In this document: positions 1-34,649 of the stretch, piece by piece
Position numbering within the stretch: position 1 is the stretch's first letter
Layout of the letters: the number at the start of each line of letters is the position of its first letter
Virus record (IMG/VR): IMGVR_UViG_3300044630_003130
Coordinates: 1-34,649 of that record
Origin: a virus
DNA: 34,649 bases
Strand: one strand, 5' to 3'
The notes under the pieces: model-generated
Databases searched by the model: none
Told to the model about the DNA's origin: nothing
The model's input: the letters and a program-made list of their open reading frames with translations, nothing else
Translations under genes and position numbers: made by a program

Positions 1-517
1 ACAACAAATGGCATTTGGTGATTATACCAAATATGAAATTTTTTCTATTGAGACTGATGGTAATATAATATTTTTAGATTCAGACATTGTTGTATTAGGA
101 AATATTGATTATCTTATTGATTTTAAAGAATCTTTTGGTGCTGTAAGAGAATTATTTATTGACCAATATAATACCGGTGTTATGGTAATTGGAAATAAAT
201 ATTTAAATCCAAAAATAACAGAAGATTTAATTAATTTAACAAACATTTATGGTATTACAGAACACTTGGATCAAGACATAATAAATAATTATTTTACTGA
301 TGTTATTATAGCAATTCCAATAGAATATAATTATCTTAAAATATACTCAAAACAAATTTTTCAAAACACAGGACTTCCAGATTATATTAAAGTGATTCAC
401 TATATTGTTAAAAAACCTTGGCAACAAAAACCATTGGTAATTTTAGAAGAAGGAACTTTATGGACCGAAAGATACTGGTTTGAGTATTATTCAAAAGTTT
501 TAAAGTTAAAATTATAA
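1..517 (+). CDS. GT8-family glycosyltransferase, C-terminal part (cut by window edge)
   Basis: The visible product carries the hallmark of glycosyltransferase family 8: a segment reading IIFLDSDIVVLGNID, in which D-S-D is the DxD motif that binds the metal and nucleotide-sugar, followed by a typical acceptor-side region (DQYNTGVMVIGN, and later HLDQDIINNYF). These retaining enzymes move a hexose or hexuronic acid from a UDP-sugar. An in-frame ATG lies at position 8, but the frame is open to the left edge and the Rossmann half that normally precedes the DxD motif is missing, so the gene almost certainly begins outside the window. Its stop overlaps the next start (TAATG), so it is translationally coupled to the heptosyltransferase-like gene. 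Family assignment is firm; the sugar and acceptor are unknown. Confidence 0.85.
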   Translation, partial: QQMAFGDYTKYEIFSIETDGNIIFLDSDIVVLGNIDYLIDFKESFGAVRELFIDQYNTGVMVIGNKYLNPKITEDLINLTNIYGITEHLDQDIINNYFTDVIIAIPIEYNYLKIYSKQIFQNTGLPDYIKVIHYIVKKPWQQKPLVILEEGTLWTERYWFEYYSKVLKLKL

Positions 518-1425
518 TGGTTAAAAGACAATACGGACAACACGAACTACTTGAGTATGTTGAAAGGGATAAAGATACTCAAACATTAGAAGGAAAGGAA
601 ATTTTAATGCACTTTGATTCTTTTTGTCTTGGCGACACAATTTGTTTTTCAGCATTTATTGATGCTTTTCTTGATTTTCATAAACCAAAAAAAGTTATTA
701 TATCAACATTTTTCCCACACCTTTTCCAATCAACAGATGATAGATATGAATTTATTAACGCAAACCAAAAATTAAAATTAACAATTGATAAGTTACTTGA
801 TGTTGGTTATGATAAGAATAGTTTGGATGATACAAAAGGTGGTATGATGTATGCCGCAAAAAGAACAATGTTATTACCACAAGAAACAAAACCAGGAAAG
901 TGTCCAGTTATTCCCTACGAAAGAAAAGTAATCCCAAATAAAATAGCAATTGCTCCAGAATCATTAAAGAAAATTGCACAATGGAATTTCTTTGGTAATT
1001 ATGGTTGGCAACAACTTGTAAATGAAATTGTAAATTCCGGATTTGTGGTTTCAAATGTTTCATATGAAAATACAATGAGTTTAAAAAATGTAACCGGTTT
1101 TCACGGACACGATGATATTCGTGTTGCATTAAATGAAATTTTATCATCACGAGTATTTGTTGGTTTATCTTCTGGACTTGCCTGGCTTGCTTGGGCATAT
1201 AATGTTCCAGTTGTTATGATTTCAGGGTTTACAAAAGAACATAATGAGTTTGATTGTTTTAGAGTGATAAACAAATTTTCCTGTAATGGGTGTTTTAACT
1301 TATTTCAAAATATACAATCAACTTGTCCATTATTTTTGGGGACTAATAGAGAAAACGAATGTCATAAAACAATAACACCAAAAATGATTATTGACAAAAT
1401 AAATGAAGCACTTAACTTTAATTAA
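517..1425 (+). CDS. GT9-like protein O-heptosyltransferase (TibC/Aah-type)
   Basis: The protein has 302 residues. The N-terminal part contains a GT9-style G-D-T loop (FCLGDTICFSAF, residues 36-47). The C-terminal half contains FVGLSSGLAWLAWA (214-227), the donor-binding element of ADP-heptose transferases. After it comes a cysteine set, C256-x2-C259, C270 and C282 (plus C247). This resembles the four-cysteine metal-binding segment of the bacterial autotransporter heptosyltransferases TibC and Aah, which add heptose to Ser/Thr of repeat adhesins. A plain LPS heptosyltransferase would normally lack this cluster. The gene overlaps the upstream GT8 by one base and is followed 5 bases later by another GT9-like gene. 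The likely acceptor is a Ser/Thr-rich phage fibre protein, but that and the use of ADP-heptose are inference. Confidence 0.72.
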   Translation: MVKRQYGQHELLEYVERDKDTQTLEGKEILMHFDSFCLGDTICFSAFIDAFLDFHKPKKVIISTFFPHLFQSTDDRYEFINANQKLKLTIDKLLDVGYDKNSLDDTKGGMMYAAKRTMLLPQETKPGKCPVIPYERKVIPNKIAIAPESLKKIAQWNFFGNYGWQQLVNEIVNSGFVVSNVSYENTMSLKNVTGFHGHDDIRVALNEILSSRVFVGLSSGLAWLAWAYNVPVVMISGFTKEHNEFDCFRVINKFSCNGCFNLFQNIQSTCPLFLGTNRENECHKTITPKMIIDKINEALNFN

Positions 1426-1430
1426 AAATT

Positions 1431-2312
1431 ATGGAAAAAAAATATAGTATATTCCACATAGAAGGTGGTTTAGGAAAACATGTCTTAGCAACTGCTGTTG
1501 CAAGATGTATCAAAAATAATCACCCGGATAGAGAACTAATTGTTGTCTGTGCTTATCCAGAAATTTATCTTAATTTAGATTTTGTTGGTCGTGTGTATAG
1601 ACTGGGAAATACACCTTATTTCTATGACGATTATATAAATGAAAAAGATAGTTTGATTTTTAAACACGAACCTTATTTTACTGAGGATCACATTCATAAA
1701 AGATTACCACTAATCCAAAACTGGTGTAAACTATTTAATCTTGAGTATAATGGTGAAAACCCAACACTTAATTTTAATTTAAGACAACAACAAGTTGGTG
1801 TTAATAAATGGCAAAGACAAAAACCGGTTATGGTTATCCAAACAAATGGTGGACCGTTAAATGAACAACCATACCCATATTCCTGGACAAGAGATATTCC
1901 AATTGATGTCGCACAACAAATTGTAAATTCATTTTCAAATTATTACCATATAATTCAAATTTGTAGACACGAAGCAAATGCACTAAAAGGGGTTGAGGTT
2001 GTAAAAGACTCAATGTCAAATATGGAATTATTTTCACTTCTTTTGTTTTCACAAAAAAGATTATTAATTGATTCTTGTTTGCAACATGCGGCAGCAGCTC
2101 TTGGTCTACAATCAACCGTTCTTTGGATTGGTACGTCACCAAAAGTTTTTGGATACAATATCCATAATAATATTGTAGCACAACTACCAACTACCGTAAA
2201 ACTTCCAGATAGTTATTTGTTTGATTATAATTTTAATGGAATGGTTCACGAGTGCCCACTATTTGATACAAACATTTTTGATACAAACGAAATAATTGAA
2301 ACTTTAAAATAA
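1431..2312 (+). CDS. GT9/heptosyltransferase-like glycosyltransferase
   Basis: This 293-residue protein has a GT-B-like architecture. Residues 11-21 (EGGLGKHVLAT) form the N-terminal glycine loop seen in GT9-like enzymes. A long alpha/beta region follows, ending near residues 210-232 in RLLIDSCLQHAAAALGLQ and STVLW, the usual GT9 pattern of a donor-site helix after a conserved Asp/Ser and then a strand. Unlike the previous gene it lacks the CxxC cluster, so it is a diverged relative rather than a simple duplicate. The start follows AAAATTATG with no Shine-Dalgarno sequence. Its position between the TibC-like enzyme and a sulfotransferase suggests that it extends or alters the same glycan. The fold call is reasonable; the substrate is unknown. 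Confidence 0.65.
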   Translation: MEKKYSIFHIEGGLGKHVLATAVARCIKNNHPDRELIVVCAYPEIYLNLDFVGRVYRLGNTPYFYDDYINEKDSLIFKHEPYFTEDHIHKRLPLIQNWCKLFNLEYNGENPTLNFNLRQQQVGVNKWQRQKPVMVIQTNGGPLNEQPYPYSWTRDIPIDVAQQIVNSFSNYYHIIQICRHEANALKGVEVVKDSMSNMELFSLLLFSQKRLLIDSCLQHAAAALGLQSTVLWIGTSPKVFGYNIHNNIVAQLPTTVKLPDSYLFDYNFNGMVHECPLFDTNIFDTNEIIETLK

Positions 2313-2318
2313 AAAACT

Positions 2319-3137
2319 ATGGCAAAAAAAATATTTTTTCAGAGCTCATTACCAAGAGCTGGCTCTACATTACTACAAAACGTAATGGGACAAAATCCAG
2401 AATTTTATGTAACACCAACATCTGGAGTTTTAGAATTGGTATATGCGGCAAGAGCAAACTACACATCATCACCAGAGTTTAAGGCTCAAGACCAAAATTT
2501 AATGAAACAAGGTTTTTTAAACTTTTGTAATCAAGGGATTAATGGGTTTTTTGATGGTGTAACTGATAAACCATATGTTTTAGATAAAAGTAGAGGTTGG
2601 GGTGTGCATTATGGATTTTTAAATTCATTTTACCCAAATCCAAAAGTAATTTGTATGGTTAGGGATTTAAGAGGAATTTTTGCCTCAATGGAAAAGAACT
2701 TTAGAAAAAATCAACATATGGATTCTGGAATTGTAAACCACGCTCAAATGCAAGGAACAACAACAGAAAAAAGAATTGATGTATGGGCTCAGTCACAACC
2801 GGTGGGTCTTGCAATTGAAAGATTATATCAAATTTTTAAAGAAGGTAATAATCAAAAAATGTTATTTGTTAAATTTGAGGATTTTTCTTCAAATCCAAAA
2901 AAAGAAATGGAAAGGATTTATAATTATTTAGAATTACCATATTATGAACACGACTTTAATAACGTCCAACAAATAACACAAGAAGATGATTCAATTTATG
3001 GTATATATGGTGATCATAAAATAAAAAGTAAAATAGAACCATTAAAACCAGATTATAAAGATATTTTAGGTGTTAATCCTTGTAATTGGATTAAATCAAA
3101 TTATAAATGGTTTTATGATCAATTTGGGTATTTTTAA
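2319..3137 (+). CDS. PAPS-dependent sulfotransferase
   Basis: This 272-residue protein belongs to the sulfotransferase superfamily. Residues 11-19 (LPRAGSTLL) form the 5'-phosphosulfate-binding loop near the N-terminus. VRDLRGIFAS (114-123) matches the 3'-phosphate-binding R-D-x-R-x-x-x-x-S motif. The C-terminal MLFVKFEDFSSNP is the typical strand-helix region ('l.v.YEdL...P'). Such enzymes move sulfate from PAPS to a hydroxyl on a sugar, protein or small molecule. The start follows AAAAAACTATGG. The gene is followed 2 bases later by an adenylylsulfate kinase, the enzyme that makes PAPS, so donor and transferase are encoded together. The acceptor is probably a glycan made by the neighbouring transferases; that is inference. 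Confidence 0.88.
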   Translation: MAKKIFFQSSLPRAGSTLLQNVMGQNPEFYVTPTSGVLELVYAARANYTSSPEFKAQDQNLMKQGFLNFCNQGINGFFDGVTDKPYVLDKSRGWGVHYGFLNSFYPNPKVICMVRDLRGIFASMEKNFRKNQHMDSGIVNHAQMQGTTTEKRIDVWAQSQPVGLAIERLYQIFKEGNNQKMLFVKFEDFSSNPKKEMERIYNYLELPYYEHDFNNVQQITQEDDSIYGIYGDHKIKSKIEPLKPDYKDILGVNPCNWIKSNYKWFYDQFGYF

Positions 3138-3139
3138 TT

Positions 3140-3595
3140 ATGAAAGAAAAGAAAATTTATTGGTTTACAGGACAACCGGGAGCTGGAAAAACCGTACTAT
3201 CATTAAAATTAAAAGATTATTTAGAACAAGAATATGGACAAGAAGTATTCCATATTGATGGTGATGAATTACGTCTTTTATTTAAAAATATAAATTATGG
3301 TAGAGAAGGTCGTGAAGAAAACATAAAACGAGCTCAAGATATTGCTAAATTTATTCACGCACAAGGATATGATGTTGTTGTTAGTTTAGTTGCACCATAT
3401 AAAGAATTAAGAGATAAATTTAAAGAAGAATTAAAATCTGGTATTGTTGAAATTTATGTTCACACAACAAACATTAGAGGTAGAGAGAATTTTCATACAG
3501 GCGAATACGTTGGACCATCAGAAAATTATATTGATATTGACACAACAGATATTGAACCAGAAGAATCACTAAATGAATTAATTAGTAAATTATGA
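3140..3595 (+). CDS. cysC: Adenylylsulfate (APS) kinase, compact form
   Basis: The protein phosphorylates adenylylsulfate to PAPS, the universal sulfate donor. Visible motifs are the Walker A loop GQPGAGKT (11-18), DGDELR (40-45), the NYGREGREENIKRAQ segment (52-66, equivalent to the family's G-F-S-x-x-D-R-x-x-N-I-R-R), VSLVAPYKELRD (81-92), and a C-terminal NFHTGEYVGPSENY region (117-130) equivalent to the family's F-T-G-x-x-x-P-Y-E-P-P. At 151 residues it is clearly shorter than the roughly 200 of cellular CysC; the shortening lies in the lid region between the last two motifs. The stop and the next start overlap (ATGA). A kinase acting on another substrate cannot be excluded, but the adjacent sulfotransferase and DUF2061 gene favour APS. 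Confidence 0.85.
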   Translation: MKEKKIYWFTGQPGAGKTVLSLKLKDYLEQEYGQEVFHIDGDELRLLFKNINYGREGREENIKRAQDIAKFIHAQGYDVVVSLVAPYKELRDKFKEELKSGIVEIYVHTTNIRGRENFHTGEYVGPSENYIDIDTTDIEPEESLNELISKL

Positions 3596-4056
3596 ATTGG
3601 GAAGTAAAAAATTATGGTGGATACCCAACAACAAATGAAAGTAAAAAGTATGCAATTTTTATTGGTAGATTCCAACCACCACATTTTGGACATTTGGAAT
3701 TGTTTGAGCAAAAATTAAATCAAGGTATTCCAGTTTTAATTATGGTTAGAGATATTGAACCAGACGAAAAAAATCCTTTTACAACAGAACAAACAGTAAC
3801 CCTATTGGAAAAATACTATTCAAATAAAAATTTTGATGTAAAGATAATGATTATTCCAGATATTGAGTCGGTAAACTTTGGTCGTGGTGTGGGATATGAA
3901 ATTAATGAATTTATTCCACCAAAAGAAATCGGTGGAATATCGGCAACAGGAATTAGAAATTCAATTAAAAATGGTGACGACTATTGGAAAAAAATGATTG
4001 ATGAGTCAATCCAAGAAGATGTTATAAACTATTTAAATTATGAAAACAGAGAGTAA
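3592..4056 (+). CDS. HxGH-family nucleotidyltransferase (NMN adenylyltransferase-like)
   Basis: This 154-residue protein has the two signatures of the cytidylyltransferase-like superfamily: GRFQPPHFGH (25-34), with the HxGH ATP-binding motif, and ISATGIR (116-122), the second phosphate-binding motif. ENPFT-like KNPFTTEQ (60-67) resembles archaeal-type NMN adenylyltransferases (NadM), so NAD synthesis is one candidate job. It overlaps the APS kinase by four bases and the next gene by 17. That placement raises the alternative that it activates a sugar- or sulfate-related precursor for the surrounding pathway. It lacks the extra domains of classical ATP sulfurylase. Superfamily is certain; substrate is open. 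Confidence 0.75.
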   Translation: MNWEVKNYGGYPTTNESKKYAIFIGRFQPPHFGHLELFEQKLNQGIPVLIMVRDIEPDEKNPFTTEQTVTLLEKYYSNKNFDVKIMIIPDIESVNFGRGVGYEINEFIPPKEIGGISATGIRNSIKNGDDYWKKMIDESIQEDVINYLNYENRE

Positions 4057-4480
4057 AACATATCAAATTAGGTATAATACCGTATCAAAAGACGATACTG
4101 AAAGGTGGAGATTAATTGAGAATGGTAATGAAATTTTAGTTTCAGATATTATAATTGATGGTCATACACAAACAACAAAAGACTGGATGCCTGAAATAAA
4201 TGATTATAAATGGCATATAAGTTGTGTTGGTCATTGTGTTGTTAAAAACAACATTGCATACATAACAACAATTAAAGAAGAATCTGTTGTTGTAAGACAT
4301 ATCTTAAAAACATTAACTTATAGATTTTTTGCAACAATAACAACAATCACAACAGCACTTCTTTTAGGTGCGTCAATTGAAGTCTCATCTTTAATTGGTT
4401 TAGGTGAGTTATTAATAAAACCTTTAATTTATTTTTTCCACGAACGAGTTTGGTATAAATTTATAAAAGTTAAAAAATAG
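4040..4480 (+). CDS. Small two-domain protein ending in a DUF2061 membrane domain
   Basis: The protein has 146 residues. Residues 6-80 are soluble and beta-rich (QIRYNTVSKDDTERWRLIEN, then KWHISCVGHCVV). Residues 86-140 match the DUF2061 membrane domain: R-H-x-L-K-T-x-T-Y-R near the start, two hydrophobic segments (about 95-112 and 118-133) and an ERVWYK end. From family knowledge, DUF2061 genes are often found beside sulfate-activation genes such as cysC, which fits the neighbourhood here; the molecular role is not established. Its start lies 17 bases inside the nucleotidyltransferase gene. It ends the first operon; a promoter-like box follows it. It is probably an inner-membrane protein in the infected cell. 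Confidence 0.7.
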   Translation: MKTESKTYQIRYNTVSKDDTERWRLIENGNEILVSDIIIDGHTQTTKDWMPEINDYKWHISCVGHCVVKNNIAYITTIKEESVVVRHILKTLTYRFFATITTITTALLLGASIEVSSLIGLGELLIKPLIYFFHERVWYKFIKVKK

Positions 4481-4492
4481 TTTGATTTGATG

Positions 4493-4499
4493 TATTTAT
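4493..4499 (+). promoter_or_regulatory. Putative phage promoter box TATTTAT
   Basis: TATTTAT followed by TGTAAAA lies 13 bases before the 4513 start, just after the first operon ends. It is one of a family of same-orientation boxes in this window. Calling it a promoter is inference from position and recurrence. Confidence 0.55.
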
Positions 4500-4512
4500 T
4501 GTAAAAGTGTGA

Positions 4513-5013
4513 ATGAGTCTTACAATTACAATAAATAGTGTTTCATATGACGGTGAATTAGCAACAATCCTTTTTAAACCAGATATTTCTGATTTATCTA
4601 TAAATCTTGGGATTGTTACATTGCCTTATACATTTGACCCTTCTTTATTAACGCCACAAAGAGAAATTTATGGTAGTTATACAATTTTGGTTCAAGGTTC
4701 TAATTGTTCAAAAATATTAAATGTACCAAGACCCACACCTACACCAACACCTACTATTACACCAACAAAAACACCTACACCAACACCTACTATTACACCA
4801 ACTCCAACGCCAACGTTTGATCCGTGTAAAGTACCAACTCCAACGCCAACTGTAACACCAACCAATACAACAACACCAACTAACACACCAACACCAAGTG
4901 TTACTTGTACAAATCCGTGTGGCTGTCCTGAACCTAGTCGTACGCCAAAACCTACTAAAACACCTAAACCAACACCAATTGTTACTTGTACAAACCCTTG
5001 TGGGTGTAATTAA
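4513..5013 (+). CDS. Pro/Thr-rich (mucin-like) surface or fibre-associated protein
   Basis: The protein has 166 residues. Residues 1-72 form a short beta-rich N-terminal domain (starting [14 protein letters not shown]). From residue 73 on it is almost entirely a Pro-Thr linker (PTPTPTIT units). Two copies of a cysteine motif, CTNPCGC, occur, one at the very C-terminus and one about 30 residues earlier. No signal peptide is visible. The N-terminal domain resembles that of the next, much larger protein, so the two are probably related virion proteins; this one could be a truncated or minor paralogue. The dense threonines are good candidates for O-glycosylation by the surrounding glycosyltransferases. 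Function otherwise unknown. Confidence 0.65.
4729..4905 (+). repeat. Low-complexity Pro-Thr coding repeat
   Basis: Imperfect repeats of acaccaacacctactatt-type units encode PTPTPTIT. A similar tract recurs at about 5238-5297 and 5509-5545, and a shorter one inside the sheath gene at about 30343-30426. Confidence 0.8.
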
Positions 5014-5018
5014 AAAAT

Positions 5019-8000
5019 ATGTCATTACAAATAGAAATTACGGGCGTTACTGGAACTGGACCATTTGAGGTTCAAGTTTGTGATATAACAAACACAACTT
5101 GTGTTGTTGTTACTAGTTCAACAAATATTCCACCAACATACACATTTGATGTACCACCACCTTTTGATGGTGTTAGTTCAATAATTGTAAAAATAATTGA
5201 CTCAACCGGTTGTGAAACTTTTTATCCATACTATTGTCCACCGACACCAACTCCTACACCAACACCAACATTAACACCAACTCCTACACCTACATTTCTT
5301 TGTTATTGTATTACGGTAAATAACCCAACAACAAATGATGGTTATTTTGATTATATTGATTGTGATGGAAATTTACAAACTTCAGTATTTGTACCAAGTG
5401 GTATAACATATTATACTTGTGGGATTAATCCGACAAATCAAATAAATGTTACAACAATTACTGGTGGATTTTGTGATTCAAATTACTCGTGTCCACAACC
5501 TTCTTGTACGCCAACCCCAACCCCAACTCCAACACCAAATCCATATGTTGGTACTGGTGAATGGAAGGGTGATGTAAGAACAACACAAATATCAACTGGG
5601 TCAAGTGGGTCAAATCAATTTAAATTACCATTACAATCAAATGGTACTTATAACTTTATTGTTGATTGGGGAGATACAACAACAGACACAATTACAGTTT
5701 GGAATGATCCATTAACAACACATACATATGCTGCTCCTGGTGATTACACAGTTGAGATTTCTGGAATATGTGAAGGTTTCAGATTTAATAATACTGGAGA
5801 TAGAAAAAAATTATTAAACATTCAAAAGTGGGGTAATTTAAGATTAGGTAATGACGGTGATTATTTTTATGGATGCTCAAACTTAACATTAAATACAGTT
5901 ATTGATACACCAAATCTTGCAACAACAACGAATTTAACTCAGATGTTTAGGGAGTGTTCATCACTTACATCAATAAATTTATCAAATTTTTGGGACACAT
6001 CACAAGTTACTGATATGTCTTTTATGTTTGCAATTTGTCCATTATTTAATTCAAACATATCATCTTGGAATACATCATTAGTTACAAATATGATTGGGAT
6101 GTTTTTTTATGGTTCGCAATTTAATCAAGACATTTCTTATTGGGACACATCACAAGTTAATGATATGTCATTTATGTTTTCTGATGCAACAAATTTTAAT
6201 CAACCAATAACCGGTTGGTCCGTTTCGGCTGTAACAAATATGTCAGGAATGTTTTCTGATGCAACATCATTTGATCAAGATTTAGGTTCTTGGGATGTGT
6301 CAAATGTTTATTTTATGACCGATATGTTCCAAGATGTTACATTATCAACATTTAATTATGATTCAATTTTATGTGGGTGGTCAAACTTACCATATGTACA
6401 ACCAAATGTTACTTTTGATGGTGGAAATTCACAATACTCAACATCATCAATTCCTTGTATCGGAATACTTATTTCACCACCAAATAGTTGGACAATATTA
6501 GATGGTGGTTTATCAAGATTTGAATCAACTTGGGATACAACATTAACATCGGGTGGTTCATCGTTAGCAAACCAAATTCAATTACCTTTAAATTCTTCTG
6601 GTGTTTACAATTTCTTTATTGAGTGGGGTGATGGAAATTCTGATACAATAACCGTATGGAATGATCCGGCAACATTACACACATATACAACACCAGGAGT
6701 ATACACAATAAAAATATACGGTCAACTTGAGGGGTGGAGATTTAATAATACTGGAGATAGAAACAAATTATTAAGTATCCAAAGTTGGGGTGGAGACTTT
6801 AGATTGGGTAATCTCCAAAGTTATTTTAGAGGTTGTCAAAATTTAGATTTGCCTAGTGTTAGTGATTCCCTAAATTTAGGTGGTACAACTAATTTGAGTG
6901 AATTATTTAGAGGTTGTACAAATCTAACCACTATAAATAATATTGGTTTTTGGAACACGTCAAACGTAATTGACATGTCTGATACTTTTAGTACTTGTCC
7001 AAACTTTAATAGTCCTGGAATTGAAAATTGGGATGTATCAAATGTTAATAACTTTAACGCAATGTTTATCTTATGTGGGTCTTTTAACCAACCAATTGGA
7101 GCTTGGGATACATCTTCTGTATTGAATATGAATAATATGTTCGTAAATGCAATATCATTTAATCAACCAATTGGAACTTGGAATACATCTTCAGTTACAA
7201 GTATGATTAATATGTTCTTTGGTGCATCATCATTTAACCAACCAATTGGAACTTGGGACACATCATCTGTTACAGATATGAGTAGTATGTTTGGGAACAC
7301 AACTTTTAATCAACCAATTGGAACTTGGAATACATCATCTGTTATAAGTATGGGCACTATGTTTAATGGTGCATCATCATTTAATCAACCAATTGGAACT
7401 TGGGATACATCTTCTGTTATAAGTATGGGCACTATGTTTCAAAATGCAACATCATTTAATCAACCAATTGGAACTTGGGATACATCTTCTGTTACAAGTA
7501 TGAATACTATGTTCTTTGGTGCATCATCATTTAACCAACCAATTGGAACTTGGGATGTGTCAAATGTTGTATTTATGAGTGGTATGTTAGATAATTGTGG
7601 AATGAATACCACAAATTATGATTTAACATTATGTGGTTGGTCTTCACTTCCTTCATTACAAACTGGTGTTTTTTTAGGTGCAACAGGGTTATTTTATTCA
7701 CCAGCAGGTCTTACTTGCAGGAACATATTAACTGGAACATATTCTTGGGTAATAACTGGTGATAATCCATTAACACCATTTGTATCAACTTGGGATACAA
7801 ATCTACCTGGTGTTTCAGCCACAAACCAAGTTCAGTTACCATTGGAAATAAGTGGTGTTTATAACTTTGTTGTAGATTGGGGTGATGGTTCACCATTTGA
7901 TACAATTACAGTGTGGAATGATCCTGCAACGCTACATACTTATGGTGCGCTTGGGATTTATACAATAACAATAACTGGTCAAATTGAAGGTTTTGTGTTT

Positions 8001-9035
8001 TTCAACACTGGTGATAAAAATAAACTATTATCAATTACAAGTTGGGGTCCAGATTTTAGATTGGGTAATAGTGGAAGTTATTTCTATGGTTGTGGTAATT
8101 TAGATTTAAGTGGTGTTTCAGATATTTTAGATTTAACCGGTACATCTATTTTAGATTCAGCATTTCAAAACTGTGGTACAACAAATGTTAATAATATGAA
8201 TTTGTGGGATACATCAAATGTCACAAGTATGATCAGTACATTTGAGTCGGCTTCAAATTTTAATGAAAATATATCTTCTTGGGACACATCATCCGTTACA
8301 ACTATGTTTAATGCTTTCAAAGGCGCAACAAACTTTAACCAACCAATTGGAACTTGGGATACGTCTTCTGTTTTAAGTATGAATAGTATGTTCCAGAGTG
8401 CATTATCATTTAACCAGCCAATCGGAACTTGGGATACATCTTCTGTTACAACTATGAATGGTATGTTCCAAAATGCGACATCATTCAACCAACCAATTGG
8501 AACTTGGGTTACATCTTCTGTTACAAATATGAGTACTATGTTTAATGGTGCAACAAGCTTTAACCAACCAATTGGGACTTGGGACACATCTTTAGTTACA
8601 ATTACGTCTGGTATGTTCCAAAATGCGACATCATTCAATCAACCAATTGGGACATGGGTTACATCTTCTGTTGTAAATATGGCTAGTATGTTTAGACTAG
8701 CAACATCATTCAATCAACCAATTGGGACATGGGTCACATCTTCCGTTACAAATATGAATAGTATGTTTAATGGTGCAACATCATTTAATCAGGATTTAGG
8801 TACTTGGGATGTCACATCATTAACAACTGCCACACTTATGTTTGCAACTGTAACACTTTCAACCCCAAATTATAATTCGTTACTTAATGGTTGGGCGTCA
8901 TATGGTGGTGCATTACAATCTGGTGTTCCATTTAATGCTGGTAATTCTGTATATACAATTGCAACAGCAGGTGTGTCAAGAGGGTTTTTAACAACAACAA
9001 AATTGTGGACAATCACAGATGGTGGTGGAATTTAA
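5019..9035 (+). CDS. Large modular adhesin: Pro/Thr linkers plus three PKD-like/BspA-like (DUF285) modules
   Basis: This 1338-residue protein is built of repeats. Residues 1-72 form an N-terminal domain like that of the previous gene. Pro-Thr linkers at about 74-93 and 164-176 flank a small Cys-containing domain. Three homologous modules follow, beginning near residues 190, 510 and 928. Each starts with a PKD-like beta domain (a YNF-x-x-x-W-G-D motif, then DTITVWND and HTY) and an RLGN-x-x-x-YF-x-GC segment. Each then runs into 25-residue BspA-like repeats of the form [20 protein letters not shown]. DUF285 repeats are known from bacterial surface lipoproteins and adhesins. In a phage structural region the likely role is host binding (tail fibre or decoration). 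No signal peptide or transmembrane anchor is seen, which fits a virion protein better than a host-exported one. Confidence 0.8.
7083..7604 (+). repeat. 75-bp tandem repeats (second DUF285 array)
   Basis: Seven consecutive units beginning TTTAA(C/T)CAACCAATTGGA encode 25-residue FNQPIG(T/A)W repeats. All are 75 bp except one of 72 bp starting at 7233. The units are close to identical at the DNA level. Confidence 0.9.
8334..8858 (+). repeat. 75-bp tandem repeats (third DUF285 array)
   Basis: Seven 75-bp units start at 8334, 8409, 8484, 8559, 8634, 8709 and 8784. Six encode FNQPIGTW; the last is degenerate (FNQDLGTW). Some units share long identical runs with those at 7083-7604. Confidence 0.9.
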
Positions 9036-9062
9036 TATTTAATTTTTCATATCATTTTTTAT

Positions 9063-9084
9063 CATTTTATAAAACTATAAAATG
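9063..9084 (+). promoter_or_regulatory. Perfect inverted repeat containing a start codon
   Basis: CATTTTAT (9063-9070), a six-base loop (AAAACT) and ATAAAATG (9077-9084) can form an 8-bp hairpin. The ATG of the next gene (9082-9084) is inside the right arm. It may modulate initiation, but in such AT-rich DNA it could be fortuitous. Confidence 0.35.
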
Positions 9085-10326
9085 AATACAATCTTTGTTC
9101 AAATAGCATCCTTTAGAGACCCCCAACTTATTCCAACATTAGAAGATATGATTGCAAACGCAAAGTATCCAGAAAACTTGCGAATAGGAATTTGTAATCA
9201 GTATAACACAGAAGATGAATTTAATTTAGATAAATTCAGAGACGATGATAGATTTAGAATTGATAATGTCTTAGACACAGAATCAAAAGGTGTTTGTTGG
9301 GCAAGACATATGGTACAACAAAGATATAGCGGAGAAACTTATACATTACAGATTGATTCTCATATGCGTTTTGAAAAAGATTGGGATAAAACTTTAATTA
9401 AAATGTTAAAGGATTTACAAAAGAAAGGTTATAAAAAACCATTACTTACTGGTTATGTATCTTCTTTTGATCCAGACAATGACCCAAAAGGAAGAGTAAC
9501 GGAACCTTGGAGAATGGCTTTTGATAGATTTACACCGGAAGGTTGTGTTTTCTTTTTACCAGAAACAATACCGGGATGGAAAGATTTAAAGGAACCAATA
9601 ACTGCCAGATTTTATTCGGCACATTTTTGTTTTACATTAGGTGAGTTTTCAATTGAGGTTCAACACGATCCAGAATATTATTTTCACGGAGAAGAAATCT
9701 CAATTGCTGTTAGAGCATACACATATGGTTATGATTTATTTCACCCACATAAAGTTGTTATTTGGCATGAATATACAAGAAAGAATAGAACAAAACATTG
9801 GGATGTTGATTCAGAGTGGTATAAGAAAAATGAGTCATCACATAAAAGAAATAGAGAGTTATTGGGTGTTGATGGTTTGGTATTTTCTGGTGATAGTTCA
9901 TTATATTTTGGAACCGAAAGAACAATTAAAGATTATGAAAAGTATTCCGGAATCCTTTTTGAGAAAAGAGCCGTACAACAATATACAATAGATAAACAAT
10001 ATCCACCAAATCCATACGATTATAAAACAGAAGAAGAATGGAGAGATAGTTTCCTTTCAATATTCAAACATTGTATTGACCTTTCATTTGATATGGTTAA
10101 AGAAACTGATTATGATTTTTGGGTTGTTGCATTTCATAATGAAAAAGATGAAACATTATTTAGAAAAGACGCGGACCCAAATGAAATTGCAATGATGAAA
10201 AGGGATCCGGATAGATATTGTAAAATATGGAGAGAATTTAATACAACGGAAAAACCGAAGTATTGGGTGGTTTGGCCACATAGTACATCAAAAGGTTGGT
10301 GTGATAGAATAACTGGAAATTTATGA
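9082..10326 (+). CDS. GT60-like N-acetylglucosaminyltransferase (Skp1/mucin-type)
   Basis: This 414-residue protein matches the eukaryote-like GT60 group of GlcNAc transferases. It starts IFVQIASFRDPQLIPTLEDM (4-23), the family's 'iFVsIaSYRDpel..Tl..l' opening. CWARHMVQQRY (72-82) and LQIDSHMRFEKDWD (89-102) carry the modified DxD metal site (D92-S-H94). HGEE (202-205) and VIWHEY (226-231) are later conserved positions. Characterised GT60 enzymes are soluble and attach alpha-GlcNAc to hydroxyproline of Skp1 or to Thr of mucins. Downstream of a Pro/Thr-rich adhesin, that linker is an obvious candidate acceptor (inference). The gene is coupled to the next by an ATGA overlap. Confidence 0.78.
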   Translation: MNTIFVQIASFRDPQLIPTLEDMIANAKYPENLRIGICNQYNTEDEFNLDKFRDDDRFRIDNVLDTESKGVCWARHMVQQRYSGETYTLQIDSHMRFEKDWDKTLIKMLKDLQKKGYKKPLLTGYVSSFDPDNDPKGRVTEPWRMAFDRFTPEGCVFFLPETIPGWKDLKEPITARFYSAHFCFTLGEFSIEVQHDPEYYFHGEEISIAVRAYTYGYDLFHPHKVVIWHEYTRKNRTKHWDVDSEWYKKNESSHKRNRELLGVDGLVFSGDSSLYFGTERTIKDYEKYSGILFEKRAVQQYTIDKQYPPNPYDYKTEEEWRDSFLSIFKHCIDLSFDMVKETDYDFWVVAFHNEKDETLFRKDADPNEIAMMKRDPDRYCKIWREFNTTEKPKYWVVWPHSTSKGWCDRITGNL

Positions 10327-11027
10327 TAAAATTTAAAGATATTAAAATTGCTGATATTGGATTTTACATTAACCTAGACAAAAGAAAAGATAGGGAAGAA
10401 AAAATTGAGTCACAACTAAAAGAATTTAATTTTTCTGGTGTTGAGAGATTTTCGGCATTTAATGAATATGATGCAAATACTCTTAATTGTAAAAAAAGTC
10501 ACATAATTTTAATGAAAAAGTTACTTGATAGTAATTTTGAAACTTTATTGGTTTTGGAGGATGATTGTAAATTTTTAGATATTTTAAAGAATCAAGGTGA
10601 AAAAGTTTTTAATGATATTAATAATACTGATTGGGATTTATTTTGGTTAGGGTGTAGAAACAGAAAAGAACCAATAATATATAAAAATAATTGTTACCAA
10701 GTTTCATCAGTTTCATATTCACAATCTTATTTAATAAAACGAAATATGTGTGAATTTATTGTGAATAATTTTGATAATGAAAATTTTTTTAAACAACCTG
10801 TAACACCTGATGAATTATTAACATTATCACCATATGGTGCTGATGTTGTTTTAAATTCAGAAAAATATAATTTTTATAATTTAGAACAACCATTAAATTC
10901 TTTACCAACAATTTTTAAACATCTATGTTATAAGAAACCACTAACAACACAATACGCTTCATATAGTGATATATGGAACTCAGAAATTAATTACGAAGAT
11001 TATATAAAAAAAGGTTTCCCAAAATAA
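10323..11027 (+). CDS. Glycosyltransferase family 25
   Basis: The 234-residue product shows the family 25 pattern: FYINLDKRKDREEKI near the N-terminus (14-28; INLD-x-R-x-x-R is the hallmark), CKKSHIILMKKLL (56-68), and LLVLEDD (75-81), whose acidic cluster plays the DxD role. Family 25 enzymes include LPS galactosyltransferases and collagen hydroxylysine galactosyltransferases. The first codons overlap the stop of the GT60-like gene by four bases, so the two are translationally coupled and probably act on the same acceptor. The C-terminal SLPTIFKH stretch is also typical of the family. Sugar specificity cannot be read from the sequence. Confidence 0.85.
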   Translation: MIKFKDIKIADIGFYINLDKRKDREEKIESQLKEFNFSGVERFSAFNEYDANTLNCKKSHIILMKKLLDSNFETLLVLEDDCKFLDILKNQGEKVFNDINNTDWDLFWLGCRNRKEPIIYKNNCYQVSSVSYSQSYLIKRNMCEFIVNNFDNENFFKQPVTPDELLTLSPYGADVVLNSEKYNFYNLEQPLNSLPTIFKHLCYKKPLTTQYASYSDIWNSEINYEDYIKKGFPK

Positions 11028-11037
11028 AAAAATAATT

Positions 11038-11667
11038 ATGAAATTTGAAAATAAAATAAGTAAAAAATCAAACTTAATTGAAAATGATAGTTTGTCCATT
11101 TATAATAACTGGGCTGCCCAGCAAAACTGGAATGCTTTTGAGGTTTTCCATAATTTTTTAGAAAAAGTCAAACCAAAAAGAATAATTGAGATTGGGACTT
11201 CTCTTGGTGGTTTTACATCTTTTTTAAACTATACTTGTAAAAAATTAAATTTAGATTGTCACATTTTATCATATGATATTATAACACATCATTGGTATGA
11301 TGAAATGAGAAAAAATGGTATTGATTTGAGGATTGAAAATATATTTTACAATAATTACACTACAACAAAAAAAGAAGTTATTGATTTTATCCAGAAAGAT
11401 GGTTTGACATTAATATTGTGCGACGGTGGTGATAAAATAAAAGAGTTCAACCTACTTTCAAAATATATGAAAAAAGGTGATTTTATAATGACACACGATT
11501 ATGTTGAAACCAAAGAAAAATTTGATAATGAAATCTATTTAAAAATTTGGAATTGGCATGAAGTTTCCGAATCCGATTTACAAAAAGCATGTGAAGAAAA
11601 TGGTTTAATATCATATGATAAAGAAATATTTGATAATGTTGTTTGGGTTTGTAAAATTAAAAAATGA
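11038..11667 (+). CDS. Class I SAM-dependent methyltransferase (CmcI/Methyltransf_24-like)
   Basis: The protein has 209 residues. RIIEIGTSLGGFTSFL (48-63) is the SAM-binding glycine-rich loop with its acidic start. SYD (78-80) ends the second strand. LILCDGGD (125-132) and GDFIMTHDY are the later core strands and the metal/SAM-side motif of CmcI-like O-methyltransferases. In glycan clusters such proteins often O-methylate sugars; here it lies between GT25 and a two-domain transferase, so sugar methylation is the best guess. The next gene overlaps by ATGA. The class is clear, the substrate is not. Confidence 0.8.
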   Translation: MKFENKISKKSNLIENDSLSIYNNWAAQQNWNAFEVFHNFLEKVKPKRIIEIGTSLGGFTSFLNYTCKKLNLDCHILSYDIITHHWYDEMRKNGIDLRIENIFYNNYTTTKKEVIDFIQKDGLTLILCDGGDKIKEFNLLSKYMKKGDFIMTHDYVETKEKFDNEIYLKIWNWHEVSESDLQKACEENGLISYDKEIFDNVVWVCKIKK

Positions 11668-13334
11668 ATAATTTAACATTAGTAACAGGTTTATGGGATA
11701 TAGGTAGGGGAGAACTATCTGACGGATGGTCAAGATCTTTTGACCATTATCTTGAGAATTTTTCAAAACTATTAAAGGTTGAGAACAATATGATAATTTT
11801 TGGTGACCAAAGATTAAAAGAGTTTGTTTTCAAATATAGGACAGAAGAAAATACACAATTTATTTTAAGAGATTTAAATTGGTTTAAAAATAATGAGTTT
11901 TATGATTTAATCCAAAAAGTTAGAACAAATTCTTCTTGGTATAATCAAGTTGGCTGGTTAAGAGAATCAACACAGGCAAGACTTGAGATGTATAATCCTC
12001 TTGTTATGTCAAAGATGTTTTTATTACACGACGCAAAACTTTTAGATAAGTTTAATTCAAAATTATTATACTGGATTGATGCCGGACTTGTAAATACAGT
12101 TCATCCAGGATATTTTACACACGACAAAGTTTTAGATAAGGTACCAAAGTTATTTAACAAATTTACATTTGTTTGTTTTCCATATAATGCTGACACAGAA
12201 GTTCACGGATTTAAATATGATAAGATGTGTGAACTTGCAAATAAGAAAACAGAAGTTGTTGCTCGTGGAGGATTTTTTGGTGGAGATAAAGATTCAATAG
12301 CTCAGATGAATGTTCTTTATTATAACTTGATGCTGGAAACATTAAAATCTGGTTTAATGGGAACCGAAGAATCTTTATTCACAATCTTACTTTATCAACA
12401 TCCATCAATTATTGATTATGTTGAAATTGAATCAAATGGTTTACTATATAAGTTTTTTGAAGATTTAAAAAATAACCAAGTATTAATAAAATCACAAGGA
12501 AAAAAGATTGTTCAAAATTATAATGGTGATGTTGGTCTTTATGTAATTACATTTAACTCACCAAAACAATTTGAAACCTTAATTAAATCAATGTTAGATT
12601 ATGATTCAGATTTTATTCATAAAACAAAAAAGTTTCTTCTTGACAACTCAACGGATTTAACAACAACGCCTTTATATCTAAAACTATGTGAGGAATATAA
12701 ATTTGAGCATATTAAAAAGAATAACATTGGTATTACCGGTGGTAGACAATTTATTGCAGAACATTTTAATGACCAAGAAAATCTTTCACATTACTACTTC
12801 TACGAAGATGATATGAATTTTTACAACGGAAAAGATATTACTTGTAAAAATGGTTTTATAAGAAAGATTGATAATTTATATCAAAAAAGTTTAGAAATAA
12901 TAAAAAAGGAAAATTTTGATTTTTTAAAATTAAATTTCACAGAGTTTTATGGTTCACACAACAAACAATGGTCGTGGTATAATGTAAGTCAAGAATTTAG
13001 AAAAAGTCATTGGCCAAACAATCAAACGTTGCCAAAACAAGGTCTTGACCCAAATTCGCCAAACTTAGAATTTAAACATATACAATCACATAAAGGACTT
13101 CCTTATGTATCCGGAGAAATATATTTATCCAATTGGCCAATTCTTATGACAAAAGAAGGAAACTATAATTGTTATATTAAAACAAAGTTCCAACATCCAT
13201 ATGAACAGACCTTGATGTCAAATTGTTATCAAGAAACAATTAAAGGAAATGTTAATCCAGGATTACTTCTTGCAACACCAACAGAACACAATCGTTTTGA
13301 ATTTTATGATGGATCTTTAAGAAAAGAATGTTAA
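11664..13334 (+). CDS. HtrL/YibB-type protein fused to a GT2-like glycosyltransferase
   Basis: The 556-residue product has two parts. Residues 1 to about 280 match the HtrL/YibB (WlaTC) family. Features are LVTGLWDIGRG near the N-terminus (6-16), NNMIIFGDQRLKEFV, the central YWIDAG (136-141), and a C-terminal ARGGFFGG and GTEES region. Residues 291-556 are a second nucleotide-sugar-transferase-like domain starting GLYVITFNSPKQFETLIKS. It contains YFYEDDMNF (378-386), where EDD is the likely metal site as in GT2 enzymes. YibB-like proteins are usually single-domain. The gene is coupled to the methyltransferase by ATGA and closes the second glycan operon. A promoter box follows directly after its stop. 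Confidence 0.75.
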   Translation: MNNLTLVTGLWDIGRGELSDGWSRSFDHYLENFSKLLKVENNMIIFGDQRLKEFVFKYRTEENTQFILRDLNWFKNNEFYDLIQKVRTNSSWYNQVGWLRESTQARLEMYNPLVMSKMFLLHDAKLLDKFNSKLLYWIDAGLVNTVHPGYFTHDKVLDKVPKLFNKFTFVCFPYNADTEVHGFKYDKMCELANKKTEVVARGGFFGGDKDSIAQMNVLYYNLMLETLKSGLMGTEESLFTILLYQHPSIIDYVEIESNGLLYKFFEDLKNNQVLIKSQGKKIVQNYNGDVGLYVITFNSPKQFETLIKSMLDYDSDFIHKTKKFLLDNSTDLTTTPLYLKLCEEYKFEHIKKNNIGITGGRQFIAEHFNDQENLSHYYFYEDDMNFYNGKDITCKNGFIRKIDNLYQKSLEIIKKENFDFLKLNFTEFYGSHNKQWSWYNVSQEFRKSHWPNNQTLPKQGLDPNSPNLEFKHIQSHKGLPYVSGEIYLSNWPILMTKEGNYNCYIKTKFQHPYEQTLMSNCYQETIKGNVNPGLLLATPTEHNRFEFYDGSLRKEC

Positions 13335-13338
13335 GATA

Positions 13339-13345
13339 TATTTAT
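13339..13345 (+). promoter_or_regulatory. Putative phage promoter box TATTTAT
   Basis: GATATATTTATTGTAAAA starts right after the stop of the preceding gene, with the box 15 bases before the 13361 ATG. The sequence is almost the same as at 4493. Confidence 0.6.
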
Positions 13346-13360
13346 TGTAAAAAACAATAG

Positions 13361-13825
13361 ATGGAATTTTTTATCCGAAAAAACTCAACATTACCATTAT
13401 TAAAAATACAAGTAGTAAAAGACGGTCGTAGTGACTACAATCATTTTATGGAATATATTGAAGAGTCTGCAATCTTCTTTTCAATGATTGATGTTGAAAC
13501 CGGTATTCCAAAGATAGTTACAAGACCTGCCGGGTTTGTTGCAAAAACCGGAATGGATCCAAATGCGCCAACAGAATATTATGTGTATTACCAGTTTTCA
13601 AATTTTGACACAAGAAAACCAGGAAGATTTGAGGGTCAATTTTTATTTAGAAATGACGAAGGAACTTTAATACTTCCAATAAGAGAAAAATTATTTATTA
13701 ATATTCAAGATAGTTTTATAGCTGATGACCTTCCATATGAAACTTGTTATGTGTCAGAATTTCCTTGTTGTTTAAAAACACCAGTAATACCAGTTACAAC
13801 CACAACAACAACCTCACCAATTTAA
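13361..13825 (+). CDS. Small putative virion protein with Thr-rich tail
   Basis: I do not recognise the family. The 154-residue product looks beta-rich. It starts MEFFIRKNSTLPLLKIQVVK, contains MIDVETGIPKIVTRPAGFVA and a YYVYYQF strand, then FEGQFLF and LILPIREKLFI. That order resembles N-terminal domains of phage baseplate or fibre-attachment proteins (a parallel, not a match). It ends in CCLKTPVIPV followed by six threonines and SPI, a short mucin-like tail recalling the Pro/Thr linkers upstream. It has its own promoter-like box, stands just before the two beta-roll fibres, and may connect them to the baseplate. No catalytic motif or membrane segment is visible. Confidence 0.55.
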   Translation: MEFFIRKNSTLPLLKIQVVKDGRSDYNHFMEYIEESAIFFSMIDVETGIPKIVTRPAGFVAKTGMDPNAPTEYYVYYQFSNFDTRKPGRFEGQFLFRNDEGTLILPIREKLFINIQDSFIADDLPYETCYVSEFPCCLKTPVIPVTTTTTTSPI

Positions 13826-13871
13826 ATTTTATTATTTTATAATAATAATTTTCACTTTTGTCATATATCAA

Positions 13872-13878
13872 TATTTAT
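13872..13878 (+). promoter_or_regulatory. Putative phage promoter box TATTTAT
   Basis: AATATTTATAAAATAAAA lies in the 64-base gap after 13825; the box ends 11 bases before the 13890 ATG (leader AAAACTATG). An AT-only imperfect hairpin at about 13824-13850 could be a weak terminator of the previous gene. Confidence 0.55.
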
Positions 13879-13889
13879 AAAATAAAACT

Positions 13890-15245
13890 ATGGCAGATAA
13901 AACGATACCTCAGTTACCCAATTTATTAGCATCTGGTGTAACACCAAATGATTTACTTGTTATTGTAAATTATGATTTACCAAGTGGAACTACAAAAAAT
14001 ATAAAAGCATTTGATTTACAATCATATATTAATTCTGGTGTTATATCACTTACCGGATCAACATATAACCCAACAATCGGTGTTTTGTCATTTACAAATA
14101 GTACTGGTGGTACTGTAACTGTTTCTGGATTTACAACTGGTGGTACTGGAACTTCATTATACGAAGTTGGTACTGGTTTAGATTCAACACAAAGAATTGG
14201 TGTTGGTGCTGAAGCAAGTGGTCCTTTTTCAACAGTAAGTGGTGGTCGTAGCAATACATCAATAGGAGATTGTTCAACCGTAAGCGGTGGACAAAATAAT
14301 ACATCAAGTGGGTTATACTCAACAGTAAGCGGTGGTTATACTAACACGTCAATCGGATCCTGGTCAACTATAAATGGTGGACTACAAAACACGGCAAATG
14401 GACAACATTCAATTGTGGGTGGAGGAAGACTAAACAAATCAATTTGTTATAACTCAACTGTAAGTGGTGGATATTGTAATATATCAAACAACATTGGCTC
14501 AACTATAAGCGGTGGACAAAATAACACATCAAGTGGTTCTTATTCAACAATAAGTGGTGGTAAACTTAACACAGTAAGTGGTTCTTATTCAACCATAAGT
14601 GGTGGCTCAGGAAACACAGCAAATTGCGATTATTCATTTATTGGTGGTGGCTCAGGAAACACAGCAAATTGTGAATATTCAACTATTATTAATGGTTATG
14701 GTAATAATGGTAATGGTTTTGGTAGTTTTATTGGTAATGGAGAATATAATACAACTTTAGGTCCTGGAAATTTCATTGGTGCTGGTAGATTTAATACTAC
14801 TTGTGGTTGTGCTAATTCATTTATTGGTGCCGGTAGATTTAATAGCGTACTTACAACAAGAGCTGGGATTGTTAGTGGTTGTAATAATGTTGCTCAGGGG
14901 ATAGATTCATTTATAGGCGCCGGTATGAATAATACCACAGCTTCTTGTTATAATGTGATTGGTGGTGGTTCTGGAAATACAACCACATGTCGACTTAGTA
15001 TTATAGGTGGTGGTTCTGATAATACAATAAACGGAGTTTGTGGTGGTATTTTAGGTGGTGTCGGAAATTTTATTTCTCACGATTGTTCATTTATTATTGG
15101 GCAAAGTATTACAACATCTTGTCCAAACACAACTTATGTGAATTGCTTGAGTATTGTTAATTTACCTAGTAGTTGTACTGGATTACCATCTGGATCTATT
15201 TGGTATGATAGTGCTGATTCGTGTACTATAAAATATGTACCATAA
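13890..15245 (+). CDS. Beta-roll (YadA-head-like) tail fibre protein, Cys-rich
   Basis: The protein has 451 residues. The N-terminus (residues 1-50) has the fibre-type opening K-T-I-P-Q-L-P followed by NDLLVIVNYD; the next gene shares it. Residues about 110-410 are 15-residue repeats of the form STVSGGxxNTSSGxY, typical of left-handed parallel beta-rolls such as YadA heads. The C-terminus (LPSGSIWYDSAD) resembles a fibre tip. About fourteen cysteines fall at recurring turn positions in the second half (ANCDY, ANCEY, TTCGCANS, TTCR, GVCGG). The SGG-repeat character also resembles the strand-loop-strand repeats that TibC/Aah enzymes heptosylate, making it a candidate acceptor of the 517 gene. 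It is presumably a trimeric host-recognition fibre. Confidence 0.75.
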   Translation: MADKTIPQLPNLLASGVTPNDLLVIVNYDLPSGTTKNIKAFDLQSYINSGVISLTGSTYNPTIGVLSFTNSTGGTVTVSGFTTGGTGTSLYEVGTGLDSTQRIGVGAEASGPFSTVSGGRSNTSIGDCSTVSGGQNNTSSGLYSTVSGGYTNTSIGSWSTINGGLQNTANGQHSIVGGGRLNKSICYNSTVSGGYCNISNNIGSTISGGQNNTSSGSYSTISGGKLNTVSGSYSTISGGSGNTANCDYSFIGGGSGNTANCEYSTIINGYGNNGNGFGSFIGNGEYNTTLGPGNFIGAGRFNTTCGCANSFIGAGRFNSVLTTRAGIVSGCNNVAQGIDSFIGAGMNNTTASCYNVIGGGSGNTTTCRLSIIGGGSDNTINGVCGGILGGVGNFISHDCSFIIGQSITTSCPNTTYVNCLSIVNLPSSCTGLPSGSIWYDSADSCTIKYVP

Positions 15246-15272
15246 AAAAATAATTAAAACAAAAATATAAAA

Positions 15273-17495
15273 ATGGCAAATAAAAGAATATCACAATTAC
15301 CATATGTTGGAAATACGGGTTATACATCATTAGATATAATGCCAATTGTAAACTATGATGTATCAAGTGGTACAACAAAACATACACCAATTGTTCAGTT
15401 TAAAACTTATATTTTAAGTGGACTTACGGATGTATTTGTAACTGGAGGAACGTACTCAAATGGTACAACAACATTTACAAATAGTACTGGTGGAACATTT
15501 TCAGTAACTGGATTTACAACTGGTACAACACTATACGAAGTTGGTACCGGAGTAAACTCAACACAAAGAGTAAATGTTAGTGCCGATGCTAGCGGGGATT
15601 ATTCTGTTGTTGCTGGGGGCTCAGGTAACACATCAATAGCAACAGCGTCAGTCGTAAGTGGTGGTGGGTATAATACTTCAAGTGGTTTTGCGTCAACAAT
15701 AGCTGGTGGTGGGTATAATACTTCAAATAATACTGGATCAACAATAAGTGGTGGTTTTTGTAACACATCAAGTGGTTTTGCGTCAACAATAGCTGGTGGT
15801 TTTTGTAACACATCAAGTGGTTTTGTGTCAACAATAGCTGGTGGTGAAAGAAATACTATTGGTACATTTTCATCATATTGTTCTTGTCCAATATTTGGAT
15901 CCGCAATTGGTGGTGGTTCAAATAATACAATTTCATCTTACAGTGCTTATTATGAAAGTTACGGTAATACAATTGCCGGAGGAACTTGTAACACAACAGT
16001 ATCTTCATATTATAATGGACAAACAATCGGTGGGGGTGCTTGTAATTTAACATCTTCAGATTTTGCAACAGTTAGTGGTGGTGCTTGTAACAAATCATTA
16101 AGTCCATATTCATTTATTGGTGGTGGTGTTAGAAATATAAATTTTGGTAATTCTTCTGTAATTACTGGTGGTAATGATAATGAAATTGGTCAAGGAGCTG
16201 GTTTTTCTGGTGCAATATTAAGTGTTAAACTTTTAACCTATACTGGAACTGGTGTTTCGGATGGGATATACTCCTCAAATGTAACGTTAGGTAGTGGATC
16301 TGGTGGCGTTCTTCAAATTCAATTTAAAGGTAATGTACCAATAGTAAATGCAATTTTAAATGGTGGTGTAAATTACCAAGTTGGTGATATAATTGTTTTA
16401 TTAGGTACAGATTTTACCGGAGGGTCAACACCAACTGAAGATATAATTTTAGAAATAATAAAAGTAACAACCTCAATACCTGGAATTAGTGATTTTATTG
16501 GTGGAGGACAGTTAAATACAATAACAAGTTGTTATAGCTTTATTGGTGGAGGTACAAATAACACATCTTATGATTGTAATTTTACATTTATTGGCGGTGG
16601 TAATTCAAATACCACAAATTCCTGTTGTTCTACAATTGTTGGTGGTGAATTAAATATAATATCAGGTTGTACTTATGGTTCATTTATTGGTGGAGGAACC
16701 TGCAACACATCAATAATATCAACAAATTCTATAATTACTGGTGGATTTTTAAACACAAGTATAAATAGTGACCATTCTGTAATATCTGGTGGTAAAGGTA
16801 ATAAAAATATTAACGCCCCTAATTCAACAATAAGTGGTGGATATAAAAATAATACTATTTGTTTTGCCAATTTTATTGGTGGTGGTCAAAATAATACAAC
16901 ATCAGGTACTTACTCAACCATAGGTGGTGGTTTTAGTAATACAGGATTTGGTAATAGTTCGGTAATAGGTGGTGGTTGTAAAAATACAATCAATAATCAA
17001 TACGGTTCTATTTTAGGTGGTTCCGGAAATACAATAAATCACGACTTCTCAAGTGCCGTTGGTAAAGATGTCACGTCAGTTTCAGCTTGTACATTCCACG
17101 TAAATTATTTGGTGTTACAAAATACGCCAGAAACAGATAGTACTAATAACAATTTCTTGGTTAGAGACACATCAACAGGTATTTTAAAAACAAGAGATAT
17201 TTCTCAATCAGCAAACTACTCAACAAGTGCTATAACATCCTCACAAACCTTAACTTGGGATAAAGTATATTGGGGTGTTAGTGGATCATCAAATGTTGAT
17301 TTAACATTACCAACAACAACGTCAAGAGACGGGTATTATTTAGTCATAAAAGACGAAGCCGGAACTTCCGGGTCTTTTAGAATAAGATTAACACCGGCAT
17401 CTGGTTTGATTGACGGAAATTCATATGTTGATATGAATATAAACTATATGTCTCTTACCATTATGGTGAGAAACGGAAATTGGTATTTAATTTAA
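15273..17495 (+). CDS. Long beta-roll tail fibre protein, paralogue of the preceding gene
   Basis: This 740-residue protein shares the N-terminal attachment region of its neighbour (ISQLP, then LDIMPIVNYDVSSGTTKHT and TGGTFSVTGFTTG). Repeats of the SGGxxNTSSGFASTIAGG type fill residues about 105-310 and 405-600. An unrelated beta domain interrupts them at about 310-405 (AILSVKLLTYTGTGVSDGIY, then GGVNYQVGDIIVLLG). After a further segment, residues about 645-740 form a C-terminal domain (SSQTLTWDKVYWGVSG, VDLTLPTTTSRDGYYLVIKD, ending MVRNGNWYLI) typical of phage fibre tips. The gene starts 27 bases after the paralogue with no promoter box between them, so they are probably co-transcribed. It is likely a trimeric receptor-binding fibre. 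Confidence 0.75.
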   Translation: MANKRISQLPYVGNTGYTSLDIMPIVNYDVSSGTTKHTPIVQFKTYILSGLTDVFVTGGTYSNGTTTFTNSTGGTFSVTGFTTGTTLYEVGTGVNSTQRVNVSADASGDYSVVAGGSGNTSIATASVVSGGGYNTSSGFASTIAGGGYNTSNNTGSTISGGFCNTSSGFASTIAGGFCNTSSGFVSTIAGGERNTIGTFSSYCSCPIFGSAIGGGSNNTISSYSAYYESYGNTIAGGTCNTTVSSYYNGQTIGGGACNLTSSDFATVSGGACNKSLSPYSFIGGGVRNINFGNSSVITGGNDNEIGQGAGFSGAILSVKLLTYTGTGVSDGIYSSNVTLGSGSGGVLQIQFKGNVPIVNAILNGGVNYQVGDIIVLLGTDFTGGSTPTEDIILEIIKVTTSIPGISDFIGGGQLNTITSCYSFIGGGTNNTSYDCNFTFIGGGNSNTTNSCCSTIVGGELNIISGCTYGSFIGGGTCNTSIISTNSIITGGFLNTSINSDHSVISGGKGNKNINAPNSTISGGYKNNTICFANFIGGGQNNTTSGTYSTIGGGFSNTGFGNSSVIGGGCKNTINNQYGSILGGSGNTINHDFSSAVGKDVTSVSACTFHVNYLVLQNTPETDSTNNNFLVRDTSTGILKTRDISQSANYSTSAITSSQTLTWDKVYWGVSGSSNVDLTLPTTTSRDGYYLVIKDEAGTSGSFRIRLTPASGLIDGNSYVDMNINYMSLTIMVRNGNWYLI
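15660..15839 (+). repeat. 45-bp tandem repeats in fibre gene
   Basis: Four 45-bp units start at 15660, 15705, 15750 and 15795, each opening GGTGGT. The last two differ at a single base (GCG versus GTG codon). They encode the 15-residue beta-roll repeat. Confidence 0.85.
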
Positions 17496-17499
17496 TATT

Positions 17500-18720
17500 A
17501 TGTCATTTATTTTTAACAACTCAATAAAGTACGCGGACGGACCAAATATGGACGCTTTCGGTAGACTAAGAACCGCAGCGGTTCAAAATTTATTAGACAT
17601 TAAACACGTTTACGATAAAAATCCTTTACAGGTTAATGAAGTAACCGCAGGTACTGCAACATCAGTTTTTGACCAACAATATGCGAGAGTTAGAATGTCA
17701 ACATCAGCAAATAATGATTTGGTTATTAGACAAACTAAAACACACCCAATTTATCAACCAGGTAAAAGTCAACTATTTGAAGGCAGTTTTTCAAACTTCC
17801 AAATAGAAACAAATATAATTAAACGAATTGGATGTTTCACATCAACAACGGCATCCACGTACAATTCGGTATTTGACGGGTTCTTTTTAGAAAGTAATGG
17901 TGTAACAAGTGCTATAACATTTAACATTTATTTAAGTGGTTCTTGCACTTATAGTGCCGATACAACAACTTGGAATAATACAGACTTTGATGTAAACAAT
18001 TTTGATTGGAGTAACACAAATCTAATGACAGTAGATTATCAATGGTTAGGTGTTGGTAGGATGAGGTTTGGAATGGCATTATCTGGTCAAACATTTTATT
18101 TTTTAGACTATACTGCGGCAAATAGTATACCTACCGTTTACATGTCATCACCAAATCAACCAATTAGGTATGAAATAAGACAAGTAGGTGTTGGTTCAGG
18201 ATACTTTGATATGTTATGTAGTCAAGTATCGACCGAAGGTGCGTTAAACGGACTTTACTCAACCGTTGGTGTTATAAACTCAACAACCGCAAATTTAGGA
18301 ACTTCAGGTACAAAATATCCGTATATTGGTTATAGGCTTAAAGAAAGTTATAAATCAGTGACATCACAATATAGTAGTTTATCCATTTTAAACACCTCAA
18401 ATGATAATTATTTAATAACCATTGAATTTAACCCTACATTATCCGTAACCCCAAGTTGGACTGACATACCAAATTCACCATTTCAGTATTCAGTATATAA
18501 CGGGACTGTCACAACAACAATAACATCACCAGGACACATTATGACATCATTAATTGGTGAAGCTGGAACAACGGCTGTTACTGACGTTAAAGTGGATGAT
18601 AATCAAATTAGAGTTGGATCTAATGTTAACGGAACACTTGACGAAATGTGGGTATGTATAACACCACTAAGCAACTCAGCAACATTTTTAGGTACTGCGG
18701 AGGTATTATATTATTTATAA
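17500..18720 (+). CDS. Phage structural protein with DAFGRLR motif
   Basis: The protein has 406 residues. DAFGRLRTA (18-26) near the N-terminus is a signature shared by large virion proteins of many tailed phages and some algal viruses ('DAFGRLRVSeP'). The family is structural but without a defined role. The rest is beta-rich and Ser/Thr-rich, with QPIRYEIRQVGVGSGYFDML in the middle and an ending like a surface-exposed shell or fibre protein (GTAEVLYYL). It follows the long fibre by 4 bases, so it is probably the last gene of the fibre operon and may be a fibre-tip, collar or whisker-like component. No enzyme motif is seen. Confidence 0.7.
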   Translation: MSFIFNNSIKYADGPNMDAFGRLRTAAVQNLLDIKHVYDKNPLQVNEVTAGTATSVFDQQYARVRMSTSANNDLVIRQTKTHPIYQPGKSQLFEGSFSNFQIETNIIKRIGCFTSTTASTYNSVFDGFFLESNGVTSAITFNIYLSGSCTYSADTTTWNNTDFDVNNFDWSNTNLMTVDYQWLGVGRMRFGMALSGQTFYFLDYTAANSIPTVYMSSPNQPIRYEIRQVGVGSGYFDMLCSQVSTEGALNGLYSTVGVINSTTANLGTSGTKYPYIGYRLKESYKSVTSQYSSLSILNTSNDNYLITIEFNPTLSVTPSWTDIPNSPFQYSVYNGTVTTTITSPGHIMTSLIGEAGTTAVTDVKVDDNQIRVGSNVNGTLDEMWVCITPLSNSATFLGTAEVLYYL

Positions 18721-18760
18721 TTACAAAATTTTCATTTGACAATTTTTAGAGTATTAAATA

Positions 18761-18767
18761 TATTTAT
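18761..18767 (+). promoter_or_regulatory. Putative phage promoter box TATTTAT
   Basis: AAATATATTTATTGAGG lies in the 106-base gap before the polymerase gene, 59 bases before its ATG. A second TATTTAT (18822-18828) overlaps the ATG itself and may be chance. Confidence 0.5.
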
Positions 18768-18781
18768 TGAGGTAAGGTAAA

Positions 18782-18798
18782 TTTCGTAAACTACGAAA
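18782..18798 (+). promoter_or_regulatory. Hairpin in the DNA polymerase leader (possible translational operator)
   Basis: TTTCGTA-AAC-TACGAAA is a perfect 7-bp stem with a 3-base loop. It lies between the promoter-like box and the polymerase start, 28 bases before the ATG. No T-run follows, so it is not a terminator. T4 and RB69 gp43 repress their own mRNA by binding a leader hairpin; a similar role is inferred here. Confidence 0.5.
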
Positions 18799-18826
18799 GC
18801 TAATACACCACTCAAAAAATATATTT

Positions 18827-21649
18827 ATGATTACAGCAGAAGAAATTAAATCGTTTCTAGAAGGAAACGACCCTGAAGAACACATTGTGGCAATAGAGTT
18901 TGATTATCAAAAAGACCACATCTATAAAATAAAAGAAGTTCCCGGAAAAGGAAAATCAATCGTAAGAGACAATCTAATTGCATTTGCTTGGGTTGGTGAT
19001 TTAAGAGGTCTTAATTTCTATCAAGGATCAAAGGCGTTACAAAAAGAAGCAATGTCAAAATATGGTATTGTTATTGAGAAATTAAGAACCGATGGTAATG
19101 AACAATTGGAAAATGGTTTAACATTTCTTGTTAAATCACTAAAAGGGTATAGAGCTCTTTCACAATTTTTTCGTGATGGTGGAATTGATCCTTGGGGTGA
19201 AAAGACAAAAGATAAATTCTTAATGCTTACACCGGTTGAACAATACCTAGTATCAAAAGAAAAAAGATTATTCAAAGGTTTTGAAGATTACAACGATATT
19301 ACAAGACTTGTATTTGACCTTGAGACGACATCTTTGGAACCTAAAGATGGTAGGATATTTATGATTGGGATTAAAACAAATAAAGGATATAAAAAAGTAA
19401 TTGAATGTTCAAATGAAGATGAAGAACGAAAAGGTATTGTTGAGTTCTTTAAAATTATAGACGAGATAAAACCTTCAATTATTTCTGGATATAACTCAGC
19501 AAACTTTGACTGGTATTGGATTTATGAAAGATGTAAATTATTAAATCTTGATATTAAAAAAATTGCAAAGTCACTTCACGGTGAAAGGTCAATAACACAA
19601 AAAGATTCTATTCTTAAATTAGGGAATGAGGTTGAGAGTTTTACCCAAACTCAAATGTGGGGTTATAACATTATTGATATTATCCATTCAGTTCGTAGAG
19701 CACAAGCAATTAATTCATCAATAAAAGAAGCGGGTCTTAAATACATTACAAAATTTATTGATGCTGAGGCTAGTGACCGAGTATATATTGACCACGACAA
19801 AATTGGGTCAATATATAGAGAAAAGAATTTGTATTGGTTGAATATTGAAAACGGTAAGTATAAAAAAGTCGGTGTTGATAAAAAAATAGATGAGGTATGT
19901 TCAAGAAGAACTGACATTTATATTCAAACAACCGGTGATGATATTGTGGAACGATACCTTGACGATGACTTGGAAGAAACCCTACTTGTTGACGAAGAGT
20001 TCAACCAAGGGTCATTCCTTCTTGCGTCCCTTCTTCCAACAACATATGAAAGAGTTTCAACAATGGGAACAGCAACCATTTGGAAAATGGTAATGCTTGC
20101 TTGGTCTTATAAGAATGGTATTGCAATTCCAGCAAGAAAAGAAAAAAGAAATTTTGTTGGTGGATTATCACGATTACTTAAAACCGGTTATTCAAAAGAC
20201 GTATTAAAACTTGACTACTCTTCACTATATCCATCAATCCAATTAACACACGATGTGTTTCCGGATTCAGATATTACTGGAGTAATGAAAGGTTTGTTAT
20301 CGTATTTTAGGGACACTCGTATTTTGTATAAGAATTTATCGGCCGAATGGAAAACAAAAGATAAGAAAATTTCACAAAAATATGATAATTTCCAATTACC
20401 AGTGAAAATTTTTATCAATTCATTATTTGGTGCCTTGTCAGCACCACAAGTTTTTCCTTGGGGGGATATGGATAAGGGGGAAATGATAACCTGTACCGGT
20501 AGACAATACCTTCGTATTATGATTGATTTTTTCACTAAAAGAGGGTATTCAAGTTTGGTTTGTGACACGGACGGGGTCAATTTTTCATTACCAGAAGGTG
20601 GTGTTGATGATAGAAAATACATTGGTAAGGGATTAAATTGGTTGGTTAAAGAAGGAAAAGAATATATTGGGTATGATGCAGATGTTGCAGAATTTAATGA
20701 TTTATATATGCGAGGACCATCAGGGCTTGATTGTGACGGCACGTGGAAATCTTGTATTAATTTAGCTCGTAAAAACTATGCAACATTAGAACACAACGGT
20801 AAAGTTAAGTTGACCGGTAACTCAATTAAATCTAAAAAAATGCCAAAATATATTGAGATATTTTTAGATAAAGCAATTAAATTACTTCTTAATGGTGATG
20901 GACAAGGTTTTGTTGAGTGGTATTATGAATATCTACAAAGAATATTTGATCAAAAAATCCCCCTTATTGATATAGCAAACAAAGCAAAGGTTAAACAAAC
21001 AGTTGATGATTATATTAAACGAAGTAAAACAACAACTAAAGCTGGGTCTTTAATGTCAAGACAGGCACATATGGAGCTTGTAATTAAAGAAAATTTAAAT
21101 GTTAGTCTTGGTGATGTTATTTACTATGTGAATAATGGAATAAAAGCGTCTCACGGTGATGTTCAAAAAGTTAATAAACCAAAAAAAGGGTGGAATGAAG
21201 AACAGTTAAATACCTTTTTCTCAAACACAAAAATAAATCCGGATACAATAGAATCTGTAATCCAACTTAATTGTTATAGAATTGACCCCCAGGAATTAGA
21301 GAGTAATCCAGGTTTAACCGGCGAGTATAATATCCAAAGAGCAATTGCAACTTTTAATAAAAGGGTTGAACCATTACTTGTTTGTTTTAAAGAAGAGGTT
21401 AGAGATGGACTACTTGTCAAAAACCCAGAAGAACGACCTTTCTTCACTAAAGATCAGTGTGAACTAATAAATGGTGTTCCATTTGAGGAAGGTGATCAGG
21501 ATAAATTAGAAGATGTTATGACAATATCCGATGAAGAAGTCGTATATTGGGAAAAGGTTAATATTTCTCCGTATCATATGTATAAAAATATTGATGAAAA
21601 TACTGAAAAATTTTATGACGTTTTAAGACCGTCACTACTAATAATATAA
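18827..21649 (+). CDS. Family B replicative DNA polymerase (T4 gp43-type) with proofreading exonuclease
   Basis: This 940-residue enzyme has all core motifs in order. Exonuclease motifs are VFDLETTSL (162-170; D164, E166), GYNSANFDW (221-229; D228) and Y377-x3-D381, so proofreading looks intact. Polymerase motif A is DYSSLYPS (463-470). Motif B is KIFINSLFGALSAP (527-540). Motif C is CDTDG (579-583), whose D580 and D582 are the catalytic pair. An extra segment of about 65 residues (roughly 311-376) lies between exonuclease motifs II and III. The length is close to T4 gp43 (898). Its 3' end overlaps the convergent minus-strand gene by 37 bases. It stands alone among structural genes, with its own leader, promoter box and hairpin, which suggests separate control. 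Confidence 0.95.
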   Translation: MITAEEIKSFLEGNDPEEHIVAIEFDYQKDHIYKIKEVPGKGKSIVRDNLIAFAWVGDLRGLNFYQGSKALQKEAMSKYGIVIEKLRTDGNEQLENGLTFLVKSLKGYRALSQFFRDGGIDPWGEKTKDKFLMLTPVEQYLVSKEKRLFKGFEDYNDITRLVFDLETTSLEPKDGRIFMIGIKTNKGYKKVIECSNEDEERKGIVEFFKIIDEIKPSIISGYNSANFDWYWIYERCKLLNLDIKKIAKSLHGERSITQKDSILKLGNEVESFTQTQMWGYNIIDIIHSVRRAQAINSSIKEAGLKYITKFIDAEASDRVYIDHDKIGSIYREKNLYWLNIENGKYKKVGVDKKIDEVCSRRTDIYIQTTGDDIVERYLDDDLEETLLVDEEFNQGSFLLASLLPTTYERVSTMGTATIWKMVMLAWSYKNGIAIPARKEKRNFVGGLSRLLKTGYSKDVLKLDYSSLYPSIQLTHDVFPDSDITGVMKGLLSYFRDTRILYKNLSAEWKTKDKKISQKYDNFQLPVKIFINSLFGALSAPQVFPWGDMDKGEMITCTGRQYLRIMIDFFTKRGYSSLVCDTDGVNFSLPEGGVDDRKYIGKGLNWLVKEGKEYIGYDADVAEFNDLYMRGPSGLDCDGTWKSCINLARKNYATLEHNGKVKLTGNSIKSKKMPKYIEIFLDKAIKLLLNGDGQGFVEWYYEYLQRIFDQKIPLIDIANKAKVKQTVDDYIKRSKTTTKAGSLMSRQAHMELVIKENLNVSLGDVIYYVNNGIKASHGDVQKVNKPKKGWNEEQLNTFFSNTKINPDTIESVIQLNCYRIDPQELESNPGLTGEYNIQRAIATFNKRVEPLLVCFKEEVRDGLLVKNPEERPFFTKDQCELINGVPFEEGDQDKLEDVMTISDEEVVYWEKVNISPYHMYKNIDENTEKFYDVLRPSLLII

Positions 21650-21990
21650 TAATTACCCTCAACAAATTGAAATTGTACACATGCTCCCTTTTCTAAAAGA
21701 AGTTCATCCCACTCCTCATCAATTGAGCCAGTGTCGGATTTAATTAAAGTTTGTGTAAGAGATTTTACTGTAATTTTTTTTACAATAGAAGAATTTAATG
21801 TTACTTCAGAATACTCAACACCCCTAACAATTAAAAATGTTTCATCGTTAGTTGTATAGACAGATTCGGATATTATTTTATGAACCTCAACCGGTTTCTC
21901 AATAATAACTTTTGGCTCAACAATAGTTTGTGTTGTATATTTTACAACATTTTTTCTTTGTGTTAAATTATCAAATCTTACTCCACTCAT
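21613..21990 (-). CDS. Small protein of unknown function downstream of the gp13-like gene
   Basis: I do not recognise this 125-residue product. Residues 1-35 are polar with many Thr/Val/Lys (NVVKYTTQTIVEPKVIIEKP). The middle alternates hydrophobic and polar residues as in a beta sandwich (ETFLIVRGVEYSEVTLN). It ends EKGACVQFQFVEGNYYIISS, the kind of terminal strand pair seen in small phage capsid or fibre domains. Its start shares one base with the stop of the gp13-like gene (TAATG on the minus strand), so the two are coupled and it is probably virion-related. Its 3' end overlaps the convergent DNA polymerase gene by 37 bases. No membrane segment or catalytic motif is visible. Confidence 0.6.
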   Translation of the reverse strand: MSGVRFDNLTQRKNVVKYTTQTIVEPKVIIEKPVEVHKIISESVYTTNDETFLIVRGVEYSEVTLNSSIVKKITVKSLTQTLIKSDTGSIDEEWDELLLEKGACVQFQFVEGNYYIISSDGLKTS

Positions 21991-23120
21991 TAGATTACAT
22001 ATATTTGTCTAGGCATCGCTCTAAACTTGAGCTGTTTATTTAAATTCTCAGCAATTAAAGCTTCTCTTTCCATTACCTTTTCTGGTTTAAGACGAGTTAA
22101 TCTTCCTTCAGCACCGATTAGTTCCTCAATTAATTTTGTCTTTTCATCTTTTGCTTCAGTTGCTAATGACTGATAATCTAATGTTAAATCAGCGTCTGGT
22201 GTTTTTAGATTACCACTATATTTTCCTCTTACTTTTGATAAAGTTTCTTTACAGTATGCAATAAACCATCTTCTAACCCAAATTTGTGCTGGGTTATTTA
22301 ATTCATACCAACTGATTTTATCAAATGGAACATCAGATGGAAGTTTAACTATTTCTGGATTATTTTTTAAACATTTATCTCTATCTTCTGGACCAACATC
22401 ATAATACCAATACCAAACTTTACCTCTACTTAATGTACCATTACCAAAATCAAATTTACCACCAGGTGTGTTCATTAGGTGAATTGCTTTCTTACCATCA
22501 GGAAGTGCGGTTATTTTATATGTTAAATCACCAGCAATAATTCTTCTTTGAATGTTAATCTCTTGCATTCTTAATAACATATCAAATGCTGGCATCATAA
22601 AATAAGAACCGGCCATATTACCACCCATTTGAGCTAAGCCACCGCCACCACCAAGACCACCACCATATCCTAATGAACCGAATGACCACGGGTCAAACAT
22701 TGTGTTGTTTAGTGTTGGTGGGGTAAACCATAATAACTCATTAATTTCCCTATTTGCCGGGATTTCATAAATTTGTTGTTTAGGGACTAATTGTATATAA
22801 TCTTTTTTTAATACATAATCACCACCAGCTTGTAACCCAACAATTTTTGAATAAGCGTAAGTATATCTTGTTTCGTAATCTAAACTTTTTGTTGTGAAAG
22901 CTTTTGCTAATGATTGTGTGTCCAGATTTAAATTATTTAGAGCAGTCCATTGTGACTCAATTAACCAATCTTGTACATATTGTGAATACTCATCAATTGA
23001 AAATTCAAGTAATGTATCCATTTGTTCATCTTCAAGCTCAACAGATCTTAAAGGTGCACCAAGTAAGTGTCTAATCTTTGTGTAAAGTTGACTTCTTTCG
23101 GGTTCATTGATTATTGACAT
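21990..23120 (-). CDS. T4 gp13-like neck/connector protein
   Basis: The 376-residue protein opens with an acidic helical region (LEDEQMDTLLEFSIDEYSQY, residues 28-47) like the 'ML..a...YtEy' start of T4-type gp13 neck proteins. A YEIPANREINELLWFTP strand follows. A glycine-rich stretch (GYGGGLGGGGGLAQMGGNMA) lies roughly at residues 150-170. The C-terminal half contains WVRRWFIAYCKETLSKVRGK followed by LKTPDADLTLDYQSL and a charged helix, the same order as the 'a.ik..wg.nl.kf.....pgG..l.g..l..ea' region of gp13. The role would be joining portal and tail at the neck. gp14- and gp15-like genes a few kilobases away support this. Assignment is from pattern memory, so moderate. Confidence 0.6.
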   Translation of the reverse strand: MSIINEPERSQLYTKIRHLLGAPLRSVELEDEQMDTLLEFSIDEYSQYVQDWLIESQWTALNNLNLDTQSLAKAFTTKSLDYETRYTYAYSKIVGLQAGGDYVLKKDYIQLVPKQQIYEIPANREINELLWFTPPTLNNTMFDPWSFGSLGYGGGLGGGGGLAQMGGNMAGSYFMMPAFDMLLRMQEINIQRRIIAGDLTYKITALPDGKKAIHLMNTPGGKFDFGNGTLSRGKVWYWYYDVGPEDRDKCLKNNPEIVKLPSDVPFDKISWYELNNPAQIWVRRWFIAYCKETLSKVRGKYSGNLKTPDADLTLDYQSLATEAKDEKTKLIEELIGAEGRLTRLKPEKVMEREALIAENLNKQLKFRAMPRQIYVI

Positions 23121-23135
23121 AAGAGGTTTTTCTTA

Positions 23136-23142
23136 ATAAATA
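23136..23142 (-). promoter_or_regulatory. Putative phage promoter box TATTTAT (minus strand)
   Basis: Read on the minus strand: GATATTTATTAAGAAAAA, directly after the stop of the upstream fusion gene and 15 bases before the 23120 start. Orientation follows the gene. Confidence 0.6.
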
Positions 23143-25239
23143 TCAAGCTCTTGGAATTGTTAATCTTTTAAGATCAAATTTAAACCTTTCATTTTTTGAT
23201 AAATCTCTAATAATATCTTGTGGTATATTATCACCAAGTCTTAATACGCCGTACTTTTCACCCAATGAATTAAATAAACTAACAACTTCTTTGGTCTTAT
23301 CATCACCAATCAAAAATTGTTTATATTGGTCTACTGTTACACTTGGGAATTTAATGGCTCCTGACATTGTTTTATCCATTTTTAATATTTTTGTTGAAAG
23401 TGATATTGTTTGTGCTTCTTTTGTTCTACCAGCTTTTAATAAATTTGGCGTTTTAATAAGTTCAATAATTCTATTTTTATCATAGTAGTATAAATCAACA
23501 CTCATATTTTTTTGATTTGGGACCCCAACAAGTAATCCTGTTATATCCGTAAGTAAAAAACTTAATAAATCTTCGGCCTGATTTCTTAAATCTTGATTTT
23601 CGTGATTAATTAAAAGCTCAAGAAAGTTTGGGTATTGACTCAATTCAATTAATTTATTTTTATTTTCTTGAGAACCATTATATCCTGACACAAATATACC
23701 AACAGATTTTCTAATACTTTTAAGTGAAATTCTTTCACCAGTATTTCTAATAATCTTACAAGAAAGTTTGTCACCTTGTTTTGTTAAAACATCAAAAGGT
23801 GAAGACAAGCTAGTTGCTAAAGTGGCATCAAGAAAACCAGTAACCATTCCCTCAAAATCAAAACCTCTCGTTTTACTTTTAACAAATCTTTGGAAATAAT
23901 TATTAAATCTATATTTTGATCTTTCAGAAACGGTATTTAAATCAAGTGTCATTAATCCTTGTACAGTCCTATTAAAATTAATATTACCCCTCTCAATTTC
24001 GGCACTTGTAATATTGTTTATTGCTTCCGCCGCAGCTTCAGCATCCAAAGGAATAAGACGAATTTTTTGTAATTCTCTAGACATAACTTTTTTAAGTTCT
24101 TGATCAAGTTCTTCATTTTCAACAAGTAATCTGTTTATTGATTCGGTTAATTTCTTTTTTGATTTTGTTATATACAAATCATTAACAAAATCCCAATTTA
24201 CATAATCCCAGAAATTTTTAATGTAAGCGTCTCTTTTATTTTTAAATTTTAAATAATAGGCATGTTCCCATAAATCAAGACCAAGTAATGGATAACCACC
24301 ACTATTAATAACATTCATTAATGGATTGTCTTGGTTTGGTGTTGACATAATTTTTAAGTTGTTTGATTTTGTTAATACCAACCAAACCCAACCGGAACCA
24401 AAACTATCTTTTGCCACTTCATTAAATTCGTTTTTCATTTTTTGTATGTTCCCATACTGTTTTTTTATTTTGTCAAGAATTTCACCTTTTGGTAATTGTT
24501 TTTTTGGGGAAAGCATTTTCCAAAATAAAGCGTGGTTAAAAGCACCACCAGCATTATTCCTTACAGTTTTGTCAAATTTACTTATTGATTTTATAATATC
24601 TTCAAGGTCTTCGTATTTAAAATTTGTACTACTTAGAGCTTTGTTTAATTTTTTAACATAACCTTTGTAATGTTTGTTGTAATGAATATTCATAGTATCA
24701 CTACCAACAAATTTATTTAAAGCAGAATAAGAATATGGTAATTTCTCAATTCCAATTCTTTTCATTTCAGTTATTAATTGTTTTTCTTGATTTTTAATTT
24801 CAGTTAAAAGTATTTCTTCTTTTAATACATTTAGTTTTCTATTTAAACCTTCATACATCATTTCTTCTTTTTGTGGGAATTTTTTCTCAAATTTTTTAAT
24901 TAATTGTCCTGCAAAAGCATTTGCCTCATCTTCGTTTTTCCCACCAATATCCGGACCTCTTCTTCTTTTTAAAATATCTCTTTGATAGTCGTGAACCCAC
25001 TCGTGTGCCAAAGTTCTTAACACATCTCTATTTATTCTGTTTTTACTTAAAACTTTAATATGTCTTAACTTAACATTATGACTACCACTTGTCATATGAC
25101 CAACTCTTTCAGGTACAAAAGAAATTGTAATATCTTCTTTTAATGGATATTCTTTTTGTAGGAAATGTATGAATTTTTTATAAAATTCTTTATCCTCTTT
25201 TGTAATACTACTATCTTTAAATCCTAATTTTACTTTCAT
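23143..25239 (-). CDS. Metallopeptidase - Fe/Mn superoxide dismutase - unknown domain fusion
   Basis: The protein has 698 residues in three parts. (1) Residues 1-120: a zinc-peptidase-like domain with LAHEWVHDYQ (H79, E80, H83) and EDEANAFAGQLI (third ligand E103 or E105), resembling the ImmA/IrrE-type HExxH...EAN.FA arrangement. (2) Residues 167-360: a complete Fe/Mn superoxide dismutase, with LPYSYSALNKF, all four metal ligands (H186, H236, D322, H326) and the hallmark LDLWEHAYYL and NFWDYVNW. (3) Residues 380-698: an unrecognised domain. The linkers around the SOD (LLTEIKN, LITEMKR; LTESINRLLVEN) contain L/I-x-E sites like those cut by T4-type prohead protease. SOD removes superoxide, so it could protect virion or infected cell. 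The start follows a promoter box only 6 bases upstream, implying a nearly leaderless mRNA. Confidence 0.85.
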   Translation of the reverse strand: MKVKLGFKDSSITKEDKEFYKKFIHFLQKEYPLKEDITISFVPERVGHMTSGSHNVKLRHIKVLSKNRINRDVLRTLAHEWVHDYQRDILKRRRGPDIGGKNEDEANAFAGQLIKKFEKKFPQKEEMMYEGLNRKLNVLKEEILLTEIKNQEKQLITEMKRIGIEKLPYSYSALNKFVGSDTMNIHYNKHYKGYVKKLNKALSSTNFKYEDLEDIIKSISKFDKTVRNNAGGAFNHALFWKMLSPKKQLPKGEILDKIKKQYGNIQKMKNEFNEVAKDSFGSGWVWLVLTKSNNLKIMSTPNQDNPLMNVINSGGYPLLGLDLWEHAYYLKFKNKRDAYIKNFWDYVNWDFVNDLYITKSKKKLTESINRLLVENEELDQELKKVMSRELQKIRLIPLDAEAAAEAINNITSAEIERGNINFNRTVQGLMTLDLNTVSERSKYRFNNYFQRFVKSKTRGFDFEGMVTGFLDATLATSLSSPFDVLTKQGDKLSCKIIRNTGERISLKSIRKSVGIFVSGYNGSQENKNKLIELSQYPNFLELLINHENQDLRNQAEDLLSFLLTDITGLLVGVPNQKNMSVDLYYYDKNRIIELIKTPNLLKAGRTKEAQTISLSTKILKMDKTMSGAIKFPSVTVDQYKQFLIGDDKTKEVVSLFNSLGEKYGVLRLGDNIPQDIIRDLSKNERFKFDLKRLTIPRA

Positions 25240-25245
25240 TATAAT

Positions 25246-25252
25246 ATAAATA
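25246..25252 (-). promoter_or_regulatory. Putative phage promoter box TATTTAT (minus strand)
   Basis: Minus-strand reading AAAGTATTTATATTATAATG: the box ends 6 bases before the ATG of the SOD-fusion gene. Confidence 0.5.
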
Positions 25253-25263
25253 CTTTAAATATC

Positions 25264-25289
25264 AAAAAACCCCACTTTAGGTGTGGTTT
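25264..25289 (-). terminator. Intrinsic terminator of the helicase gene
   Basis: On the minus strand AAACCACAC, a five-base loop (CTAAA) and GTGGGGTTT pair with one mismatch, followed by further T's (six in a row including the stem end). It lies 3 bases past the helicase stop and just upstream of the SOD-fusion promoter box, separating the two units. Confidence 0.75.
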
Positions 25290-25292
25290 AGG

Positions 25293-27053
25293 TTATTTTC
25301 TTTTATTAATTAGATTAAGAATTTCTTCTACGACATCAACGGATTCCGAAACCTCATCACCCATTACAGTACCAATAATTTTCTTTTTTGTGTTTAATAT
25401 ATCATATATTACACCCTCAATTGTGTTTTCAAAGATTGGGTAATAAACTAAAACATTATTTTTCTGACCATATCGGTAAGCTCTATCTTCAGCTTGTGCG
25501 TGTTCTGCCGGAACAAAAGATAAGTCATTCATAATTACAACTTCAGCTGATGTTAAAGTAAGACCAACACCGGCCGCTTTTAAGTTCCCAACAAATACTT
25601 TTATTTTTTCATTGTCCTGGAATTGGTCAACAGCGTATTGTCTTTGAACTTTATTACAACTACCATCTAAATAAACAGCTTCCTTACCAAAATGACTATA
25701 AATTGTTTGTAGTGTATCTGTAAAGTTTGTAAAAATAATAACTTTTTTTCCTTGATCTATAATGTTTTGTGCGAACTCAATTGTTTCTTTTGATTTTTCA
25801 TTTGCAATCACTTTTCTTACTTTCATTAGTTTTGAAAACTGAACGGTAAGTGATGATGATTCTTCTTTTTTATTTTCTAACCATTCGTAGTATTCGCCCA
25901 TCAAATCTTTATAATCTTTTGATGAGGTTCTTAAATAAACCGGTGTAATAATCTTGTCCGGTAAATCAAGGACATCTTCTTTTAATCTACGAAGAATTTG
26001 TGAAGATGTTCGGTCTCGTAGTTCTTCCAAGTTTGACGCACCAGTAACATTCCATACCTTTCTATTTCCAGCTCTAAATTGGTACCCTTGACAATAACGA
26101 ATAGCATAAGCCATCCAGTTTTGTGCAACCGGGCTTTCAATTATATTTAAAAGATTATAGTAATTCATTGGTCGAGATGTCATTGGGGTTCCGGTTAATA
26201 ACCAAACTCTTTTAACATCTTTTACAAAATTATTTATGATTTTTGTTCTTTGAGCTTGAGCATTTGAAATCATATGGGCCTCATCCAATATTACTAATTC
26301 AAATCCGGACTTAACAAGCAATGAATTTTCTTTACCTTTTGGGTCGTGAAAGTTTTTTAATATGTCGTAATTTACAATAACAAAATCGTGTTCAGTTGAA
26401 AATTTTTTACCTTCAGCAATATATACGGTTCTATCTGAATAATTTGCAATTTCTCTTTCCCAATTTATCTTAAGTGATGCTGGACAAATAATCAAAATCT
26501 TTTTTGCTCCAGTTTCAAGAGCAGCAATGATTGTTGATGTTGTTTTACCAAGACCCATATCATCAGCTAGAATAAATCTTTTTGACCCAACAAGTTTTTC
26601 AACAGCTTCTTTTTGGTGTGAGAGTGGTGGTCTATGTTCATATTTAGAATAATCAACATCAACTTTCTCAACTGAATGTGTTTTAATTAAAGATGATTTT
26701 GGAACCCAAAATTCAGATAAAACATCTTTCTCAAAAAATTTTCCCCAAATGTGATATGATTTATCTTTTTCAACCAGTAGTTTTTCAATGTAAACTTTTT
26801 CTGGGGTTTCAAGTAAGTATCTTTCTGTTGCGAACTTTTTTGCAAAGTAAGTATCAAGAAAAACCCACTTACGAGCAACCTTTGGTTTTGTGTCAAAATA
26901 ATTAACAATGTAATCTGCTTGAGTCCTTGTTGGGTAAAACTTTTTGTTTGTTTCTTTTTTTGTTTTCATATAAAGGATATAGTTGTTAGCCCCGCTATAT
27001 GAGTCTAACAATTCCAAAGCCTTTTGTTCTATTATTTGTTTTTGAATTTCCAA
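25293..27053 (-). CDS. SNF2-family (SMARCAL1/UvsW-like) DNA helicase/translocase
   Basis: The product has 586 residues from a TTG start at 27053. It has the two RecA-like lobes of a superfamily 2 SNF2 ATPase: DDMGLGKT (Walker A, 164-171), ICPASLKINWERE (motif Ia), DEAH (257-260), LLTGTP (motif III), KVIIFTNFTDT (motif IV), and GVGLTLTSAEVV with AEDRAYRYGQ (motifs V-VI). The ~140-residue N-terminus may be a HARP-like or DNA-binding part. It probably acts in fork remodelling or recombination, as UvsW does in T4. Start choice: the open frame reaches a TTG at 27080, but the promoter box covers 27064-27070. The in-frame TTG at 27053 sits 10 bases past the box, and coding-like sequence (LELLDSYSGANNYIL) begins after it. 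The first ATG (26969) would lose that segment. Confidence 0.88.
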   Translation of the reverse strand: MEIQKQIIEQKALELLDSYSGANNYILYMKTKKETNKKFYPTRTQADYIVNYFDTKPKVARKWVFLDTYFAKKFATERYLLETPEKVYIEKLLVEKDKSYHIWGKFFEKDVLSEFWVPKSSLIKTHSVEKVDVDYSKYEHRPPLSHQKEAVEKLVGSKRFILADDMGLGKTTSTIIAALETGAKKILIICPASLKINWEREIANYSDRTVYIAEGKKFSTEHDFVIVNYDILKNFHDPKGKENSLLVKSGFELVILDEAHMISNAQAQRTKIINNFVKDVKRVWLLTGTPMTSRPMNYYNLLNIIESPVAQNWMAYAIRYCQGYQFRAGNRKVWNVTGASNLEELRDRTSSQILRRLKEDVLDLPDKIITPVYLRTSSKDYKDLMGEYYEWLENKKEESSSLTVQFSKLMKVRKVIANEKSKETIEFAQNIIDQGKKVIIFTNFTDTLQTIYSHFGKEAVYLDGSCNKVQRQYAVDQFQDNEKIKVFVGNLKAAGVGLTLTSAEVVIMNDLSFVPAEHAQAEDRAYRYGQKNNVLVYYPIFENTIEGVIYDILNTKKKIIGTVMGDEVSESVDVVEEILNLINKRK

Positions 27054-27063
27054 AATTATAGTT

Positions 27064-27070
27064 ATAAATA
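27064..27070 (-). promoter_or_regulatory. Putative phage promoter box TATTTAT (minus strand, helicase)
   Basis: Minus-strand TTTTTATTTATAACTATAA precedes the proposed TTG start of the helicase by 10 bases. It faces away from two plus-strand boxes at 27090 and 27147, forming a divergent promoter region. Confidence 0.5.
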
Positions 27071-27089
27071 AAAATAACAATAAAAAGAA

Positions 27090-27096
27090 TATTTAT
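27090..27096 (+). promoter_or_regulatory. Putative phage promoter box TATTTAT
   Basis: AGAATATTTATCAATAAAA is nearly identical to the box at 27626. It lies 88 bases before the 27185 gene. Confidence 0.45.
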
Positions 27097-27146
27097 CAAT
27101 AAAACATATTTTTATACAATTAAAGTTGTTTTTTTTTTTGATGATA

Positions 27147-27153
27147 TATTTAT
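27147..27153 (+). promoter_or_regulatory. Putative phage promoter box TATTTAT
   Basis: GATATATTTATAATAAAA lies 31 bases before the 27185 ATG. A run of eleven T's (27129-27139) just upstream might act like an UP element. Confidence 0.55.
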
Positions 27154-27184
27154 AATAAAAAAATAAAAAACTATAAAAAAAATT

Positions 27185-27550
27185 ATGAAAAGAATAGTTA
27201 GATTAAACGAAAGAGATTTAACAAGAATTGTTAAAAGAGTTATTAATGAAAATAAAGAATATCACGAAGAAGAAATAACAACGCCAGAAGCACCAGATGT
27301 TATTGCACTTGGTGAGTCACCAAGATGGACTATCAAACCAAAACACAGTGATATTGGTGTTTACGCTTTTGTTGAAGAAACAGAAAAGGGTTTAGTATTA
27401 TATAAAGGTTTGTCAATTGGGGCTTATTTTACACCAACAAAAATAGATTCAATTGAGGACGGTTTACTTTTGGCACAAGAAGAACACGATAAAAGACAAA
27501 AACGCTATAAAGAAAGAGAAGGAAAACCCTTTAAAGGTTTTGAATGGTAA
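27185..27550 (+). CDS. Small protein with basic amphipathic N-terminal tag (possible capsid cargo)
   Basis: The protein has 121 residues. The N-terminus (MKRIVRLNERDLTRIVKRVI, then NE at 21-22) is a basic amphipathic helix ending in I-N-E. This recalls the capsid-targeting peptides of T4 internal proteins, which prohead protease removes at L/I-x-E sites. An acidic linker (EYHEEE) follows. Residues about 35-121 then form a small compact domain: RWTIKPKHSDIGVYAFVEET, a GLVLYKGLSIGAYFTP strand pair, and a basic C-terminus (KRQKRYKEREGKPFKGFEW). I do not recognise the domain. It has its own promoter box and a strong terminator, so it is a single-gene unit. Delivery with the DNA is inference. Confidence 0.6.
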   Translation: MKRIVRLNERDLTRIVKRVINENKEYHEEEITTPEAPDVIALGESPRWTIKPKHSDIGVYAFVEETEKGLVLYKGLSIGAYFTPTKIDSIEDGLLLAQEEHDKRQKRYKEREGKPFKGFEW

Positions 27551-27576
27551 GTCAATAATTAAATAAAAGTTTTAAA

Positions 27577-27602
27577 CCCCACCCCATAAAGGTGGGTTTT
27601 TT
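27577..27602 (+). terminator. Intrinsic terminator
   Basis: Stem CCCACC (27578-27583) and GGTGGG (27591-27596), a seven-base loop, then six T's. It lies 27 bases after the 27550 stop. Confidence 0.85.
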
Positions 27603-27625
27603 ATTTTATAAAATAACCATTAGAA

Positions 27626-27632
27626 TATTTAT
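27626..27632 (+). promoter_or_regulatory. Putative phage promoter box TATTTAT
   Basis: AGAATATTTATCAATAAAA stands right after the terminator, 13 bases before the ATG at 27646. Confidence 0.6.
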
Positions 27633-27645
27633 CAATAAAACAACT

Positions 27646-28158
27646 ATGCAAAACAAAGTTCCTATAACACGTCTTGGTAAATTTTTTGGTGATAGTGACT
27701 TTAACCTTGAGATTGAGATGGGTCAAGAGTGGTTAATTGGTGATATGAACTATACCTGTGTGTTATATCGAGTTGATAGAACTAAAACTAAAACTGATGA
27801 TGTTTACGGTGAAACTGTTTCGGACGGTGTAAAATTTTTACCCCCGGTTGAATTTAATGCTTATGTTGCAATTGCAGCTCCGGAAAACAAATTTCTTGGG
27901 ACCACAAAAATGGATCAATTTGAACCTGGGAATATTACAATGTCAGTTTATTTAAAAACATTGGAAGATTTAAATATTGATATTAGTTTTGGTGATTATG
28001 TTGGATATTATGATACAGAATCATTTGTAAGATATTATACAGTTGTAAATGATGGTCGTGTAACATCCGATATAAAACATACATATAAAGGCTTCAAACC
28101 CTTTTATCGTAGTATTATTGCAGCACCGGTTGGACCTAATGAATTTAAAGGATTATAA
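27646..28158 (+). CDS. gp14-like neck protein (tentative)
   Basis: The protein has 170 residues from ATG 27646. The open frame extends to a GTG at 27592, but that codon is inside the terminator stem and upstream of the promoter box, so the internal ATG is chosen (leader AAAACAACTATG). Visible features: ITRLGKFFGDSDFNLEIEMG at the start, a central EFNAYVAIAAPENKFLG strand, FGDYVGYYDTESFVRYYTVV and a final FKPFYRSI. The 'GD.v.y....fv.yy.V' pattern and the position upstream of gp15- and gp18-like genes fit the T4-type neck protein gp14. T4 gp14 is longer (256 residues), so this would be a compact version. It probably forms part of the collar between head and tail. Confidence 0.5.
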   Translation: MQNKVPITRLGKFFGDSDFNLEIEMGQEWLIGDMNYTCVLYRVDRTKTKTDDVYGETVSDGVKFLPPVEFNAYVAIAAPENKFLGTTKMDQFEPGNITMSVYLKTLEDLNIDISFGDYVGYYDTESFVRYYTVVNDGRVTSDIKHTYKGFKPFYRSIIAAPVGPNEFKGL

Positions 28159-28160
28159 AA

Positions 28161-29165
28161 ATGGGATTACCTAAAAAGATTAAAAAATATTTACCACTAA
28201 CAGAAAGTAAAACTCTTCTTCCAAGAAGACACGAGATTGCTGATATGATTTCAAAAGACGGGACATATCTTCCAAAATCTTTATTACACGCTGATTTGGA
28301 TAGGGGGTTTTTAGATTTTGTAAAAGAACAGTTAGAAACCGTTGTTGAAGGTAAGAAAATACCAACGGTAGATATTTTAATTACAACGCAAAACTGGTCA
28401 CAGTTTGTTGAAACTTGGGATTTCCAAAATATTGATAAAAATGTTGAGCCTCCTTTTATAACAATAATTAGGACTCCGGAAGTTAAATACGGTAGTAATC
28501 CAGCACTAATGTATAACATTCCAAATAGAAGACAGTATTATTATGCTAAGGTACCAACTTGGGATGGACAAAGACACGGAATGGATATTTACAAAATCCC
28601 ACAACCGGTCCCAGTTGATATAAAATATACAGTTGCCATTGTTTGTAATAGAATGAGAGAATTAAATAAGTTCAATCAAGTTGTTTTAGAAAAATTTGCA
28701 TCAAGACAAGCCTATCAAGTAATTAAAGGACATTATATTCCGATTATAAATGATGGGATTGCTGACGAATCAGTTATGGACTTGGAGAAAAGAAAAGTTT
28801 ATATTCAAAAATATGAATTTACGTTATTAGGGTTTCTAATTGATGAAGAAGAATTTCAGGTAAGCCCGGCTATTACAAGGGCTTTTACTATGTTTGAAAC
28901 TGATACACAAATAAAAAAGAAAAGACAAAGGAGGCCAGAACCAAATATACCAACATCAATCACTTATTCTTTTTCAACAACAGAAAATGAAAAGGAACAA
29001 TCCTTTTCATATGTAACAAATTTAAATTGGTCAAATTCAGAAAATGTAGACACATATGATGTTTTTATAAATGGTGACTATTATGGAAACACAATTAGTG
29101 AGATTCAAATTAATAATGGTGATACAAAAGATGCTATTTTAGAATTTGTTGTTGACCTTATTTAA
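28161..29165 (+). CDS. gp15-like tail sheath stabiliser / tail completion protein
   Basis: The protein has 334 residues. The middle section has the order seen in T4 gp15-type proteins: a VPVDIKYTVAIVCNRMRELN strand (like the family's 'yel.i.tr..dd'), then VVLEKFASRQAYQVIKGHYIP, DESVMDLEKRKVYIQKYEFT and LLGFLIDEEEFQVSPAITR. gp15 caps the tail tube and sheath at the head-proximal end. The C-terminal ~60 residues (after KKKRQRRPEP) look like a small added beta domain (NLNWSNSENVDTYDVFING). The gene starts 2 bases after the gp14-like gene and lies just before the sheath gene, as expected. Its stop overlaps the stop of the convergent minus-strand regulator by a few bases. Confidence 0.65.
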   Translation: MGLPKKIKKYLPLTESKTLLPRRHEIADMISKDGTYLPKSLLHADLDRGFLDFVKEQLETVVEGKKIPTVDILITTQNWSQFVETWDFQNIDKNVEPPFITIIRTPEVKYGSNPALMYNIPNRRQYYYAKVPTWDGQRHGMDIYKIPQPVPVDIKYTVAIVCNRMRELNKFNQVVLEKFASRQAYQVIKGHYIPIINDGIADESVMDLEKRKVYIQKYEFTLLGFLIDEEEFQVSPAITRAFTMFETDTQIKKKRQRRPEPNIPTSITYSFSTTENEKEQSFSYVTNLNWSNSENVDTYDVFINGDYYGNTISEIQINNGDTKDAILEFVVDLI

Positions 29166-29326
29166 TCCTCACCGTAAATATCCTTTTTTTCTTTACATTT
29201 CTCAATAATTAAGTTCTCTAAAAACTTATACATTTTAATTCCTCTCTTATCACAATATTTCTTTAACACATTGTGAACTGATTCATCAATCTTTAAATTT
29301 TTTATTTTTTTTGGTTCTTTATCCAT
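29162..29326 (-). CDS. Ribbon-helix-helix-like DNA-binding protein
   Basis: The 54-residue product starts MDKEPKKIKNLKIDESVHNV. KNLKIDESVHNVLKKYCDKRGIKMYKFLENLI has the layout of an Arc/CopG-type ribbon-helix-helix dimer: a short basic strand, helix A, a G turn and helix B. It would bind DNA and repress. The frame stays open to an ATG at 29359, but that start would be 3 bases from the promoter box and would translate the tandem 11-bp repeats. The ATG at 29326 puts them in the leader, where an operator fits. The gene is convergent with the gp15-like gene and divergent from the sheath gene, so it could control either itself or the sheath promoter. Confidence 0.65.
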   Translation of the reverse strand: MDKEPKKIKNLKIDESVHNVLKKYCDKRGIKMYKFLENLIIEKCKEKKDIYGED

Positions 29327-29327
29327 A

Positions 29328-29349
29328 GGTAGAAAAAAGGTAGAAAAAA
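29328..29349 (-). repeat. Two tandem 11-bp direct repeats (candidate RHH operator)
   Basis: GGTAGAAAAAA occurs twice in perfect tandem (29328-29338, 29339-29349, plus-strand reading), between the minus-strand promoter box and the proposed start of the RHH gene. The period is about one helical turn, as in many RHH operators. Confidence 0.5.
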
Positions 29350-29362
29350 ATCTTACCAAAAT

Positions 29363-29369
29363 ATAAATA
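29363..29369 (-). promoter_or_regulatory. Putative phage promoter box TATTTAT (minus strand)
   Basis: Minus-strand CTATTTATATTTTGG is 36 bases before the proposed RHH start. It lies back to back with the sheath promoter box at 29406. Confidence 0.45.
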
Positions 29370-29405
29370 GTTTAAAATAAGTAAAGTTTTTGCCAAAACA
29401 ATGAA

Positions 29406-29412
29406 TATTTAT
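29406..29412 (+). promoter_or_regulatory. Putative phage promoter box TATTTAT (sheath gene)
   Basis: GAATATTTATATTAAAA lies 33 bases before the sheath ATG; the leader is A-rich with no Shine-Dalgarno sequence. Confidence 0.6.
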
Positions 29413-29445
29413 ATTAAAAAATAAATCTAATAATTAAAACAAAAC

Positions 29446-32400
29446 ATGGCAACAAACAGTAAAGTATTTGTATCACCAGGTGTCTATACTTCGGAAGTTG
29501 ATTTGAGTTTTGTAGCACAAAGTGTTGGTGTAACCACATTGGGTATTGCGGGGGAGACATTAAAAGGCCCTGCTTTTGAACCAATCTTTGTAAAAAGCTA
29601 CGACGAATTTCAGAGCTACTTCGGCGGTACTTCACCAGAAAAATTTGTGAATACTCAAATCCCAAAGTACGAAGCTGCGTATATCGCAAAATCTTACTTA
29701 CAACAATCAAGTCAATTATTTGTTACAAGAATATTGGGACTATCAGGTTATGATGCTGGCCCGTCTTGGTCAATTGTAACACAAGCGAATGTAGACCCAA
29801 CAACTATTGGTGTATGGTGTTTAGACCCAACGGTTGTTAATTGTGAACCAGCTTGTAATCAACCATATGAAATAACATTTGCTGTTGATTTTACAGGTTG
29901 TACAAGTGGCATTCAATCAATTTCATTTCCAGATCTTGATCAATTTCCAGATGAAATAAAAAACATTTTAACAGAACAATACGAAACATTTAATGGTTCT
30001 TTAAGTACACTTGATGATAATATCAAATCATTAGTTTTTAGTGTTTTAAATTCTAGTAATATTAATGCGGAAAACGAAACAATTAGTTATTTTGGTTCAG
30101 TAGATGGTGCTGATTATAGCGGTTTAACAAATGCCGGTTTTACAGCGCAAACTAATGTATTTCAAGTGCCTGCGGTTCCGTTAGATCAAACAGATTTAAC
30201 ATCACCATTTAATGATCCTTGGTATTATGCATTATTTGATAATAATGGTGGTGGCGCTTATAGTGGTTTTTCATTTTGGTCAATTGTAAGTGGTTTAACT
30301 TTTATTAACCCTGTTGTTACAAGTACTACAACATTACCAATAACACCTACACCGACACCAACTCCGGTAAACCCTTGTGTTACACCACAACCGTTTGTGT
30401 CACCAACACCGACACCAACTCCGGTAAATGTTGATTGTTATTCTGGACAAGTAGTTGGTAGAATTTATTACTATACAGGAACATCATATACTGATTATGA
30501 TAATTTAGTGGTTGCAACATTGAGATCTAGAGGTATTGCGAATTATTCAGATTCAAATAACCCTGTTTATGAAATTAGTGATATTACTAAAGTAACATTA
30601 AATATGAGTGGTGAATATTCTGGTGTTGCGAAAAATCCATATCTACCATTTGTTATTAATGCAACAAATGATTTAGGTACTGATTTCACTTTTGAAACAT
30701 CATTTAGTATTTCTGATGCTCAATACATTTCAAAAGTATTTGGGTCAAGTAATTTTGGTAAACCAAGAAATGTTAACCCATTGTTCTTAGAAGAAAGATT
30801 CCAATCATTATTAAATTATGCTTGGAGAAAAGGTTATATTAGAGGTTTATCATCACAAATTGTAGCGCTTGATTCAGCACAAAGTGGTGAAAGTGATTCT
30901 ATTGGGTGGTATTTAGATAGATACCAATCACCAGCATCACCTTGGGTTGTATCTGAATTAAGAGGTTCTAAAGTATTTAACTTATTTAAGTTTTATACAA
31001 TATCTGATGGTAATTCAGCAAACACAGAAGTTAAACTTTCAATTGCTGATATTTCATTTGCTAATCAAACATTTACTGTTTTAGTTAGAGATTATTATGA
31101 CACCGATTCAAACCCAATTGTAATTGAGAAATTTACAAATTGTTCTATGGATCCTTCACAAAATAATTTTATTGCTAAGAAAATTGGTACATTAGATGGT
31201 GAATATGAATTGAAATCTAAATACGTTATGGTTGAAATGAATGAGGATGCACCAGTTGATGCACTTCCTTGTGGGTTTGATGGTTATGTAATTAGACAAT
31301 ATGATGGTGTTGTATCTCCATTCCCAATTTATAAAACTAAATATGATTTCCCTGGTGAAATTATTTATAATCCACCATTTGGATTCTCAACAGGAGCTGA
31401 TGACGCTTTAATATCTGGTGGAGATAATATTAGAAGAACATATTTAGGTCTTGGTTCATTCTGGGGATTTGATTCAAGTTTCTTTGAATACAAAGGAAAA
31501 AGAAATCCAATTTCTACTTGTGATATAGATGGATTTGATTGGAATACAAAAACAAGAGGATACCATATGGATAGAAACGCTAGTGGTATTACAATTAGTG
31601 GTCCATTTACAACAAGTGGTACACCAAGATTCTATGTTGGTAATGCACCATTTAGTTCTGAACCGACTCTTGATACTAACCCATATTACAGATTATTTGC
31701 TCGTAAGTTTACTTTGTTTGTTCAAGGTGGATTTGACGGATGGGACATTTATAGAGAATATAGAACTAACGGTGATAGATATACATTAGGTCGTCAAGGA
31801 TTCCTTAATGGAGCTTGTCCTACTGATAGATACCCAAATGCTAGTGGATGGGGTGCATTTAAACAAATTGCAATTGGTGATGGAACAAGAGATTGGGGTA
31901 ACACTGACTACTACGCTTATTTATTAGGTATTAGATCATTTGCAAACCCAGAGGCTGTAAATATCAATGTGTTTGTAACACCAGGTATTGATGTTCAAAA
32001 CAATTCTGATTTAGTTGAAAATACAATTGATATGATTGAAAATGAAAGAGCTGACTCATTGTATATTACAACATTACCGGACTATAACTTATTCTTACCA
32101 ACAACAACTGGAACCGATGGTTTAATTTACCCACAAGAAGCTGTTGACATATTGGAAGAAACAGGAATTGATTCTAACTATACTGCAACATATTACCCTT
32201 GGGTATTAACAAGAGATAGTGTAAACAATACACAAATCTATATTCCAGCAACAGCTGAAGTTACAAGAAACTTAGCACTTACTGATAATATAGCATTCCC
32301 TTGGTTCGCAGCTGCTGGTTATACTCGTGGTATTGTTAATTCAATTAAAGCTCGTAAAAAGTTGACACAAGAAGATAGAGATACTTTATATATTGGTAGA

Positions 32401-32793
32401 GTTAATCCAATTGCAACATTTGCTGACGTAGGTACTGTAATCTGGGGTAACAAAACTCTTCAAGTTAGAGAATCTGCCCTTGACAGAATCAACGTAAGAA
32501 GGTTGTTATTGCAAGCAAGAAAATTAATTTCTGCTGTATCTGTAAGATTGTTATTTGACCAAAACGACGAACAAGTAAGACAAGACTTCTTAAACGCTGT
32601 TAATCCAATCTTGGATGCAATTAGAAGAGATAGAGGTTTATACGATTTCCGAGTAACTGTTTCAAGTGATACGGAAGACTTAGATAAAAACCAATTAGTT
32701 GGTAAAATCTATATCAAACCAACAAGGTCTCTTGAATTTATTGACATTACATTCTACATTACACCAACCGGTGCTTCATTTGAAGATGTGTGA
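29446..32793 (+). CDS. Contractile tail sheath protein (T4 gp18-type) with a large insertion
   Basis: The protein has 1115 residues, against 659 in T4 gp18. The N-terminus (VFVSPGVYTSEVDLSFVAQS, residues 7-26, then TTLGIAGETLKGPAFEPIFV and SYDEFQSYFGG) is the standard sheath opening. The C-terminus (AAAGYTRGIVNS, INVRRLLLQARKLISAVSVRLLF, and a final GKIYIKPTRSLEFIDITFYI) is the conserved sheath core that packs on the tube and joins neighbouring subunits. The ~450 extra residues lie in the surface-exposed middle. They include a PTPTPTPVNPC...SPTPTPTPVNVDC linker at about 299-326, the same mucin-like composition as the adhesins at 4513-9035. It is the main late product, with its own promoter box and terminator. 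Sheath identity is firm. Confidence 0.95.
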   Translation: MATNSKVFVSPGVYTSEVDLSFVAQSVGVTTLGIAGETLKGPAFEPIFVKSYDEFQSYFGGTSPEKFVNTQIPKYEAAYIAKSYLQQSSQLFVTRILGLSGYDAGPSWSIVTQANVDPTTIGVWCLDPTVVNCEPACNQPYEITFAVDFTGCTSGIQSISFPDLDQFPDEIKNILTEQYETFNGSLSTLDDNIKSLVFSVLNSSNINAENETISYFGSVDGADYSGLTNAGFTAQTNVFQVPAVPLDQTDLTSPFNDPWYYALFDNNGGGAYSGFSFWSIVSGLTFINPVVTSTTTLPITPTPTPTPVNPCVTPQPFVSPTPTPTPVNVDCYSGQVVGRIYYYTGTSYTDYDNLVVATLRSRGIANYSDSNNPVYEISDITKVTLNMSGEYSGVAKNPYLPFVINATNDLGTDFTFETSFSISDAQYISKVFGSSNFGKPRNVNPLFLEERFQSLLNYAWRKGYIRGLSSQIVALDSAQSGESDSIGWYLDRYQSPASPWVVSELRGSKVFNLFKFYTISDGNSANTEVKLSIADISFANQTFTVLVRDYYDTDSNPIVIEKFTNCSMDPSQNNFIAKKIGTLDGEYELKSKYVMVEMNEDAPVDALPCGFDGYVIRQYDGVVSPFPIYKTKYDFPGEIIYNPPFGFSTGADDALISGGDNIRRTYLGLGSFWGFDSSFFEYKGKRNPISTCDIDGFDWNTKTRGYHMDRNASGITISGPFTTSGTPRFYVGNAPFSSEPTLDTNPYYRLFARKFTLFVQGGFDGWDIYREYRTNGDRYTLGRQGFLNGACPTDRYPNASGWGAFKQIAIGDGTRDWGNTDYYAYLLGIRSFANPEAVNINVFVTPGIDVQNNSDLVENTIDMIENERADSLYITTLPDYNLFLPTTTGTDGLIYPQEAVDILEETGIDSNYTATYYPWVLTRDSVNNTQIYIPATAEVTRNLALTDNIAFPWFAAAGYTRGIVNSIKARKKLTQEDRDTLYIGRVNPIATFADVGTVIWGNKTLQVRESALDRINVRRLLLQARKLISAVSVRLLFDQNDEQVRQDFLNAVNPILDAIRRDRGLYDFRVTVSSDTEDLDKNQLVGKIYIKPTRSLEFIDITFYITPTGASFEDV

Positions 32794-32816
32794 TAAAATA
32801 AATAAATTAAAGAAAG

Positions 32817-32841
32817 TGGGGGTTATTGACCCCCATTTTTT
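32817..32841 (+). terminator. Intrinsic terminator after the sheath gene
   Basis: TGGGGGT (32817-32823), loop TATTG, ACCCCCA (32829-32835), then six T's. It begins 24 bases after the sheath stop. Confidence 0.9.
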
Positions 32842-32851
32842 ATTTACGATA

Positions 32852-32858
32852 TATTTAT
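32852..32858 (+). promoter_or_regulatory. Putative phage promoter box TATTTAT
   Basis: GATATATTTATTGTTATG: the box ends 4 bases before the ATG at 32863, which would make the mRNA leaderless or nearly so. Confidence 0.5.
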
Positions 32859-32862
32859 TGTT

Positions 32863-33828
32863 ATGAATTACAAAATTTTAGTTAGACAGATTATAAAAGA
32901 AATGGTAGAGAAAAAAAATCTACGTTTGTATGGTTTTGATTGGGATGATAATATTTTGAGAATGCCAACTAAAATATATTTAAAATCTGACCTTGGGGAT
33001 GTTATTGGAATGTCAACAGAAGATTTTGCGGAATATAGACATTTAATTGGAAACGAACCTTTTGATTATGAAGGGGACACAATAGTTGGATATGACAACA
33101 ATCCATATAGAGATTTTACAAGTTCCGAAACATTTTTAGAAGACACAAAAGAAGCAATTAGAAAAGACAGAAAATCACCAAGTTTTAAAAAGTTTAAAGA
33201 AAATTTAATATATGCTAACCCATTTTCAATTATTACCGCTAGAGGACATAGTCCAAATGTAATTAAAAAAGGTGTTAAAATGTTTATACATTTAGTTTTG
33301 TCACCAGAAGAAAAAGAAGAAATGGTGGAGAATATTAAAAATACTTTTGAACACGAAGAAATGTTTTCAAAAAACTTTTTAGAAAAATTAGATGATTTAT
33401 CCCCAAATCAATTATTAGATTTTTATTTAGATGAGAGAGGGGATTACTACCCAGTTTCTTCAAAAGAGTTTGGTGAAAAATTCGGATTAGAGACAAGTGG
33501 TGGGGCTGCAAATCCTGAGCACGCAAAAAAAATTGCCCTTGCCGATTTCATTTCAAAATATGATGATTTAATTAAAAGTGGAAAATATATTAATACTTCA
33601 TTAGGATTTTCAGATGATGACCCAAGAAATATAAAAGCAATGGTTGAGTATGTAAAAAATGAACTATCAAGAATGTATCCAGAAGTAAAATTTATAATTT
33701 ATGATACATCAGAAGGAGGATATTCAAAAATTCATATAGAAACTGGAAATGAAAAAGAAGAAAGTGAAGAAGAACTTATGTTAGAAAGTTTAATTAATAG
33801 GATAATATCCAAAATTAAATCAAAGTAA
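32863..33828 (+). CDS. HAD-superfamily phosphatase-like protein with terminal tags
   Basis: The protein has 321 residues. HAD motifs are visible: GFDWDDN (24-30) is motif I with the nucleophile Asp and the acid Asp two residues later. SIITARG (122-128) is motif II (Thr, plus Arg of the type seen in polynucleotide-phosphatase-like members). K223/K224 are candidates for motif III. FSDDDPRN (249-256) is the acidic motif IV. A large helical insertion (about 80-220) separates them. The N-terminus (MNYKILVRQIIKEMVEKKN) and the C-terminus (LMLESLINRIISKIKSK, 305-321) are basic amphipathic helices resembling the tag on the 27185 protein. It may be a packaged enzyme acting on nucleotides or nucleic-acid ends; the substrate is unknown. 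It is a single-gene unit between sheath and tube. Confidence 0.75.
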   Translation: MNYKILVRQIIKEMVEKKNLRLYGFDWDDNILRMPTKIYLKSDLGDVIGMSTEDFAEYRHLIGNEPFDYEGDTIVGYDNNPYRDFTSSETFLEDTKEAIRKDRKSPSFKKFKENLIYANPFSIITARGHSPNVIKKGVKMFIHLVLSPEEKEEMVENIKNTFEHEEMFSKNFLEKLDDLSPNQLLDFYLDERGDYYPVSSKEFGEKFGLETSGGAANPEHAKKIALADFISKYDDLIKSGKYINTSLGFSDDDPRNIKAMVEYVKNELSRMYPEVKFIIYDTSEGGYSKIHIETGNEKEESEEELMLESLINRIISKIKSK

Positions 33829-33852
33829 ATAGAAAAATTTTTATAAAGCTAA

Positions 33853-33859
33853 TATTTAT
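33853..33859 (+). promoter_or_regulatory. Putative phage promoter box TATTTAT (tail tube gene)
   Basis: CTAATATTTATAATAAAA lies 42 bases before the 33902 ATG, in a 73-base A-rich gap with nothing else recognisable. Confidence 0.6.
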
Positions 33860-33901
33860 AATAAAAACAAAAATAAAATAAAAAATTAAAAAACTGAAAT
33901 T

Positions 33902-34390
33902 ATGGCTGATTTGTTAATGAAAATGCCTATACCTTACGAACCGAAAAGGGAGAACCGTTGGATTTTAAGATTTCCATCGTCATTAGGAATAAATGAGTGG
34001 TATGTTGAGAGCACCTCAAGACCTAAATTAAAAATTGCAGCAACGGAAATACCGTTTTTGAATACCTCAACTTATGTTGCTGGTAGATTTAACTGGGAGG
34101 AAATTTCAGTTAAGTTTAGAGACCCAATCGGTCCGTCAGCATCACAAGCGGTTATGGAATGGATTCGTTTATGTGCTGAGTCTGTAACTGGTCGTATGGG
34201 TTATGCCGCTGGTTATAAAAAGAATGTTGACCTTGAAATGCTTGACCCAACTGGTGTTGTTGTTGAGAAATGGATTTTAGAAGGTGCATTCTTAACTGGA
34301 TATGATGGTGGTTCATTAGATTACTCAAGTGATAAAATCGCCGGAATTTCTTCAAATATCCGTATGGATAGATGTATATTAGTTTACTAA
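33902..34390 (+). CDS. Tail tube protein (T4 gp19-type)
   Basis: The protein has 162 residues, close to T4 gp19 (163). The order of features matches the family: a basic N-terminal stretch and NRWILRFPSSLGI strand, PKLKIAATEIPFLNTSTYVAG (the 'k....eipf.n...yvagr..w' region), FNWEEISVKFRDPIGPSASQA (the hallmark 'W..i.v.fRD....s....v..W'), a GYAAGYKKNVDLEMLDPTG strand pair and a KWILEGAFLT C-terminal strand. It polymerises into the inner tube through which DNA passes. It has its own promoter box and terminator, consistent with strong late expression. Its place after the sheath (with one inserted gene) is the T4-type order. Confidence 0.93.
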   Translation: MADLLMKMPIPYEPKRENRWILRFPSSLGINEWYVESTSRPKLKIAATEIPFLNTSTYVAGRFNWEEISVKFRDPIGPSASQAVMEWIRLCAESVTGRMGYAAGYKKNVDLEMLDPTGVVVEKWILEGAFLTGYDGGSLDYSSDKIAGISSNIRMDRCILVY

Positions 34391-34414
34391 TTTTTTAAAA
34401 AAATATATTTTATT

Positions 34415-34446
34415 AAAGTCTTCATATTTTATATGGGGACTTTTTT
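34415..34446 (+). terminator. Intrinsic terminator after the tail tube gene
   Basis: A 13-bp stem (34415-34427 with 34431-34443) including two T-G wobble pairs, a three-base loop, and a T-run extending to 34446. Confidence 0.85.
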
Positions 34447-34469
34447 ATTTACAAAAAATGATTATTGGA

Positions 34470-34478
34470 TATTTTTAT
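34470..34478 (+). promoter_or_regulatory. Variant phage promoter box TATTTTTAT
   Basis: GGATATTTTTATAATAAAA has two extra T's compared with the other boxes but the same flanks; it lies 14 bases before the last gene. Confidence 0.4.
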
Positions 34479-34492
34479 AATAAAAAAAGATT

Positions 34493-34649
34493 ATGGAAAT
34501 GAATGAATATCAAATAGGACAACAAGATTTTAATTTACCACACGACATAGTACCATTACCAAGTGGTGGGATATTTTATAGGTCAAAAAAGAAATCAATT
34601 AAAGTTGGTTATTTAACAGCATCAGATGAAAACATTTTATTAAATGCTA
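34493..34649 (+). CDS. gp26-like baseplate protein, N-terminal part (cut by window edge)
   Basis: Only the first 52 codons are present, from ATG 34493 (leader AAAAAAGATTATG). VPLPSGGIFY followed by KSIKVGYLTASDENILLNA matches the start of the T4 baseplate (gp26-type) family: a 'lPS.G..Y' element and then 'v.v..mta.dE.iL'. In T4 gp26 belongs to the central baseplate hub. Its place after the tail tube supports a tail-assembly role. The rest of the gene lies to the right of the window, so domain content beyond this cannot be checked. Confidence 0.65.
   Translation, partial: MEMNEYQIGQQDFNLPHDIVPLPSGGIFYRSKKKSIKVGYLTASDENILLNA

Follow-up and report, generated by a model that had tools for sequence, protein, structure and literature searches.

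Gene content of the window

The window, by which we mean the whole stretch of 34,649 nucleotides that was analysed, opens with genes for glycosyltransferases and other enzymes arranged around two proteins rich in Pro-Thr (PT) repeats, and most likely represents a T4-like freshwater phage lineage that glycosylates its own proteins in the host cytosol. The genes overlap or abut one another, and the layout described in an earlier note on this DNA, two tight operons flanking the PT-rich genes, was borne out in both order and spacing. The features discussed below are as follows.

2..517, + strand: g1, GT8 glycosyltransferase (accessory; PF01501, E=5e-16), N-terminus cut by the contig end
517..1425, + strand: g2, TibC-like (BAHT-related) candidate protein O-glycosyltransferase (accessory; TIGR04414, E=2e-35)
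1431..2312, + strand: g3, putative GT9-like glycosyltransferase, sulfotransferase partner by linkage
2319..3137, + strand: g4, PAPS-type sulfotransferase (accessory; PF13469, E=9e-21)
3140..3595, + strand: g5, APS kinase-like P-loop kinase (PF01583, E=4e-21; PDB APS kinase 8a8h, E=8e-14)
3592..4056, + strand: g6, HIGH-type nucleotidyltransferase, NMNAT-like, closest to NMN adenylyltransferases
4040..4480, + strand: g7, DUF2061 membrane protein that travels with g5 and g6 (PF09834, E=6e-14)
4513..5013, + strand: g8, PT-rich protein with an N-terminal domain of about 73 residues and a PT tract (candidate acceptor, by PT score)
5019..9035, + strand: g9, PT-rich stalk with PKD-like and DUF285 repeats (candidate acceptor; PF03382, E=2e-286)
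9082..10326, + strand: g10, GT60 glycosyltransferase, predicted O-glycosylation initiator (core; PF11397, E=7e-70)
10323..11027, + strand: g11, GT25 glycosyltransferase (accessory; PF01755, E=1e-7)
11038..11667, + strand: g12, SAM methyltransferase, rhamnosyl O-methyltransferase-like (accessory; PF04989, E=3e-5; PF01728, E=6e-6)
11664..13334, + strand: g13, YibB domain and a C-terminal half without an assigned fold (core partner of GT60; PF09612, HtrL_YibB, E=2e-22)
13361..13825, + strand: g14, small protein with the Thr-rich tail VTTTTTTSPI (possible further acceptor)
29446..32793, + strand: g26, tail sheath with inserted PT tracts (candidate virion acceptor; PF17482, E=1e-9)

Searches of Pfam, NCBIfam and PDB upheld the previous assignments of the GT8, sulfotransferase, APS kinase, nucleotidyltransferase and DUF2061 genes, g1 aligning to positions 87-251 of the 253 in the GT8 profile. 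The GT60-like, GT25 and methyltransferase genes were likewise recovered, the last through weak matches to FtsJ and rhamnosyl O-methyltransferase profiles. Two assignments had to be narrowed: of the pair of genes called GT9-like, g2 is specifically TibC-like while g3 has no Pfam match, and in g13, described as a YibB-GT2 fusion, the YibB part stands but the presumed GT2 half matched nothing in Pfam or PDB. A profile search at E 0.01 found no solved structure related to g13. No RNA families or tRNAs were found in the window, and matches to the phage late promoter TATAAATA were discarded as evidence of co-expression, numbering 11 against 7.8 expected.

Pro-Thr tracts and the GT60 enzyme

The PT tracts of g8, g9 and the tail sheath are far from chance expectation when compared with shuffled sequences. 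In the best 20-residue window, 15 of 19 steps were of the type P-T/S/V in both g8 and g9, where shuffling gave no more than 10 and 8, respectively, and the sheath, whose two PT stretches had been overlooked when g8 and g9 were correctly singled out, scored 9 against a maximum of 7. The third base of the codons varies inside the tracts, which therefore are not the product of simple DNA slippage. A homologue of g8 with 71% identity has kept its tract, and a relative of g26 hits the PHROG tail sheath family (E=1e-54); PT tracts thus occur in a bona fide tail sheath as well as in conserved tail-region proteins, and g8 and g9 may also be located in the virion. Of the 80 GT60 loci, 77 include a homologue of g14, and many of these homologues have T- or PT-rich extensions. 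The fibre genes g15 and g16 do contain the Ser/Thr-Gly-Gly repeats previously reported, with about 9 and 15 copies of the type STxxGGxxNT, but in our judgement these look like the structural repeats of YadA heads rather than a mucin tract, and we rejected them as mucin-like acceptors. PTPTPTP linkers in actinobacterial cellulases are O-mannosylated (PMC12757957).

The gene directly downstream of g9, g10, scores 236.6 bits on PF11397, for which the curated cut-off is 21, and is thereby placed in GT60. Its residues D92-S93-H94 are invariant across 26 homologues, in keeping with a metal-binding DxD/DxH motif, and the AF2 model (pLDDT 91.6) has a GT-A fold: the best 29 PDB entries were all polypeptide GalNAc-transferases (Z 19.3-22.3), followed by LARGE1 (16.6). 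Characterised GT60 enzymes transfer GlcNAc to hydroxyproline of Skp1 (PMC6939170) or to Thr of mucins, as assayed on KPPTTTTTTTTKPP (PMC3769586). Prolyl hydroxylase PF13640 was missing from 18 of the 19 metagenome records that carry GT60, as it was from phages XacN1 and RAS14, so we dropped a hydroxylase partner with a hydroxyproline acceptor and favour Thr. Bacterial genomes yielded only four relatives of g10 (35-37% identity), all from Planktothrix and none with a PT-rich protein immediately adjoining, and the literature searched contained no report linking GT60 with PT tracts in phages.

Across phage records, GT60 tracks PT tracts and the sulfotransferase does not. A PTPTPTP tract was present in 32 of 33 GT60 records, although most of these belong to one lineage and are not independent counts, compared with just 4 of 22 records selected by sulfotransferase and lacking GT60; the 18 without a tract include every one of the seven records that measure 100 kb or more. 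After dereplication of the loci, the ORF immediately upstream of GT60 had a PT tract in 31 of 47 cases, as against 56 of 631 other ORFs (p=4e-19); the other 16 loci had none in the ORF adjoining GT60, several of these having one at a distance of two or three genes. In the reverse direction, GT60 was found in 10 of 40 records sampled by PT tract alone, with none detected in the other 30, and in 0 of 28 sampled by the reversed pattern. A YibB protein was present in 78 of 80 GT60 loci. The co-occurrence with PT proteins that the earlier note had anticipated for the whole cluster is therefore seen for GT60 and YibB and not for the sulfotransferase.

The association recurs in a second lineage comprising XacN1, RAS14 and CM1, whose tube proteins share only 26-28% identity with that of the window. 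All three GT60 isolates have P-S/T tracts, against none of five RaK2-like relatives without GT60, and the GT60 and YibB pair is found in XacN1 and RAS14 as well. The PT genes of XacN1 are about 10-14 kb or more away from its GT60. At least two glycoproteins, which may or may not be its PT proteins, were detected in XacN1 virions (PMC5852040).

The TibC-like gene and the sulfotransferase cassette

TibC is a protein O-heptosyltransferase, to which g2 is related by sequence (PDB match, E=8.5e-17) and by overall fold, the AF2 model matching TibC best (Z 25.8 over 287 residues) and a GT9 enzyme next (18.9). The TIGR04414 score of 122.4 bits is below the equivalog cut-off of 200 bits. Residues D40 and W223 of g2 are invariant, and four C-terminal Cys are conserved within the close subfamily; D40 aligns with the catalytic Asp-110 of TibC, and C256, C259, C270 and C282 with its four iron-coordinating Cys (residue roles from PMC4358343). 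Among the ADP-heptose-binding residues T226, K230, R286 and W305, only W305 is kept (W223 in g2), the other three being unaligned in the g2 subfamily.

The sulfotransferase g4 has weak PDB matches to tyrosylprotein sulfotransferase. Of 52 sulfotransferase loci with a length of 15 kb or more, 48 also carry a g3 homologue. The g5 and g6 homologues form a tight pair of their own (side by side in 39 of 40 loci), joined by a g7 homologue in 33 of the 40. The motif GRFQPxHxGH in g6 we take to be the signature of NMN adenylyltransferases and not that of ATP sulfurylase. In 17 of 18 records the pair occurred without a PF13469 or PF00685 sulfotransferase, and we accordingly abandoned the idea of g5 and g6 as a PAPS-supply module; a place for the sulfotransferase in the PT-linked core was rejected too, since sulfotransferase clusters are found in phages without tracts. 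Given these two distributions, the sulfated and methylated virion glycans put forward in the earlier note are speculative. Other accessory enzymes are also variable among the 80 GT60 loci: GT25 of the g11 type was seen in 20, the g12-type methyltransferase in 17 and the g1-type GT8 in 10 (within limited flanks).

Interpretation and comparison with known systems

We consider it probable, at roughly two chances in three, that in the host cytosol the phage adds glycans to Pro-Thr stalk proteins of its own, GT60 and YibB forming the core pair. The enzyme family, the predicted fold, the GT60-PT linkage in two lineages and the XacN1 virion glycoproteins all lend weight to this part of the original proposal. 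The GT60 enzyme g10 would attach the first sugar, probably GlcNAc in alpha linkage or else a similar UDP-sugar, to Thr in the PT tracts of stalk proteins that would belong to the virion or associate with it (g8, g9, the sheath insert and perhaps g14); g13 may extend or complete the glycan; and the variable enzymes (TibC-like g2, GT8, GT25, methyltransferase and sulfotransferase) could diversify it or act on other targets. Possible benefits include shielding, altered adsorption or protease resistance. The broader idea of a widespread phage counterpart of mucin-type O-glycosylation, in which a cytosolic GT60 uses PT tracts on tail sheath and stalks while glycosyltransferase, methyl and sulfate cassettes that can be swapped lend each phage its own charged coat, is more tentative, and we would put it well short of even odds.

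The main rival is that the enzymes remodel the LPS, capsule or glycans of the host surface, for competitor exclusion or receptor tuning. What is known of the GT8, GT25, GT9-like and YibB families comes chiefly from loci for LPS or polysaccharides, and sulfotransferase clusters exist without GT60 or PT tracts. Such remodelling has been proposed for jumbo-phage glycosyltransferase clusters with HIGH nucleotidyltransferases (PMC7824862). We nevertheless find it unlikely, as the known acceptors of the core enzyme family are polypeptides, GT60 adjoins PT proteins, the window showed no recognisable lysogeny genes, and glycoproteins are reported in XacN1 virions. A division of labour comes only a little short of an even chance: GT60 and YibB would act on the PT proteins, and the first operon, made up of the TibC-like, GT9-like, sulfotransferase, APS kinase pair and DUF2061 genes, would be an independent cassette for another substrate, such as the host surface or a small molecule. 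The separate distributions of the sulfotransferase and of the APS kinase pair fit this arrangement, whereas the position of the cassette directly upstream of the PT genes in the window's lineage and the resemblance of g2 to a protein O-glycosyltransferase speak against it.

PT linkers are common spacers, and the tracts might be plain rigid linkers of tail proteins, co-located with glycosyltransferases in a shared, fast-changing adsorption region. The 30 PT-sampled records without detected GT60 agree with this, but it would leave unexplained that GT60 and not the sulfotransferase follows the tracts, that it does so in two lineages, and that the predicted fold of g10 is of the polypeptide O-glycosyltransferase type; we judge it rather improbable. 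To our knowledge, none of the window's glycosyltransferase families acts on DNA. Glycosylation of phage DNA bases, known of other phage glycosyltransferases (cited in PMC12619734), is very improbable here, no base-hypermodification gene having been recognised in the window, itself only a fragment.

Few examples of glycosylated phage particles are known, and the rules of acceptor choice are hardly understood. If the preferred reading of self-glycosylation is correct, a recognisable acceptor tract and an enzyme devoted to initiation would allow virion glycosylation to be predicted from sequence for hundreds of freshwater phages, with consequences for how particles adsorb, resist proteases and are recognised. 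The g10 enzyme could also become a soluble tool of bacterial type for adding O-glycans to Pro-Thr linkers. The core pair or its GT60 is present in phages already in culture (XacN1, RAS14 and CM1), and the proposal is therefore testable now.

Among known systems, the GT60 polypeptide alpha-GlcNAc-transferases (Skp1 Gnt1 and the Trypanosoma cruzi mucin pp-alpha-GlcNAcT) share with g10 the Pfam family, by a large margin, and the invariant DSH motif, and its candidate acceptors are Thr- and Pro-rich like the T. cruzi mucins. Unlike them, g10 comes from a virus of bacteria, with no Golgi and no Pfam-detectable prolyl hydroxylase, its donor and acceptor are predictions, and its C-terminal region extends beyond the matched GT-A fold. 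The GT27 polypeptide GalNAc-transferases of mucin-type O-glycosylation, which also have polypeptide acceptors, are the best structural match, yet at 10-15% identity this is a resemblance in fold and not family membership. With the bacterial autotransporter heptosyltransferases (BAHT) TibC and Aah, g2 shares the fold, the catalytic Asp and the four-Cys iron-finger pattern, but it has 302 residues against 406 in TibC, lacks the N-terminal part, leaves three of the four sugar-binding residues unaligned, and is under the family score cut-off. Mycobacteriophages also use phage-encoded glycosyltransferases on virion proteins, modifying capsid and tail tube at their C-termini (Freeman et al. 2023, cited by PMC12619734), where the window is instead predicted to use PT-tract proteins and a GT60 enzyme. 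Xanthomonas phage XacN1, with its virion glycoproteins, encodes a GT60 of 47% identity (ORF334), a YibB partner (ORF330) and a second glycosyltransferase (ORF328); it differs in that its PT genes do not adjoin GT60 and no sulfotransferase cassette like that of the window was found within about 15 kb of its GT60 gene, the GT60 and YibB pair being common to both phages.

The window and its GT60 enzyme

By gene content, the source of the window, a 34.6 kb IMG/VR fragment taken whole, is identified as a T4-like myophage, and the window encodes a tail sheath, tail tube, neck protein, family B DNA polymerase and UvsW-like helicase. Close relatives of the tail tube gene number in the hundreds in IMG/VR. 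No isolate close to it was found; the best sheath matches (~30% identity) were to Microcystis phage Mel-JY01 and an uncultured huge phage. SprB repeats in Pro-Thr-rich (PT) proteins encoded by two related loci (L511:2090-4033, L513:2670-3719) hint at Bacteroidota as hosts. A 698-residue protein at 23143-25239 (-) is an unusual phage fusion, in which an HExxH stretch (AHEWVHDYQRD) precedes a complete Fe/Mn superoxide dismutase (PF00081 E=6e-23, PF02777 E=4e-38).

The GT60 gene g10 (PF11397, E=7e-70) belongs to a family whose characterised members modify Skp1 hydroxyproline (PMC6939170) and T. cruzi mucin threonine (PMC3769586). The best 29 PDB matches to its AlphaFold model (pLDDT 91.6) were polypeptide GalNAc-transferases (Z 19.3-22.3), followed by LARGE1 (16.6), and its DSH motif was invariant in a homologue alignment. 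Family and predicted fold agree, fold alone being no proof of function, and of the enzymes here g10 is the likeliest to act on PT tracts. A hydroxyproline route is unlikely because searches for a PF13640 hydroxylase were negative for 18 of 19 metagenome records bearing GT60 and for the cultured phages XacN1 and RAS14. Close bacterial relatives of g10 were found in Planktothrix only, with the GT60 gene directly 3' of a gene resembling a VWA-domain protein (L594, L595, L597).

Nearly all gene assignments in the earlier note were upheld by family searches, except that 'generic GT9' does not describe g2, that g13 (YibB) had no family assignment for its C-terminal half in Pfam or a profile-based PDB search, and that the PT tracts of the sheath had been missed. 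Family and PDB sequence searches place g2 as a relative of the protein O-heptosyltransferase TibC, which its predicted structure matches with Z 25.8 over 287 residues, far better than it matches LPS heptosyltransferases. g2 retains the catalytic Asp and the four Cys of the TibC iron finger. Of the four residues reported to bind heptose in TibC (PMC4358343), three are lost in alignments, and the score is below the BAHT family cut-off; we therefore regard g2 as BAHT-related, not a BAHT.

PT tracts and their association with GT60

The PT tracts are real. Scored as P-T/S/V steps per 20 residues against 200 shuffles, g8 and g9 reached 15 of 19 possible steps, above all shuffles, and the sheath reached 9 (shuffle maximum 7). 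Synonymous codon positions inside the tracts vary, and a g8 relative of 71% identity still has one. Near-complete relatives carry tracts in the sheath, two conserved tail-region proteins, proteins with a recurrent N-terminal head domain ('ILFKPD' or 'VTGTPPY..VCD' type) and a few others from those regions.

Features bearing PT tracts or head domains
Window 4513-4731 and 5019-5237: ~73-residue head domains; also in comparison loci L504, L505, L511, L516
Window 29446-32793; L507:541-3888; L517:1488-4808: tail sheath, ~1110 residues, large insert bearing PT tracts

The 'VTGTPPY..VCD' domain also occurs free-standing, as ORFs of 73-100 residues, and a tail-region PT-tract protein (L512:1644-4517) has a papain-like C1 peptidase domain at its C-terminus (PF00112 E=2e-6). 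The matched sheath of Mel-JY01 is shorter than that of the window, and no PT tract of this kind was found in the Mel-JY01 genome.

For 80 GT60 loci we examined flanks of up to 10 kb. The YibB gene was present in 78 and the small gene g14 in 77; genes for sulfotransferase, APS kinase, TibC-like protein, GT8, GT25 and methyltransferase each occurred in 10-28. The ORF directly upstream of GT60 had a PT tract in 31 of 47 dereplicated loci; among the other ORFs, 56 of 631 had one (Fisher p=4e-19). A stretch encoding PTPTPTP was found in 32 of 33 GT60 records, and the reversed pattern in none, the records being lineage-correlated and many of them fragmentary. The stretch was missing from 18 of 22 sulfotransferase-picked records without GT60, among them all seven that are 100 kb or longer. 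PT tracts are frequent in records that were chosen by the tube gene and lack GT60, but these are pieces of the same lineage, whose GT60 may be located outside the contig. Sampling by PT tract alone recovered GT60 in 10 of 40 records, compared with 0 of 28 for the reversed pattern (p=0.003), a control set with fewer large records.

Proposed modification of phage proteins or of the host surface

We estimate at about two in three the probability that the GT60 core glycosylates virion or other phage proteins. Phages make and assemble their proteins in the cytosol, beyond the periplasmic host oligosaccharyltransferases, and would therefore need a soluble enzyme that works with nucleotide sugars, such as GT60. 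GT60 may initiate on threonines in the PT tracts and YibB extend the glycan, with accessory enzymes making the product differ from phage to phage. Shielding, protease resistance of stalks and tuning of adsorption are candidate benefits. The main rival, remodelling of the host surface (PMC7824862), suits parts of the first operon better but fits GT60 less well. Some of the rivals are compatible with one another or with this reading: a split of roles would share the GT60 core with glycosylation of phage proteins.

The earlier note had further proposed that these glycans are sulfated and methylated and sit on phage fibres, whose genes have Ser/Thr-Gly-Gly repeats. Sulfation fared poorly: the sulfotransferase, accompanied by g3 in 48 of 52 loci, is mostly found in phages that lack GT60 and PT tracts, and the APS kinase and NMNAT-like genes, a tight pair in 39 of 40 loci, lacked a detectable sulfotransferase in 17 of 18 phage records. 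With DUF2061 they form a conserved phage trio, seen without sulfotransferases (window 3140-4480; comparison loci L518-L582). Methylation depends on g12, a methyltransferase by weak assignment, and we consider virion glycans of either kind rather improbable. For the fibre repeats, a YadA-like structural role is the better reading.

Comparison with cultured phages and known glycoproteins

In actinobacterial cellulases, PTPTPTP linkers are known to be O-glycosylated (PMC12757957). Among 50,697 records, g10 matched only XacN1, RAS14 and CM1, cultured phages of a second lineage (the tail tubes of XacN1 and the window share 28% identity). All three combine GT60 with P-S/T tracts; a check of five RaK2-like relatives and three further T4-like phages found no such tract. 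The gene order in XacN1 is baseplate wedge, ORF325 (3313 residues, PT-bearing), GT9, YibB and GT60. At least two glycoproteins are reported for the virion proteome of XacN1, and the authors suggest that the phage's own glycosyltransferases make them (PMC5852040).

Follow-up and report, generated by a model that had tools for sequence, protein, structure and literature searches.

A 34,649-nt stretch of virus DNA (IMG/VR record IMGVR_UViG_3300044630_003130, positions 1 to 34,649, called here the window) carries a gene whose predicted product joins a zincin-fold domain, a superoxide dismutase (SOD) and a restriction-endonuclease-fold domain in a single chain. The joints between these units carry conserved [LI]xE sites of the gp21 type, which are the new element of the finding. 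We estimate a probability of roughly 60% that the product is a capsid-cargo polyprotein of a T4-like phage, which is packaged and then cut by the prohead protease gp21.

The open reading frame encodes 698 amino acids from an ATG start without interruption. Pfam, applied to the whole protein, recovers two SOD domains and nothing else, and a PHROGs search assigned the 698-aa protein to no family. The features of the locus are as follows.

23143..25239, minus strand: candidate zincin-SOD-nuclease-fold polyprotein gene (ORF, Pfam, homologues, census)
24856..25239, minus strand: unit 1, predicted zincin-fold domain, residues 1-128 (59-sequence alignment, model, PDB zincin matches)
24991..25005, minus strand: HEWVH zinc/catalytic motif, residues 79-83 (alignment; residue 82 variable among relatives)
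24919..24936, minus strand: NEDEAN, residues 102-107 (EDEAN invariant in 59 zincin domains)
24766..24855, minus strand: linker 1, residues 129-158, with proposed cleavage sites LKE141, LTE147 and ITE158 (conservation, shuffles)
24166..24765, minus strand: unit 2, Mn-type Fe/Mn superoxide dismutase by sequence, residues 159-358 (Pfam, PDB, ligand alignment)
24100..24165, minus strand: linker 2, residues 359-380, KKLTESINRLLVEN, with proposed cleavage sites LTE366 and LVE374 (conservation, shuffles, low-confidence model stretch)
23146..24099, minus strand: unit 3, predicted restriction-endonuclease-fold domain, residues 381-698 (model, structure matches)
23755..23793, minus strand: presumed nuclease centre D483-x9-S493-x-K495 (D, S and K invariant in 21 sequences)
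21990..23120, minus strand: neck gene downstream, head-tail adaptor Ad2-like (PHROG 211, E 5.6e-11)
25293..27080, minus strand: SNF2-type helicase gene upstream (domain and family searches; conserved neighbour)
27185..27550, plus strand: small neighbour protein with N-terminal tag MKRIVRLNERDLTRIVKRVINEN (read from the translation; tag class shared with a relative's proteome)
32863..33828, plus strand: neighbour with tag-like N-terminus MNYKILVRQIIKEM (read from the translation)

Relatives were found at 26 loci in IMG/VR, several of them full-length, and the intact full-length homologues are 62-100% identical. Scans returned 32 relatives of the third domain, 404 of the zincin, 147 of the C2 tail (C1 to C4 denote tails after SOD) and at least 587 of the SOD; the kept loci hold the best 80 each of the zincin, C2-tail and SOD relatives. 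ORFs were taken from a simple ATG-based script. The kept loci contain 160 distinct ORFs, whose intact forms include zincin-SOD-C1 (28), zincin-SOD-C2 (39), zincin-SOD (38), zincin-SOD-C4 (8), zincin alone (8), SOD-C3 (6), SOD-C2-C2 (3) and SOD-C2 (1), with cut ORFs and nuclease-alone ORFs making up the rest; because loci were fetched by similarity to the polyprotein's own domains and the best 80 selected, these counts are not frequencies. The parts are modular: relatives carry the zincin alone, zincin-SOD, SOD-nuclease or the nuclease alone. By BLAST, the tails after SOD fall into three unrelated clusters. Low dN/dS values throughout, measured for five pairs (SOD, 0.07-0.23; third domain, 0.10-0.27; zincin, 0.29-0.48), indicate that selection keeps all three parts.

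The gene context is also conserved. The kept loci hold 125 distinct intact SOD ORFs, a count that excludes cut ORFs. Of these, 124 have the neck gene as a neighbour and 123 the helicase gene; in 122 the arrangement is complete and all on one strand, with the helicase upstream of the SOD ORF and the neck gene downstream of it. No capsid genes, including gp21 and gp23, were seen within the 34.6-kb window, and a scan of the region for promoters and terminators gave results at chance level.

Unit 2, to judge by its sequence, is a complete SOD of the Fe/Mn family with all ligand residues intact. The metal ligands are H186, H236, D322 and H326, and their columns are invariant in 49 phage SODs. Both Pfam domains are recovered, Sod_Fe_N at residues 165-244 (E 6.4e-23, 81.5 bits against a cut-off of 27) and Sod_Fe_C at residues 250-354 (E 4.1e-38, 130 bits against a cut-off of 20.9). 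A Gly and a Gln (alignment positions G87 and Q158), a pair that we take to mark the Mn type of SOD, are invariant in the same 49 proteins and are suggestive of Mn as the metal. The best PDB match is 6gsc (E 4.5e-72), and the closest solved structures are bacterial-type SODs. Among the best 80 of at least 587 relatives, the best bacterial match has 49% identity and lies in a Ferruginibacter MAG, and the genome matches are mostly titled Bacteroidota. These Bacteroidota Mn/Fe SODs belong to the same family and have all ligands, but the matches listed are confined to the SOD part. Pseudomonas phages PA5oct, MIJ3 and Callisto, GenBank phages in which the SOD part was matched (28% identity), likewise have an SOD in a large phage, although the similarity there is limited to the SOD. 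Beyond the SOD, GenBank phages gave weak matches only: to the zincin in Synechococcus phages S-SRM01 and B23, and to unit 3 once.

Unit 1 is predicted to adopt a zincin fold. Alignment of 59 zincin domains reveals that H79, E80, W81, H83 and the EDEAN box are invariant; H79, E80 and H83 form the HExxH motif of zincin metallopeptidases. E103 is invariant at x19 spacing from this motif. The spacing HExxH-x19-E is of the thermolysin type, and on this basis E103 is presumed to be the third zinc ligand, as in gluzincins. A model of unit 1 with linker 1 has a mean pLDDT of 87.6. With this model, Foldseek found the M61 peptidase 7xyo at a probability of 1.00, but with an E value of 8.3e-3, and VIA-align found the YbeY-type structure 1oz9 (Z 10.6, rmsd 2.5 over 107 residues), the M30 peptidase lugdulysin (Z 10.2) and M1 peptidases (Z 8-10). 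In sequence searches with the zincin, PDB sequence profiles yielded no convincing match (best E 0.6). Pfam returned weak names only: of the 59 members, 38 matched DUF6055 (E 9.5e-5 at best) and 28 matched SprT-like (E 0.0018 at best). A scan of bacterial and archaeal genomes for the zincin produced 86 pattern matches and zero relatives.

Approximately 340 residues lie C-terminal of the SOD. A model that covers the SOD end, linker 2 and unit 3 has a mean pLDDT of 83.9, and the best Foldseek match of unit 3 is HinP1I (E 3.2e-3, probability 0.99), followed by Eco15I, NhoI and PvuII. VIA-align matched the unit 3 model to Eco15I with a Z of 8.4 (rmsd 4.2, 127 aligned), which is barely above the tool's own noise of 7-8; the weight therefore rests on agreement among the leading structure matches, all of which are restriction enzymes. 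The modelled unit shares the fold of HinP1I, Eco15I, NhoI and PvuII, but sequence similarity to them is not detectable. The canonical (D/E)xK is absent; its place is taken by S493-C-K495, with the Ser invariant in 21 sequences. Because this Ser replaces the expected acid, we file unit 3 under the restriction-endonuclease fold and not as a canonical PD-(D/E)XK member. The sister tail family C2 has an invariant Asp and QVK. In searches with unit 3, the best PDB sequence-profile match was an unrelated methyltransferase (E 0.012), and Pfam gave nothing meaningful. Unit 3 is presumably a nuclease.

The first-pass annotation, which was made from the sequence alone, had described a zinc-peptidase-like domain with HEWVH and EDEAN, a complete SOD with four metal ligands, and more than 300 residues of an "unknown" third domain. 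Its account of the front part agrees with the invariant residues and the modelled zincin fold, its SOD is confirmed by the ligands and both Pfam domains, and its estimate of length fits the count. Structure prediction, which it had suggested and which was run on parts of the protein, yielded the zincin fold in front and the restriction-endonuclease fold behind the SOD, so the label "unknown" gives way to a match with type II restriction endonucleases.

The T4 protease gp21 cuts after L/I-X-E (PMC9026906). In the protein described here, [LI]xE sites lie, by sequence, at the joints between units. Conservation is high in linker 1 (E141 in 100%, E147 in 82% and E158 in 100% of 28 full-length homologues) and in linker 2 (E366 in 86% and E374 in 93%), and the sole other [LI]xE site conserved in at least 60% of these homologues (82%) is the SOD ligand motif DLWEH. 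Per 100 amino acids, the two linkers contain 10.5 and 8.4 such sites in the 28 homologues, compared with 0.5-0.8 in the domains and 1.5 in the proteomes of two relatives. Because the linkers are rich in L and E, composition shuffles were run. Linker 1 has 3.11 sites where shuffling gives 1.54 (largest shuffle 2.19), and linker 2 has 1.85 where shuffling gives 0.72 (largest shuffle 1.19). Linker 2 is a low-confidence stretch in the model.

The paired sites after SOD recur in front of other tails: in 97% and 100% of proteins with C2 tails (n=39), both in 100% with C3 tails (n=6), and in 62% and 88% with C4 tails (n=8). In each of these three groups, sites after SOD are more numerous than in any composition shuffle; six long-tailed proteins whose tail belongs to no recognised type have 1.33 sites against 0.54, a count that only equals the largest shuffle. 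An [LIVM]xE[SN] site is found at most 22 residues past the SOD in 41 of 47 distinct long-tailed proteins, and 15 distinct zincin-SOD proteins that have no tail terminate just before that position. Two distinct homologues (L079 and L080) are missing the LxE[SN] site after SOD. A stricter two-site form is present at 31 of 46 junctions but in only 1.6% of 16,259 internal windows from two relatives; because the sequences are related, such counts show conservation and are not independent trials. At the other joint, standalone zincins have MYE or MYD at or very near their C-terminus, which is the point where linker 1 starts in fused forms, and one of them (L121) extends a few residues past this point.

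Similar stretches occur as N-terminal tags elsewhere in related genomes. In a 257-kb relative, G001, many N-termini are tagged (for example, MKKVIRLTESDLTRIVKRVINE, MNLQESIRRILREE and MKKFIITEAEKSRILGMH). In G001, 18 of 268 N-termini bear the stricter two-site tag (shuffled mean 3.4, maximum 10), and in a second relative 23 of 287 do (shuffled mean 3.0, maximum 8). A loose N-terminal criterion takes in 63 of 269 and 72 of 288 proteins of two relatives (~24%), and a loose tag regex gave 70 matches, mostly not N-terminal, vs 41 after shuffling; the concentration at N-termini is seen in the stricter forms only. All 12 distinct standalone nuclease-domain ORFs (two pairs of which are near-duplicates; a fragment from locus L007 was dropped ahead of the count) start with a two-site tag, compared with the 63 of 269 and 72 of 288 proteins that fit the loose criterion. 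Eight of nine SOD-first proteins start with a tag-like stretch, and the ninth has no detectable upstream Met. The zincin-first protein has no N-terminal targeting propeptide, and its tag-like stretches are internal. An ORF of G001 at 87190-88128 is a two-unit fusion: it starts with MNLQESIRRILREE and carries MNLQESIRRILKEE, including Met, near residue 200. It lies in a locus (83916-88128 of G001) where seven ORFs of 77-312 aa, this fusion among them, have a common start, MNLQE[SN]I[RK][RK][IV]L, and are otherwise different; they likely form a tagged-cargo family.

Components of the T4 prohead are also present in relatives: gp21 in 4 of 12 records and gp23 in 5 of 12. One of these gp21 genes lies at 11778-12563 of L041. 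No gp21 was found in the other 8 of the 12 records, one of which is 274 kb long. Two relatives' gp23 proteins have HLINE/ATSEG and YLINE/ATSDA at the expected position, and this LINE/A context is presumably where T4 gp23 is cut. The isolates nearest by gp23 include Flavobacterium phage immuto. This fact, coupled with the mostly Bacteroidota origin of the nearest bacterial SODs, suggests that the host of this large, apparently T4-like phage probably belongs to the Bacteroidota. Phage immuto itself has its own DLKKFLVENKLTxNSKILKE-type tag (LxEN...LKE) in three proteins (L182 7631-8931, L183 1803-2318), and a literature search found no paper naming this phage.

These observations are most simply accounted for by the following scheme. 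Three enzymes, a zincin metallopeptidase, a Mn-type SOD and a nuclease of restriction-endonuclease fold, would be made as one chain, with linkers that supply both capsid-targeting-like amphipathic stretches and gp21-type L/I-x-E sites. Once inside the prohead scaffold core, the chain would be cut by gp21 after E141/E147/E158 and E366/E374, and separate enzymes of ~16-18, 24-25 and 37 kDa would be left beside the DNA. At infection, the enzymes would be injected, like T4 Alt and the internal proteins. In the host, the SOD might remove superoxide, the peptidase might act on host proteins, and the nuclease might act on host or rival DNA. Weak points of the cargo reading are that the tag of the zincin-first protein is internal whereas T4 tags are N-terminal, that linker 1 is a stable helix in the model, and that the window is without capsid genes.

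The helix of linker 1 also speaks for a different proposal, in which the chain is never cut and acts as a multifunctional enzyme in the infected cell, with SOD protecting late infection, linkers that are ordinary amphipathic helices, and a place next to the neck gene that reflects late expression only. Linker 1 is modelled with high confidence as one 32-residue helix, the packing of which could explain the L/E pattern, helical linkers being naturally rich in L and E; and bacterial-type SODs exist as separate genes in other large phages. However, composition does not account for the site counts, which lie above those of the shuffles, and the two-site stretch is present at the N-termini of standalone nucleases and before unrelated tails, whereas 15 distinct zincin-SOD proteins that have no tail lack it after the SOD. 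We consider an uncut enzyme unlikely. It is less likely still that a virion protein is packaged or attached whole, with linker stretches that dock to scaffold or neck and undergo no cleavage. The tag-like stretches and the near-constant neck gene (124 of 125) would suit such a protein, but their ends match the gp21 consensus, and a helix that served only for docking would not require an L/I-x-E pair. The first-pass annotation had proposed virion association from the position beside the neck gene, a position that the PHROG 211 match of 21990-23120 upholds. Such an association is plausible, and the gp21-type sites at the joints favour capsid-internal cargo over a part of the neck.

There is only a negligible chance that separate genes were joined here through an error of assembly or a spurious frameshift. 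One otherwise full-length homologue does have a frame break within its nuclease domain (L007, near 7806), either real or a sequencing error. Against this stand the 28 distinct intact zincin-SOD-C1 ORFs and further fusions (39 with C2 and 8 with C4 tails) from independent virus contigs, and the purifying selection across all three domains. We therefore reject the artefact, and the three-part fusion that had been proposed is genuine. Nor do homologues always encode the parts separately, since many contigs carry the fusion intact and some relatives encode parts singly.

The preferred reading, of capsid cargo cut by gp21, has partial precedents. T4 internal proteins carry N-terminal propeptides of 10-19 residues for targeting into the head (PMC9026906), and packaged, injected enzymes are exemplified by T4 Alt and IPI (PMC9958956, PMC9026906), with the ejection proteins of SPN3US and phiKZ as further precedents (PMC5694885, PMC10052503). 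T4 IPI-IPIII and Alt have in common with the present system L/I-x-E sites, short targeting-like stretches, gp21 and gp23 (here in relatives) and cargo-like enzymes (PMC9026906, PMC9958956). By sequence, L/I-x-E sites lie between the units, just as they lie between propeptide and mature part in T4 internal proteins of the capsid-targeting type. The present protein differs, however, in that its tags are internal and one chain would hold three enzymes; parts of SOD, zincin or nuclease fold were not found described for IPI-IPIII or Alt (PMC9026906, PMC9958956). The phages phiKZ and SPN3US also have large heads with many proteins, several of them cut after a short x-E motif, but the motif is A/S-x-E and mostly long propeptides are removed (PMC5694885, PMC10052503); the word "polyprotein" was not found in PMC10052503.

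Multi-domain cargo that includes peptidase and nuclease domains is a feature of the polyvalent proteins of phages and plasmids, which the predicted polyprotein resembles in this respect. A literature search on phage SODs, prohead polyproteins and capsid-targeting fusions, whose coverage mostly excluded subscription papers, did not find the zincin-SOD-nuclease architecture, in agreement with the first-pass annotation, which knew of no described protein that has it. We know of no earlier case of an SOD delivered inside a phage head. If the proposal is correct, a tailed phage makes the enzymes that it injects as a polyprotein, which its prohead protease processes, and the head delivers SOD alongside a peptidase and an exchangeable nuclease. 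The contents that heads inject would then be directly testable, and packaged proteins of uncultured phages would be recognisable from sequence through their tags and joints.

A broader possibility, which we put at somewhat less than even odds, is that the locus belongs to a general cargo system of large T4-like Bacteroidota phages, in which dozens of proteins per genome would bear capsid-targeting tags drawn from a small set. Because a tag with its protease site would be a self-contained cassette, tagged genes could fuse into polyproteins that are later separated by the prohead protease. The locus would then be an enzyme cassette that delivers a metallopeptidase, an SOD and interchangeable restriction-type nucleases to the host along with the genome.

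Several other ORFs drew attention. On a 281-kb contig (L087, 1947-4957), the C2-type and C1-type nucleases are encoded by two individual genes, each with a tag, that flank a third gene; several genes whose products have MKIIITExQY-type starts come next. A 1340-aa ORF in a capsid gene region (L041 14400-18422), taken for a gp20-like portal, has apparent intein/HNH-type insertions by eye. Within the window, the tail sheath gene (29446-32793) encodes 1115 aa, of which the best sheath match spans residues 896-1112 only; thus, the sheath protein has a very large extra part. A 1338-aa protein (5019-9035) contains many similar short segments and Thr-Pro-rich tracts and matches PHROGs of unknown function. 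Matches to glycosyltransferases, kinases and nucleotidyltransferases (1-4056 and 9082-13334) cluster beside structural genes.
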